The notes under the pieces are model-generated. The model saw nothing but the letters and a program-made list of their open reading frames with translations, searched no databases and was not told where the DNA came from. Position numbers and translations under genes: made by a program. From NCBI RefSeq assembly GCF_002994745.2, contig NC_037094.1, positions 9,944,501-10,008,500 on the forward strand: DNA of 64,000 bases, given 5' to 3'. Shown here piece by piece: positions 1-64,000 of the stretch (within the stretch, counting starts at the first letter, position 1; every line of letters starts with the position of its first letter). The stretch is from Rosa chinensis (Eukaryota; Streptophyta; Magnoliopsida; Rosales; Rosaceae).

Positions 1-943
1 CAGCAAGAGTATTGTATTACAACTAAAAATTTCCATCAACCAGCAATAAGATCACAAACCACATTCATGTACGAACTGGGCTTTTAAAGTAGATACCGGT
101 ACTTAAATGACCTTTTCGGTTGACCCTTAATTACTTCACTTTCGGAACATAGTTCGGTTCGAACCGGCCTATTTTATCTCAAACCCAATATGAACTGACA
201 CTAGAAATTTCTGGCATAAATGAATGCAAAAAGCTTTTCAGATTGTGCTCATGCCCGCAAAAAAGAGGTACACCCCTGCTTTCTTCTTTTCTTCTGTTTT
301 TAGAACTTTATTCTGTATCGCTGCGATAATTATTGACTGTAAGATTTGGTGCTTTCATTATTTACGTGTAAATTGAAATCGCTATAGTTGTTGAGAGTTT
401 GATCTAATATATGGAGTTCCTGAGGTCGCATACTCCTGGATGCTTCCTCTGATTGTTGCAAACTAACTAATCATGTATTTGATGTATATATAAGGTAATC
501 CCCATAATATCTTGTCCCCTGTCTATCTCTGATTGTTGAAAACTAATGAAGATAGTGTTGTAGTTAACATAGTTTTGGTGTGACCGGTCCAAACGGGAAT
601 GTAAATCCTTATGTAATAAGGAGAGTATATTAGCCATAGAATTAGATTCTATGTAACTTTTGTACTCTTGTTCTTATATAAAGGGTCATATTTTCAATGA
701 AGAAGTATACATTATTCTCTCTCAAATTTTCTTCAATTTTTGGAAAGGGAATTTTATTTATTTCCAGCCAACTATCAATTTGATCTTTATTGTGGGTGTT
801 GTGGTGTGTAGTGCACCTTTAGTTGTTCTTGCTTTTAATATTTCATATATATAACCCAGATAAACTGAGGAAAGAGCAGGAATAGTACCTGGTAATTGTT
901 TACCTTTTAATCGAGGTTTGTGTGGAGGGCAGATTCTTTAACT

Positions 944-1264
944 ATGGAGGTGGACTCACTTGAACGGCTGAGAAGCTTCATGATTGCGTTCTCAACTGTT
1001 CGAAGACATCATCTTACTGACAATAGTGACGAAGATCTCCATGCATCCCAAGTTGCCGAAGAGACTCACAAACAGCACCTGATGGCACTAGATGTCATAA
1101 AGGTTAAAGCTCCAGTAGATGTCATGGCAGTTAAGAAGCTTCGCAATGAGGGATGGATGGGATCTATTGAAGTGGTTGCATGGCCCTATTCTCCGGATGA
1201 CGAGAGGATTCGTATTTTAGCACATACTCAAGGAGTTCCAGTAGCCAATCCTTATGAAAGCTGA
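944..1264 (+). CDS. Small conserved protein of unknown function, copy 1
   Basis: I do not recognise the family. The open frame encodes 106 residues from the ATG at 944 (114 if the in-frame ATG at 920 is used). I prefer 944 because the preceding GGCAG could be a splice acceptor and both copies share a Met there. It starts MEVDSLERLRSF and ends ANPYES, with a charged, helix-rich character and no signal peptide, membrane segment or Cys cluster. A paralogue on the minus strand at 27996-28340 differs at 12 of 114 residues, mostly conservative, which suggests that both copies evolved under constraint. A leader homologous to the 5' exon of copy 2 lies at about 245-275 and is followed by a GT donor, so an intron of roughly 650 bp in the 5' region is likely. 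The TATA-like site of copy 2 is degenerate here (GCATAAAT near 215). Confidence 0.75.
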   Translation: MEVDSLERLRSFMIAFSTVRRHHLTDNSDEDLHASQVAEETHKQHLMALDVIKVKAPVDVMAVKKLRNEGWMGSIEVVAWPYSPDDERIRILAHTQGVPVANPYES

Positions 1265-1499
1265 AGATGAAGCATTGGTTTTGAATTAAACTGCTGTTTA
1301 TGGATGTTAATTTTAACAGCACTTAATTTAATAAAGTTTTTAGTTCACACCAGTCTGTAAGAAGTGTCTCATGTGGAGCTGCAATATCACTACACCAATG
1401 TATAATTTTGGACAACTGATTTTATTTCATTAGCGATTCCTCTTTTTTATCTCTGATTTCACTTGGCTAGATTTCCCTTCAGTGTTTCCACGTCTAGCT

Positions 1500-1900
1500 T
1501 CATTACTGTCTGAAATATTGACCCTGTCTTATTGAATTCAGGAAGATGTTCAAGAATTTGCAAATAAGCATGTAAAGTAACGCTCTCAATTCCCCATTTG
1601 AGTGGACATGGAAGGACTCACTCAATTGGCTGAGAAGTTTTCTTTTGATTGAAAGAAAGAAATTACAAAACTCAGATGTTTTGGGTGGACATGGCTGAGA
1701 AGTTTCATGATTGTGTTCCCAGATGTTTGGCAGCATAATGCTATTGTTTAAAGCTCCTGTAGATGTCATGGCAGTTTCGATTCTTTGGAATGAAGAATGG
1801 ATGTGAGAAATCCAAGTTATCCGGAAAACAGGAGGCTGTGGACTGTAGCTTGGTGTTGATGTTGATTCTGATGAAAGCTAAATAGGCGGCCTTGTATTGA
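1500..1900 (+). pseudogene. Decayed partial copy of the 114-codon gene
   Basis: Short blocks match the coding exon at 944-1264: a 'GACATGGAAGGACTCACTC' type start near 1608, 'GCTGAGAAGTTTCATGATTG' near 1692 and 'GATGTCATGGCAGTT' near 1762. They are separated by stops and deletions, so no intact frame remains. The same decayed copy is present in arm 2 (about 27340-27660), so it arose before the inverted duplication. Positions 1265-1499 and 1901-2293 hold only 3' flanking sequence. Confidence 0.65.
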
Positions 1901-2293
1901 ATTAGGTTGGTTTTTCACAAATTTGAATATTCCAGTTTAGCCAGATTTTTAAATTTATAGCTTTTGAGGTCAATCAGTGAACAAAATTAATAGGCACATT
2001 TTAGGTGAAGTTTGTTGAAGTTGCTTTCATTGCCCCTCATAAAATGATCAATAACTTTTTACTGAAAACAGTTTTGGTAAAGAAAATGAGAATAAGTTGT
2101 ATCGGCAGTTCACTTCACAATTGCACAGTACTCACAATTAGAGATTGGCGGAAGAATCTGGTAGTAGAGTAGATAAGATAGTTTAAAGATGACAATATAA
2201 TCTTTTTAGTACTTACAATATGGTATATAACATCAAAGCAGGTAAAACCATTGAAGAACTACATGATAGATAGTTGAAAATCCTAGCAAACTG

Positions 2294-4375
2294 TCATCTC
2301 TTCCTTCCACCGCGCTCTCTTATTGAAAGAGCGAGTGTTTGTCCTGCGCCAACATTGTAATATGCAAGTGAAAAATTGTCCTTGAGAAAGCCTGATTTTC
2401 CACTCAATTTCTGTTTGTTTGCCGGAAGTTGGATTTCTGCAGAAATTTTCTCTTTCAGACTGCCAACAGTTTCAGATAAAGACTGCACCGTGATCTGTAG
2501 AAGTTGGCCTTTGAGGTTACCTTCATCAACAATAGGAACAGATACATTCATGTCAACTGGTCCCGGATGCTGTGCCATAAATTTATCTTCTGGAATAAGC
2601 ATTGAATCATCGAGCTTCTGTCGCTTTGGCTTGGGTTCCTCCTCTGCAACTGGAGGTGGTGGTGGTGGTGGTAGATGCATTTCTTGAGGTAAAGGTGGTG
2701 GTGGAGGCAGGGGCATCATATGCACTGAAGGTGGAGGAATATAATGCCTTTGGGGAACTTGCATAGGTGTAAACTGAGCTACAGGTGGAGATGGTGTAGG
2801 AATATTAGTTGCAGTCGTAAATATTGATGGAGGTAGCAGAGGAGCTCCAACCGATGGAAATTGGACAACTAGAGGAGGTATTGGGAGGCCAATGCTATTA
2901 GGAGCTGAACAATGAACCGTGCTTAGAGGAACACGAGGAAGAAAGCCAGTTGGTGGAGGTTGAGGTCGAACTGAAGGCATGTCAGGCCTTGCTGGACCAG
3001 GAAAGTTCCTTCGCTCATTGTTCACAGCATCATTCTTATCCTCTCCATTGATACTCTGTGATATCGCTTGATTTTGAATCTCAGCCTTGACAGCATTAGA
3101 AACTTCCTCCTCAGTGGAACCAAAAATATCAGGACGAGTTCGCGCAAGGTTCACTATGTTTCTTGAGATCTCATCTTCCTGTGCAAGAACAAGACTAGTC
3201 TCCCGAATCTTAGCAAACATCCTTTCTTTCTGTTCTCTGTATCTTGGATCAATGAGGGAAATCTTCATGTGCTCAGACATCTCATTCTTAGGGACAAGCT
3301 CCCCAGTAATAGGGGAAATCGTCATGTCCCTTTCAACACTGGATTGGATCATCCTCTCCTCAGGTCTCTTCCAGTTCTTCACAATTCTCATTGGTGGTTG
3401 TTCTGGATCGGCCACCTCTGTTACCCTCTTTCCATCTTCAACAAGTTGCATCTCTTCTTCATCCATATCCATTTCGACATTATCATCTGCTTCCATAACA
3501 ACTTTGCTTCCCCTTATAACCTCTTCGATGCTCAGTGGAGGAGGTAAACAGTCATCCTCAACATCATCAAAGTCTATGACTTCGACCAAGACATTATCGT
3601 GCCAATCAATTGCAGCCATTTGTAACCTTTCCTGCTCAATCTCATCTTCGGCCTTCTGCTTTGCCTTCTTTTGATAAGCCTCCCACTCCAGCCGATGCAC
3701 ACACCGTTCTAGCACAGTAGACATGTCTGCCACGCTCTTCTTGAGCTTCCCTGTCAATCCTTCTGGTGGCATCAACACCTTTGAATATGCATCTGCCAGA
3801 GAAGTGAAAAAGTTGAACATGCTATGATTAGGCCTGAGAAAATAGAACAGGGGGTTGTTCATCTCTCTGCTTCTCAATCCTGTCAAAAACGATTTCCCAT
3901 TCCGAGCTACAAACTGGGCTGTGAGTTTAATAACATCTAGTTCTTCTCCACAAATTCCTTCAGGAAGCCGAACAGTAAACTCTTCGGGTTCTGATGGTTC
4001 AGGCACTTTGCATTCAGGTCTAAGCTGGGAGGGAGAATCAGGTTTTGGTGCTCCATCTTCAACATCTACAACTCTCGCTAGCTTTTCATAAGACTGATCA
4101 GGCTGGGCAAGGAATTCAGACACCCGGAGCTTATAATATGCATTGTAGGGATTTGAGGAAATCAAAAAGCTTAGATTTGATTTTGCTATGTCTAGATTCT
4201 TAGCTATGACCTGTTCAAATTGGGGTCCGTTCTTTGCCACGAACTGAGCAGTTTTATCAATGACGACTTTGATTCCTGGAGGAGGAGGTATGATACCAAT
4301 AGCCTTGGTATGCGTGGCAACTGATTTTGCAGGAGGAGCTGGTAAGGGTAAGATGGAACCTATCATCATCATCAC
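2294..4375 (-). CDS. SF3A1: Splicing factor 3A subunit 1 (SF3a120/PRP21 family)
   Basis: Subunit of the SF3a heterotrimer, which joins the U2 snRNP and helps anchor it at the intron branch site in the nucleus. The 693-residue frame is a single exon. In order: a Pro-rich N-terminus; SURP1 around residues 38-80 (TAQFVAKNGPQFEQ); SURP2 around 148-195 (TAQFVARNGKSF); a charged PRP21-type middle with acidic runs (about 210-420); a very Pro-rich linker (about 480-600); and a C-terminal ubiquitin-like domain (about 614-693) ending in the basic tail RERGGRKR. Plant SF3A1 is usually somewhat longer (near 785 residues by recall), the difference lying partly in a short N-terminus before SURP1. The start is the Met run at the 5' end, just below a TATA box at 4406-4413. 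SF3A2 lies 3.4 kb upstream on the same strand with a homologous promoter. The identification is firm; expression is not known. Confidence 0.95.
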   Translation of the reverse strand: MMMMIGSILPLPAPPAKSVATHTKAIGIIPPPPGIKVVIDKTAQFVAKNGPQFEQVIAKNLDIAKSNLSFLISSNPYNAYYKLRVSEFLAQPDQSYEKLARVVDVEDGAPKPDSPSQLRPECKVPEPSEPEEFTVRLPEGICGEELDVIKLTAQFVARNGKSFLTGLRSREMNNPLFYFLRPNHSMFNFFTSLADAYSKVLMPPEGLTGKLKKSVADMSTVLERCVHRLEWEAYQKKAKQKAEDEIEQERLQMAAIDWHDNVLVEVIDFDDVEDDCLPPPLSIEEVIRGSKVVMEADDNVEMDMDEEEMQLVEDGKRVTEVADPEQPPMRIVKNWKRPEERMIQSSVERDMTISPITGELVPKNEMSEHMKISLIDPRYREQKERMFAKIRETSLVLAQEDEISRNIVNLARTRPDIFGSTEEEVSNAVKAEIQNQAISQSINGEDKNDAVNNERRNFPGPARPDMPSVRPQPPPTGFLPRVPLSTVHCSAPNSIGLPIPPLVVQFPSVGAPLLPPSIFTTATNIPTPSPPVAQFTPMQVPQRHYIPPPSVHMMPLPPPPPLPQEMHLPPPPPPPVAEEEPKPKRQKLDDSMLIPEDKFMAQHPGPVDMNVSVPIVDEGNLKGQLLQITVQSLSETVGSLKEKISAEIQLPANKQKLSGKSGFLKDNFSLAYYNVGAGQTLALSIRERGGRKR

Positions 4376-4820
4376 GGTCTGAGAATTATGGGGGGAAAAC
4401 CTTCCTTTTTATAGAGGGGCTTCAACTCACATATCCCAAAACCATTATTCATTAGGAGATTTAATTGCATTAGGAAACCTCATCTCTTTAGGATTGGTAT
4501 TCCTCGTCTCTCTTTCCTAATACGTTAGGGATATTATGACTCCTACAAACATTAGGGTTAATATTTACAGTTCAGCCTATCCCAATAATAAACATGACAT
4601 CTTCGGCACCAACTAGCACGTTTTGGCTCACTAGCTAATTCCAAAGCTGATTGTTCAAAGAAAAAAAAATCCAAAGTTGGGTTTCTACTTTCTAGATTGT
4701 GCTCTGCATGCAATAGGCCGATAGCTTTTCGCACGAGAAAGCTAGTTTACTTCTTATTTTTATCTTTTAATGTTAAATTACCATCTACTATTGACCGTGA
4801 CAAATTCTTCATTCATTGTT
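4376..4820 (-). promoter_or_regulatory. SF3A1 upstream region, homologous to the SF3A2 upstream region
   Basis: A TATA box reads TATAAAAA on the minus strand (4406-4413), about 30 bases above the start codon. Beyond it the sequence runs nearly in parallel with 8830-9222 upstream of SF3A2. Shared blocks include the 'GAGGGGCTTCAACTCA' stretch, a TTAGGGATATTATGA block and an AACCCTAAT telo-box-like motif near 4550. The very short leader between TATA and ATG means that the transcription start must lie close to the coding start or upstream. Both copies keep the TATA element, which is consistent with shared regulation; that is inference. Confidence 0.7.
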
Positions 4821-5446
4821 TTTCACATAACACTAAAATTGCTATACATGATATTCAGGAAAACTCAGTTTCTTAAATTTATTTTAACTTCTGATTCATG
4901 GCCAAGTTTCCAATTAGAATGAAGAATTATTTTTCACCTAATTTTTGGACAGCTTTTCTTTTCATGAAGTTGATTTAACAATTGAATGTCATATTCTCTC
5001 ATATGATCAAAATAGAAAGTAGCTTTAACAGTTGATTTAACCCTAAACCAAAATCAATCATTAAAGACATTACATGGCTAATCTTGCAGAAAATCAATGT
5101 AAACAACAAATTACTGATAAAAAAAATTAACCCGACACCACAATATTGCAAGGGTCCTTTAGATTGCTTTATTTGTCTTTCAAAATCTAAAATCCAAAAA
5201 CTGTTTTCAAATGCAAACCAAATGATATTAGTATCTAATTATAACAATTAAGAAAGAATTTTGTATAAGGTTCTGCAGAAAACAATATACGGAAAGTTTT
5301 GAACTTTTTAAACTTGTTTCCAAATTTTAACAGTGTTATTGTGTATAATTATCTTTTATTATTGGACGACCCCCCCCCCCCCCCCCCCAAGGTTTTGAAT
5401 CCTAGTTCCGCCACTGATCCACTTTTATAAGCTATATTATCTTTTA
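4795..5446. repeat. Block copy 1: 3' flank of an F-box/FBD gene
   Basis: This is the first of three copies of one flanking block; the others are at 9200-9222 continued at 21765-23060, and at 29750-30336. The copies share the 'AACACTAAAATTGCTATAC' region, an AATGAAGAATTA stretch and the 'AAATCCAAAAACTG' region. A run of about 19 C residues sits at 5371-5389 and may be an assembly or sequencing uncertainty. No gene is seen here. Confidence 0.7.
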
Positions 5447-5548
5447 TCACTTATCTAACGTGTAATCTTTCCTCTCCAACAATAAATTCATTTGGTTTCC
5501 TTCCTCTTCGGAGCTGACACCATCGCAACACAGGATCGATGACCACCT
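5447..5548 (-). pseudogene. Fragment of an FBD-domain exon (F-box gene copy 1)
   Basis: About 100 bases match the C-terminal FBD exon of the F-box genes at 23116-23373 and 30337-30642, including the 'TTTCCTTCCTCTTCGGAGCT' segment. The fragment stops abruptly near 5548, where it is joined to a piece of SF3A1 through a short TTTG overlap. Nothing functional remains. Confidence 0.7.
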
Positions 5549-7093
5549 TTTGAGGAAATCAAAAAGCCTAGATTTGATTTTGTAATATATGTCTAGATTC
5601 TTAGCTATGACCTGTTCAAATTGCGGTCCGTTCTTCGCCACGAACTGAGCATGGCGCGCGTTCCCATTTGACTTATTTGGTTGTAAATTTGGTTAGACAT
5701 AAAGCTGTGCTGCATATATTACCTTGGCCTAATGACTCTTTGTTTTGTTTCTAGAATGGTAGGCACCAAATTCAAATACAAAGTAGGCATAGATGCTGCA
5801 AGTCAGGTATTCTTCAAGGTGTATTCTTCTATTTCAATTCTACTCTTTAACTTGTTTGATTTTTACAAATTTTTTTGCTTGATAGTTAATTAGGTGCATG
5901 CATATAGAACCATTTGAATTCAGTTTTGTTGTTGTTTTGTTTTACAGGCAGAAGCATAGATTCAAAATTTGTTTTATCCCCACCGTAAGGACAAGTTGAA
6001 TAAGGTGGATGACTCAAGCTAGGTGAGGCTAATCTAGAGGCACAGGGGACGATGGGGTCCTAATCATAGTGGAGCAGTCCAGACGTCATGGAGGAAGATT
6101 AATTAGAAGCAGAACAAGATGAATGATATGGTAGATGTAGTGGCTAGTAGTATTTTTTCAAGAACCATTTAGATATTAACCTTTTTAATTATATAAGAAA
6201 TTATATGTATACGATCCGCCATGCATATAGTTTATGAACCTCTGTGGCTCTGTTGCATTTTATAGTGTGAAGCAGATTTTTTGTGATTCAAGTTTCTATT
6301 GAAATTTTGAGCTACGAATTTGTTTTCATTACTAATATATGACAAAGTGCCCAAGACTCTCATGTTATAGGTGGTAAAAATAAAAGCCTTATATCTCATA
6401 TATGACACCAATGAAGACTTGCGTGTTTAAGATTTGCAACATATATAAGAGCTGCAAATTAGATTTTGCGAGGAATCATTTGGTCTTTTAGATTTAAATG
6501 TGCGAGAGCTAGGGATGTTGCCTCGCATGTTACTTTTTGCAACATATATAGAAATCTCGCATATAATAATTTACAACGCAATTACATTCCTGAAGAAAGG
6601 TGATAAGCAAGAATTTAGTTGCATCACATATTGAAAAAGTGACAACATACAAGCTTCGCAGTCAGAATATGCAATATAAACGAAACCTCGTATATCAGAA
6701 ATTGTAACAAATATAAAATCTCGCATATAGTTTTTGGTAACACACTAGCGTATCTCACAATTTATGATATGCGAGGAACCAATTGCGTCTCATATTGAAA
6801 AAGCGACAACTATATAATTTCGTCGCTTTTGACAATCAGTAAAACACATTATGTGACAACTAGCTGTGATAATCCAAAGCCGTCACATTTTCAATTGAGC
6901 GAGAAATTGAGACTTTTTATGACAATTTTGGGTTGTTACCGATGACATTTTCTCTTGTAGTGGCAGTTTCATCAATGATGACATTAATTCCAGGAGGAGG
7001 AGGTATGATACCAATAGCCTTGGTATGCGTGGCAACTGGTAAGGGTAAGATGGCATCATATCACGGTCTGAGAATAACGTGGGGAAAACCTTC
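5549..7093 (-). pseudogene. Split 5' fragment of a second SF3A1 copy, interrupted by a transposon
   Basis: Positions 5549-5651 match the SURP1 coding part of SF3A1 (the frame still reads KNGPQFEQVIAKN) and 6963-7093 match its first codons and start region. Together they represent roughly the first 65-70 codons of a duplicate SF3A1. A 1.31-kb insertion separates them (5652-6962). The 3' side is fused to an F-box fragment at about 5549 and the 5' side diverges near 7093. The short frames across this chimera are not genes. Confidence 0.8.
5652..6962. mobile_element. CACTA-like (En/Spm) non-autonomous insertion, left terminus atypical
   Basis: The right end reads TTTTCTCTTGTAGTG, the classic CACTA terminus in reverse complement. 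The trinucleotide GCA is duplicated exactly at both junctions (5649-5651 and 6963-6965), as expected for the 3-bp target duplication of CACTA elements, and the uninterrupted SF3A1 gene shows the empty site. The right half carries short subterminal repeats such as CTCGCATATA and GCGAGGAA-CATTTGG variants. The left end begins TGGCGCGCG instead of CACTAC, so the left inverted repeat is missing or changed. No transposase frame is visible. Confidence 0.65.
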
Positions 7094-7752
7094 GTTTTTT
7101 TTTCATGAAGAAAATTTGCATGTGTTCATGTATCTTAAGTTGACAAGACCAATACATAATGCAAATGCAATATGTTCACATGAAATTGCAATCGTACAAA
7201 AATCAGATAGTCGCGGTTACAACTTTCTTGAGACAAGCTATGATATTGTACGTGATGTTTATCATACACTGATTTTACATCTATTTGAACAAAATTTACA
7301 ATTTATATGAATCAAAATTACAATATTGAGAATAAAGTTATGACATTCGTTTACATTATTTACATGTAGTTAAACCAAAATTACATTAATATTGACAACA
7401 AATTTGTTCAAAAATTTGTAACAAGGTCGTAGGTAGTATAATTACCATTAATAGAACTAAGATTACATAAAATATAACTCAAGTTACTACAATAACAACA
7501 AATTTGCTGTCACATTTGTAAATATGAGTATGACATACTGGCATGTACTATAAAACTTTCCAACTTGAAATATCTTTTCGATTTAAATCTTAACACAGGC
7601 GTTTACAAATGAAAAATGGAGCATTGAACTTCTGCACCCAGAGGAATAATTGAATTAAGTTCATTTATCAAGTATAGCTACCACCGGTCATATCATCTTA
7701 AATTGTCATTTGTTGCAATGCTCTCTGCAATTCCTGAGGTAATGTGATCCCG
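7094..7752. other. Intergenic AT-rich stretch, 3' flank of SF3A2
   Basis: No coding sequence is seen. The stretch probably contains the 3' untranslated region and polyadenylation signals of SF3A2 (minus strand) and unrelated AT-rich DNA. Its match to the SF3A1 5' region ends near 7093. Confidence 0.4.
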
Positions 7753-8808
7753 TTAACGACCCATGCTAGGAGGTGTAGGAAGAGGAGGAGGACGAAGACC
7801 CTGGCCCTGCATCTGTTGTCCTTGGAAACCTTGTGGTGGAGGTGGCATAGTCGGTGGTCTACCCACCTGGATACCAAGAGTGAAATTCACCATTGTGTTA
7901 TTGCTGACAGGAGGTGGAGGTGGGGCAGGTGGAGCCCCACCAGGAGGCATAGGCCCAGGGCCATTTACCATAAGAGGAGGTGGCAGTAAGGAACCAGGAA
8001 TAGTTGGAAGAGCTCTAGGAGGGTTTCCCATAGGTGCACTAGGCTCCATTCCTTGTAGAGGAGGAGGAGGTGGACCTCGGGGTGGTGGGGGTAGAGGCCT
8101 TGAAGGAACTCCAGGGGCACCTGTGCCAATGGCATTTGGGGGAGGTTGAGGTTTGTTCGTCTCTGGTGGCTTAACTTTGAAATATAGCTGCAACGTGAAC
8201 ATTTTGGAGTCTGGATCCCGGTGTGAGAAGAACTTCGGAGTCGATTTGTCAATCTCTGTACTAGGAACCTTAAAAGCAACTATCTCGTATGGTTCGGCTG
8301 CAAACAGAAGATACTGGTATCTTTTCTCATAGGGTTGGACCCTCTGCTCATAAGATGACATAAAACGATGCCTTGGCTTTGCATTATCTTCTATTTCCGG
8401 ATACTCAATCTGGAAGAGAAGAGACCTTTGCTTTGTCTCTCCATCAAACTGCTTTGTTACTCTATAGCCCGGCCTACCAATTTTCACTGTTTTGCGAATG
8501 GAGACTTTGCGCTTGTGGGACTGGGGCTGAGTAGGAATATCGTTGGCCTCACGCGCGGCCCGCTTGGCGAGATAGGTCTGGTGGCGCTTTCCCTGTGTAT
8601 GGGCCAAGTAGTTACCCTCATTGTTGTGCAAGGTCAAGCAAAGTTTACACTCATAGCTTCCGAGGTGATTGCGCATGAAGTATGGATCTTTGGCGAGATC
8701 AATGGTCTCGAGGGCAAGTCGTCGGAGTCGCTCGCGGCGGTCGATGGCTTCGTTCTGGGCGGAGACGGCGCCTCCACCTCCGGGCTTTGAACCCCACTCT
8801 CGGTCCAT
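7753..8808 (-). CDS. SF3A2: Splicing factor 3A subunit 2 (SF3a66/PRP11 family)
   Basis: Subunit of SF3a that binds SF3A1 and SF3A3 and takes part in U2 snRNP recruitment to the branch site in the nucleus. The 351-residue frame is one exon. It shows the conserved N-terminal block RRERLRRLALETIDLAKDPY, then a matrin-type C2H2 zinc finger with C54, C57, H70 and H76 (YECKLC...HTQGKRH). The core domain follows (KIGRPGYRVTKQ, SLLFQIEYPEI, PRHRFMSSYEQR, YQYLLFAAEPYE). Residues from about 220 on are a Pro/Gly-rich tail, as in the family. The start is fixed by the family N-terminus and lies just below a TATA box. It sits in the same orientation as SF3A1, with the same type of upstream DNA. Confidence 0.97.
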   Translation of the reverse strand: MDREWGSKPGGGGAVSAQNEAIDRRERLRRLALETIDLAKDPYFMRNHLGSYECKLCLTLHNNEGNYLAHTQGKRHQTYLAKRAAREANDIPTQPQSHKRKVSIRKTVKIGRPGYRVTKQFDGETKQRSLLFQIEYPEIEDNAKPRHRFMSSYEQRVQPYEKRYQYLLFAAEPYEIVAFKVPSTEIDKSTPKFFSHRDPDSKMFTLQLYFKVKPPETNKPQPPPNAIGTGAPGVPSRPLPPPPRGPPPPPLQGMEPSAPMGNPPRALPTIPGSLLPPPLMVNGPGPMPPGGAPPAPPPPPVSNNTMVNFTLGIQVGRPPTMPPPPQGFQGQQMQGQGLRPPPLPTPPSMGR

Positions 8809-9222
8809 GTTTTACCCAGTGGCTTAGTGACTTTGCAGTGGGGAAAAGTAAACCTTCCTTTATATAGAGGGGCTTCAACTCATATATCCAAACCGTTATT
8901 CATTAGCATTAGGAGATCTTATCTCTTTAGAGTTCGTATCCTCATCTCTCTTTCCTTTTACGTTAGGGATATTATGATTCCTACAAACAGTAGGGTTAAT
9001 ATTTACAGTTCGGCCTGTCCCAATAATCAACATGACATCTTAAAGCTGATTGTTCAACAAAAAAAAGGCTGGGTTTCTACTTTCTAGGTTGTGCTCGATC
9101 TGCAATAGCTTTTCGCACAAGAAAGCTAGTTTACTTCTTCTTTTTATCTTTTAATATGAAATTGCCTTCTACTATTGACCGTGAGAAATTCTCCATTCAT
9201 TTCTTTTCACATAACACTAAAA
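8809..9222 (-). promoter_or_regulatory. SF3A2 upstream region, homologous to that of SF3A1
   Basis: A TATATAAAG-type TATA box is on the minus strand at 8858-8866. From about 8845 to 9222 the sequence parallels 4400-4820 upstream of SF3A1, including the block GGGATATTATGA and the GTAGGGTTAAT motif near 8990. The homology is cut at 9222 by the large MULE-like insertion and resumes at 21765, so the natural upstream DNA of SF3A2 now lies 12.5 kb away. Confidence 0.7.
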
Positions 9223-9620
9223 GGAAAAAGATTTGTGGCCTCAATCCTAGGTGTCATGTCATGTCACCTACACACATCACCTATTTGCCAAATAATGTCA
9301 TGTAATTCTTGAGTAAAAAGACTATGTTATTCTTCCAAAATCTAATGGCTCTAAATTATTTTAATTTTCATCTAAAAATAAAATATATTATTTTGATTTT
9401 TTTTTTCGTTATATATATAATTATATATATATATGTTTGTGAATATATATATATATAATTAATAAAAAAAATTATATACAAGTATGTGTTTGTGTGTATA
9501 AATATAAATATATATATATATATATTCACAAACATATATATATATATAATTATATTATATATGTATATATATAATTCGTACAGAAATTTATATATGTATA
9601 TTCGATGTAGAATTAATATG

Positions 9621-9654
<34 letters not shown>

Positions 9655-10259
9655 TAATGTCACAATTCTAACCCACAAATTTTTTTAAAAAAAAATTATT
9701 AAAAAAAGTCAAATTTAAAATTGATTCCACAAAAATTGAAAGAAAATATATTAATATCTTAACTATAACCCATCAAATTTGGTAAATTGAAGTAATATTC
9801 AACTATTTTAATAAATGAATTTAATAAAATTAATGGAAGATTAGTTTACCTTAATTACACTAACAAGTTAATTAGAAAAGTCAAAAATTAAATTGGATCT
9901 ACAAAAATGGAAAGAAAATGTATTGAAATCGTAATTAAAACCTATGAAATCTGGTAATTGAAGAGGTAAGAAAATATCATTAATAAATGGAATTGATAAT
10001 ATTCTAGATTCCATCATATTTCAAAATTTCTCTATAATTTAATATTGTCGCATCTAAACTCAACATTAGGAAGTGTTCCTTAAAGGTCAAGTGAGACTTC
10101 ATTAATACAATTGTTCGTTTATTTTTACATGAAAAAACAATCATAATGTTATTAATACGATGTAGAAATTCAATGAACAATAGGTGTATAACACAGCAAT
10201 AAGCCAATAATCAAATAAAAACAGCAATAATCAAATAAAAAGTGCAATTAAGGAAGGTG

Positions 10260-11320
10260 TAAAATAGAAGTCATCGTTCACATTAACATTAAAGTCAGCT
10301 AACATGTCTTACACGAACAAATAAGTAATAAGTAGCTAATAATGAGCCAGTAAAGTTTACTGGGGACTTTTCCCTAATGGCATATTTACACTGAAATAGA
10401 AATCATCATCCACACTGAAATTTAAAGTCAGCTAACATGTCTTACAGTAACAAATAAGTACTAAGTATCCAATGACGAGCCAGTAGAGTTCACTGGAGAT
10501 CTTTACCTAATGGCATATTCACACTTAAATAGAAGTCATCATCTACTGAAACTGAAAGAACTAACATGTCTTGCACGAACAAGTAAGTATTAAGTAGCCA
10601 ATAATAAGCTAGTAGAGTTCACTAGAGACCTTTACCTAATGGCACATTCACACTTAAATAGAAGTCATCATCTACTGAAACTGAAAGAGCTAACATGTTT
10701 TGCACGAACAAGTAAGTACTAAGTAGCCAATGATGAGCTGGTCAAGTTTACTGAGGATCTTTTTCTAATGGCATAATTACACTAAAATAGAAGTCATCAT
10801 CCAAATTGTCTTACAGTAACAAATAAGTACTAAGTAGCCAATAATGAGCTAGTAAAGTTCACTGTGGACCTTTTCCAAATGACATAATTACACCAAAATA
10901 GAAGTCATCATCCATACTGAAATTTAAAGTTAGCTAGCATGTCTTACATGAATAATAAGTACTAAGTAGCTAATAATGAGCCATTAAAGTTTACTGGAGA
11001 CCTTTCCTGAATGACATATTCACACTAAAATAGAAGCCATCATCCATTGAAACTTAAAATAAGCTAGTGTGTCTTGCACGAACAAGTAAGTACTAAGTAG
11101 CCAATAGTAAAGTTCAACGAGGAATCTTTCCCTAATAACATATTCACACTTAAATTGAAGCCATATATCATTTACGTTGAAATTGAAAGTCAGCTAAGTA
11201 CTAACATGTCTTATAAAAACAAAAAAGTACTAAGTAGCTAATAATGAACAAGTAGAGTTCACTGAGAACTTTTTTCTAATGACATATTTGCACTAAAATA
11301 GAAGCTATCATTCACATTTA
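10260..11320. repeat. Tandem array of ~115-135 bp units inside the MULE-like element
   Basis: About eight and a half degenerate copies can be read, starting near 10263, 10380, 10512, 10641, 10770, 10882, 11014, 11130 and 11281. Each unit has the order CATATT-ACAC, GAAGTCATCATCCA, AACATGTCTTACA, ACTAAGTAGCCAAT and GTTCACTGGAGACCTTT. No open frame runs through it. It lies only on the left side of the nested retrotransposon. Confidence 0.85.
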
Positions 11321-11465
11321 AAAATCATTATTGTCTATTGAAAAATTTGGGATCAACAAAACAAGCATACTTTCAAAAATTAATTTCCTCATGTGCAATA
11401 TATTGTATTCCATATTAAGCAATTTCTGTTCAGATATCAACTTCCCAATCAATTTAGATATCTAG

Positions 11466-13946
11466 TGTAACGTCCCGAACCTAAATCCACGTGTTTACTA
11501 GTCATTTGGACGGTAAACGACCTTTACTTTCACTTTTACTTTCAGTTTAGTACTTTTAGTGGCCCTAAAAGTTGACTTTTTGTTCGGATCAAAATTTGAG
11601 AAACAGTTCTTCATGGAAGTTGTAGAGGACGTTAAACCGAGCGCGTGCATATGTGGTACGTAAAAATCGGAGTTCGTATGCAAAAGTTATAAGCGAAATA
11701 CTAAAGTTACTGTTCATATAGTAAGTTTCTATAAATAGCCGAGTTACTGTGGTAAGTTTCCATTTTCGGAAACTTACCGAGAGCTCTCTTCTCTCTCCCC
11801 GATTCTCTCTTCCTCTCCGACCTCTTCACCTTCTTCCGGCGATATCTCCTCCATCCGGCGACGGATTTTGACGTGTAAGGTGTCGTTGGAAAGCTCTATT
11901 CATTCTCTTGATTTCTGGGTTCGTTTGGTAGCCTAATATGAACTGTGGAAGGTGCAGCAATGAGAAGAAGAGGACGGTCACTGTAGCCGAACGGAGGTTT
12001 CATCGATTTCCGGCGATTCCGGCCACCTCCGGTCCCCATTTCGCCATCGAAGGTTCGGTTTTCATCACTGAGCATTTCCCCTATGGCCTTGTATCACGAT
12101 TTATTGTGTAGATGCCGAATCGACGAATTGAAATTCTAGGGTTCTTGAGGATTTCTGGGTTTTTGTTCATTAATTGATTTCGACTGTTTCTAGTTGTTAT
12201 TTGGAATTGTTGTAGTTATGAAGTTGAATCAGTGTGTTGAGAAGGTGCTACTGTCAAATTTTGGTGGCCATCGGAGATGGTGGCGGCGGCGCCGCCACTG
12301 TGGGCGGCGGTAGCGGCGGCTAGGGTAGTTTATAAATTTCAATTTTTAGCTAGTTAAATTCTATAATTATCATAGAGCTTATATGTGAAGTTTGGTGAAT
12401 TTTGGAGGAGTTTGGAATTGTTTGTGAATTTTCGAAGTTTGGAGTTTTGTGGTGGAATTATGGGAAATCCGGCCGTCGGATTTCCCTCGTTTTCATTATG
12501 GAATATGTAAATTGAGGAATTAGAATTGTGGAAGAGATTTGGGTTGAATTTGAGAAGTATTGGAGATAGGGATTTTCGGATTTCGTTTAAGTTCGTAATT
12601 ATTTTATCGGATTGCCGTTTACGGAAACATAATTGTGTACAGGGCAATGTCGCGAGCTACGGTTAGATGAAGGAACTCGTTTGCGTGGTTGCCAATAGTA
12701 CTGTGAGTGGACTTTTGTTTTCAAACAAGTGATGCGTGCGTTTATTTATTAAAGCATGTTTTATTTTATTAACGTATTTACCGAGCATATAAAGATAATT
12801 GTGAATTATCTTATGGAATTACTTTTAAATAATGATTCTCATGAAGTATTTAAGTTTTATACTGGTTGTGAGTTTTGGTTATGAAATTGTTATGCTCGGA
12901 TTCGAATTTATAAATGATGTTGATTTTCGACGAATTATTTTCCGAGGTGATTTCCGGAACTTCATATTATATTTTCATTCGTCGATTTGAGTTTTTTTAA
13001 AGGATTTTTGAAATGGGATTTCGATGGAGTAAGTCTCCATATTTATTTACCGACTTTCGGTTTGGCATTGGGAATGCCTCATTGACAACTTATTCATTTA
13101 TTCAGCGTGGGACATGGGGAAGTCTAAAGGATTTACTGGAATTTATCGGTTTTTAACCACCATACCCAGGGTCGTTCTATATATATTATATTACTGGCTA
13201 GCCTATTATTACTCCTCCCTACTTACTATGTGTTCGTAGGTGAGTAGAGGAGAGCATGGGATGCTCAAGAGTGTGGGACACTCCGACCCGAGCCAATAAG
13301 GCTCCCTTCTTTCGTATGGTGAACGTCCTTCCCCATATTTTATTATGATTTGACTAGCAGGGCTATTCCGATTTATTTTATCCAGCGGGGCTGGAATGGT
13401 TTGCACGAGATTTGAGTTTAAAGAAATACGTTTTATAAACGTTGCATGCATCGAGACTTTATATTGTAAACTTGTGGGAAAGTATGAAATCCTTTTTCCT
13501 TTAAATTGTTTATTTTTGTCCACTCACGCTAACGTTTTTCGTCTACTTTCCCCTGGGCTTTTCGGTTTCTAATGCCCAGTTTGCAGGCGAATTAGTGGAG
13601 GTCGGGCGTACATGACATTTGAGGCATAGTTGTCACTACTTCCGCAGTGTAGGATCACTTGATCCTTTACTCATCTGTTATATCCCTGTGTAGTATTGCT
13701 CTGCATAACCTTGGGATTAGTATTTTTGAGTTTTGTGTTTTGTGAAAGTGGAGTTGTTGGTAATTGGGAGCAGGGTGGCTCCAGGAGTATAAGGTTGGTT
13801 TGCTTGAAGTGTTTAGTGTGTTTTACAGGTTTTTGGGTAGTCCATTTTAGAGGTGACTCTGCCGAATTTTTGGTAGAGTTATCCCTAAGGTGGGCCCCAC
13901 AGGGCCACCTCGGATTTCAGGGTGTAATTCGGGGCGGGTCCTGTCA
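11466..13946 (+). repeat. Left LTR
   Basis: 2,481 bp, TG...CA. A TATAAATA box at 11730-11737 is probably the LTR promoter. It differs from the right LTR at only two positions that I could see: C at 13288 against A at 20343, and A at 13359 against G at 20414. Short open frames inside it (for example around 12354 and 13209) repeat in both LTRs and are not genes. Confidence 0.95.
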
Positions 13947-13949
13947 ATT

Positions 13950-13961
13950 TGGTATCAGAGC
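13950..13961 (+). promoter_or_regulatory. Primer binding site (initiator tRNA-Met type)
   Basis: TGGTATCAGAGC begins three bases after the left LTR, the usual place and sequence for priming of minus-strand synthesis in plant LTR retrotransposons. Confidence 0.93.
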
Positions 13962-15910
13962 ATTAGGTTGTTAGGTTCTGTAGACTTGTTTCTATTCTGT
14001 TACCTTATATACTTGGTGTTGCCCAGTACCTCTCGAGTGATGGCCCGACTGCAGCGGTTCCCCATCGTGTGCTCTTCGGTGCTGTGGTATTCATCAAGTG
14101 TGTAAGGTACAAAGTTAGTTGGTTTTCTTCTGGTACTATGCCTCTTGTACGCCGACCTCCTAGGGTTTTCTTTGCGTATTCGATTGGTTAACTATCATGC
14201 GCCTATCCCTGGTGATGGTAGAGTAAAACTACTCTACAGTTTCGAGTTGTGCTACGAAATGTGATTCGAGGAAAATGTTGTGGTTGTCTTTCCTTGATGC
14301 CAACAAGGATGTTGGGGCAGGGATTAAGGTGCGGAAACTAGAGTTCGAGTTGTATTTGAGTGTCTGAGACGAGCGACAATAGCTTTGGGCTGTCTCTAGA
14401 TGATATGATTGCTTCGGGAATCAGGATTGTGGGTAGAAATGGACATGGTAATAATGGTGGTTTGACTTTGAACCAAGTTTCGGGAAAGATGTTTTATGAT
14501 GTGATTGGTTGTTAAGTAGCATTTGAAATATTATTGGAAGTTTTTTGTGGTTCTTTAGGAACCTCAGTGTTGGAAACCATTTACAGAGAAAATTGAATAA
14601 TTATTCTGGGTTGTTATGGCTAGTGTCTTTGTTTTCAAGTGACTTTGGTCACTGATGATGGCAAGTGAGAAGTGATGATAGTAATTGAGAGATATAAGTA
14701 GGACGAGATTTTTAGAATTGTCATTTTGGGTCGTTGACCTAACCAAGGTGTATGAGCATAGTTTTGCTCGAAATAAAAGAGATTGATTTTTGATACCATG
14801 ACTTATAGTTTTGTCTATCTGAGTCTTGTATGGTAGCGAGTAGGGAGATTAACAAGAGTGGGCTTTTGCAGTTATGTGCTTGAAGTGCAAGAATTGGAAG
14901 AATGCTTAAGGTTTTATAATAGAGTTACAACTTTGGTCGGTAAATAATTGGGAGAGTTGGAATCAACTCTTCGTATGTGATATTATGCAAATGGATTCCT
15001 TTGCTTATCCATTTATGAGTGAAACGGTGATACGTAAATTTGGGGAATAGTGATAGTGTTATAGTTGGGTGTTCTTAGAAATTCGAACGGAATTACTTTG
15101 TGATACGGAATCTGATTCGAAGTTTGAATCACGGAGTCTTGAAGGTTGAATTGTGATAGACTCTTAGTGGAAGTTTGTCGGACGAATGGGTTGTGATATT
15201 ATATTAGTGGATGGTGGAAGGTATTGTAGTCTGTTTTAAGTGACGTACTTCAGTGATGATTATTTGAGCAAATTGGATCATTATTGTGGTGGGACCACGT
15301 TCGGATCCGGATATCGATTGGTGTGACACAAGCTGTTGGACGGGTGTCCTTTGTCTTATATTAAGGATTGTTCGGGAAAGAGCTTGTGAATTGTGTTAGC
15401 TACCTTGAGGAGATTGAGGTTTTGTGTAAGTGTCGGAGACAATATTTTTGGATTGTCTCTGAGTGTTTTAATTGTTTTGAAATCAAGGTTGTTGGTAGGA
15501 ACGGAACTAGTGATAAGTTTTTGTTGAAACAATTGTTTGATGAAATAGTGGAGATTTTATATGTGTTGTAAGTGTAACTCTAAGGTGTGGGTTTTCCTAG
15601 TTAACTCAGGAAGCGCTTAATTTTATTAATTCCTAATTCTAGCAACGGAATTGTTTGTGTTTGGTTTGACTCAAATAATGCTAGCTAGACCTTTGTGTGA
15701 CTTAATTGATTGATAGATATTGAATATTGTTTGTGATACATTATTATGAATGAGGCGTGCAACATAGTTGACGAAGGTTTTGAACGAGCAAGGATTGACC
15801 AAGGTTCGACCCTTGGTGTCGTTGTTAGTTGTTTAAAGAAAGTACGACATGCATTCAATCTTATTGATTTAGTTAGATTACAAAATAAACAAACAAAGGA
15901 CTGCACTATT
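13962..15910. other. Retrotransposon interior, left part, no genes seen
   Basis: About 1.95 kb downstream of the primer binding site has only short open frames and no similarity that I can recognise to gag or pol motifs such as the zinc knuckle or the RT YxDD. It looks like decayed or never-coding filler of a large retrotransposon derivative. Confidence 0.5.
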
Positions 15911-16615
15911 CTAAGCTAGGTCAGCGGCTCCGAATGGATTGAGGCTGAGCTCAAGAGAAACAAGAGAAACAGGTGAACCACTGTTGTAACCGCCTGAGCC
16001 ACCTGAATAGTAACCAAATGTGTTAACTTCCTCGGATGTAGTCTTCGGGTTACCAAGGATGTCTTCACCGTGCTCAGGGAACAGAGGAAGAGTCTCGACC
16101 TCTTGGTGATCTCCTCCTCGTCGTTCCATGAATGATCGTAACCCAAGGGTTAGATCGATCGATCCATCATCACCAGTGGAATCGGTGGAACCGAAGTTGA
16201 GATCGATGGATCTGCCACCTTCAGTAGAACTTGTGGATCCAAATTTGAGATCGAGGGATCCACCAACCCGTACGTTCCGGATTTCCTTCAACTTCTGACT
16301 CTCACGAGCCTTGAGGTTCTGGAACCAATAGAAAACGTTTTTGTTCTCGATCTGCCCATACGGCTTCAGATGGAGACAGATCCCTTGAATCTGCTCTGGA
16401 GTTGGGTTTTTAAGCGCCCTATCGTAGTAAAGCTCCTGGAGGATTCTCAGTTGAGCTGGTGTGGGAGCCCACCGGTTATTAGTTGGCCTGATAGGCGTGT
16501 TGGCACTACTCCCGGCTGCTTGGTTGCTTCCTCCCTCCTCAGTTGGTTGCTGTTGTTGTAGTTCCATGTGTTGTTGGGTTTGAAGCTCCATTAGTTGCAG
16601 AGTTCGTGGTTCCAT
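15911..16615 (-). CDS. WUSCHEL-like homeobox protein, intronless, inside the LTR retrotransposon (antisense)
   Basis: The 234-residue frame is a complete WOX-family protein of the WUS clade; this family acts in the nucleus as transcription regulators of stem-cell fate. A Gln-rich N-terminus is followed by the homeodomain at about 46-111, with the third helix NVFYWFQN intact but two changes after it (NLKARES where the family usually has NHKARER). Three related segments follow: LDLKF near 121, IDLNF near 137 and IDLTLGL near 153. Then come a WUS-box (TLPLFPEH, 175-182) and a C-terminal EAR-type motif (LELSLNP, 221-227). WUS genes normally have introns, one within the homeobox; here it is uninterrupted, which points to capture through an mRNA copy. 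Transcription runs opposite to the retrotransposon. Whether the protein is made is unknown. Confidence 0.9.
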   Translation of the reverse strand: MEPRTLQLMELQTQQHMELQQQQPTEEGGSNQAAGSSANTPIRPTNNRWAPTPAQLRILQELYYDRALKNPTPEQIQGICLHLKPYGQIENKNVFYWFQNLKARESQKLKEIRNVRVGGSLDLKFGSTSSTEGGRSIDLNFGSTDSTGDDGSIDLTLGLRSFMERRGGDHQEVETLPLFPEHGEDILGNPKTTSEEVNTFGYYSGGSGGYNSGSPVSLVSLELSLNPFGAADLA

Positions 16616-16930
16616 GGTGTTGGGTTGAAAGGAAGTGAAAAGTGAAGATCAACAGAGTGATTGAGTGTTTGTGGCGGATTGATCTTAGAAGGACTGAGGT
16701 TGATGATGGGGTGTTGGAGATTTGAAAGCTCAGAGGAAAGAAGTGATTGAATCAACTAGATGGGAGAGAAGATTTGGAAGGAGAAGGATTGAATCGAAGA
16801 AGAAAGGATTGAGTTTTGAAAGAAGGGGAAAGCTGAAGAGTTGAGAGAGAAGGGTTGGAACTCAGGAGAAATTTTTCTTTCCTTTGGAGTGAACAGTTGC
16901 GCCATCAGAATGCACCTATTTATAGAACGA
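16616..16930 (-). promoter_or_regulatory. Promoter and leader of the captured WUS-like gene
   Basis: On the minus strand a perfect plant TATA box TATAAATA lies at 16917-16924, about 300 bases upstream of the ATG at 16615, leaving a purine-rich leader of roughly 270 bases with no upstream splice requirement. An intact promoter is not expected for a simple mRNA copy, so it was either captured separately or evolved in the element. Confidence 0.55.
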
Positions 16931-17189
16931 GGTGAGCAGATCTCCACCGTTGGATGCACGATCTCAGAGATTAAATCTACGCGTTGGATTAAAGTCGCCC
17001 TGAAACCCGGAAAAATGGTTGACGCGTGTAGAGCGCGTAGGGGGACAGGATGGATCTCGAGGCGCTGTGGCAGACCGCTTTAGCCGAAAGTGATTTTGAC
17101 TGCCGTAAATCACGGAAGGGATAAGCCGTGGCAAGTGGGCCGTACCTGGGCTTGTCTCTGATCAAGGCCCTCACTGTAGCTGTGGGTGG

Positions 17190-17360
17190 AGGCCCGATGG
17201 GCCGAGTTCTGAAATACTTTTGGCGAAATTCATTGGGCCGAGTTTTTGAAACAGTAGTGGATATGTTGGGCCGAGTTTCTGAAACAGTTTTGGATATGTT
17301 GGGCTGGATTTCTGCAACAGTTTGGGGTGTTTTGGGCCGCATTGTTGAAACAGTTTGAAA
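17190..17360 (+). repeat. Short tandem repeat of ~35 bp units in the retrotransposon interior
   Basis: Around five degenerate units of the form TTGGGCCGAGTTTCTGAAAC followed by AGTTTTGGATATG are arranged head to tail. No function is evident. Confidence 0.75.
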
Positions 17361-17400
17361 CAGTTGGTTTAAATAAAAGGTTTGGTATGGATAGTAACGT

Positions 17401-17757
17401 GAGCAGCTCGTGCTCTAGTGGTTGAGTGTGGAGTTTGTGTACAAGAGGTCTGAGGTTCGAACCTCGCCTCTCGTTTATTTTTTATTATGTTCGTTTATGA
17501 CATAATAAGTATAAAATTTGTACACATTATATTAAGCACAGCTTGTGCTCCAGTGGTTGGGAGCAAAGCTTTTGTACAACAGGTTAAGGGTTCGAAACCT
17601 TGCATCCCCTTGTATTTATTTTATGTCGATTTTATGTCGTTTTTGACATAATATATATAATAAGTGAGCATATATATTATAGAGAGCAACTCCTGCTTCA
17701 GTGGTTGGGAGCAAAGCCATGGTGTAGGAGGTCTGGAGTTCGAACCTTACCTCCTAT
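17401..17757 (+). repeat. Three tRNA-like (Pol III A/B-box) segments in tandem
   Basis: Segments at about 17401-17475, 17536-17609 and 17681-17757 share GCTC-AGTGGTTG (A-box-like) followed about 35-40 bases later by a B-box (GGTTCGAACC, GGTTCGAAAC, AGTTCGAACC). They resemble the 5' half of tRNA-derived SINEs or decayed tRNA genes. They do not fold convincingly as complete tRNAs and lack identifiable anticodon stems, so I call them tRNA-like repeats. They lie upstream of the WUS-like gene on the opposite strand. Confidence 0.6.
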
Positions 17758-18506
17758 AAATATTTTTGGATCTCGTAGATGCTCGATATACGGATGTGTA
17801 TATGGTCTGTACTGTATACTTACAGTAGGTTCATACTGTAGCCGAGCCGAGTAGAAGGTTAGTGGGCCGAGTTATTGGCCCAAATTGGTTTGGGCCGGTT
17901 CAAAATGTGGTTGGTTCGGTTTCTTTGGTCCAAATGGCCAGCCTTACTACCTAACCTAAGGAATGAGCAAGCCCAAGTCATCATCACTGGGTGACATATT
18001 TTGTTGACGTGCTTTTGAAGATGATTTGCTTTAAGTGATGCATCTCTATTGTTGTGTAGATTAGTGCATGCTTAAATTTTACCATGGAGGTTTACCGTGA
18101 TGCCAATTGAGTAGCGAAAGCTTGGTGAGAGTGTTTACTGTGCTTATATGCCGGTACAGGACAACGATCTGTGTGAAAACAGTTATATGTGCAATGCCAC
18201 GTGGTGATTTGAGTGTTGGTTGCTTAAGGAAATTGTTGTATTGTAATTTTGAGAAATGATGCAGTGAATGAATGTCATGTTGATGACGTAAGTGGGAATG
18301 AGGATTTCATTTGAGAACTCTTGTTGTGTGAGTTTATGTTAGTGTTGAATTGATTTAGTGGCTATTGGGATGTATTTTTATACATAGAGCCGTAGCTTTG
18401 TAGATTACTACAGTTAGTAAAGATGAAGATTTTTTCTATATGAACTACAGAAAACTTTAATCGAGAGAAATCGACTCGCGACTAAATTTCGAGGACGAAA
18501 TTGTTA
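17758..18506. other. Retrotransposon interior, right part, no genes seen
   Basis: No open frame of note. The end of this stretch leads into the Ty3-type tail before the polypurine tract. Confidence 0.5.
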
Positions 18507-18520
18507 TAAGGAGGGGAGAT
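18507..18520 (+). promoter_or_regulatory. Polypurine tract of the LTR retrotransposon
   Basis: AAGGAGGGGAGAT sits directly before the right LTR and would prime plus-strand synthesis. Confidence 0.9.
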
Positions 18521-21001
18521 TGTAACGTCCCGAACCTAAATCCACGTGTTTACTAGTCATTTGGACGGTAAACGACCTTTACTTTCACTTTTACTTTCAG
18601 TTTAGTACTTTTAGTGGCCCTAAAAGTTGACTTTTTGTTCGGATCAAAATTTGAGAAACAGTTCTTCATGGAAGTTGTAGAGGACGTTAAACCGAGCGCG
18701 TGCATATGTGGTACGTAAAAATCGGAGTTCGTATGCAAAAGTTATAAGCGAAATACTAAAGTTACTGTTCATATAGTAAGTTTCTATAAATAGCCGAGTT
18801 ACTGTGGTAAGTTTCCATTTTCGGAAACTTACCGAGAGCTCTCTTCTCTCTCCCCGATTCTCTCTTCCTCTCCGACCTCTTCACCTTCTTCCGGCGATAT
18901 CTCCTCCATCCGGCGACGGATTTTGACGTGTAAGGTGTCGTTGGAAAGCTCTATTCATTCTCTTGATTTCTGGGTTCGTTTGGTAGCCTAATATGAACTG
19001 TGGAAGGTGCAGCAATGAGAAGAAGAGGACGGTCACTGTAGCCGAACGGAGGTTTCATCGATTTCCGGCGATTCCGGCCACCTCCGGTCCCCATTTCGCC
19101 ATCGAAGGTTCGGTTTTCATCACTGAGCATTTCCCCTATGGCCTTGTATCACGATTTATTGTGTAGATGCCGAATCGACGAATTGAAATTCTAGGGTTCT
19201 TGAGGATTTCTGGGTTTTTGTTCATTAATTGATTTCGACTGTTTCTAGTTGTTATTTGGAATTGTTGTAGTTATGAAGTTGAATCAGTGTGTTGAGAAGG
19301 TGCTACTGTCAAATTTTGGTGGCCATCGGAGATGGTGGCGGCGGCGCCGCCACTGTGGGCGGCGGTAGCGGCGGCTAGGGTAGTTTATAAATTTCAATTT
19401 TTAGCTAGTTAAATTCTATAATTATCATAGAGCTTATATGTGAAGTTTGGTGAATTTTGGAGGAGTTTGGAATTGTTTGTGAATTTTCGAAGTTTGGAGT
19501 TTTGTGGTGGAATTATGGGAAATCCGGCCGTCGGATTTCCCTCGTTTTCATTATGGAATATGTAAATTGAGGAATTAGAATTGTGGAAGAGATTTGGGTT
19601 GAATTTGAGAAGTATTGGAGATAGGGATTTTCGGATTTCGTTTAAGTTCGTAATTATTTTATCGGATTGCCGTTTACGGAAACATAATTGTGTACAGGGC
19701 AATGTCGCGAGCTACGGTTAGATGAAGGAACTCGTTTGCGTGGTTGCCAATAGTACTGTGAGTGGACTTTTGTTTTCAAACAAGTGATGCGTGCGTTTAT
19801 TTATTAAAGCATGTTTTATTTTATTAACGTATTTACCGAGCATATAAAGATAATTGTGAATTATCTTATGGAATTACTTTTAAATAATGATTCTCATGAA
19901 GTATTTAAGTTTTATACTGGTTGTGAGTTTTGGTTATGAAATTGTTATGCTCGGATTCGAATTTATAAATGATGTTGATTTTCGACGAATTATTTTCCGA
20001 GGTGATTTCCGGAACTTCATATTATATTTTCATTCGTCGATTTGAGTTTTTTTAAAGGATTTTTGAAATGGGATTTCGATGGAGTAAGTCTCCATATTTA
20101 TTTACCGACTTTCGGTTTGGCATTGGGAATGCCTCATTGACAACTTATTCATTTATTCAGCGTGGGACATGGGGAAGTCTAAAGGATTTACTGGAATTTA
20201 TCGGTTTTTAACCACCATACCCAGGGTCGTTCTATATATATTATATTACTGGCTAGCCTATTATTACTCCTCCCTACTTACTATGTGTTCGTAGGTGAGT
20301 AGAGGAGAGCATGGGATGCTCAAGAGTGTGGGACACTCCGACACGAGCCAATAAGGCTCCCTTCTTTCGTATGGTGAACGTCCTTCCCCATATTTTATTA
20401 TGATTTGACTAGCGGGGCTATTCCGATTTATTTTATCCAGCGGGGCTGGAATGGTTTGCACGAGATTTGAGTTTAAAGAAATACGTTTTATAAACGTTGC
20501 ATGCATCGAGACTTTATATTGTAAACTTGTGGGAAAGTATGAAATCCTTTTTCCTTTAAATTGTTTATTTTTGTCCACTCACGCTAACGTTTTTCGTCTA
20601 CTTTCCCCTGGGCTTTTCGGTTTCTAATGCCCAGTTTGCAGGCGAATTAGTGGAGGTCGGGCGTACATGACATTTGAGGCATAGTTGTCACTACTTCCGC
20701 AGTGTAGGATCACTTGATCCTTTACTCATCTGTTATATCCCTGTGTAGTATTGCTCTGCATAACCTTGGGATTAGTATTTTTGAGTTTTGTGTTTTGTGA
20801 AAGTGGAGTTGTTGGTAATTGGGAGCAGGGTGGCTCCAGGAGTATAAGGTTGGTTTGCTTGAAGTGTTTAGTGTGTTTTACAGGTTTTTGGGTAGTCCAT
20901 TTTAGAGGTGACTCTGCCGAATTTTTGGTAGAGTTATCCCTAAGGTGGGCCCCACAGGGCCACCTCGGATTTCAGGGTGTAATTCGGGGCGGGTCCTGTC
21001 A
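18521..21001 (+). repeat. Right LTR
   Basis: 2,481 bp, equal in length to the left LTR at a constant offset of 7,055, with a TATA box at 18785-18792. Followed directly by the target duplication TCTAG. Confidence 0.95.
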
Positions 21002-21764
21002 TCTAGGTTTTTAATCACTAGATTTTATGAGTTAAAATTACAATTTAAATACATTTTCTTTCCATTTTTGTGAATCCAATTTAATTTTTGACTTTTCAAA
21101 TTAACTTGTTAATGTAAGGTAACTAATCTTCCATTAATTTTATTAAATTTATTTATTAAAAAATTTAAATATTACTTCAATTTACCAGATTTAATGGATT
21201 ATAATTACGATATTAATATATATATATATATATACACACACCACATTAATTCTCCATCCAAAATATATAATTTTTTTGGACAAATTATATATATATATAT
21301 ATATACACACCCATACTTTTTTTGAATATGTATAATGAAAAAAAAAATCCATAATAATGAAAAAGAAAGAAAGGAAAAAAAACCAAACAATATTTTTTTT
21401 AGAAGAAAGTCAAAATACTCTAGAGCCGTTATATATTCAACAACATATATATATATATATATTTTGACGAATGATAGATAAATATATATATATATATATT
21501 CACAAAAATATATAAATATAAAATTTTTTTAGACGAATTATATATATAATAAAAAAAGAAAAAGAAAAAAAAATAATGTATATTTTCTAGAAGAAAGCTA
21601 AAGTAATTTAGAGCCATTAGATTTTGAAATGATAAGATAGTCTTTTTATTCAAGAATGACATAACATGATTTGACAAATTAGTGAGGTGTATAGGTGACA
21701 TGGCTTGACACCTAGAATTGAGGCCACAAATCTTAGGCCTCATTGAGGCCCTATATCATTGCCC

Positions 21765-21889
21765 AACACTAAAATTGCTATACATGATTTCAGAAAAACT
21801 CGGTTCCTTAAATTTATCTGAACTTCTTATTGAAGACCAAGTTTCCACTTAGAATGAAGAACTACATTCTACCTAATTTTTGGAACTTT
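21765..21889. repeat. Block copy 2 resumes after the MULE-like element
   Basis: Sequence from AACACTAAAATTGC onward matches 4830-4960 and 29800-29925. It is interrupted again at about 21890 by a poly-T-led insertion and continues at about 22775. Confidence 0.75.
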
Positions 21890-22774
21890 TTTTTTTTTTG
21901 AATCAACCTAAATGGGCAAAAATATATTCATCTCAAGCCAAAGTGTCTGTAACATGTCATTCCGCTGTCATCTTAAGTAGTGATAGACAAGAAGGTGTGG
22001 TAATACCTACGGTGGTATATAGACAATAAGTCCACTCATTAGACATCAAATTACATAGAAAAATAGCGTGAATCCTTATTTGATACTACTCTAGAGCGCT
22101 AAATTAAGACACCAAGATTGCACAAATGCTTAGTTCCCTAAAACAAGTAGGGAAATTTATTGAAAATAGAAATAACGAAAACTTAGTTAAATAGCAGCCC
22201 AAGGCCCAAAAGATAATTAAACCCTAGGCCCAAAACAATTGACCTAGCCAAGTTTCCTTCACTGCTGCAGATAAGTCCCAAATGGACACAACTTGCTGCC
22301 GCAAGCACACGACCGCAAGAGCATAGTGATCGGTTGCACCATCGCCCATGAACCCAAGGACTAGCTGCACCGCGGCCACGAAACCATACTGAAGCCCCGC
22401 CTCCAAGAAGAAATCAGAGCTCCCGCGCCATTATCGCAAACTGGAAAGGAGATGGATTCTGATCTAGTCCCACCTCGCACCAAACTCATCTCCTAGAACC
22501 GGTGTCCATGGATGCCTTACCTCCGAGCCCGATCCTAAAAAACCACGCTGATCAAAATCTGTCAAAACCTCAGGCCAAACCACCTCCTAGATGATCAGTG
22601 GGTATTCGTTTCCCGTCCGGCAGCATCATAATGACGGCAAGACGCCATCGCAGATGCCATCGGACGAGGAATAAAAGCGATGAAAGGTATTCGCAGCGCC
22701 TCCCCTAGCTGGTTAGACAAAGATAAAACCCCTGAGAGAAACCTATAAATGACTTGGCCTGGACCCTGGACAGC
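21890..22774 (-). mobile_element. LINE-like retroposed fragment with poly(A) tail on the minus strand
   Basis: The insertion begins with a run of T (a poly(A) tail on the minus strand) and interrupts block copy 2 between an ATTTTTGGA stretch and a CAGCTGTTTTT stretch. Read on the minus strand it resembles a plant non-LTR element leader, a short open stretch (22406 to 22224) and a 3' untranslated region ending in 'GCCCATTTAGGTTGATTC' plus A's. No RT or endonuclease motif is present, so it is heavily deleted or a non-autonomous derivative. Confidence 0.45.
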
Positions 22775-24354
22775 TGTTTTTTTTTATAACAATTGAATGT
22801 CATATTTTCTCTCACATGATCAAAATAAACAAGCCTTCTTAAAATCAATCATTAAAGACTAATTTCGCAAAAAATCACTATGAACTACAAATTACTGATA
22901 CAAAGATAACCCTGACACCAGAAACATGGAACAGTATTGCAAGGGTCTTTTCTGTCTTTCAAAATCTCAAATCCAAAAACTGTTTTCAAATGCAAACCAA
23001 ATGATCTTAGTATCAATTAAGTTGAAAAGTTTAAACTCGGCCTCCATATCAAAAAGATGCTAAATCACTTCTCTCATAATAGTTTCCCCCATCCCTGCCT
23101 GGCGGCAAACAAACTCTAGCGATTTTGGCGTACTTCTTCTAAGGGCCATCGCGTGCCGCCTTCCTTCTTGTTCCTTACTAATAAATTCATCGGGTTTCCT
23201 TCCTCTTCGGAGCTCACACCATGGCAACACAGTAACGATGACCACCTTTTGCAGCATATACAGCAATATTTTCCAATATATATGCGACTATCAATAGCTG
23301 CTAGGCAATCATTAAATCCAACTACCTCAGCTAACTTCAAGTTGTTATGCGGGTGGCTCTCAGCTTTCAACAACTTTACCTCCGACCCCAGAATGTCCCC
23401 CTAAAAAAACACAAAAACAAAAAATATTAGTACAGTTTTGACATATATAACAGGATATCATTAGTATCTTTTGCAACCAAGTTACCAATTTTAGACCTCT
23501 ACTTGATCTGTCTATTTATCCCTTCTTCTACTTGCTGCACTCTTTGACAACTTAACAGAAACTTTGTCGGGTGATAGTGAGAAAAAGATAATACACCTAG
23601 CTAACTGGAACCTTCTGTGTGGGCCTAAAGAGCTTGGTGTCTAAGTATTAAAAGATATCAGCAAAATGATGGTGGTTTCTGGAGAGTCGATTCTTAATTA
23701 TAATTATATGAGCCCTGGTAGCTCTAGTACTCTGAAAAGCTTAGAGCATTTTTACCAGACTTTCTATTTTGGCTCCTTAGTTATTTTAGAGAGCATGTTT
23801 AGCTTTTTATCTATTTTAGCAGCTGCACCAGACTCTAAGTGGCTCTCTGTAATAACTTTTAGTTATCTTGTTCATAAATATAAAGAGCGGATGAGGCTCT
23901 CTACAATTTAAAACATTCATTTTAAGTTATTTTATATAACCTATAAATACATCTAAACTATTTAATCTTTATTTAAAAATTAACAAATTACATATAAGTT
24001 ATTGACAAAAGATGACTTAACAAATACATCATTTGAAGATTGAATTAAACATATAAGGACTAAATTTTACAAATAAGGACAATCTGCTCTCCACTTGCCA
24101 CATGTCATGAGTTAATTTTTTTTTTTTTTTTACCCTTAATTACTTCTTTTGACTTCTAATCCCTTTATGTTACTTTTTTTTCTTCTGAGAATAATCTTTT
24201 TATGTTACTTTGTTGCCATGTGTCAATAAGACATTTACAATTATAACCTTCATGCATGGATAGCTAAATCTTAATTATTTTCTTTAATCCAAACTCTTTT
24301 TTGTTCAAATCTTGTTGCTTGTACTCTTGTTCTGCTAGTACAAACGTCATCGCT

Positions 24355-24680
24355 TAATCCTGCTACTGCACTCGTCGAATCCTGCCACTGCACTCATGCT
24401 CATTTAGTTCTGCTACTGCCCTCGTACTCGTGTTCTGCTACTGCACTCATCATCGACTAATACTGCTACTACACTCGTCCAATCCTGCTACTGCACTCAT
24501 GCTAGTCCAGTTATGCTACTGCCCTCGTACTCATGTTCTGCTACTGCACTCATCATCGCCTAATCCTACTACTGCACTCATCCAATCCTGCTACTGCACT
24601 CATACTGGTCTAGTTTTGCTACTGCACTTGTATTCATGTTACTTTACTTGTCATCGCCTAATCCTGCTACTGACCAATCC
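24355..24680 (+). repeat. Minisatellite based on CTGCTACTGCACTCAT
   Basis: Short units of 16-25 bases (CTGCTACTGCACTC with CATC or GTCC spacers) recur, grouped into a higher-order unit of about 100 bp repeated roughly three times. Frames through it are artefacts of the repeat. Confidence 0.8.
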
Positions 24681-25354
24681 TGCTATATGATTCCCTCTAT
24701 CACTACCACAATTTTCCTCATTAAAATAGAGAAACAGATGCTTGAAAGATATGAATCACTAGCAGACATATGGATCCCATCATCATCACTCTTTCCACCG
24801 TCTCTCCCAACCAACCTCTTTCATTTGCATTTGCTGCCTTCATTTTCAGACTTTTAGTCTTGTTTCCTACAGGATTTCAACATATTTCCAGAAACTTGAA
24901 GATCACAAAATGATTGGATAGCAAATTTGATTTACCTCTCAGAAAAGTTTGATAGCAAATTGAGCAACAACCCCAATCTTCTTCTCTTCTTTTGTGAATA
25001 CCCACAAACCATCTTGCCAAAATTGGCACGAAATTAAATTAAAAATTGGATCTTGATTTTCTCAGCTCCTGAACCTTAGATTCATCCCAAAACAAATAGC
25101 TTGCCTGCAAATCAAATCAAATCCAACTAAGAATTCAACCAACACCTTGGCAATCCAACTAAAATGAATTATTAAGCAATTAACACATGCCAACCCAAGA
25201 GCAGTGGAGATTGGTCTCATCGAAGCTGGTGATGACCTCCTCGACGAAGTACCTCGTCGAACTGAAGTGACCTCTCTCCTAGAGCAGCAACGATGACTTA
25301 AAGCTGTCGACGAGGCCTGGACCTTTCTCATTTGCCCTCGTCGGAGTCCATCGT

Positions 25355-25466
<112 letters not shown>

Positions 25467-27995
25467 GGGGAGTGCACACACCTTTAAAAAATGAAAACAG
25501 CAGCGGTTCCGTCCATTTTGCAAAGGTGAGTCGGGTCGGAGTAGGATCAGGATGCGAACGGGTAAAACGGTGGAGAGAAAAAAGAGAGATTTTGGTCAGT
25601 GGCATACGCGTAAATATTTCATTAAACTAAGCATTTTGGTCATTTTTCATTAAAATTAAGTGTCAAAGTTGCATCATTAGGCTTTTGGGCCTGAGCTCAT
25701 GTCCTTATTTGTATAAATCTTTTTGAAAGTGAGTTTTCTGTGTTTACATATTTGGTCATGTGCTACTATGTAATTTTCTATTAAAAAATAATATAAATTC
25801 AAAACTAGCTAAAATAGATAGCACTGATGCAGACGTAATTCTAAAGTGGCTAGCTAAAATAACTTTTTAGCTACTTTAACTAAAATTTGACTCAAAAATG
25901 GTTAGCATTGCTAAAGATGCTCTTAGTGGGATTACCACCCAGAGGAAGCCCCAAGTAAAGGCCAAAACTCTGCAGCCAAGCTGTACGTTTTAGCTATTTT
26001 TGTGTTCTACCTACCAAAGAGCATTTAGCCGATTCATTTTCAAACCTGAAAGCAAGCAGAAGCTATCAATGATCATATCTAGGTGGCCTTAGACCTGATT
26101 AAGTATAAGTGATGCATGATGGTAAATTTTAGTAACGCATAAGAGAGGAGATGACTCTAAAGCATACAGTTCCATTAACAACTCTCACACACGATAACTG
26201 AATGTTGCTCAAACAGCAGAAAACTGAAATTCGATACCACTGTAACTAAATGAATGGAGATCAGAATTATATGTATGCAGAGAATGCCTATAAGGCTATA
26301 ACCCACAAAAACAAATAAAAATGAAGCAAGTAGTGTTGCAGATATATACTACATGTGGAACTCAAAATTGATATTCAGACTATTAAATGCTGCGCCACCT
26401 AAATTAAATCCAAATTCTCGTCTTAATGGCTTTGAAACCATTTCTTTTCACGTTATTTAGCATAAGTATTTAGCATAAGATTGCTATGGCAACATGGAAT
26501 GCTAAAACATTTTTGTGTTTACTTTGAAGATCATGTGTTCTATGCAAATGCAATATTTTCCTCAACTAGTCTAACAAAAATTAAAGACTAGGTTTAAAAA
26601 AATTTCCAAAATTGTACTAAATCCGTAGTAACATATGCAGAGGCTGTCACAGTATTATGAAACAGATACTATAGAAGACAGCATACCTTAATCAATAACT
26701 TTTGCAAACGAGGAGATGCATCCAAAAAATACGCCAACTGCAACAGAACACATGCATCATCGGCTTCGATTCGCAACTCCAAGTACTCAAGCTCTGCTAA
26801 CTGAGGAATAGGAAAGACAACATTCTCTTCTAAATGTCAAACAAGGAGTCAGCAATTTTATATTGAATCAACTTACTTGATAAATAGAAGGCTAATCCAC
26901 CATAATTACATATACTAACCAGAAAATTAAGTGTGTTAGCTAGCGTAAGAGTTCTTAGCTGACAGAGACAGCAAGCAAGCTGCTTTAACGCAAGTTTAAG
27001 GAATTCCAGGTCATCCTCGCCAAGGGACACTTTCACTAGATTTCGAACTCTATTCAGGTCCAGGCATATAGGTGTTCCCTCATACCGAAAGAAAGCAAGC
27101 TGAGGTAGATCACAGATCTCAACAATCTCGAGGTTCCAGCAATCTCTGACCACTAAGGACTTCAAACGTACTGAAGAACCGACCATTCTGATTTACAAAG
27201 GGAATTGAGAGCAACTTCAACAGACTTCACCTAAAATGTGCATACTTTGTTCATTGATTGACCTCAAAAGCTATCTCAATTTTAAAATCTTGCTAAACTG
27301 GAATATTTAAATTTGTGAAACACCAACCTAATTCAATCCATGGCCGCCTATTTAGCTTTCATCAGAATCAACATCAACCACTGAAACGCCGCGGAGCTCA
27401 GTTATAGTCTGCATCTTCCTGTTTTCCGGAGAAGTCGTCCATTATTCATTCCAAAGTATCAAAACTGGCATGACATCTAAGGAGCTTTCGACAACATCTG
27501 AGAACACAATCATGAAGCTTCTTAGCCATTTGAGGGAGTCCTTCCATGTCCACTCAAATGGGGAATTAAGAGCATTTCTTTACGTACTCGTATGCAAATA
27601 ATTGAACATCTACGTGAATTCAATAAGACAGGTCAATATTTTGGACGGTAACGAAGCTAAACGTGGAAACTCTGAAGGGGCCAAGTGAAGTCAGAAATAA
27701 ACAAGGAAACGCTAATAAAAACAGTACCCAAAATTAAATATTGGTAATAGTGATATTGCAGCTCCACTCTAACATGTCAATAAATACCAGTTTTTTTTTT
27801 TGTTCGGTTCAAGAAGCAAAGAAAACTTACAACCGAAAGCCCCTCGGGACCCCTAAACAGAACTGATCTAAATTACAAGCAGAACTAGCAGAAAGCGGGA
27901 GTCACTCCTTAAGCAGAACTGCATTAAGTTAATATGCTGTTAAAACTAGCTAACATCTATAAACAGGAGTTTAATTCAAAACCAATGCTTCATCT

Positions 27996-28316
27996 TCAGC
28001 TTTCAAAAGGATTGGCTATTGGAACTCCTTCAGTATATGCTATTCTACGAATCCTTTCGCCATCCGGAGAATAGGGCCATGCAACCACTTCGATAGTTCC
28101 CATCCATCCCTCATTGCGAAGTTTCTTAACTGCCATGACATCTACTGGAGCTTTAACCTTTATAACATCTAGCGCCATGAGGTGCTGTTTGTGAGTCTCT
28201 TCGGCAACTTGGGATGCATGAAGATCTTCATCAGTATTGTCACTAAGATGATGTCTTCGAACAGTTGAGAACGCAATCATGAAGCTTCTCAGCCGTTCAA
28301 GTGAGTCCATCTCCAT
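27996..28316 (-). CDS. Small conserved protein of unknown function, copy 2
   Basis: Paralogue of 944-1264, with 106 residues from the preferred Met (start codon at 28316-28314; an in-frame ATG at 28340 would give 114). The central block HASQVAEETHKQHLMALDVI and the segment KAPVDVMAVKKLRNEGW are identical in both. The gene has a 5' exon near 29500-29530 ending in a GT donor (GAGGTACC) and a TATA box (TATAAAAGG, 29583-29591) in the expected place, so this copy looks the better equipped for expression. No known domain is recognised and no catalytic motif is evident. Between 28341 and 29480 lies the intron, which contains a GGTTAGGGTTAGGG stretch at 29226-29250. Confidence 0.75.
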   Translation of the reverse strand: MEMDSLERLRSFMIAFSTVRRHHLSDNTDEDLHASQVAEETHKQHLMALDVIKVKAPVDVMAVKKLRNEGWMGTIEVVAWPYSPDGERIRRIAYTEGVPIANPFES

Positions 28317-29582
28317 AGTTAAAGACTCTGCACTCCACACAAATCTCTATTAAGGCAAACAAATACCATGTACTATTACAGCTCTTTGCTCGGTAAAAGC
28401 AAGAATAACTAAAGTGCAGTACACAGAACAACACCCACAATAAAGATCAAATTAATAGTTGGCTGGAAATAAATGTATTACACAATGAATCCAACAATAA
28501 TGCTATAACAATGCCAAAGAAGTACTAATGGCAACAGTTCTCCTATTCTTCGTGTTGTCTAATGATAATATAAAAACAATCACAACTTCAAACAAAAGTC
28601 TCTTACACTTGAACCATGTATGAAAAAAATTCTACAAAGTCATATGCGACTAAATTTGACAACCAAACGAGTAAGTGATTCCTACTTTTACAAAGAGAAC
28701 ACGTGTACGCATCATCTTGACAATATGAGCTTAATTAGCTAGAAGGATTAAGGGTTCTAAATCCCAATTGAATGCCCATAGACTTTGAAAATACAAAACA
28801 ATCCTGTAAACTCTTAAATGAACACAGCCCCCCAAAAATTCCTTGACAAGGGTCGTTTTTAACCCCAGACAAACTAGCGCAGAGTACTGTAGGCCCCTTA
28901 TATAAGCACCACTCACCACTAGACAGTCCACCGTTTGCACCAAGAAATAAAGAAGCAAAAACTATTATAGCTAATTGCTCCATAGATACAAAAAAAAAAA
29001 AATCGGTAATTCTAGAATGCACAGTATAAGTACTGATGAGCCCGTACAAAACACGATCTAGTAACACTAACAAGGAAAAGGGATGCTATTATAAAACAAC
29101 AAACTATTGCAAACACGTGGGCATGATTTATATATAAGTTTTTCAAATATCATTCAAATTACTAAACAATTAGAGATAACAGCATACATCATATAGCGAA
29201 CTTTCTTCCCCTAAAGAAAAAATGCGGGTTAGGGTTAGGGTTAGGGTCAGGGCTCAACAATAAATCATTCAAATTAAACTAATTTCATGAAATCAGGAAC
29301 TCCATATATTAGATCATCAAATTCTCAACAGCTATTTCATGAAATCAGGAACTCCATATATTAGATCATCAAATTCTCAACAGCCATAGCAATTTCAATT
29401 CACATGTATATAATGAAAGCACCAAATCTTACGGTCAATAATGATCGCAGATATACAGATTAAAGTTCTGAAAACAAAAGAAGAGAAGAAAGTACAAAGT
29501 AGGGGTACCTCTCTTTGAGGGCAACAGCACAATCTGAAAACTCGGCTTTGCGAATCGACTGGAGCCCCTGGAGCAACTAGGT

Positions 29583-29591
29583 CCTTTTATA
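29583..29591 (-). promoter_or_regulatory. TATA box of the 114-codon gene, copy 2
   Basis: TATAAAAGG on the minus strand, about 50 bases above the likely first exon. The same site in copy 1 is degenerate. Confidence 0.5.
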
Positions 29592-29749
29592 CCACAATTG
29601 TCTATTTTTAGTTTTGGGCTTTAAATAAAATGGGCCGGTATGTCCCGAAAGTGAAGCATTTAAGGGTCAACCCTTAAGTACTGTTATTTACTTCAAAAGC
29701 CCAATTCGTATATGCCTAATGTCTTTCGTATTCGGGGCCCCAAAAAAAA

Positions 29750-30336
29750 AAAAAAACATTTTCTTGGCTCACATTTTATTCATTTCTTTTCACGTAACAC
29801 TAAAATTGCTATACATGATTTCAGAAAAAACTCCGTTCCTCAAATTTATCTAAACTTCTGATTCAGGACCAAATTTCTAATTAGAATGAAGAATTATATT
29901 GTACCTAATTTTTGGACATAAAGTTGGCTTTCATTTTTTCATGAAGTTGATTGAAGAATCAAGCGTCATATTTTCCATCACATGATCAAAAAACTTCTCA
30001 AAAATAAATAAATAAATAAATAATCCTCTTATAATAGATCATTAAAGATTAATTTATCAAAATAGAAAAACATCGTAAACGGAAATTATTTACTCACTCA
30101 TTTTATACCCAAAACGCTGAATGCCTTGTTGTACATTTGTCTGGCCCAGTGGCCCATCAACATCCCGATTAACTATGCGTTAACCACCATCAGAGAGCAA
30201 CTGTAGTAAACTACAAATTTACCGAAACATGGAACTAATTTGCAAGGTCCTTTACATTTGTTTTTCAAGTGGTTTCAACATCTCAAATCCAAATACCGTC
30301 TCCACTCTCCAATACCAAACAGATTACTGGTATCTA
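29750..30336. repeat. Block copy 3: 3' flank of the F-box/FBD gene
   Basis: Third copy of the block described at 4795, here still attached to the full F-box gene. Shared with the other copies from the 'TTGGCTCAC' motif through the AAATCCAAATACCG stretch. In this copy the block adjoins inverted arm 2 rather than an SF3A gene. Confidence 0.7.
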
Positions 30337-32117
30337 TCAATCACTAGAAGAGTTTCCACCGTCCATGCCTGGCAGCATACTTCTAAGCGACATTGCGTGC
30401 TGCCTCCCTTTTCGTTCCTTCTCAATTAACTCATCAGGCTTCCTTCCTCTACGATGCTCACACCATGGGACAACAGGATCGATCACCAGACTTTCTAGCC
30501 CAGCAGCATTGTCCACTATGAATGTGACAATATCAGTCGCTGCTGGGCAATCAAAGAATCCAATAACCTCAACCACCTTTAAGTTTTTGTGCGGATGGCT
30601 CTCGGCTTTCCACAAATTTATCCCCGACCCTAGAAAGTCAAACTAAAATACAAAAACAAAACATATTATTATTACAGTTTTGACATGTATAACAGAAGGA
30701 ATATAGTAATATTAAATACTATATTATTTTTTGCAACCAAGTTGCCAATTTTCAGAGCACACAGGTCAATCAACAACTCTGACTCCAAAGCATACAGTTC
30801 AATCAACAACTCTCACACACGATAGCTGAATGTTGCTCAAACTGCAGAAAACTGAAACTCGATACCACTGTATATGTAACTAGATGAATGCAGATCAAAA
30901 TGATATGTATGCAGAGAATGCCTATAACCTACAAAAACAAACAAAAATGAACCGTTGCAGAGGATATATACATGTGGACCTCAATTAATATTCAAACTAT
31001 TAAATGCTGCACCACCTAAATTAAATCCAAATTCCCGTCTTATTGGCTTTGAAACCACTTCTTTCCACGCTATTCAGTTTAAGACCGCTCAGCATAAGAT
31101 TGCTATGGCAACATGGAATGTTAAAACATTATGTGTTTACTTTGAAGATCATGTGTTCCGTGCAAATGCAGCATATATGCAAATTTGCCTCAACAAGTCT
31201 AACAAATATTAAAGACTAGGTGCAAAGAAATTTCCAAAATTTTACTAAATTTGTATTAACATATGCAGAAGCTGTTCACAGCAGTTATGAAATAGAGACT
31301 AAAAGACGGCATACCTTTAAAACTAACTTCTGCAAGCGAGGAGATGCATCCAAAAAACATGCCAATTGCAACAGCACACATGCATCATCTGGTGAGATTC
31401 GCAACTCCAAGCACACAAGCTCTGGTAACTGAGGAATAGGAAAGACAACAATCTCTTGTGTCTGAAAATGTCAAACAATGAGTCAGCAATTAAATATTGA
31501 ACCAGCCAACATGATAAAATAGAAGGCTATACACTAACCAGAAAACCAAGTGTGTTATCCAGAGTAAGAGTTCTTAGCTGACAGAGACAGCAAGCAAGCT
31601 GCTTGAAGGCTACTTTTAAGAATTCCAGGTCATCCTCGCCAAGGGACACTTTCACTAGATTTGGAACTGAGTTCAGGTCCAGGCTTATAGGTCTTCCCTC
31701 AAACTCAAAGAAAGCAAGCTGAGGTAAATCACAGATCTCAATAATCTCAAGATTCCAACAATATCTGACCACTAAGGACTTCAAACGTACAGAAGAACCA
31801 AACATTCTGATGCGATTTAAACCAGATGCACCAGTCACTGATAGTTGTTCAAGTCCTCGAAAATGAGATATATGCTGAAAAACCTCTCCATTCAGATCAA
31901 CATTTTCAAGCACCAACACTTGGAGGGACTCGCCCGTAATCCGCTTAGTAAAGGAATAGTTATTACGAGAAGGATCAAAAGGGCTGACCATTTCCAAGAT
32001 CAACGCTTTAACATCGCGTTCGAGAGCAAACTCTACCCAATCATCAATTTCGCTTGTATAGCTGCTGTCCAAATCGAAGAAGATATGGAACTTATCAAGC
32101 TTCGTCCCTCTGTACTA
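30337..32117 (-). pseudogene. LRR and FBD portion of the F-box gene, downstream of an in-frame TAG
   Basis: After the TAG at 32115-32117 the same frame stays open through the LRR region (YRGTKLDKFHIFFDLD, then SLQVLVLENVDLNGEVFQHI) to a GT donor at 31539. A 147-bp exon follows (31315-31461, LLQLACFLDASPRLQKLVLK). The FBD exon is 30337-30642 (SHPHKNLKVVEVIGF) and ends in TGA. The stop lies where Leu is expected between VLK and YRG, so one nonsense change separates the F-box from its substrate-binding half. Either the gene has just been lost, or a short F-box protein without LRRs is made. The sequence downstream of the TAG has no other damage that I can see. Confidence 0.8.
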
Positions 32118-35100
32118 CTTTAGAACATCTCTGACCCAGCCAACATACTTTTCCCTCTCTCTAATCTTCAGTCCAATGTCAAGGTTGGCAGAGGGGCCTG
32201 TGTGGTTAACAAAAGTCAGATTTGTAGAATAGGTCCACAAATTTTCCCATGCTTTGCAGGTGAAACTGATTAATGCCGCATCCTTGACTGAGAGGAGTGA
32301 CAGAATATCAACAAGTATCCACTCTGGTATATCAGAAAGGTTCGACGGTACTATTTCCTTTCCGACATTAGATGTGCAGCTCAAATCCAGCTTTCCTCCT
32401 TTCCTCACATCCACAGAAGAAGTACAGTTTGTATTACACTCTTCCAGGTCTGCTCTATCTAATTTCCTGCTTACAGCACCACCTTTTGAAAGCTGTTCTC
32501 TCTTCAGTGTCGTATCTTTTAGTTGCTGCAAAACCTGTCCAACAACGTAGCAGTTCACTTTTCAGTTGTTGAAGATTTCAATGAAAGAGTATTCATCTTC
32601 AAATTCATAGGAAAACAACACATGAAATATTACCTGAGAGTATGGAAGGGAGGGCAGCAAACAGAGAATGTCCAGGACTGCTTTAACTTCTTTCACTGTT
32701 TCAAGTAAACAATGAAATGATGCTGGCTGCTGCTCCTGTTTATTTCGGAGAAAATAGGAAATAAAATTATCTTCTGTTATTAAACACCCATACAAACTCG
32801 GAGGGTACGCAAAACACTAAAACTGGAACCCAATGATTACCTTGAGCACATTTAAGGTTTTCTTTAGAAGATCAAGAGCACCTTGAAAAGCATCATTCAT
32901 TATGTGGGATATGTCCAAATCATCAGTCATTTGAGTCTCAAACTGCTTCTTTAGCTCAATGCTGTCGTTTTGGGCTGTAGTAATTGTAACTGCTGTACTG
33001 CTTTCCTCTGCTCCTCCGGTCAGAGAAGATAAAGCATCTTCACAGTCTTGCAGAGTCTAACAATCACAAAGCAGCATGTCATGAAGTACTAGATATGTAT
33101 AACTTCTATTTCCTTTTAGGTGGTCTTTCTCACTGTTTTAGGGAAACTTGGGGAGTCGTTTAGTGCATAGTTTAAAATGCTATCTACCTAGATCAACTCA
33201 GGTAAACAATGCAAAACAAATATACACAAAAAGGGAACTCCCATCGTAATCATTGTTTTATACAATGGCGACATTAACCAACAAAGCTATGTTCACAGAT
33301 AAGTTGTTTGCTTCTACTACCTAGTGATTATCCTCAAGTCCAACAGACTCCATACAGAATATAAAGACCAATCTACATTAGAAAGTTCGTGTTTATATCC
33401 ACCGTCATTTCAGATTACGTTTGGCCAGATAGTCGGACCAAAAGAAAATAGACATTAGCCTAAATAGAAATATTTTAGCAATAACCAACGGCATAATGGT
33501 ATAACAGTTACCACGGGAAACTGCCAGTACTATCAACCAAGAAAAGGAAGATGAAGAAGCTTGGTGCAACATCTATTACAAATCACATAGAATATCTTTA
33601 TAGGAAAAATCAATGGAAAAGACTTATTCTGGAAAAGGAAAGTTGAATAAACTGCTACAAAACTAGCAGGTGCCCCTGATTACTAAGGCCTCGTACCTCA
33701 TATATGGAATACATGGCAGTTGATGCGCTTTCCAGATGAGAGACAGTAAACTTGATAGAAGACGTGAAGCGTGCACTTAACAGGAAGTATCTTACTGCCA
33801 GGGGATGATAGTATTGAGTAATCTACAGGAAAATAGATTTTGTAATTCAAATTATCATACAAGATACAAGCTCTAAGAAGCATTCAAACAAAGACAAGGG
33901 ATTTCCATAATTACCCAACGAGTTGTGAGAGTTGATTCTGACATTCTCTTGTTATCAATAGTGACAAGCCCATTCTGGTCAGCACTACTCGGAGCAGAAA
34001 TTTCAGTTTGATTTGGACAAATCAAGTCACTGCTGCCAGCATGGATATCAAACTCGAATGGCAGATGAGGAGTCATTGCACTGCATGCAATTGGCCACCC
34101 TGGTCTCCCAGGTCCCCAAGGGCCGTACCAATTTGGCTCACCAGCCTTCGCAGACTGAAAACATTATGAAAGGTCAGAAGTTTTACAACAATATTAATTA
34201 ACAGATAAAGTAAGCATGAGGTGACTTGTGTAGGTTGTCAGACCTTCCACAACAGAAAATCTGCTGGATGGTGCTTTATTAGCTTGAGAGAAATTTGTGC
34301 ACCATCTGTAGCATATTCCAACTTTTGATCAGCATAGACGGCAAAGAACGCATCTCCATCAGCCAGGTAGCCATAGCCCTTGTTGATGATCTACACCAAA
34401 CAATTAGGAGTAATTATAGACTAAAAAGACACAATAGAGAGAACCGTCGCCAAAAAAAAAAATCAGGGAGAACTTGTACAGGTCTTAATTGAATTGTAAT
34501 TTTCTATATTGACTCATCTCCACAGAGTTTTCAATTTCAGGGAACAGAAACCCACAAATGAGTGACTTGAAAAACATGTACAGAAATAAGCGAAAAAAGA
34601 GCAAGCAGAGAACCTGTTCTATCCCCTGTATTATCTGTTCCAGATAATCAGAAACACGGGGCCGAGAGGTGGGAAGGAAGCTTTGGATATCATTAATGAT
34701 TTTGTGGCAGCGATGAGTAGTTGAACTTGACGAATCTTCTTCAAGCATATTTTCTTGACTAATAATCTGAAATGTCCACACATAAGGAAGCGCGATAGAA
34801 GGTCAAGTACCCAAGTACTGAAGAGAAAAAGAACAAGAGAATTGAGGCAACGTTTTCTTGAGTAATAATCTGAAATGTCCACACATAAGGAAGCACGATA
34901 GAAGGTTCAAGTACCCAAGTATTGAAGAGAAAAAGAACAAGAGACTGGAGACAAACGGTAATCAATATCAGTGCGTTCATAAATAAGAACATTCAACCGA
35001 TAAGAACAACTTCCAGTTATGAAACATACTCTTCTGTTAGATTTTATACTCCAAAAATTAATTATAAGTCCATCAGAGAGCATGACATATATTTTTGTAT

Positions 35101-35701
35101 TCCGAGACTAAAATCAATACAAATAAACCTGAACTTATTAGATTCAACAATCAAAGCAAGAAGTTGAGCAATGCACCTACACAAAAACAATAGCCAACCG
35201 CCACAAATCTAATCGAACAGCAATCCTAAGGGACAATCCCCAAAACTGTAATCAAGCGCAAATCCTAACAGAAAATCTACTTACTAAAATCAAACGCAAA
35301 TCCTAAGAGCAATTGTTAGGAGCCACAAATCCTAGCAGAAAATCCACAGACTAGAATCAAACGCAAATCCTAAGAGACAATCGCCAGCAACTAAATGCTA
35401 CAATCAAACACAAACACTAACACCGACAAACCCTAAGACGGATAATAGAGAGTAGGGAATCAAGAAAGCACTTACTTCGCCGGAGCCGAAGTGACCACCT
35501 TGTCCTCCGCCTGCTTCGTTGAGCTGGTCGAAGCAAACACAAACCTTGAGATCGAAAAAGCTTGAGAGGGGTAATAGAGAAGGCGATCAAGAAAGCACTT
35601 ACTTCGCCTGAGACGAAGTGATCGCCTTTTCCACCGCCTCCTTCGTTGAGCTCGTCGATGGATCCTTGGGCTTCGTTTTCGTTGAGCTGATGCAGGTCCA
35701 T
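32115..35701 (-). CDS. Fusion of a degenerate cysteinyl-tRNA synthetase with an F-box domain (8 exons, 500 codons)
   Basis: Eight exons join in one frame, all with phase-0 introns and GT-AG ends: 35603-35701, 34614-34766, 34244-34390, 33915-34154, 33697-33822, 32841-33056, 32634-32735 and 32118-32534 plus TAG. Exon 1 encodes 33 residues ([10 protein letters not shown]...) unlike any synthetase. Exons 2-7 and the start of exon 8 follow the middle and C-terminal parts of plant cytosolic Cys[55 protein letters not shown] and [10 protein letters not shown]. The catalytic marks are gone: the HIGH-containing N-terminal part is absent, the zinc-site His of GWHIEC is Pro (GWPIAC), HHENE is changed to PNQTE and KMSKS to KRMSES. 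Exon 8 then runs directly into an F-box ([20 protein letters not shown], about residues 427-469). It is not a working synthetase; an SCF-linked role would be inference. Confidence 0.75.
34760..34952 (-). repeat. Tandem duplication around the exon 2 acceptor
   Basis: About 85-90 bases including AATAATCTGAAATGTCCACA are repeated with a period near 106 bp (34761-34846 and 34866-34952). The acceptor CATTTCAG is therefore present twice. The inner copy gives the open frame. Confidence 0.8.
35210..35400. repeat. Degenerate short tandem repeat in intron 1 of the fusion gene
   Basis: Units containing AATCAAACGCAAATCCTAA(C/G) and CAGAAAATC recur about three times at a spacing of 60-70 bases. Confidence 0.6.
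35463..35660 (-). repeat. Tandem duplication of exon 1 and its donor
   Basis: Two copies, at about 35588-35660 and 35463-35533, share AAGAAAGCACTTACTTCGCC and the following coding sequence. Each has its own GTAAGT donor, so a second, alternative small exon may exist. The period is about 125 bp. Confidence 0.75.
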
Positions 35702-35779
35702 GGTTTCGGAGCAGAGTAGACGAGTGTGGAGTAGCAGACGCAACAAAATCACAATGAGGTGGTTTGTTTCTATTTTCCA

Positions 35780-35800
35780 ATGCGCTTTGCTTTATATAAG
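35780..35800 (-). promoter_or_regulatory. TATA box of the CysRS/F-box fusion gene
   Basis: TTATATAAAG on the minus strand at about 35789-35798, some 90 bases above the ATG at 35701, in a suitable position for transcription of the fusion gene. Confidence 0.5.
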
Positions 35801-35809
35801 AAATCCAAG

Positions 35810-36757
35810 AAACCGGGCTTTTTTTATTTATGAGATTCAAGAAATCGGACCGGACTGGACCGGTTTGATAATTCTCTCTTACTTTTGGTTGACTTGTCGA
35901 GTGGGGATTGGTCGGCACATTCTACACATGCAGGCCTCGTTACAAAACCTCTTTATTCTTTAGTTTTCCTCTCTCTTAAAAATAAATACTATTTCATTTC
36001 CAAAAAAAGTTTGATCAGTAAGATTCTTTATCATTTTTGCTCGATCTCCAACAGTTTTACTCATATAAATAGACATTTTAATGGACAATGAGAGATAAAT
36101 GTATCTCAATTACATGTATTACATTTAAAAGTTAAAATTATAATAATTTATTTTCAGTCATCAGATTCACTAGTCTCTCATAATTTCTTAATAATGATTT
36201 TGTTCTTTTTAGTTGCATTGAAAGACTTTGTCGAAGAAAAAAAAAATATTTATATATTCAAACTCCTAAACAACTAAAACCAAAAGTCAGATAAGCTAGC
36301 TTGCTTTTCAAGTAATCTACTTTTATTCAATTCCGTCTCATATCACTTACAAGTGCGAGCCTGTAGTACAGTTTCGCCGGTGAAGTACTCTACTGCAATA
36401 AACCCAAAGAAAAAGTTCGACAAAATGGTAGTAATTTTGAGAAACATTACTAGACGGCATCAGTTAAATTTAATGTCCTGCTCAAACCAGGAATTAGATC
36501 CAAACGGAAGCAAATTCTGCATGTTTTACCCTATTAAATTACAATCACCGAGAAATTAGATAAACGAAAATTGTGGCATGTGAAACTTCTTGTTAGGCTG
36601 CACTGGTTTCTCAGTTAATACTAATGGGGACATGAATGTTAAGATCATTTCATATCAATTATAAGCAAGGTTTACTTCATAAAAGCCCCAGTACTTATCA
36701 TCACTGCCATTGTCCTCTTTCCTCTTGGCATGGGTTCAGTGTCCTTGTTCTCGGGTT
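35810..36757. other. Intergenic region between the fusion gene and bS21
   Basis: AT-rich with no coding sequence seen. The right part includes the 3' untranslated region of the bS21 gene (minus strand). Confidence 0.4.
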
Positions 36758-39356
36758 TTAGCTGTTTGAACTGCTTTCGATATCTTGATTGCGGATCGGA
36801 GACCTGACATAGAGCATAATGAATAATGATCATCGTCGGAGATCACAACTATCAGATTCCCTCAGAACACCAAACAATTAAGCAAGCAAAAATTTCGCAT
36901 TTGGAGCAAAGCCGGAAAGCCACATTATAGCATGTTATTCAATAACTAGAACAAACAAATATACCTTCTAAAAGAATCCTCAAAGAGAAATCTCGATCCC
37001 ACAAAAGAACCAGAGCAATGAAGAGAAATCTTCAAAATGTAATATGGAGAATAAGTATAGAAGTGGCTATTCTGTTACTAGCTAGATTCATATGGATAAC
37101 ATACGTACGCTGATATGCAGAAATCCAACTCTTAAGATAAGCAAGCTGATTTCATCAAATGCGATAACACTCTTCTAAGTAAATTAGGGAAAAACTCACA
37201 AACAGTACTTGAATTTCAAGCCACTAAGGGCACGTTTACTTACTTGGAATGGAATGGAATGATTACGGAGTAAAAACACCCTCGTGTTTACTAACACATA
37301 AATGAATCGGAATGATTCCAAGTAAAAGAATTCCTGTGTTTACTAACATATGAAGGAATCGGAATTGGTGTAGGTCCCACCTATTTATCAGGAAACGATT
37401 CCGGAATACTCAGGAATTCGATTACGAAGGGGAGAGATGGGTTTAGGAATCATTCCTCCGGAATCAATACCGATTCATTTCTTCTCCCATTCCACTTGTT
37501 TCCGATTCATGATTATTTTCCATTCCAAGTAAGTAAACGTCCCATAATAACTTTTGGATCCGGCTCCTCTAAAGTGAGGAGGTTGTGAATTTACGTCAAT
37601 TTCATTAAATCTGGACTCTTTGTCTAATCTAAGGGTTATTATAATTGACACATCATTCTTCCATAGATTTTTGGTTTTCCATCTAAACTCCAGTTAACTA
37701 TGCCGTTAACTCAAAAAAAAAAGAAATGAAGAGAGAATTAGGGATTTCTCGTCGACGTTTCTCCCCTGCGTCAAATTCCTTCCTTGTGCTTCCTTTTCTA
37801 TTTTTCTTTGCTTCCATGGCTGCACACCAACCATGCATTAGAAATGAAGGATACAATTCAAATTACAGACAAGCTTCAATGGTGAAAAAGCCTCTCCTGA
37901 AGATGCTATTGAAATATCAATGTGTTCACGAAGAGCACCAAGAACACAGAACCCCTCACTACTACCAGAATAAACCCAATTTCACATTAAAGCCAGTACT
38001 CTGAATAAGAAAGTGATATATAATATATATCAAGTTTTCAAACAAATAAAAAACAGATTATGGATCAAATACAATTGCAGCTAGGTTTTACAATCAAAAG
38101 GCAATGGATGATTGAAAGAACAGAGACCTTCCCCACTAGGGGCTTAATATGCGTAAAGCATAGCGGAATCGCATTGATAAAGCACGTATTGCCAAGATTA
38201 CAAAGCCCTGCACCCTGCGAAACAAAACCATACGTACCAAAACCTAACTTCCCAAGTTTCTTGATGAATTTATTAATTAACACAATTGCAAGAAGTTATT
38301 CCATGCATGGTTGGTGTGCAGCCATGGAAGCAAAGAAAAATAGAAAAGGAAGCACAAGGAAGGAATTTGACGCAGGGGAGAAACGTCGACGAGAAATCCC
38401 TAATTCTCTCTTCATTTTTTTTTTTTGAGTTAACGGCATAGTTAACTGGAGTTTAGATGGAAAACCAAAAATCTATGGAAGAATGATGTGTCAATTATAA
38501 TAACCCTTAGATTAGACAAAGAGTCCAGATTTAATGAAATTGACGTAAATTCACAACCTCCTCACTTTAGAGGAGCCGGATCCCTTACAAATCCATCTCT
38601 TTTGCTTTTACCAAAAGATTCATTCCAAGCTAGCATTAGCACAAACGGAAGGGTTTCCTTGAGTAGGCTCAAATGATGCATGCTTTTCTGTTTTCATAAA
38701 AAATTTCAACATATTGGAGATGTGGAGACTAGTTCTTGGAGAAGCCCATGTCAAACCCACATTATACAGCATTAGTTTCTTAACAATATACTAAACCGTA
38801 GTCAAACTTTATGCTTATCACCACCTAATAATTAGTATTAAAAAAGTATAAACATCATTAGAAAACAGACCCAAAATGCAATATCAGACTCATCAAAAAG
38901 CAATCTTAAGTCAGAAAGATCAAACCTTTGGGGGTTGTTCTTGTTCCTTCTAGCAGCCTGCCTAGCCTTTCTCTTCTTCTTTTTCTTGGAGATGGCGCCC
39001 CTTCTCTTCTTCTTGTCCTGGTTGTTCTCGAAAAACCTCCTCTTCTTGCACTCCAGGAACACGCCGGCCCTGATGACCTCCCTCCTGAACCGGTTGAGGA
39101 GCCACTCCTCCGGCTCGTTGTCTTGGACCAACACCTGGCCGTTGAAGCCGGCCGAGCTGAAGAAGAGCACGTTTGAGTTGGCCAGCGACGGAAAGGCTAC
39201 ATTTTCCGCCGATGGGGCCCAGCTGGCAACGAGAGGGGATGGTGGCGAGGGTTTAGGGAGAGGGACACGTGGCGGAAGAGTGAACTCTTGTTGTGGTGGT
39301 GGTGGTGGCTGAAGGAGGAGGGAGGAGAGGAGCTTGGAGAGAGCTGCAGCAGCCAT
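36758..39356 (-). CDS. Plastid small-subunit ribosomal protein bS21 (two exons)
   Basis: Component of the chloroplast 30S ribosomal subunit, encoded in the nucleus and imported. Exon 1 (38926-39356) encodes a Pro/Ser-rich transit peptide (MAAAALSKLLSSLLLQPP...) and the bS21 core (NVLFFSSAGFNGQVLV, then DNEPEEWLLNRFRREVIRAG and ECKKRRFFENNQDKKKR), followed by a very basic tail. The frame continues across an intron with a CAAAG/GTTTGATC donor and a GTCAG acceptor into exon 2 (36758-36803), ending IRNQDIESSSNS, for 158 residues in total. The start is the first Met, which makes a good plastid leader. Exon 2 is short and inferred from splice sites, so it is less certain than exon 1. The 2.1-kb intron contains two inserted elements. 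A G-run (39411-39430) and the tandem duplication begin within 100 bases of the start. Confidence 0.85.
37232..37545. mobile_element. MITE-like element in the bS21 intron
   Basis: Ends GGGCACGTTTACTTACTTGG and, in reverse complement, GGGACGTTTACTTACTTGG. Interior rich in GGAATGG and GGAATCATTCC motifs, about 310 bp, no coding capacity. A clear target duplication was not found. Confidence 0.65.
37556..38583. mobile_element. Foldback element with ~280-bp nearly perfect inverted repeats in the bS21 intron
   Basis: The left arm (37556-37837) and right arm (38304-38583) are reverse complements with almost no difference, apart from the length of an A-run. They begin GGATCCGGCTCCTC and enclose a 466-bp unrelated spacer. 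Open frames in it (for example 37726-38004) are mirror images of each other and are not genes. No flanking target duplication is evident. Transcription through the bS21 intron would give a long hairpin. Confidence 0.85.
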
Positions 39357-39717
39357 GGCTTCTTGCTGTGGTGGTGCTAGAGGGAAACTGGTGTTACAAT
39401 TTGATCAAATTTTGGGGGGGGGGGGGGGGGCGCAATAGGAGGAGGTGGGTCCCACATCGAAGTTGAATCACCTTCTGGTGATGAAGATGAGCGGGAAAAG
39501 AGTTACAGTACTTCTCCCGCCAATAAAAAAACCTTTAATTGGGGACTCATTTCTTGTTGACCCGACCAGACCCCCGACCCGAATCAAGCATCATACTCTA
39601 AACTCTAAAGCAGCATATATTACTTTCCGGATTTAATGTTTGATGCATTTCTTTTTTAATTTCTATTAATACAAAGTAAATCATAATCGATCTTCTCCAA
39701 TAAATTAATTTAATAAG

Positions 39718-39920
39718 TGTTTTAGGGAAACGAGAATTGAAAGGAATTTGCTGTGTATTCTCATTGATAATATGGGTCTCTTTATATAGAGGATTACAAT
39801 GCATAAAGTTAGAATCATACAAGGAAAGATAATATCTAGATTCTTCTAATTGAACCTTATTACCACTAGGTCAAGTAACCTAGAGTTTGGACCAAACACA
39901 AATAGAGATATCCTTAAACA
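39718..39920 (-). repeat. Ty1/copia LTR, minus strand, in tandem unit 1
   Basis: 203 bp, TGTTTAAGG...AAAACA on the minus strand, preceded by a polypurine tract (CAAGGGGGAG). An identical copy is at 40645-40847. Confidence 0.75.
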
Positions 39921-42900
39921 CTCCCCCTTGTGTTGTCCAAACGCGATGCTTCTCTCGTTGCCTAGTTAAAAACCTTGCCGAGTAATAAAAACCCAGTAGG
40001 ACAAAAATAACCTACGTCGAAGGGGAAAAAGAGCACAACACACCCTTCACGATTCTAGACAAACATGTAGACATCTCCCCCTGATGTCTGTGCCTCCCCC
40101 TGATGACTACGATCATGGGAGTTCAGATAATTTTCGCAAGCCAATTCTTGCCACATGTTTCTCGAACGTGGATTTGGGCAATGACTTAGTAAACAAGTCT
40201 GCCATATTTTCCTCAGATTGAACCTAATTCACTTTGATCTTGAGAAAAGTCTGTTGTTACTGATTATACTTGGTGTTGTCGCTTTTGATGTAGCCTAGCT
40301 TCATTTGTTCAAAATAAGTAGCATTATCCTATATGCTCGTAGGCTCATCTGTGGTAAACTTCAAACCACAATTGCTTCGAACATCGAAGTTGAATCACCT
40401 TCTGGTGATGAAGATGAGCGGGAAAAGAGTTACAGTACTTCTCCCGCCAATAAAAAAACCTTTAATTGGGGACTCATTTCTTGTTGACCCGACCAGACCC
40501 CCGACCCGAATCAAGCATCATACTCTAAACTCTAAAGCAGCATATATTACTTTCCGGATTTAATGTTTGATGCATTTCTTTTTTAATTTCTATTAATACA
40601 AAGTAAATCATAATCGATCTTCTCCAATAAATTAATTTAATAAGTGTTTTAGGGAAACGAGAATTGAAAGGAATTTGCTGTGTATTCTCATTGATAATAT
40701 GGGTCTCTTTATATAGAGGATTACAATGCATAAAGTTAGAATCATACAAGGAAAGATAATATCTAGATTCTTCTAATTGAACCTTATTACCACTAGGTCA
40801 AGTAACCTAGAGTTTGGACCAAACACAAATAGAGATATCCTTAAACACTCCCCCTTGTGTTGTCCAAACGCGATGCTTCTCTCGTTGCCTAGTTAAAAAC
40901 CTTGCCGAGTAATAAAAACCCAGTAGGACAAAAATAACCTACGTCGAAGGGGAAAAAGAGCACAACACACCCTTCACGATTCTAGACAAACATGTAGACA
41001 TCTCCCCCTGATGTCTGTGCCTCCCCCTGATGACTACGATCATGGGAGTTCAGATAATTTTCGCAAGCCAATTCTTGCCACATGTTTCTCGAACGTGGAT
41101 TTGGGCAATGACTTAGTAAACAAGTCTGCCATATTTTCCTCAGATTGAACCTAATTCACTTTGATCTTGAGAAAAGTCTGTTGTTACTGATTATACTTGG
41201 TGTTGTCGCTTTTGATGTAGCCTAGCTTCATTTGTTCAAAATAAGTAGCATTATCCTATATGCTCGTAGGCTCATCTGTGGTAAACTTCAAACCACAATT
41301 GCTTCGAACATGCGTAATTACGGATCCAATCCATATACATTCACTAACCACTTTGTGAAGAGCAATGATCTATGCATTGTTCGAAGATATAGCGACTATG
41401 GTTTATTCTGTAGACCTCCAAGATGTCACCGTCTTTTCCCATGGTGAACACTTGACGGGATTGGGAATGACCTTTGTGTGGGTCAAAGAGATACCCAACA
41501 TCAGCAAAACCTTCCAAAACACTTATATCGTTTTGGGATGGGGATAGAGAACGCATGCCAGGATTGGCGGCGTTCCTGGTGTTTGATGGGTCCGAATCCA
41601 TCATCTCTTTGTAAGGATAGAATAAGCCTATATCAATCATACATCTCAAATATCGAAAGATATCTTTTACACCAATCCAATAGCGTCGCGTTGGCACAGA
41701 GCTATATCTAGCTAACAAGTTCACAACATATGAGATGTCCGGTCTTGTGCATTGGGATGAGTACAATAATGCGCCTATTGTACTCAAGTAAAACACTTCT
41801 GCCTCTAGCACATCTTCGTCATCATCCTTTCGACGAAGAGAATCCTTTTCAGGATCAAGACTATGGACGATCATGGGGGTGCTTGAAGGCTTGACCTTGT
41901 CAAAATGCCTAAGCATCTATCGACACGATGCTCAAGTTCTAAAACGAGACATAATCGTGTTCTCCCAAAATCCTTCATCTCAAACTCGGATTTCAAGTGT
42001 TTAACGGTTTCCCTTAACTCTTTAAGGGCTTCTAATGAAGATCATGTCTAACATGAACCGATATAAAATCCGAAACTTGTCATAGAAGCGCGTGGGCACA
42101 TCCCTTCCCAATCAAGTAGTCACTTTAGTGAGTGTTTCAATCTTATTGTAAACGCGCTCCGTGGTCTAGAGCCTCTTGACTTGGGTAAATGAAGTTCACC
42201 ATGAACCTTCATGTATATTCCGTATCTAGATCCCCATAGAGATACGTAGTGACCACATTTGTAAGCTGCATGTTTAGTTATTCGGAAACTACCAAACTAA
42301 CAAGGTAGTGGAGTGCAATGACATTCATTACGAGAGAATATGTCTCATCGTAGTCGATTCCAGGGCGTTTTGTGAGAAGCCTTACTCCATAAGGCGAGAC
42401 TGCCATCTCTTTTTCTCATAACGCTTTCTAACGAAGACTCATTAGTCAATATGTTTTATGTTAGGAGGTGTTGGCATCACTGGCTCAAAAACCTTCCTCT
42501 TCGCTAGAGAATCCATCTTAACCTGGATCACATCTTTCCATTTAGGCCAAATCTCTCTATGTTGGCATTCATTCATCAACGGAGTGTGGTTCGATATCAT
42601 AGGACTCATGAGCAACAAAATGAGCAACTACATCATCAATTATGATGGAGTTTGTATCCCACGTCTCATGTATACTAGTGTAATTTTCATAGAGCTCTAT
42701 ATTATCAGGAATAGGTTCTGACGTTGAGGCGTCCCCCAACGATAACCATAACCCGAAAGATTCTCATGAGATGGATTTTGAGTCTTGATGATCAAAGGAT
42801 TGGAATGTGTCAAAGTATCCTTCGAACCCACAGGCCTTCCACGCATCCTAGCTGGGGCCATGGATTGTAATGCCAGAGTGTCACTCTCTTTGGCGTTGGC

Positions 42901-44400
42901 GCCATGCCTACCTCTGTGTAGGGTAGCGCTACGTCCTCTTGTAGGGACGTCCTTCCTTCCAGGCTTGTTTGCAGCATCTTTGTATGATCTCGTCACTTTA
43001 ATGAGGATCGAGATGAGACATAGTGGGGACAGACTACGACAATTCCTATCGTTCCTGCTGAACATTCATGTTCTTATCTCCCCCTAAAGACGGGAAGACT
43101 CTCTCATCAAAGTGACATTCGAAAATCTAGCGGTAAGGAGATCGCCTTGCAAGGGCATTAAGTGGCGGACGATTGTTTGAGTCTCAAATCTAACTGAGTT
43201 GCCCATTCGTCTATAAGGACCCATCATTGAGCGTTGTGGCAATGCAATTGGCACATAAATGACACACTCAAATATGCGTAAGTACGATATTTGTACCCAA
43301 TCACTAGCTGTAACGCAGAGGTAGATTGAGTAGCGGTGGGTCGTAGAAGAATTAGCATCGCTGCATGCAATGTTACATCACCCCAAGCGGATATAAGGAG
43401 ATTGATGCGCATTACCAATGTCCAGACTACCATCATAGTCATTTCCGCGAGACCATTTGGGTGTGTTCATGGGAATATAATGTACAACATCAGTCCCAAT
43501 GCAATAACCATTGAAAGTCTTCGATGTAAACTCTCTAGCATCGTCAAGTCCAATTTACGGAATAGGATAATCTGGGGAGTGAGCCCGTTGTTGTATGATA
43601 TGTGCTAGGAGTGAAGCATAAGCAGCATTACAAGTGGAAAATAGCACAACACGTGACCAGCATGTTTGCGTGTCAACCAACATCATGAGATATTTAAACG
43701 TCCGCAAGTTGGTTGAATCAGTCCGTAGAATCCACATGGATTCTATGTAAGAACAGAATGAGTATTTTCATATCTTTTACATAGAACTGTCTTAGTCCTA
43801 ATTTCCCTAAGGAACAGGCTTTGTAAAATGAGCGAGAGGCTTTAGAAGCAACCAATGAGAATTTTGGTTAGGCCTGAACGTCTGAAACACTATTTGAAGC
43901 AAGTTGGTGATTGCAGCATCACCTGGGGTGCCATCACCATGATGGAAGTCATCCATGGCATCATGGATAAGAACGTAATTCAGGAATGAACTTTTGATTC
44001 ATGCTTCATTTCGCTCGAGAGAAAGCGTGTCTATGTGAAGTCTTTAGTAGACGGATCATCATATCATGACCAGGATAACCTATCCTGTCTTGACAAAGCC
44101 AATATGTGTCTAAATCCAAGAGATATTCTCTCATAACTTCATTGGATTTAATAGCTCGAATAGTGACATAGAGTCCACTAGAGAGACACATAAACTTCTC
44201 TAAGATGCGTCTTTGTTCGCAATCATTAGAGGCATTGCAAAGGAACTCATTTCCATTATCTACACGCGTTTTTTCATGGAATCCGTTGGCTATTCATAGT
44301 GCGATTTGCCCTAGGAGCATAGAGAGTTTCTGTGACAGTAATTAAGGTGCCATTTGGCAAGTAGAACTTTGGCTATTCCATGTCCTTGAAATAGTATTGA
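39921..44400 (-). mobile_element. Decayed Ty1/copia element, minus strand, 5'-truncated
   Basis: Remnants of pol in copia order (integrase before RT) are spread over several frames. The gag-pre-integrase region is at 44006-44191 (GHPGHDMMIR-like). Part of the integrase is at 43555-43737, the start of the RT at 42442-42627 (REIWPKWKD), and the RT end/RNase H at 41344-41916 (CTRPDISYVVNLLARYS). Stops and frame changes make it non-functional. The 5' LTR and gag are absent; the element abuts the plus-strand fragment near 44400. Confidence 0.85.
40645..40847 (-). repeat. Ty1/copia LTR, minus strand, in tandem unit 2
   Basis: Second copy of the LTR created by the 927-bp tandem duplication. Confidence 0.75.
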
Positions 44401-44414
44401 TGACCCTTCCGAGT

Positions 44415-46322
44415 TATGGTTATATTTGGGTGACGCCTCAACGACAGAACCTATTCTTGAGAATATAGAGCTCTTTGAAAATTACACTAGTGTACATGAG
44501 ACGTGAGATAGAAACTCCATCATAATTGATGATGTAGTTGCGCATTTCGTTGTGCATGAGTTTGTTGAGTCCGATGATATCGAACCACGCTCAGTTGATG
44601 AATGAATGCCGACGTAGAGAAATTTGGCCTAAATGGAAAAATGCGATCCAGGTTAAGTTTTATTCTCTATCGAAGAGGAAGGTTTTTGAGCCAATTATGC
44701 CAACACCTCCTAACATAAAACATGTTACTAATGGGTATTCGTTAGAAAGCGTGATGAGAAAAAGAGATGACAATCTAGCCTTATGGCGCAAGGCTTCTCA
44801 CAAAATGCCCTGGAATCGACTACGATGAGACATATTCTCTCGTAATGGATGTCAGTGCACTCCACTACCCTGTCGGTTTGGTAGTTTCCGAATAACTGAT
44901 CATGCAGCTTACGATTGTGGTCACTACATGTCTCTATGGGGATCTAGATATGGAATATACATGAAGGTTCATGGTGAACTTCATTTACCCAAGTCAAGTG
45001 GCTCTAGACCATGGAGAGCATTTTACAAAGAGATTGAAACGCTCACTAAAGTGACTACTTGATTGGGAAATGATATGCCCGCGCGTTTCCATAACAAGTT
45101 TCGGATTCTATCGCGGTTCATGTTGGACATGATCTTCATTAGAAGCCCTTAATGAGTTAAAGGAAACCGCTGAACACTTGAAATCTGAGTTTAAGATGAA
45201 TGATTTTGGGAGAACACGATTATGTCTCAGTTTGGAACTTGAGCATCGTGTCGATAGATGCTTAGGCATTTTGACAGGGGAAAAGCCTTCAAGCACCCCC
45301 ATGATCGTCCGTAGTCTTGATCCTGAAAATGATCCTCTTCGTCCAAAGGATGATGACGAAAATGTGCTAGAGGCAAAAGTGCCTTACTTAAGTACAATAG
45401 GCGCATTATTATACTTATCTCAATGCACAAGACCGGACATCTCTTATGTTGTGAACTTGTTAGCTAGATATAGTTTTGCGCCAACGTGACGTCATTGGAT
45501 TGATGTAAAAGATATCTTTCGATACTTGAGATGTACGATTGATATGGGCTTGTTCTATCCCTACAGAGAGACGATGGATTCGGACCCATCACACACCAGG
45601 AACGCCGCCAACATTGGCCTGCGTCCACTATCCCCAATTCCCCATCCCAAAACGACATGTGTTTTGGAATGTTTTGCTGATGTTGGGTATCTCTCTGACC
45701 CACACAAAGGTCATTCCCAAAATGGTTAAGTGGTCACCATGGGTAAAGACCGTAATATCTTGGAACATGCCCTAATCGCTATATCTTTGAACAATGCAGA
45801 GATTATTGCTCTTCACGAAGTGGTTCGTGAATGTATATGGATTGGATCCATAATTACGCATGTTTGAAACAATTGTGGTTTGAAGTCTACCACAGATGAG
45901 CCTACGAGCATTTAGGATAATGCTGCTTGCATTGAACGAATGAAGCAAAGGCTACATCAAAAGTGACAACACCAAGCATAATCAACAACAACAGACTCTC
46001 CTCAAGATCAAAGTGAATGTTTGATATGAGGACAGTGTGGCAGACTTGCTCACTAAGTCATTGCCTAAATTCCACTTTCGAGAAACATGTTGGTAGCATC
46101 GTTTGTGGAAGTTATCCGAACTCCCATGACCGTAGTCATTAGGAGGAGATGCAGACATCAGGGAGAGATGTCTACATTTATGATCTCGAAACATGAAGGG
46201 TGTGTTGTGCTCTTGTTCCCCTTCAACCGAGGTTATTTTTGTCCCACAGGGTTTTTGTTACTCGGCAAAGTTTTTAATGAGGCAACGAGAGGAGCACCAC
46301 GTTTGGGCGACACAAGGGGGAG
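44415..46322 (+). mobile_element. Second Ty1/copia fragment, plus strand, RT to 3' end
   Basis: Mirror of 39921-42740: the RT start at 44538-44828, an RT segment at 45178-45489 (CTRPDISYVVNLLARYS) and a piece at 45526-45729, ending in a polypurine tract (ACAAGGGGGAG) before the LTR. It is broken by stops. Together with the minus-strand element it forms a large imperfect inverted repeat. Confidence 0.85.
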
Positions 46323-46555
46323 TGTTCAAGTAAATCCAGAATATGTGTCAGGCCCAAACTCGAGGTTACTTGCTCTAGTTGAAATATGATTTATATTAGA
46401 GATATTCTCGGAGAATCTTAGGAGATATCCAATCAATGTACGATTATGTTTCCATGTACAACTCTATCTCTATGTTTGTAATCCTCTATATAAAGAGGCC
46501 CCTATTATCAATGAAAGTACCATTCAATTCTCTCCCAATTCAGTTTTCTTTAAAC
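46323..46555 (+). repeat. Ty1/copia 3' LTR, plus strand
   Basis: TGTTCAAG...TAAACA, about 233 bp, with a TATA-like TATATAAAG in the middle. It is similar to but not identical with the LTRs at 39718 and 40645. Confidence 0.7.
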
Positions 46556-49324
46556 ATAAATGAATTACATTTAAATGATCGTAGGGGACTAGGTATGGTG
46601 GTAGATCCTATTGAAAGACTATTCCAACCCAAATTTTTTTTCAAGGTTTACATATTATAGGTGCTAATTTTTTTATGATATTTATATATATTTTAATCAA
46701 ACTTATAAGAGCGGTTATATCATTCATCTTAAGCTAGAATGATCATTACTTACTGATTTTTCAAAAATATCACTTAACTCAAGGTCTATGGGCTATATGT
46801 AGCAGGCGGTGTGCCTTTAGAAAAATGGAGGTCGATCCGCATGATAGTGGAAATGTGGAATAGAAGGTTATGGACCGTCGATATTTGATCTGACGGTTTA
46901 CATGGAGTCTTGGAGTGGGTGCGGATCGCTGACCTGGCACAGTAACCAGCACCTATAATGAATTTGCACAACTACCTTCACTAAAACCCTATTCAAATGG
47001 CATATACCACATTCAATGTGGTGTGAAAATCTTTCTCCCAAGGAAGAGGCTGACAATTTTGAAAGCTGTGTCAAACATAACTACAGGCAGATGTACCCTT
47101 GCGCTTCATGATGAGGACAACGATGGTTGTCAATACTATGAGTACCTAGATCCCCCCATGATGCATGAGGGTTATGATTTACACTATCAACTGGATCGAA
47201 TTAGGAAATGTATAAGATATTCAGCTTTACTATCTACTTCTCTTTTGTCATGCATCTGACGTTCTAGTTGATTTTGTTATGTGTGGTATTTTCAGCTTTA
47301 TTAACTACTTCTCTTTGAAAATCATTAAGAAATGTCAAAATCAAGACCAGCCTCATTGAAACTGCTTTTTTCCCCTCATATAAACTGTCTAGCAATTTAT
47401 GTGAAGCCAAACTATTGTTTTAGTATGGCTCCAAGTGCCATACGTTTTGGGCACCAAGGCCATTCTCGATTTAAAAATATTTGTTTCTTTATTTTGATTT
47501 TAGATTTGAAAATTTAAATATGTCGATAAATGATGCCTAATTTTTATGCATATATAACGCATGAAATGAATTTTTTTTTTGCGAATCATTCAAGTCATGC
47601 CATAACAGAGTTTCACTTGATTCTTGACCTCTAAATTAGTTCGAAAAGTTTATTTGAGAGCTCAAGACATTAGTTTGACATGGAAAGAAAGAAAGAAATA
47701 AGAAATTATATGAAGCACCTTTACCTACGCCATCTACGATATTTTCGTGTGTAGTTTTTTTTATATAGATATTGGTTGAGTTGGCAAAGTGCTGTGTTTA
47801 TTTTGTTCATTCTTAATATGTCTTTGATATACCGATATTTTCTACTATTATTTCTTAAAATTTCTTTTGTTAAAAGAAAATCTAGCATTTTTTATTTTCA
47901 CTGTCCCATTTTCTTTAGTTCCAATATCTTCTATTAGTATTTTTTTTTTTTAATTCTTTTAAAATGTAGTCTAAATTTCTTGGAAGCATTATCAATAATA
48001 AAAAAACAAAACAGTTTTCTAATTAGCAAGTCTTTAACTAGCCCACCCTAAATTTGCATTATAGTCCGCCACTAATTAGGGAAGTGATAACTGTTAACGA
48101 AAAGAGGTTATCAACTATTCAACTATGTTTAACAAGGTCTTCGAATTAATATAGCTGGAACGAAAAGGAAAATAAAACAAGAGATGAAAAAATAGTCACA
48201 TTTTTTTCGTTGATTTTTTCAAGTTAGATTGTCAACCGAAATTGGTTGACAAGCTAAGAGAAATTAAGCTCCAAATGGTAGACTATAATATGGGTCTACA
48301 TTTTGCTTCTAGACCTATACATAAGCAACACCTTGGGTCGACATTTTTCAAATTTGCTGGTAAGTAGTACTTTTTTTAACAGGAGCAAGTGTTATGTCAT
48401 GTTCATATTTTCTAGACAAAAAATCACTAATGGTCACTGAGTTATGACTTATTCGACACTTAACTTACTCACATTTATCATTATCTTATGCTTAACTCAC
48501 TGCTGTTATATCTTCTGTTAGAAGAAGTTAAAATAGAGGATATATTTGTATAAACACTAAATATACATTTCCAACTTGAAAAAGAATTTTGCTAAAGAAA
48601 AAAAAGGCAGATTTTTTTTTTTTTAAAGAAATTATCAGAAAATTGTAAAAAAAATTTGAAAAAGAAACCTAATAACTTTCTTCAAAAAATTCATTTTCTT
48701 AATTTTCAAATATTTATATGTAATTTGACAAAAATAACCCTCTTCATACAAATTTTTAACGACGCAATAGATGTCGTTAGATGAGAGTGAGTTATGTGAA
48801 AGACAGATGTTAAAGTGAGTGATTTAAATAATATTTTTGAATAGTTAGTGAATTCAATGTCGCATGAATCATAACTCAGTAACCATTAATGATTTTTTCC
48901 CTCTTTATAAAATATTGTGTCGTGACAAGTATTCCAAGCCAGAGTTACTTGGAATATTAGATTTTCTAGCTGTGGTTTCTTAAGGACAAATGTATAAATG
49001 TCTCAATGGCAGCGTGCAAAGCAAGTCAGTAATAAGTTTATGTTGGTAATTTGTATATAAAAAATTCATCTCAGTACTCTCTTTTTTTATCAACAAAGGG
49101 AGACCATTTATCAGAACCCCTACCAGAGTTATGGGAAAGACAAGTCAAGGAGTATCGGAGGAACTGGGGGTGGTGGAGTCTAGAAGGGTAGGAAGGGTAG
49201 GAGAGCAAGGTGAGGATATGGGGAAAAGAAAAGCGAGAACCCAACAACAAATTATCGATTGTAATTAGTAGCACTATACAGAAATTACAAAAGGCAAGAT
49301 GCAATTGTCTTTTTGATGATAAAA
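46556..49324. other. AT-rich intergenic region with a degenerate repeat copy
   Basis: No gene is seen except the remnant at 47023. At about 48090-48410 lies a diverged copy of the repeat that is tandem at 55910-57650 (shared GCTCCAAATGGTAGACTATA). Confidence 0.5.
47023..47259 (+). pseudogene. Short remnant with weak GRF-zinc-finger likeness
   Basis: The frame contains TTGRCTLALHDEDNDGCQYYEYLDPPM followed by a possible helix, in two parts resembling the second half of plant GRF-type zinc fingers (GC-Y-W-DPPM). The first Cys pair is not visible and no intact gene extends around it. It may be a fragment of a transposon-associated protein. Low confidence. Confidence 0.25.
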
Positions 49325-52300
49325 TCAGTATTTCACATTGGAGTGGGGGATGATAATTGTTCCCTTGGATAGATTGGACGGAATCCCAACAACATTCTTT
49401 GCATTGGACGTGCTTTGTGCCGACTCTAGTGCTCGAGAAGCTTGCAGGGCCATTTCAGCATGGAGTTGCAGACATTTCATAGCCATCTAAGATAAGAAAA
49501 ATATATATACACAGGTTAATCAACGTTGCAGCAATTAAAAGAAGGAGAGCTGGTCATAAAAAGAGAGTCTTCCAGAGGGCAGTGACTCACCCCAAGTATT
49601 TCACAATTGAACGAACACTATGGTCAGATATTGAAGAAAAAATAAGAGTTCAAATAATGTTCCCAAAATTCTTTTTCTCAAACAAATGCCATGATGTACG
49701 TTTCAGCCTATCATTCCTATGATGTTATTTAAACAACATTTTTCTGGGGGTTTTATTCAAACAGCATCTAATTTAAAACAACGGTTAACACAAGATAACT
49801 GTGCATGAATTCTGAACCCCCTATGAAGCTTTAGAGTTGTTTGCTTACCGAATAACACTCTCTATCTGTGTCTGATTCAGTTACATGAAGGGCCCATGTG
49901 CGAATCCATTCAAGTCCGTTAGAAATTTCAGTATTGCCTTCAACTAAGGAGGTTGCTACATAAGAGGGGTGAAGTGATAGCAATACGCATGAAGCTGCAA
50001 AAAGGGTAGATCTTCTGACATATGCTTCCTTGTGAAAACATATCTCCCTGCACAAAGTTAACACCATGGGATTTAGTGACATATAGAAGACAGTTCGGTG
50101 CAAAAATGCAGTGTTGAAGCTGCTATTAGAAAACCACATCATTTCAGTTCTCACACATAATCTTTGGGCTAGGCTTTTCAAGGGTCTGGAAAACATTTTG
50201 AAAATACACATGCTGGCGTTTTTTTTAAATACCTGGAGCTTAGCATATCTAGAAGAGGGCCAGCCAGAGCAGATGCTTCCGGATGCATGGCTGCACATTT
50301 CATACAGACTCCGAGCATATAGATGAGTTTTCCCAGGACGATAAAATCTCTATCAAGAAGGTCGACACCTTGCCTTCTCTTATCAAACCCCTGCATGGCA
50401 GGAAGCATAAATGCTGCTGCATACACTGGAAACTTATTATGGGACCATTCTATTTGGCTTTTTGGTGCATTGGCTGATCTAAGGCTCCATTGACGTGTCT
50501 TTCCTCTCCTAATCTGACCAGGCTTTGGGGGAAGTTCCCTCTGATAACGATTTGTCCAGTTCAGTAAAGAATTTGTTTCTGAAATCTCTTTCCAGGCACC
50601 AGCTCCAGGAGGACCTATGTCACTAGGCAAGAACCAAGCTTGTGTCTCTGATGTGGTCGATATGAGGGCCCTAGTCTGATGTTTAGCCTTTATAATTTTA
50701 GTATCAGCAAGCTCCTCAGCCCCCTCGGTCATTACATCAAGAATCAGTAAGCGCTGACTGACATCCACATTAGGTGAATATAGTAGTTTGTTTAAAGTTT
50801 CAAGAGACTCCAATGGACACGTGACAAGCAAAGCGACCAATGTTCTTTGTCTCTTGTCTTCAGCTGAATCTTCCTCACCTTCTATAGCCAAGTCAGAGCA
50901 ACGAACCTGTACCAGGGTTCTCACGAGATCACTTGCTACAAACTTAAGCTCATCAGGTGATGCTCGCACAAGTTTTTCAGAAACTTCAAGAGCCTTCTCC
51001 ACCTGCAATATGAAACTACAAAGTGATAATCTAGAAGAAAATTTGTACACAAGATTGTCACAACACGGATTGAATGGCCAGGGAAATTGCACTTTGGGAA
51101 TCCCAACCATTTTTCATGCAACTCCCTAATTAATTGCAAGGTGCCATGAATAACATGGTCCAGCTTGTCTTAAGTTTTCCAAAAGAGATCTCACAAGCTG
51201 CATCAAAAGGTGAATATCATGTATACCACAAAGGTACAAACTTAGTCTATTATTGTATTCTTAAAATATATGCGGGCAAACTAATTTAATGTACTTAGTA
51301 CACTTACCCCATCAGCATCATCAGATTTCCGAAGTGCCCCAACTACATCAACCAACTGTGAAAATTTCCTTTTCAAATCTGTGTCATCATCTGATAAATC
51401 ATATGGCTGTAAAGATGAGTCACTTGAGACATCAGAATCCTCACTATCATTGTTGTCATCTTCATCAGAGACTGAATCATAATTCAGTGTAACAGGATCA
51501 ATGATCTCGTCTGGATCAACCAACTTTGTTGCAGATAATTTCCTACTTTTACTCTTCCCACTGGCTTTGTGGTTTAAGCCATCTTCCAGCACTGAGGTTT
51601 TAGATATTTTGGATTTGTTCATACCTTCTTCTAAGCAACTTGAGGTTCCCAAGGTACCTTTCTTAGGAGTAGACAACCCAAATTCCCAGTCAATAGTCTC
51701 CCCAGTTAGGCTGTCATCAAGGTATAGAGGATTTTTTGGATCAATCACCTTGGAGAAAACTAAAGCAACAGAGCTAGCCATCTTCCGTACTAAATGATTA
51801 GGGCTTTCAAGCCTACCTGCCAGCAAAAGACACAAGATATAATACAAGATAATAGCCACTAACATTGCAAGACACTATACTGATAGAAAAAGAGAGAAAT
51901 TTACAGCTCACTCCTTGGAGAATTGAATGCAGCACATCCTTTGTCTCATCTAATTCCTCCTTAGACATCTGCTCTAGGGAAAGGCCTACACCAGCAGTTA
52001 CATCTGATAAACTCGATTAAGGCACAACAAAATCCCAAAAGTGCATTGTGGAACACAAGGTTTCTTTAATGCAACAGGATTTGTTCTATAGAATAGTAGC
52101 TTCTACAACATTTTCTGTTGTAAAGATCAGGTATTAAGAATCATTTGCATTGCAGACTACTTTCAGATGCTAGGAAAAGAAATGAAGAAGGATACATATT
52201 TGCTGCTCGACTGGGGCTGATTGTACAAACTCCCTTTTAGACCATACTGCTACCAGATGCTGTAACGTGTCTAAGAAATTGCGGGTATTATGACCTTTAG

Positions 52301-52557
52301 CAAGTGAATTAGAATCTGGTGCGCATTCAAGGACGGAAAATTGAAGGATCCATCGAAGGCAACAAATAGGAAATACTTTCCAGACTAAAAACTTGTCAGT
52401 AAACATGGACCTGATAAAGTGGAAGCTGAGTATCAATAAATTGGCAGAGCAGAAAACTGATTAAGTGAAATCAAACAATAATAAAAACAATGCCTTCTTC
52501 CATAAGAATCTCTCTCTCACACACACACAACTTTGCAGAATCTATCATTTGCAAAGT

Positions 52558-52622
<65 letters not shown>

Positions 52623-54766
52623 CACTAACCTCGCTGATATTTGGCTCTTGAAAACCCGATGAAATAATAGCCAAAGAATCCAGTAAGCTTCAATATCACC
52701 CACTTGTTCAGTTGCAAGCTGATGTAAAAGTTGCTCAGACATTCTTTCCACAGCATATGAATCTTTGATTGCTTGAATAAGATTCAACCAAAATTGGGAA
52801 CCAGGGTCTGATTCCAGAACATCTGAACCTAGTGAGTCCATAGTTGATGATGACAAACTCCGGACATGTCTAAGAATCCTTGGGATTATTTCACTTAAAA
52901 GCACATCTGTGTTTAAAGAGCATCAAAAACCTTCATCACATAAAAGCATCCTACACGAATATTCTGTAAATCAGTTTAATGCTGAACTAACAAGAGAACA
53001 GAATTGGTGCCTCTTTTGTTAAATATAAACATGTACTATAGAAAGGAAGAATGTTTTCAAAAGGGGAAAGCACATAAATGAGAATCAGCTCTTCTTGCAT
53101 AAAAACTATATTTCTAGTTGCAGCGCTTAAACTTATAACAGTTACCTACAGATCCACGTCGACATATACGAGAAAATGTTTCCCCAACAAACAGTAAGGT
53201 CCCATTCATGTTACTTTCATGGAAGCCATCTAATATCTCCATATTCCCTTCTTCTGCTAGAGAAAGAAGCTGAATGGTAACTTGCTTGAAGAACAAACTA
53301 TAGTACTTTGTCAAGGATAAACAACATGAAGATAGTAACAAAAATGTTTGATCTGAATTAAGTAGGTATATATGACATTTCTACCTCCATTCTGAAGTCA
53401 GATTTCCAGAATGGTGATGATAGAACATTTAACTATGTCTATCATCTAGCATACACTTTGCAACGCATACAGAAGTTCATGAATTCAATTATCCAACAGA
53501 AGAGATTAAAGGATACTGTGCTGAAAGTGAAGTTGGGGCTCTCAATTGTGCTTTGTCAGGTATAGATGCAACAATCTGTGCCACTCTAGATACATTTGAC
53601 ATGAGATTTTCATTTGTATAATCTTCAGACTGGAAAGAGCCACCAAATTCTCTAGCCATCTGGAGCACCCCATTATTTTCAACCAAGCAAAGTACAAGTA
53701 ACCTGTGGTAATGGTAAAAATGTCAACGAATTGAAAATCAGCCACCAATGAATTGTAGACACTACAAAGTAAAAACCAGATGACAGACTAGAATAATTGG
53801 ACCTCAGTTATCAATCCATACCTTTCAGTATTGGAGTGAACAGCATTGACATCAACATCACCACTTCCATTTTGCTGTAGACAAGGGACCAAAATCTGAA
53901 CAACCTCAGTGGCAAGTCCGTTAACAAAGAAGACATCATACACATGTTTCCGTGCTGAAAACGGGAAACAAGCAAGCCAATTGGAAGCGACATCTGCACG
54001 CAACAAGAGAGCATACGATATAAGATATACGCAGAAGCTCACCATTTCTACCAAAACCTCCATTTGAATCAATAAGTTCTCTACAATAGTGTAATCTGTT
54101 CACATTGCATTTACTTTTCCCCCAACCTAAAAATTCTCAATATCCACAGCCACATACATACAAGTCCTAATCTCTATTCTCCACTAGGCCAAGTTTAATG
54201 GAAACAACTGAAAATTTCTAAGAGTTCTGATATTCGGAAAATACGAAAATTAGAGGCAAGAGAAGTACCAGTTAACAAAACCCGAGCAAATGTTCTGAAT
54301 GCAGCTCCTCGATAAAAAGTCTTCCACAACTCGCTTCTCTCATCAGCTGAAGGAGCTTCAACACTAAGAACCTGCACACAACGCAAAAGCATTAACTTCC
54401 AATCTAGCTCCTCTCTAACTTCCATGAATTAAACGACGCGTCGTACCTGCTCTCTGCACCGCTCACCAATAGCACCTGCAAATTCCACATTTCACTACTT
54501 CAATCACTACGCAAAAATCAATTCTTAAAATCCAAGCAATCGGTCGGAATCTGAAAAGTTTAAGACTTGAAACGAAGCTGAGAGTTTGGGAGTGAGGGAC
54601 CTGAGAAGAGAGAAGAATCGAGAGGGAAGAGAAGAATAGCGACGGAGTGCAGCGCGGAAATGACTTGGTCTGCGTGCTTGGCCTTGTGTAATTCGGAGAT
54701 CACTTCTCCGACCTTGTCAAGAACTTTGATTTCTACTTCGCTTCGTCTTTTGGAGCCGTTCTCCAT
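49325..54766 (-). CDS. TELO2: TELO2 / Tel2 (TTT complex) protein, 13 exons, intact
   Basis: Homologue of telomere length regulation protein Tel2, which with Tti1 and Tti2 helps the HSP90-dependent maturation of PIKK kinases (TOR, ATM, ATR). Thirteen exons join in one frame of 1,012 residues: 54601-54766, 54447-54475, 54269-54371, 53822-53993, 53517-53702, 53146-53297, 52630-52906, 52196-52410, 51905-52003, 51308-51816, 50233-51002, 49849-50047 and 49325-49486. The N-terminus is MENGSKRRSE; an earlier in-frame ATG at 54787 is possible. The C-terminal part holds the family domain (NVDVSQRLLILDVMTE, GKLIYMLGVCMKCAAMHPEA). Exon 10 contains an acidic stretch (SVSDEDDNNDSEDSDVSSDS) of the kind phosphorylated by CK2 in animal Tel2 to recruit R2TP; that role here is inference. 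Introns 5 and 8 look U12-type. Confidence 0.95.
52004..52195 (-). other. Candidate U12-type intron 8 of TELO2
   Basis: Donor GTATCCTTC with a branch-like TGCCTTAAT (52016-52024) about 14 bases before the AG acceptor. The splice preserves the frame (phase 1) and gives a continuous TELO2 sequence (QQIYVTAGVGLSLE). Confidence 0.75.
52559..52620. repeat. (GT)n(GA)n compound microsatellite in TELO2 intron 7
   Basis: About 32 bases of GT followed by about 28 of GA, ending ten bases from the exon 7 donor. Confidence 0.95.
53298..53516 (-). other. Candidate U12-type intron 5 of TELO2
   Basis: The donor on the minus strand is GTATCCTTT, the full U12 consensus. A branch-site-like ATCCTTGAC (53310-53318) places the branch A about 14 bases before an AG acceptor. 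Using these sites keeps the reading frame (phase 2) across the junction. Confidence 0.8.
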
Positions 54767-54869
54767 AGCTTCGTCGCTCTGCAACAATCTCAGAAGGACT
54801 ACTCTCCGTTGGTTTTTCGCCGGAGAAGAACCGAGTTACGGAGAAGCAAACGTTCTACACTTCTAGGGG

Positions 54870-55900
54870 CTTCAAAGCTGTGCGTTTAAATAAGAACAGG
54901 TGCACCTTTTATCTATTTTTCTAATTTCTTTTTTTCTTTTTCTAATTCTAATTTCTACTATTTAAGTGTGTGTAAAAAATTATTTTAACTAAAAGCATAG
55001 AGCATAAAGCTGGAACAGCAACAGAAAATAGTTGAGAGGAGTTTGCAATCATTGAAGATATAGCATAGTGTCATAGTCTACCATTCAAAAACATCAAAAT
55101 TAACTATAGAAAAAACATCAAAATTAACTATAGAAAAATGCATACGATCTTGAGGAAGTATGCTGGCGTTAATTCAAAAAGTGATTATGATTTGCTTACA
55201 TTGTATTCAAGGTTAACATATTGTGCATATAATTTTATAACTCATTAATTGACCGTTTATTTTGTCACAATTTACATGAAGCTAACTTTGTTGCAGATGC
55301 TTTCGCTGTTCTCTCATAATTTTCAAAATTATTTCCTTTTACTAAATACACACCCCCATAATTTTTTTTATTCAATTTTTCCCTCCAATGTCTTGTAATG
55401 CCCCTCATGTTTTCAAGAAAGGAAAGCCAACGGAATGCACGACCACTATGGTGTACAACCTCAGTAAGAGGATGAAGCCTCTTTGTTCCTAAGATAAAGT
55501 ATTTGCGTAAGAATTACTATATTTGTTGATCTCTTGTTGAATTCTCTCTTTGTTCTTGAGATAAACCTTGCAAAATTGGGTGAGGTTTGGGTTTGTGCAA
55601 AAAAAAGGTGTGTTGGTTTCCTTTGCTCCCGACGACCATGGAGGATCGTCTATGAACTCAACCATGGATTCCAGATGTTAAGTTTGTGTATTCTTTTAAT
55701 TTTATGTTGTTGCTTTTATCTATTTTGAGGGTAAAAAAGTATTTTAAATTTTTTAAAAAGTTAAGTGTGCATTGCTATCTAATGTGCAAATAAAATTAAA
55801 CAAGAGAATGACAAAAAAGAAACGCACTTATGAATAGAATAACAAGAACAAGAACACCACATTGCCTTCCCTAAGCCTCATCCATGGCCATCACCTTCTA
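54870..55900. other. Intergenic stretch upstream of TELO2
   Basis: AT-rich with no coding sequence that I can support. It includes the TELO2 promoter region, with no obvious TATA box. A short direct repeat (ACATCAAAATTAACTATAGA) occurs at about 55090-55136. Confidence 0.4.
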
Positions 55901-55909
55901 ATTATCTTA

Positions 55910-57655
55910 AAAAATAGCTCGAGAACCCTAATTAAAAATTTACCAAAAAATGCTGCAAACTCATGCCGACCTCTATTTTCCACGTCCAACCTCAAAAATA
56001 AAATTTGACCAACTTCAAAATTCTAAATCGCACAAGTTTTGTCATTGATAAGGGAGGTGATAATTGCGTAACATAAGAGAATATGCTTAACAATATCCTC
56101 AAATTAATATAATTTGAAATGAAAGGAAAATAAAATAAGAGAATGAAAAATAGTGACATTTTGTAGGTTGATCTTTTCAACTTAGATTTGTCGACAGGGA
56201 ATTCAATAAATAGTTAAGAGAAATGAAGCTCCAAATGGTAGACTATAATGTGGGTCTGGATTGTTCAAATTGGCTAGTGTAACTAGTACTTCTTGAGCAT
56301 TGGTTAGGGAGTGTTAGGTCATAGTCATACTCTACATATTGTTTTGCGATCGGTACTTGAAAACCAACAGACAATTAAATCTTATGCCACACAAAAAAAG
56401 GTCCAAGGTCTAACTTGGAGCCTAGTATGCATTGGGAGAAGAAGAAGGGGGGGGAGGGAGAGGGAGAGGGAGAGAGAGAGACATTTAGAACGAAGAGAAG
56501 AAAATAGGAAGTAAAAGAGGAAGGGGACAAAAAAAAAATCATACCATGACTCAAACGTGGGTGGGGTTTGTAGAATATGAAACACCTAACCAACGCTGCA
56601 GAACTCAGTGCGTAGAGCTATTTTACAAATACGCAAATATGGTCAGTAAAAATGTGGGTTAGTCCAAACGAATCCGCAAGGCGGTCATCACAGCAAACCT
56701 TCCAATATTCTGACATGTTTGTCTAATGACCAAGGCTAATGATGACGTCATCAGCACAACAAGAAGGACGACAGCGCCCCTGGTCTCTCCCACGCCATGT
56801 GTCAGCCTCTCCACCAAATCGGAGCATGCCACGCGAGCATTTATGTTTTCTTCTGGTTAAATCTCAAAATTGTTTAAAATAGCTCGGGAACCTGAAAAAT
56901 TATGGGAACTCGTGGTGACCTCTACTTTCCACTTCCAACCTCAAAAATAAAATTTGGTCAACTTCAAAATTCAGAATCTCACAAGTTTCGTCAATGACAA
57001 GGGAGGTGATAATTGTGTAATGAAAGAGACTTTGTTTAACAATGTCCCCAAATTAATATAATCTGAAAGGAAAGAAAAATAAAATAAAATAAAATAAGAG
57101 AAATAAAAATAGTGACATTTTTGTAGGTTGATCTTTTTAACTTAGATTTGTTGACACAGAATTCAATAAATAGTTGAGAGAAATGAAGGTCCAAATGGTA
57201 AACTACAATGTGGGTCAAGACCTATGAGGAAACAGCAGCTTGCGTCTGGATTGTTCAAATTGGCTAGTGCAATTAGTACTTCTTGAGTACTGTTGGTTAG
57301 GGAGTATTAGGTCATGCTCTATATATTGTTTTGAGATCGATACTCGAAATCCAACGAACAATTAAATCCTAAGCCACACAAAAGAAAGGCCCAAGGTCCG
57401 ACTTGGAGCCCAATATGCATTGGGAGAAGAAGAAGGGAAAAAAAAAGACATTTAGAACAAAGAGAAGAAAATAGGAAGTAAAAGATGAAGGGGACAAAAA
57501 AAAAGTTCATACCACGACTTGAACGTGGGTGGGGTTTGTAGAATTAATATGGAACGCCCAACCAACGTTGCAGAACTCGGGGCGTAGAGCTAACTTCCAA
57601 ATACGCAAATATGTTCAGTAAAAATGTGGGTTGGGCCAAACGAATCCACAAGGAC
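55910..57655. repeat. Two tandem direct copies of a ~750-bp dispersed repeat
   Basis: Copies at about 55910-56690 and 56870-57655 share long blocks such as AAATAAAATTTG-CCAACTTC, GACAAGGGAGGTGATAATTG and GGCTAGTG-AACTAGTACTTC, and end with a GGGTT-GTCCAAACGAATCC segment. The second copy has small insertions. A third, more diverged copy lies at about 48090-48410 on the other side of TELO2. I do not recognise the family; no coding sequence is evident. Confidence 0.75.
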
Positions 57656-57894
57656 GTCCCGTTACAAGGGGCAAATGGTGGTGCACCAACTCAGTGGCCC
57701 CAAGTTGTTACAACGGATTTTTGGAGGGAACGAAGACGGAGTTAAAGCTCACAATTCTTCTACTTTGTAAACCAGTCTCCTCCTCAAGCCACTCACGATT
57801 CTTTCAAAATTTCAGTTCCAACTTCTTCAACAACCTCTCTCTCTCCCTCCCACTCCTCCCTCAACCCACTCCCAATTCCAGGTCAGGCGCGATC

Positions 57895-58097
57895 ATGATG
57901 AACCATACAAATAGAAATCAAGCTGGAGCAGGACGTTACTTCACTGCAACGTCAGTCGACGAAGCGGGGGTAAGTACCTGCGTTGTGAATTTTTACGGTT
58001 ACACATAAAGATCAGTTCTTTCAGATTTTCTTACCCTATTCTTACGCAGGCCCAGGCTAGAGCTCAGGCACATGCTGCGGCCAAGCCCGAGTCCTAA
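57895..58097 (+). CDS. Possible small two-exon gene of 40 codons
   Basis: Exon 1 (57895-57969) ends in a good donor (GGGG/GTAAGT) and exon 2 (58050-58097) starts after a TTACGCAG acceptor. Both are phase 0 and the joined frame, starting MMNHTNRNQAG and ending AAAKPES, stops at TAA. An Ala/Gln-rich C-terminus is the only feature; I do not recognise the product. A leader of CT-rich sequence precedes it and an in-frame upstream ATG exists at 57631, so the start is uncertain. It may be a truncated relic of a longer gene cut off by the copia insertion at 58190. Confidence 0.4.
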
Positions 58098-58189
58098 TCC
58101 ACCCTGACTTCAGCTAATAGCTGTGAAGGCGGCTCGCGCTTTTATCCTTCATCACCTCGAAAGCGTCATCAGGGCAATAGAAAGGTTCT

Positions 58190-58944
58190 TGAAAATACAA
58201 GGACAGAATGTGTTTTCTGGAAAACGGGGATTGCAATGCACGGATCAATCCTTACTGGGCAGCAGAAACCAAAATTAACAAACAGAACACCAGATTTTGG
58301 TTACGCAGTGAAAATCTCAACTTCTGAGATTAAAAACACTGTGGGGCTCTTACTCTTGAGAACCCAAAATAAGAATTAAATTATGATGAAGGATATGTTC
58401 TTTACAAACTTGAATAGCACCAGCTCGGTTACAATGATTAGATGAAAACTAATACCAAGTTTGTCTTCCGTCTTGAACTCCTTCGCTTGTACGATTACTA
58501 AATATCGCTCTCCTTTCTTCACAGCTCCTTTATTGATCTCAAGAGAAGTTCTGCATATGAAACAATGATCAAGAACGCTTAAACATGGACCAAGTGTTTT
58601 GACTCTTGTGAAGACTCAATTAGCAAATATGCAAAACGCTTAACAATATTCTTGCGTTCCAAGTTCTTGCTTCTTGCCGTGCATCTCTCTGAATATATAT
58701 TTGACCAACGCAGCTGCTCAATGCCCTAAGATTCTGCCCTAGCTAATTAGACTTTGATTAGGAAAGGAACTTTTAATACAAGATATCCACCAAATCCTAA
58801 AATACTTAGGAAATCAATAACACAATTTGGCAAACAGAAAAATATTTTTAAATAAGGAATATTAAACCCATTAAACTGCAAATATACTTTCCCGTTTTGT
58901 ATGGGAATGCCAACACACCAAGTTGATCAAAACTTGTACTTACA
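58190..58944 (-). repeat. Ty1/copia LTR (second family), minus strand
   Basis: About 755 bp from TGTAAGTAC to a TTTTCA end on the minus strand, preceded by a polypurine tract (CAAAGGGGGAGAT). The left boundary is judged only from the TG/CA ends. Confidence 0.65.
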
Positions 58945-60470
58945 ATCTCCCCCTTTGGCATTCCTATACAAAATATAAATTATGACAAACTCTCCCCCTC
59001 AACAAGTACAAGAGGAACATCACAACTCTTCATCCATTCATTCCTGAAACATTTCTCACAACGTTATTACAGTCATGCATAAGATAGAATAATGTTATCA
59101 TAGTCACACATCTAATTTCTCCCCTTTTTTGAATAGGAATGACAAAGGTAACGTACATAGCGGAAGCGATGTAGAAGGAGAACCACAAATAGATGGTGCA
59201 CAGTAGACACTGGCCCAAGTCGAATCAATCAGAGGAAGATAGTCCAAGTATTAATACTCACTCTAAGTGTGATCATGTGATGAGAGATGCAAGAATGAAA
59301 TACAAACACACAATGACTGGGTTGTATCCAAATGCTAAGAACAAATTTAATTCGCATAGCTTTTTCAACAAGAGCAATACCACTTAACCATAAACAAGAG
59401 TGCAACAAAATAAGTTCACACAAGTGAATTGATTCTAACAGCCACAAGGTAAGTTAGAAGATGAACGAGTATTCTATACCTTTTGTTGTGTAGAGTGAAC
59501 ATATCTCAAGATGGGGTGTGTAACATTTCTGGAAACCTGAAAAGCAAAACTCACATACGAAACAATTTGAAGTACAAAATCTTTATTCCCCCTTATAACA
59601 CCGTGTGGGCATGATTTTGAATTTTTCTTTTGGCCTTTCACACAAAGTAACATTTTTGCTCAAGAAGACTACGACCCATGTAACGAGTATTATGCTAGCA
59701 GCTCCCAAGTCAGATGACTTTAGGGTACTAGATGTAACAAGGACATCCCAAAGAGCACATCTACTAGAGTCAATAGTCTCACAATCCACCGGGGTGACCA
59801 AACCATTCCCGTTTCTTCCCAATCCTCATATCGTTCGTCACGACTGAGGCTTGTTTACTTTGGGAATAGCCTAGCCATGCTCCATAAATCATTCATTTTT
59901 TCTTTCTTTCAAGGAGCAATAAAAATAAGGAAATATTCCGTACAAGAGTATTGAGAACAGACCAACCAACTAATATGACTTACCACCATGCCACTTAGAG
60001 TATGTGTGCATGTGAGGATTCAAGGTGATAGAGAATATGTTGTTCAAGCTCACAATTACAGAGTGATGCAAGAGCAAATTCAAAACGTGCTAGGCACCTT
60101 ATTGCACACAGATTTAAGGAAAAGAGTACGGCCCTTGTCAATCTAAGTTCAAAATAATCTGTCAGACACTCAGGGATACAAACCACAATTTCAATCATGA
60201 ATTTCCAGAAACTGAACCTAACAATGCAGAAACGTAAAGAAAATGCACCTATACTATCATGAAGACATACAACATGAATGCATGCAAAATGGATCAGCGA
60301 AGTGAGAGTATCAATACTTAGAGCATCCACCAACGGTGCTTCTAAGTGATTCAAATTGAGTTCTGTCTAACGGCTTACTAAACGAATTAGCCAATTTGTG
60401 GTCAGTAGGAACGAAAGCAAGCTCAAGCATATTATCAAGATTATCCATATGAGCAGAATATGATTATTTG
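58945..60470 (-). mobile_element. 3' remnant of the same copia element, minus strand
   Basis: The far end (60310-60460) still reads a copia RNase H tail (LANSFSKPLDRTQFESLR), and the stretch between it and the LTR carries no intact frame. The 5' part of the element is missing. Confidence 0.6.
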
Positions 60471-61632
60471 AACCTTTTTTTAATCCAGATTTGCTTATTG
60501 CTGTAATCTTATTTTGGAGTTTGAATCCTATACATCATAGAGGTTGTGTTTTTATCAGTACATTGCTCTAGCTTTGGTGGAGTATTAATAGGAGAGGCAA
60601 AGCTTATAAAGAATTCAGTTAGTTCGCACAATTTATTGGAAATGTCGTAAGAATGTGATAGATGCTCGTTGGAACAAACCCAAAACCTAGAGGAATGCTA
60701 CGAGGGTTTGCTCAATAGCTGTTTTGAATGGTTTTTGATGTGTCAAATATAACTGTGTCTTTGCTGTCTGGATGTATAGTGGTCAAACCTTAATATGATC
60801 CTGGTCCATGATCTATACTTTGTAGAATCTACTTTACTTCCTGCTTAAAGTGCTAATATTCTACTGGCTTTAGAATCTTTCCAAACTTGAATTTTGAATT
60901 GTGAAGGTTAACCATGACTTGGTGATTAAAGGATTGCTTTTGAGTCCAGTAGTGATAAATGCATGAAACTATCTAGTAGGTACCAATAGGGTATAAAGTC
61001 TTGTGGTTTATTACCCGCTATACCCCATCATCAAGGGAAAGTAGCTTCATTCTTTGCACCCACACGCCAATGTTATTTTGCTTTGGCCATCAAGGGAAAG
61101 TAGCTTTATGAGAGTATATGCACACACATAGATGTTGTTTGTCCGAGACTTATAAGGCTTCAATATCTTTGACCAAGGAATAGGAGTTTGAAACTAGGAT
61201 AATCCATGTTTAATCTATACAAAATCGATCAACATCGAGGAGTCCTACAGGGTCAAACCTTGATGTGATCCTAGTATATGAGTTGACTTTTGTAGAATCA
61301 ACTTTACTTGTTTCCTCTCTTCTAAGAACAGGCATCAGTGTTTTCCATTCCAATTTCCAAGCTTGTTTGTAACCAGATATATATGCTGCATCAGAAATAC
61401 ATTTCCTGAATGGTGTGGTGGTGTGAATATCTGATTTCAAGCATCATATGTTATTCTATTGTGAACCCCTAGTTATATCTTCATCATGGAACTTCAAACC
61501 CCTATGTTCAAATAAACAAACCTTTTTTGTGGTTGGTAATTGAGAGGAACTCAATCTTACTTAGCATTGACATGTCTTGAAGAACAATTTTCCTTTGACC
61601 CTGCTCTGCTAAACACTCTTTCCATTTTCAGG
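60471..61632. other. Region before the kinase exon, probably intron sequence
   Basis: No LRR ectodomain, signal peptide or transmembrane exon is visible where the first exon of this kinase family would be. A diverged ~110-bp repeat (GGTCAAACCTT-ATGTGATCCT and on) occurs at about 60770 and 61250, and CATCAAGGGAAAGTAGCTT occurs twice near 61030 and 61088. Confidence 0.4.
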
Positions 61633-62306
61633 TAGAAGAGGAGAGGATAGAATTCCTTTAGATTGGGATACCCGACTAAGAATAGCTATTGGAGCAGCAA
61701 GAGGAATCGCTCATATACATGCAGAGAATGGAGGGAAGCTTGTCGATGGAAACGTCAAAGCCTCAAATATCTTTCTCAATCCACAACAGTATGGCTGTGT
61801 TTCTGATATTGGTCTGACAACTATAATGAGCTCACTGGCTCCACCTATCTCCCGTGCTGCTGGTTACCGAGCTCCAGAAGTGACAGACACCCGAAAAGTA
61901 GCACAGCCTGCTGATGTGTACAGCTTTGGGGTTGTGTTCCTCGAACTCCTCACTGGAAAATTCCCCCATCCATACTACTGCTGGTGATGAGATTGTCCAC
62001 TTGGTCAGGTGGGTTCATTCAGTTGTTCGTGAGGAGTGGACAGCAGAAGTATTTGACTTAGAACTGATGAGGTATCCAGGCATAGAGGAAGAAATGGTGG
62101 AGATGTTACAGATAGCTATGTCTTGCGTGGTAAGATTGCCAGATCAGCGACCTAAGATGCTGGATGTAGTGAAGATGATAGAAAACGTGCGGCGGATGGA
62201 TAATGAGAATCGTCCATCTTCTGGAAACAGATCAGAAAGCACAACACCCCTCGGATCAACACCGCCGCCAGTAGTTGGAACACCCCAATCAACCTCAAAA
62301 GAGTGA
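61633..62306 (+). pseudogene. LRR receptor-like kinase (probable inactive kinase At4g23740 type), kinase C-lobe only, frameshifted
   Basis: After a TTTTCAG acceptor the sequence encodes the second-exon kinase region: [20 protein letters not shown], a catalytic loop changed to VDGNVKASN (no HRD Asp), DIG in place of [13 protein letters not shown] and [16 protein letters not shown]. The family, an LRR-III type, is normally catalytically inactive. An extra T near 61961-61962 shifts the frame; the other frame continues correctly ([19 protein letters not shown] through to TSTSKE-type end at 62306). The first exon with LRRs and the membrane segment is missing and a copia remnant lies upstream, so this is a truncated, dead copy. 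Confidence 0.85.
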
Positions 62307-62890
62307 GCCATTTGGCATATTTCTCATCTGGTCATGAATTTCATTTTATCTCAAAATGTAGTCCTGCTCCAGTTAATGAACAAGTCTGTGATTTTTTTTC
62401 TTTATCAACTTAATCGATTCCATTTAGGTAGAGTTAGGTCTCATGTATCGGTGTATTAGTGAGACTGTTGATGCCGAAATGGCATTTCTTTTGGTGCTTT
62501 GTTACTCTGTCTCTCTCTCGCTCTCTAACCCGGCACACACATTTACTCTTCAGTTCTGGACAAAGCCTTTATAGCTTTGTCATTCTCCTATCGCCCCTGA
62601 AGCTTTCAGAGCTGCTTGGTTGACGTCGGTTGCTTAACATGCAAAAAGCATATCAGAATGTAGAATGTGAAATCAAACTCTAACATAAATTTGTGTTTGC
62701 TTTCCTGATAGCTTTCAAATGCTGTACATATATACTTGACATTGTTTCTGAATTCTGCAACCTGTCATGGGAAGACAATATTTGGTACTCCAAATGAGTC
62801 AACGACTGATATCAGGAAAGAAAACACAAAAAAAAAAAAAAAAAAAATCATTGCTATTTAAGGACAAGCATAAATTAACAGAGAGAGAGG
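62307..62890. other. 3' flank of the kinase remnant
   Basis: No coding sequence. An A-run of about 20 bases lies at 62828-62849. Confidence 0.4.
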
Positions 62891-63221
62891 AGAGAGTAAT
62901 GTTGCAGAGAGAATGGAGATTCATATGTATTAATTTTCTCACAAAGGAGTGTATTTATAGGAATACATAGCTAGTGTGAAAGCTCTAAGAGAAACTCAAT
63001 TTGGTAACAATCTTCTCTTGGTTGATTGAGGGCTGCAGCTCCACATACTTGCCTTCAATGATGAAATCTGCCATACTTGTTGCCTCTTGGTATAAAGCAT
63101 GTCACACAAGTCTTCATACACTCAAGTACCTATGTTTATACACTCAAGTACCTATCTATACATGATATAGACATTTATACTATGACTCATGTTGTACATG
63201 TGAATCATATATACTATAACA
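62890..63221 (-). repeat. Ty1/copia LTR (third element), minus strand, left end approximate
   Basis: Starts TGTTATAGTATATATG on the minus strand at 63221, directly after a polypurine tract (CCAAGGGGGAG). The left end is not sharp. The 19-base stretch TACACTCAAGTACCTAT-T is repeated in tandem near 63115-63155. Confidence 0.6.
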
Positions 63222-64000
63222 CTCCCCCTTGGATATTTCATGTCAATAGTATTGTCTAGGTCGTGCGCTTCGAAATTGCCTCGTTAAAAACCTTGCCAAG
63301 TAATAAAACCCTGTGGGACAAAACAACCTTGGTCGAAGGAGAAAACGAGCACAACGCGCATGAGTGTGGAGTAGTAATATCACAGCTGTGGAGATAAGTG
63401 GAGTCTTCTTATCAGCCTCATAAGTAGATAATATGTCTACGAGAGGGATGCAAATAGAGTTGCTGCAACAAAACCTTGCCCGGAAAACCCAGTGGGAAAA
63501 ACCCGTGGTTGAAGGGAAAAGATGAGCAAAAGCATATATGTTGAATCAAAACATCTTCAGGATGTAGTATAAGTGGGGTGACCATGCTAAACATGTGCCT
63601 CGTTAAAACCTTGTCAGGTAACAAAACCCAATGGGACAAAATAACCCTGGACGAAGGACAAAAAGAGTACACGATGGTCAAGTGGGTATGCTTCTGGATA
63701 CTCCCCCTGATTTCAACATCTCCTTTGTGTCTCCCAAACGTGGTGCTTCTCTCGTTGCCTCATTTAAAAACCTTGCCGAGTAAATAATCTCGGTTGAAAG
63801 GGAAAAAGAGCACAACACACTATTCACGTTTTCGAGACCATATATGTAGACATCTCCCCCTCTTATTGATTTTTGAGGAGAGTCTGTTATTGCTGATTTT
63901 ATGCTTGATGTTGTGGCTTTCCATGCAGCCTTGCTTCATTTGTTTCAAAATAAGCAGCATTATCTTAAATGCTTATAGGCTCATTTGTGGTAGACTTCAA
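63222..64000 (-). mobile_element. 3' region of the third copia element, running off the window
   Basis: Resembles 39921-40380 (CTCGTTGCCT-TTAAAAACCTTGCCGAGTAA, GCTTGATGTTGTGGC, AAAATAAGCAGCATTATC). It contains four degenerate copies of a box with AAAACCTTGCC...GTGGGACAAAA...GAAGG (near 63280, 63465, 63600 and 63765). No intact reading frame is present in the window. Confidence 0.75.

Follow-up and report, generated by a model that had tools for sequence, protein, structure and literature searches.

Does this locus of Rosa chinensis encode a degenerate cysteinyl-tRNA synthetase (CysRS) fused in frame to an F-box domain, as the first-pass annotation proposed, and is the predicted 500-residue protein its natural product? 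The gene lies on the minus strand of the window (the whole 64,000-nt stretch of DNA that was analysed), and splicing of that strand reproduced the claimed eight phase-0 exons with GT-AG ends and an uninterrupted frame of 500 codons, which is closed by a TAG (Table 1). All eight exons were found within the unit delimited as 32115..35701, but its 3' end did not hold, because exon 8 is open past the TAG and exons 9 and 10 follow. The listing of eight exons had also overlooked a 48-nt microexon, which repeats the end of exon 1 in tandem (repeat 35402-35531/35531-35658, 81.5%); with the microexon included, the product up to the TAG has 516 aa. A chance run of splice sites is ruled out as the origin of this model, since the same segment order is found in an independently annotated protein of Rosa sericea (P0001).

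Table 1. Features of the fusion gene and of a partial duplicate of it, in window coordinates.
Feature	Coordinates	Strand	Remarks
TATA-box-like sequence	35790..35798	-	Begins 97 nt upstream of the ATG; consensus match only
Exon 1	35603..35701	-	ATG and novel 33-residue N-terminus; one difference from P0001 residues 1-33
Microexon (48 nt, 16 codons)	35476..35523	-	Splice sites and phase; present in R. sericea P0001
Exon 2	34614..34766	-	Start of CysRS-like part, at the 'KIIxxAN' position of plant CysRS; without the HIGH half
Exon 3	34244..34390	-	CysRS-like; in-frame deletion of 8 residues
Exon 4	33915..34154	-	CysRS-like; altered GWHIEC, HHENE and KMSKS
Exon 5	33697..33822	-	CysRS-like
Exon 6	32841..33056	-	CysRS-like helical region; final Met codons ahead of the F-box
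Exon 7	32634..32735	-	CysRS-like helical region
Exon 8 to stop	32115..32534	-	CysRS-like end, linker (residues 380-424), F-box (427-463)
In-frame TAG	32115..32117	-	Aligned to a lysine of P0001 and a glutamine of P0126 (R. chinensis F-box/LRR)
Exon 8 past stop	31539..32114	-	Open, LRR-coding; PF23622 E=1e-10
Exon 9	31315..31461	-	LRR
Exon 10	30337..30642	-	C-terminal part; P0126 alignment extends through it
Copy B (partial duplicate carrying only LRR sequence, from the end of exon 8 and from exon 9)	26687..27192	-	Continues at 23126-23400

Residues 42-246 of the spliced protein match PF01406 (E=4e-37; 128.7 bits, cut-off 27), and its best PDB match is the E. coli CysRS 1li5 (4.4e-38); by homology, this part is CysRS-derived. 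The match enters the 301-position Pfam profile only at position 72, the HIGH motif and the N-terminal half of the Rossmann fold being missing. Within exon 4, GWHIEC has become GWPIAC (the Cys is retained), HHENE has become NQTE with the deletion of one His, and KMSKS has become RMSES, followed by a three-residue deletion. Alignment with plant CysRS thus bears out the reported loss of the catalytic signatures (HIGH, HHENE and KMSKS). The Zn ligands of E. coli CysRS are C28, C209, H234 and E238; in the fusion this set is incomplete, as the N-terminal Cys belongs to the missing half and GWPIAC and NQTE are altered. The 'middle and C-terminal parts' of CysRS that had been described are present as the remainder of the catalytic domain and the helical region, whereas a Pfam search of the fusion gave no match to the anticodon domain CysS_C at E<=1; control enzymes gave mixed results for this domain (25.1 bits for P0026 of R. 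rugosa, above the cut-off of 23, and 16.1 bits for P0003 of R. sericea, below it). Judged from its sequence, the fusion lacks four features of an active CysRS, namely HIGH, KMSKS, a complete set of Zn ligands and a recognisable CysS_C.

Plant cytosolic CysRSs (P0003, P0026 and Rubus P0002) show 40-45% identity with the fusion and share with it the helical region and the portion of PF01406 that begins at profile position 72, but their HIGH half, HHENE, KMSKS and CysS_C are absent from it. A midpoint-rooted tree of 34 rows comprised the two fusion sequences (window and P0001) together with 32 proteins picked by hand from the other 119 of the 120 listed among 441 matches. The branch separating the two fusion sequences amounts to 1.63 + 0.56 changes per column, and the attachment point of the long CysRS-like branch among cytosolic plant CysRSs was not settled by these 34 rows.

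The F-box profile PF00646 gave the window protein 21.5 bits and P0001 22.4 bits (cut-off 20.5), and on this match the fusion contains the F-box of an F-box/LRR protein; the F-box-like profile PF12937 remained below its cut-off of 24.3 in both (21.7 in the window protein). The proposed in-frame fusion is thus upheld by the PF01406 and PF00646 matches and by the R. sericea orthologue. No in-frame ATG was found between the beginning of exon 7 and the TAG; the F-box therefore lacks a separate start, barring one supplied by an unrecognised upstream exon, and initiation within that open frame is ruled out. The exact fusion point was not placed, residues 380-424 being unlike either CysRS tails or F-box N-termini. 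This linker gave no convincing match to CysRS tails (303/500 and 374/500 shuffles were as good) or to the N-terminus of P0126 (320/500), and a five-residue match to the N-terminus of P0123 (26/500) is too short for use.

P0001, an annotated protein model of 761 aa, is 92% identical to the window protein and carries the same segments in order under the name 'cysteine--tRNA ligase 2, cytoplasmic'. It shares the CysRS motif losses, the CysRS/F-box fusion and the microexon sequence with the window copy, but has a lysine at the position of the TAG and the LRR in frame. The check for orthologues in related species, which had been suggested, therefore turned out in favour of the fusion, and a junction private to this genome is ruled out. 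A counterpart of copy B (P0125) also occurs in R. sericea, on a contig equal in size to that of P0001, and the two probably lie on one contig. Two protein searches each scored some 8,000 candidates. Of 441 matches, 120 were listed, and in these the fusion was found outside the window in one species only (P0001), and further protein listings (5/5 and 2/2 rows examined) added no species. A literature search covering titles and the openings of abstracts found no description of a CysRS/F-box fusion. The arrangement of an F-box followed by an At1g61320/AtMIF1-type LRR is shared with P0126 (475 aa; 36% identity to the F-box/LRR part over 439 columns) and with the At2g42730-like P0122 of Rhododendron; unlike the fusion, both lack a CysRS part, have their own start Met and contain no internal stop.

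The frame is intact despite the motif loss, as had been claimed. In neutral-decay simulations, which started from the window's own exons rather than from an ancestor and used a simple mutation model, all 300 runs at 62% identity had acquired at least one stop, as had all 300 at 55% and all 300 at 45% (mean 8-11 stops); at 80% identity, 6 of 300 had none. Over residues 34-379 there are ten gaps relative to P0003; the linker holds an eleventh, and none of them breaks the DNA frame. The comparison with R. sericea gives no clear sign of recent purifying selection on the CysRS part: 11 of 346 of its residues differ (3.2%), and copy B is about as slow in its exon 8/9 part (6/137; 4.4%), whereas identity is 78% and 83% in its other two blocks (45 and 23 residues, overlapping in part). 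Differences are fewer in residues 34-420 (15/387) than in the F-box and LRR (26/321; Fisher p=0.02), but this contrast arises largely because of one divergent stretch around the TAG, where 16 of 66 compared residues (472-538) differ, and the CysRS part compared with the LRR alone gives p=0.09. A count of 16 was reached by 0 of 5000 shuffles, for a stretch length picked after the data had been seen. Between this gene and copy B, dN/dS of the LRR is 0.43 over 417 sites.

These values bear on the view that there is no functional fusion, and that gene predictors have joined a decayed CysRS duplicate to an F-box/LRR gene downstream of it. Such decay would fit the vanished catalytic motifs, the stop in this copy and a CysRS-part divergence not clearly below that of the copy B fragment (exon 8/9). 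We nevertheless consider it quite unlikely, given the lack of a separate start codon for the F-box, which is in frame with the CysRS-like part within one exon, the annotation of the same model in a second species, and the maintenance of a stop-free frame in the CysRS part across a long divergence.

After the TAG, 342 further codons without another stop extend over three exon parts. They encode an LRR of the At1g61320 type, for which P0001 also has a PF23622 match. Because the orthologue reads into the LRR, whose exons have stayed open in the window copy as well, this copy is most plausibly a three-part gene (pseudo-CysRS, F-box and LRR) that has been truncated. Between the TAG and the exon 8/9 junction downstream of it lie 576 nt, so that transcripts of the truncated copy are likely NMD targets. 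It is less likely still that the full-length protein persists, with the TAG being an assembly- or haplotype-specific base, removed as part of an exitron, or read through. The frame past the TAG would permit this, and a candidate in-phase exitron (32148-32065, GTATGT...GGACAG, 84 nt) has a simple-count score within the range of real sites. However, P0001 retains that segment as coding, and a good-looking pair is unsurprising among the 217 in-phase GT/AG pairs of 60-600 nt around the TAG. The context of the TAG, which we take to be unlike known leaky contexts, counts against read-through, and the number of differences from R. sericea around it indicates a stretch that truly diverges. Least likely is the product originally put forward, a functional pseudo-CysRS/F-box protein of 500 or 516 residues whose CysRS-like module takes over the binding role of the LRR, since the intact frame up to the TAG and the F-box score above the Pfam cut-off are outweighed by an orthologue that continues into the LRR, by LRR exons with usable splice sites and by the NMD geometry of the stop.

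We therefore regard this locus as probably a chimeric gene of the Rosa lineage, encoding an SCF adaptor with a non-catalytic CysRS-derived module, whose LRR was recently lost in this genome. A cytosolic-type CysRS gene would have been duplicated, losing the first exon or exons with the HIGH motif, and the duplicate would have acquired a new promoter and a first exon, later duplicated to form the microexon. Its 3' end would then have been joined, within one exon, to an F-box/LRR gene lacking a start codon, so that all parts would be carried by a single mRNA. The product would be of the SCF substrate-receptor type, the F-box putatively binding SKP1 for ubiquitin-ligase assembly and the LRR and/or the CysRS module binding a partner. 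A recent TAG just past the F-box would have removed the LRR here, and transcripts of this copy would undergo NMD or yield the 500/516-residue protein without the LRR.

The CysRS part may serve as a 'binding module', and the structure prediction that had been proposed for it fared unevenly: Foldseek returned CysRS as the top match of the AlphaFold model, but the superposition was poor (rmsd 23 A) and mean pLDDT was 58.9. The most confident blocks fall in the CysRS-like part, mostly in the helical region, but as CysRS made up 53 of the 58 alignment rows, this lends the fold little support. There is some, rather small, chance that roses have kept the dead synthetase module as the recognition part of an SCF receptor, the module being the only substrate binder of the short form here. 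If so, the receptor might couple partners of tRNA or of a synthetase complex to protein turnover. Provided that the fusion is produced as a protein, it would represent a lineage-limited recruitment of a housekeeping synthetase, minus catalysis, into a ubiquitin-ligase receptor, and the full-length form in one rose could be compared with the truncated form in another.

The name 'cysteine--tRNA ligase' is misleading for P0001, which lacks the catalytic motifs and should be classed with the F-box/LRR proteins, not with the synthetases. The precomputed domain list of P0001 names no F-box. At exon 10, P0001 uses another acceptor than the window copy, and its protein ends in KGRG.

The fusion gene on the minus strand joins a cysteinyl-tRNA synthetase (CysRS)-like part and an F-box in one frame, and its first-pass annotation proved accurate at the sequence level. 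The eight phase-0 exons with GT-AG ends were reproduced by splicing (Table), and Pfam detected the CysRS catalytic domain (PF01406; E=4e-37, residues 42-246, profile positions 72-299 of 301) and the F-box (PF00646; 21.5 bits, cut-off 20.5) in the resulting 500-residue protein. The solved structures matching best by sequence are CysRS enzymes (1li5, 4.4e-38). No CysS_C domain was seen by Pfam in the window protein, and the same model is also weak in P0003, a CysRS of Rosa sericea. The eight-exon list overlooked a microexon that duplicates the last part of exon 1 in tandem. A tandem duplication of ~102 bp (34750-34954, 93% identity) has copied the start of exon 2 together with its acceptor site, resulting in a second potential acceptor.

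Table. Features of the fusion gene and of the partial LRR-only duplicate (copy B)
Feature	Coordinates	Strand	Remarks
Eight exons of the fusion gene	35701-32115	minus	GT-AG ends, phase 0; 500 codons, then TAG
Microexon	35523-35476	minus	48 nt; tandem copy of exon 1 end
Exon 8 after the TAG	open down to 31539	minus	same frame
Two further exons	31461-31315, 30642-30337	minus	phase 0; complete the C-terminus
Copy B block	27186-26920		95.5% identity to P0125
Copy B block	26830-26687		95.8% identity to P0125
Copy B block	23400-23266		77.8% identity to P0125
Copy B block	23278-23210		82.6% identity to P0125

The F-box-bearing open frame lacks an ATG throughout exon 7 and in exon 8 as far as the TAG, and the F-box is thus translatable only together with something upstream. 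Because, in addition, exons 2-7 fit in frame upstream of it and exon 8 is common to the CysRS tail and the F-box, as had been noted earlier, the sequence favours a single gene, in agreement with the R. sericea annotation.

The 500-residue query retrieved 441 proteins (7,997 candidates scored), and among the best 120 listed, only P0001 of R. sericea carries the fusion. This protein (761 residues, 92% identity across the full query) provides the orthologue in a related species that had been proposed as a check; its order is CysRS-like, F-box, and then LRR, and it includes the microexon and has a lysine at the position of the window's TAG. The next eleven matches (P0002-P0012) are plant CysRS-domain proteins with 41-49% identity. 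An F-box/LRR query (427 residues; 7,993 candidates scored) found five proteins, namely P0001 and four with 24-31% identity. Each half belongs to a familiar protein type; their combination appears to be new and was found only in Rosa among the matches listed. We know of no earlier example, and none was found in 5.39 million open papers, judged by titles and abstract openings, in searches covering F-box/CysRS fusions, plant aminoacyl-tRNA synthetase gene fusions, and chimeric genes or domain fusion.

The catalytic signatures have indeed been lost from the CysRS-like part (the HIGH half, HHENE, and KMSKS). Among 53 CysRS rows, 147 columns reach a conservation of 90% or more; at these, P0001 has 78 residues kept, 53 changed, and 16 missing. 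In the midpoint-rooted tree, a long branch (1.63 + 0.56 changes per column) leads to the pair of fusion sequences. The alignment of residues 34-379 to P0003 contains ten gaps, with one more in the linker by our count; despite these gaps, the frame is unbroken and free of stops, as first described. When neutral decay was simulated on the exons of this part, none of 300 runs was stop-free at each of 62, 55, and 45% identity (mean stops, 7.9, 9.1, and 10.7, respectively), and 6 of 300 were at 80%. The unbroken frame and these simulations suggest that the CysRS-like part was probably translated during most of its divergence; the fusion may fall before or after. Comparison of the two roses gives no evidence of recent constraint on this part: 11 of its 346 residues differ, and in copy B the exon 8/9 part shows 6 differences in 137 residues, with more in the other blocks.

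The gene does not end at the TAG (32117-32115), where the first-pass annotation had ended it: the remainder of exon 8 and two further exons add 342 codons. PF23622, an LRR model, matches the post-TAG part of exon 8 (E=1e-10), and P0126, an R. chinensis F-box/LRR protein, aligns to the F-box/LRR part through exon 10 (36% identity, 157/439 columns). The TAG is probably recent because the LRR frame past it is still open. It lies 576 nt upstream of the exon 8/9 junction, a distance at which a stop usually marks a plant transcript for NMD. Most likely, NMD would silence the copy in this genome, or only a pseudo-CysRS/F-box protein would remain. Splicing out an in-phase 84-nt exitron is a conceivable way of regaining the LRR frame. 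Around the TAG, 16 of the 66 compared residues at 472-538 (32004-32204) differ from R. sericea, and elsewhere 26 of 675; 0 of 5000 shuffles gave as high a cluster, for a stretch picked after seeing the data. Gene conversion or fast evolution may account for this cluster. Over 417 sites, the gene's own LRR part and that of copy B have 19 synonymous differences and 29 others (dN/dS 0.43), a ratio that fits constraint on the LRR in the past.

Judging from the families involved, the full-length R. sericea protein would most likely act as an SCF receptor, with the F-box binding SKP1, the LRR binding substrates, and the CysRS-derived helical region forming an additional binding surface. AlphaFold modelled the CysRS-like part most confidently, chiefly residues 231-410 (pLDDT 76-97 in most ten-residue blocks); the whole-model mean was only 58.9, with no reliable model for the F-box/LRR. 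Foldseek ranked CysRS structures highest; they superpose poorly on the model.

The post-stop query found two proteins, P0126 and P0125 of R. sericea, the latter matching copy B. P0125 and P0001 are annotated on contigs of equal length, probably one and the same, so the fusion gene and copy B are probably arranged alike in both roses. Segment 756-2043 recurs inverted at 27192-28474, adjoining copy B, and the boundary at 27192 resembles the breakpoint of a rearrangement. The segment at 756-2043 lies beside an SF3A1-like gene (PRP21/Surp/ubiquitin; 2294-4408), which has an SF3A2-like gene (7753-8811) close by; both are SF3a splicing-factor genes on the minus strand.

Direct repeats of 2,481 bp each (11466-13946 and 18521-21001, 99.92% identity) appear LTR-like and very recent. 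They flank an ORF (15911-16648) with a homeodomain (PF00046, 5e-9), which we take to be WOX-like, and the whole is possibly a retrotransposon with a captured homeobox gene. A perfect 931-bp tandem duplication (39454-40384/40381-41311) and a related inverted match (40628-42759 with 44406-46573, 85%) arose very recently or else reflect the assembly. Inverted repeats of 283 bp (37556-37838 and 38303-38583, 99.3%), ~460 bp apart, resemble a young foldback or TIR element.
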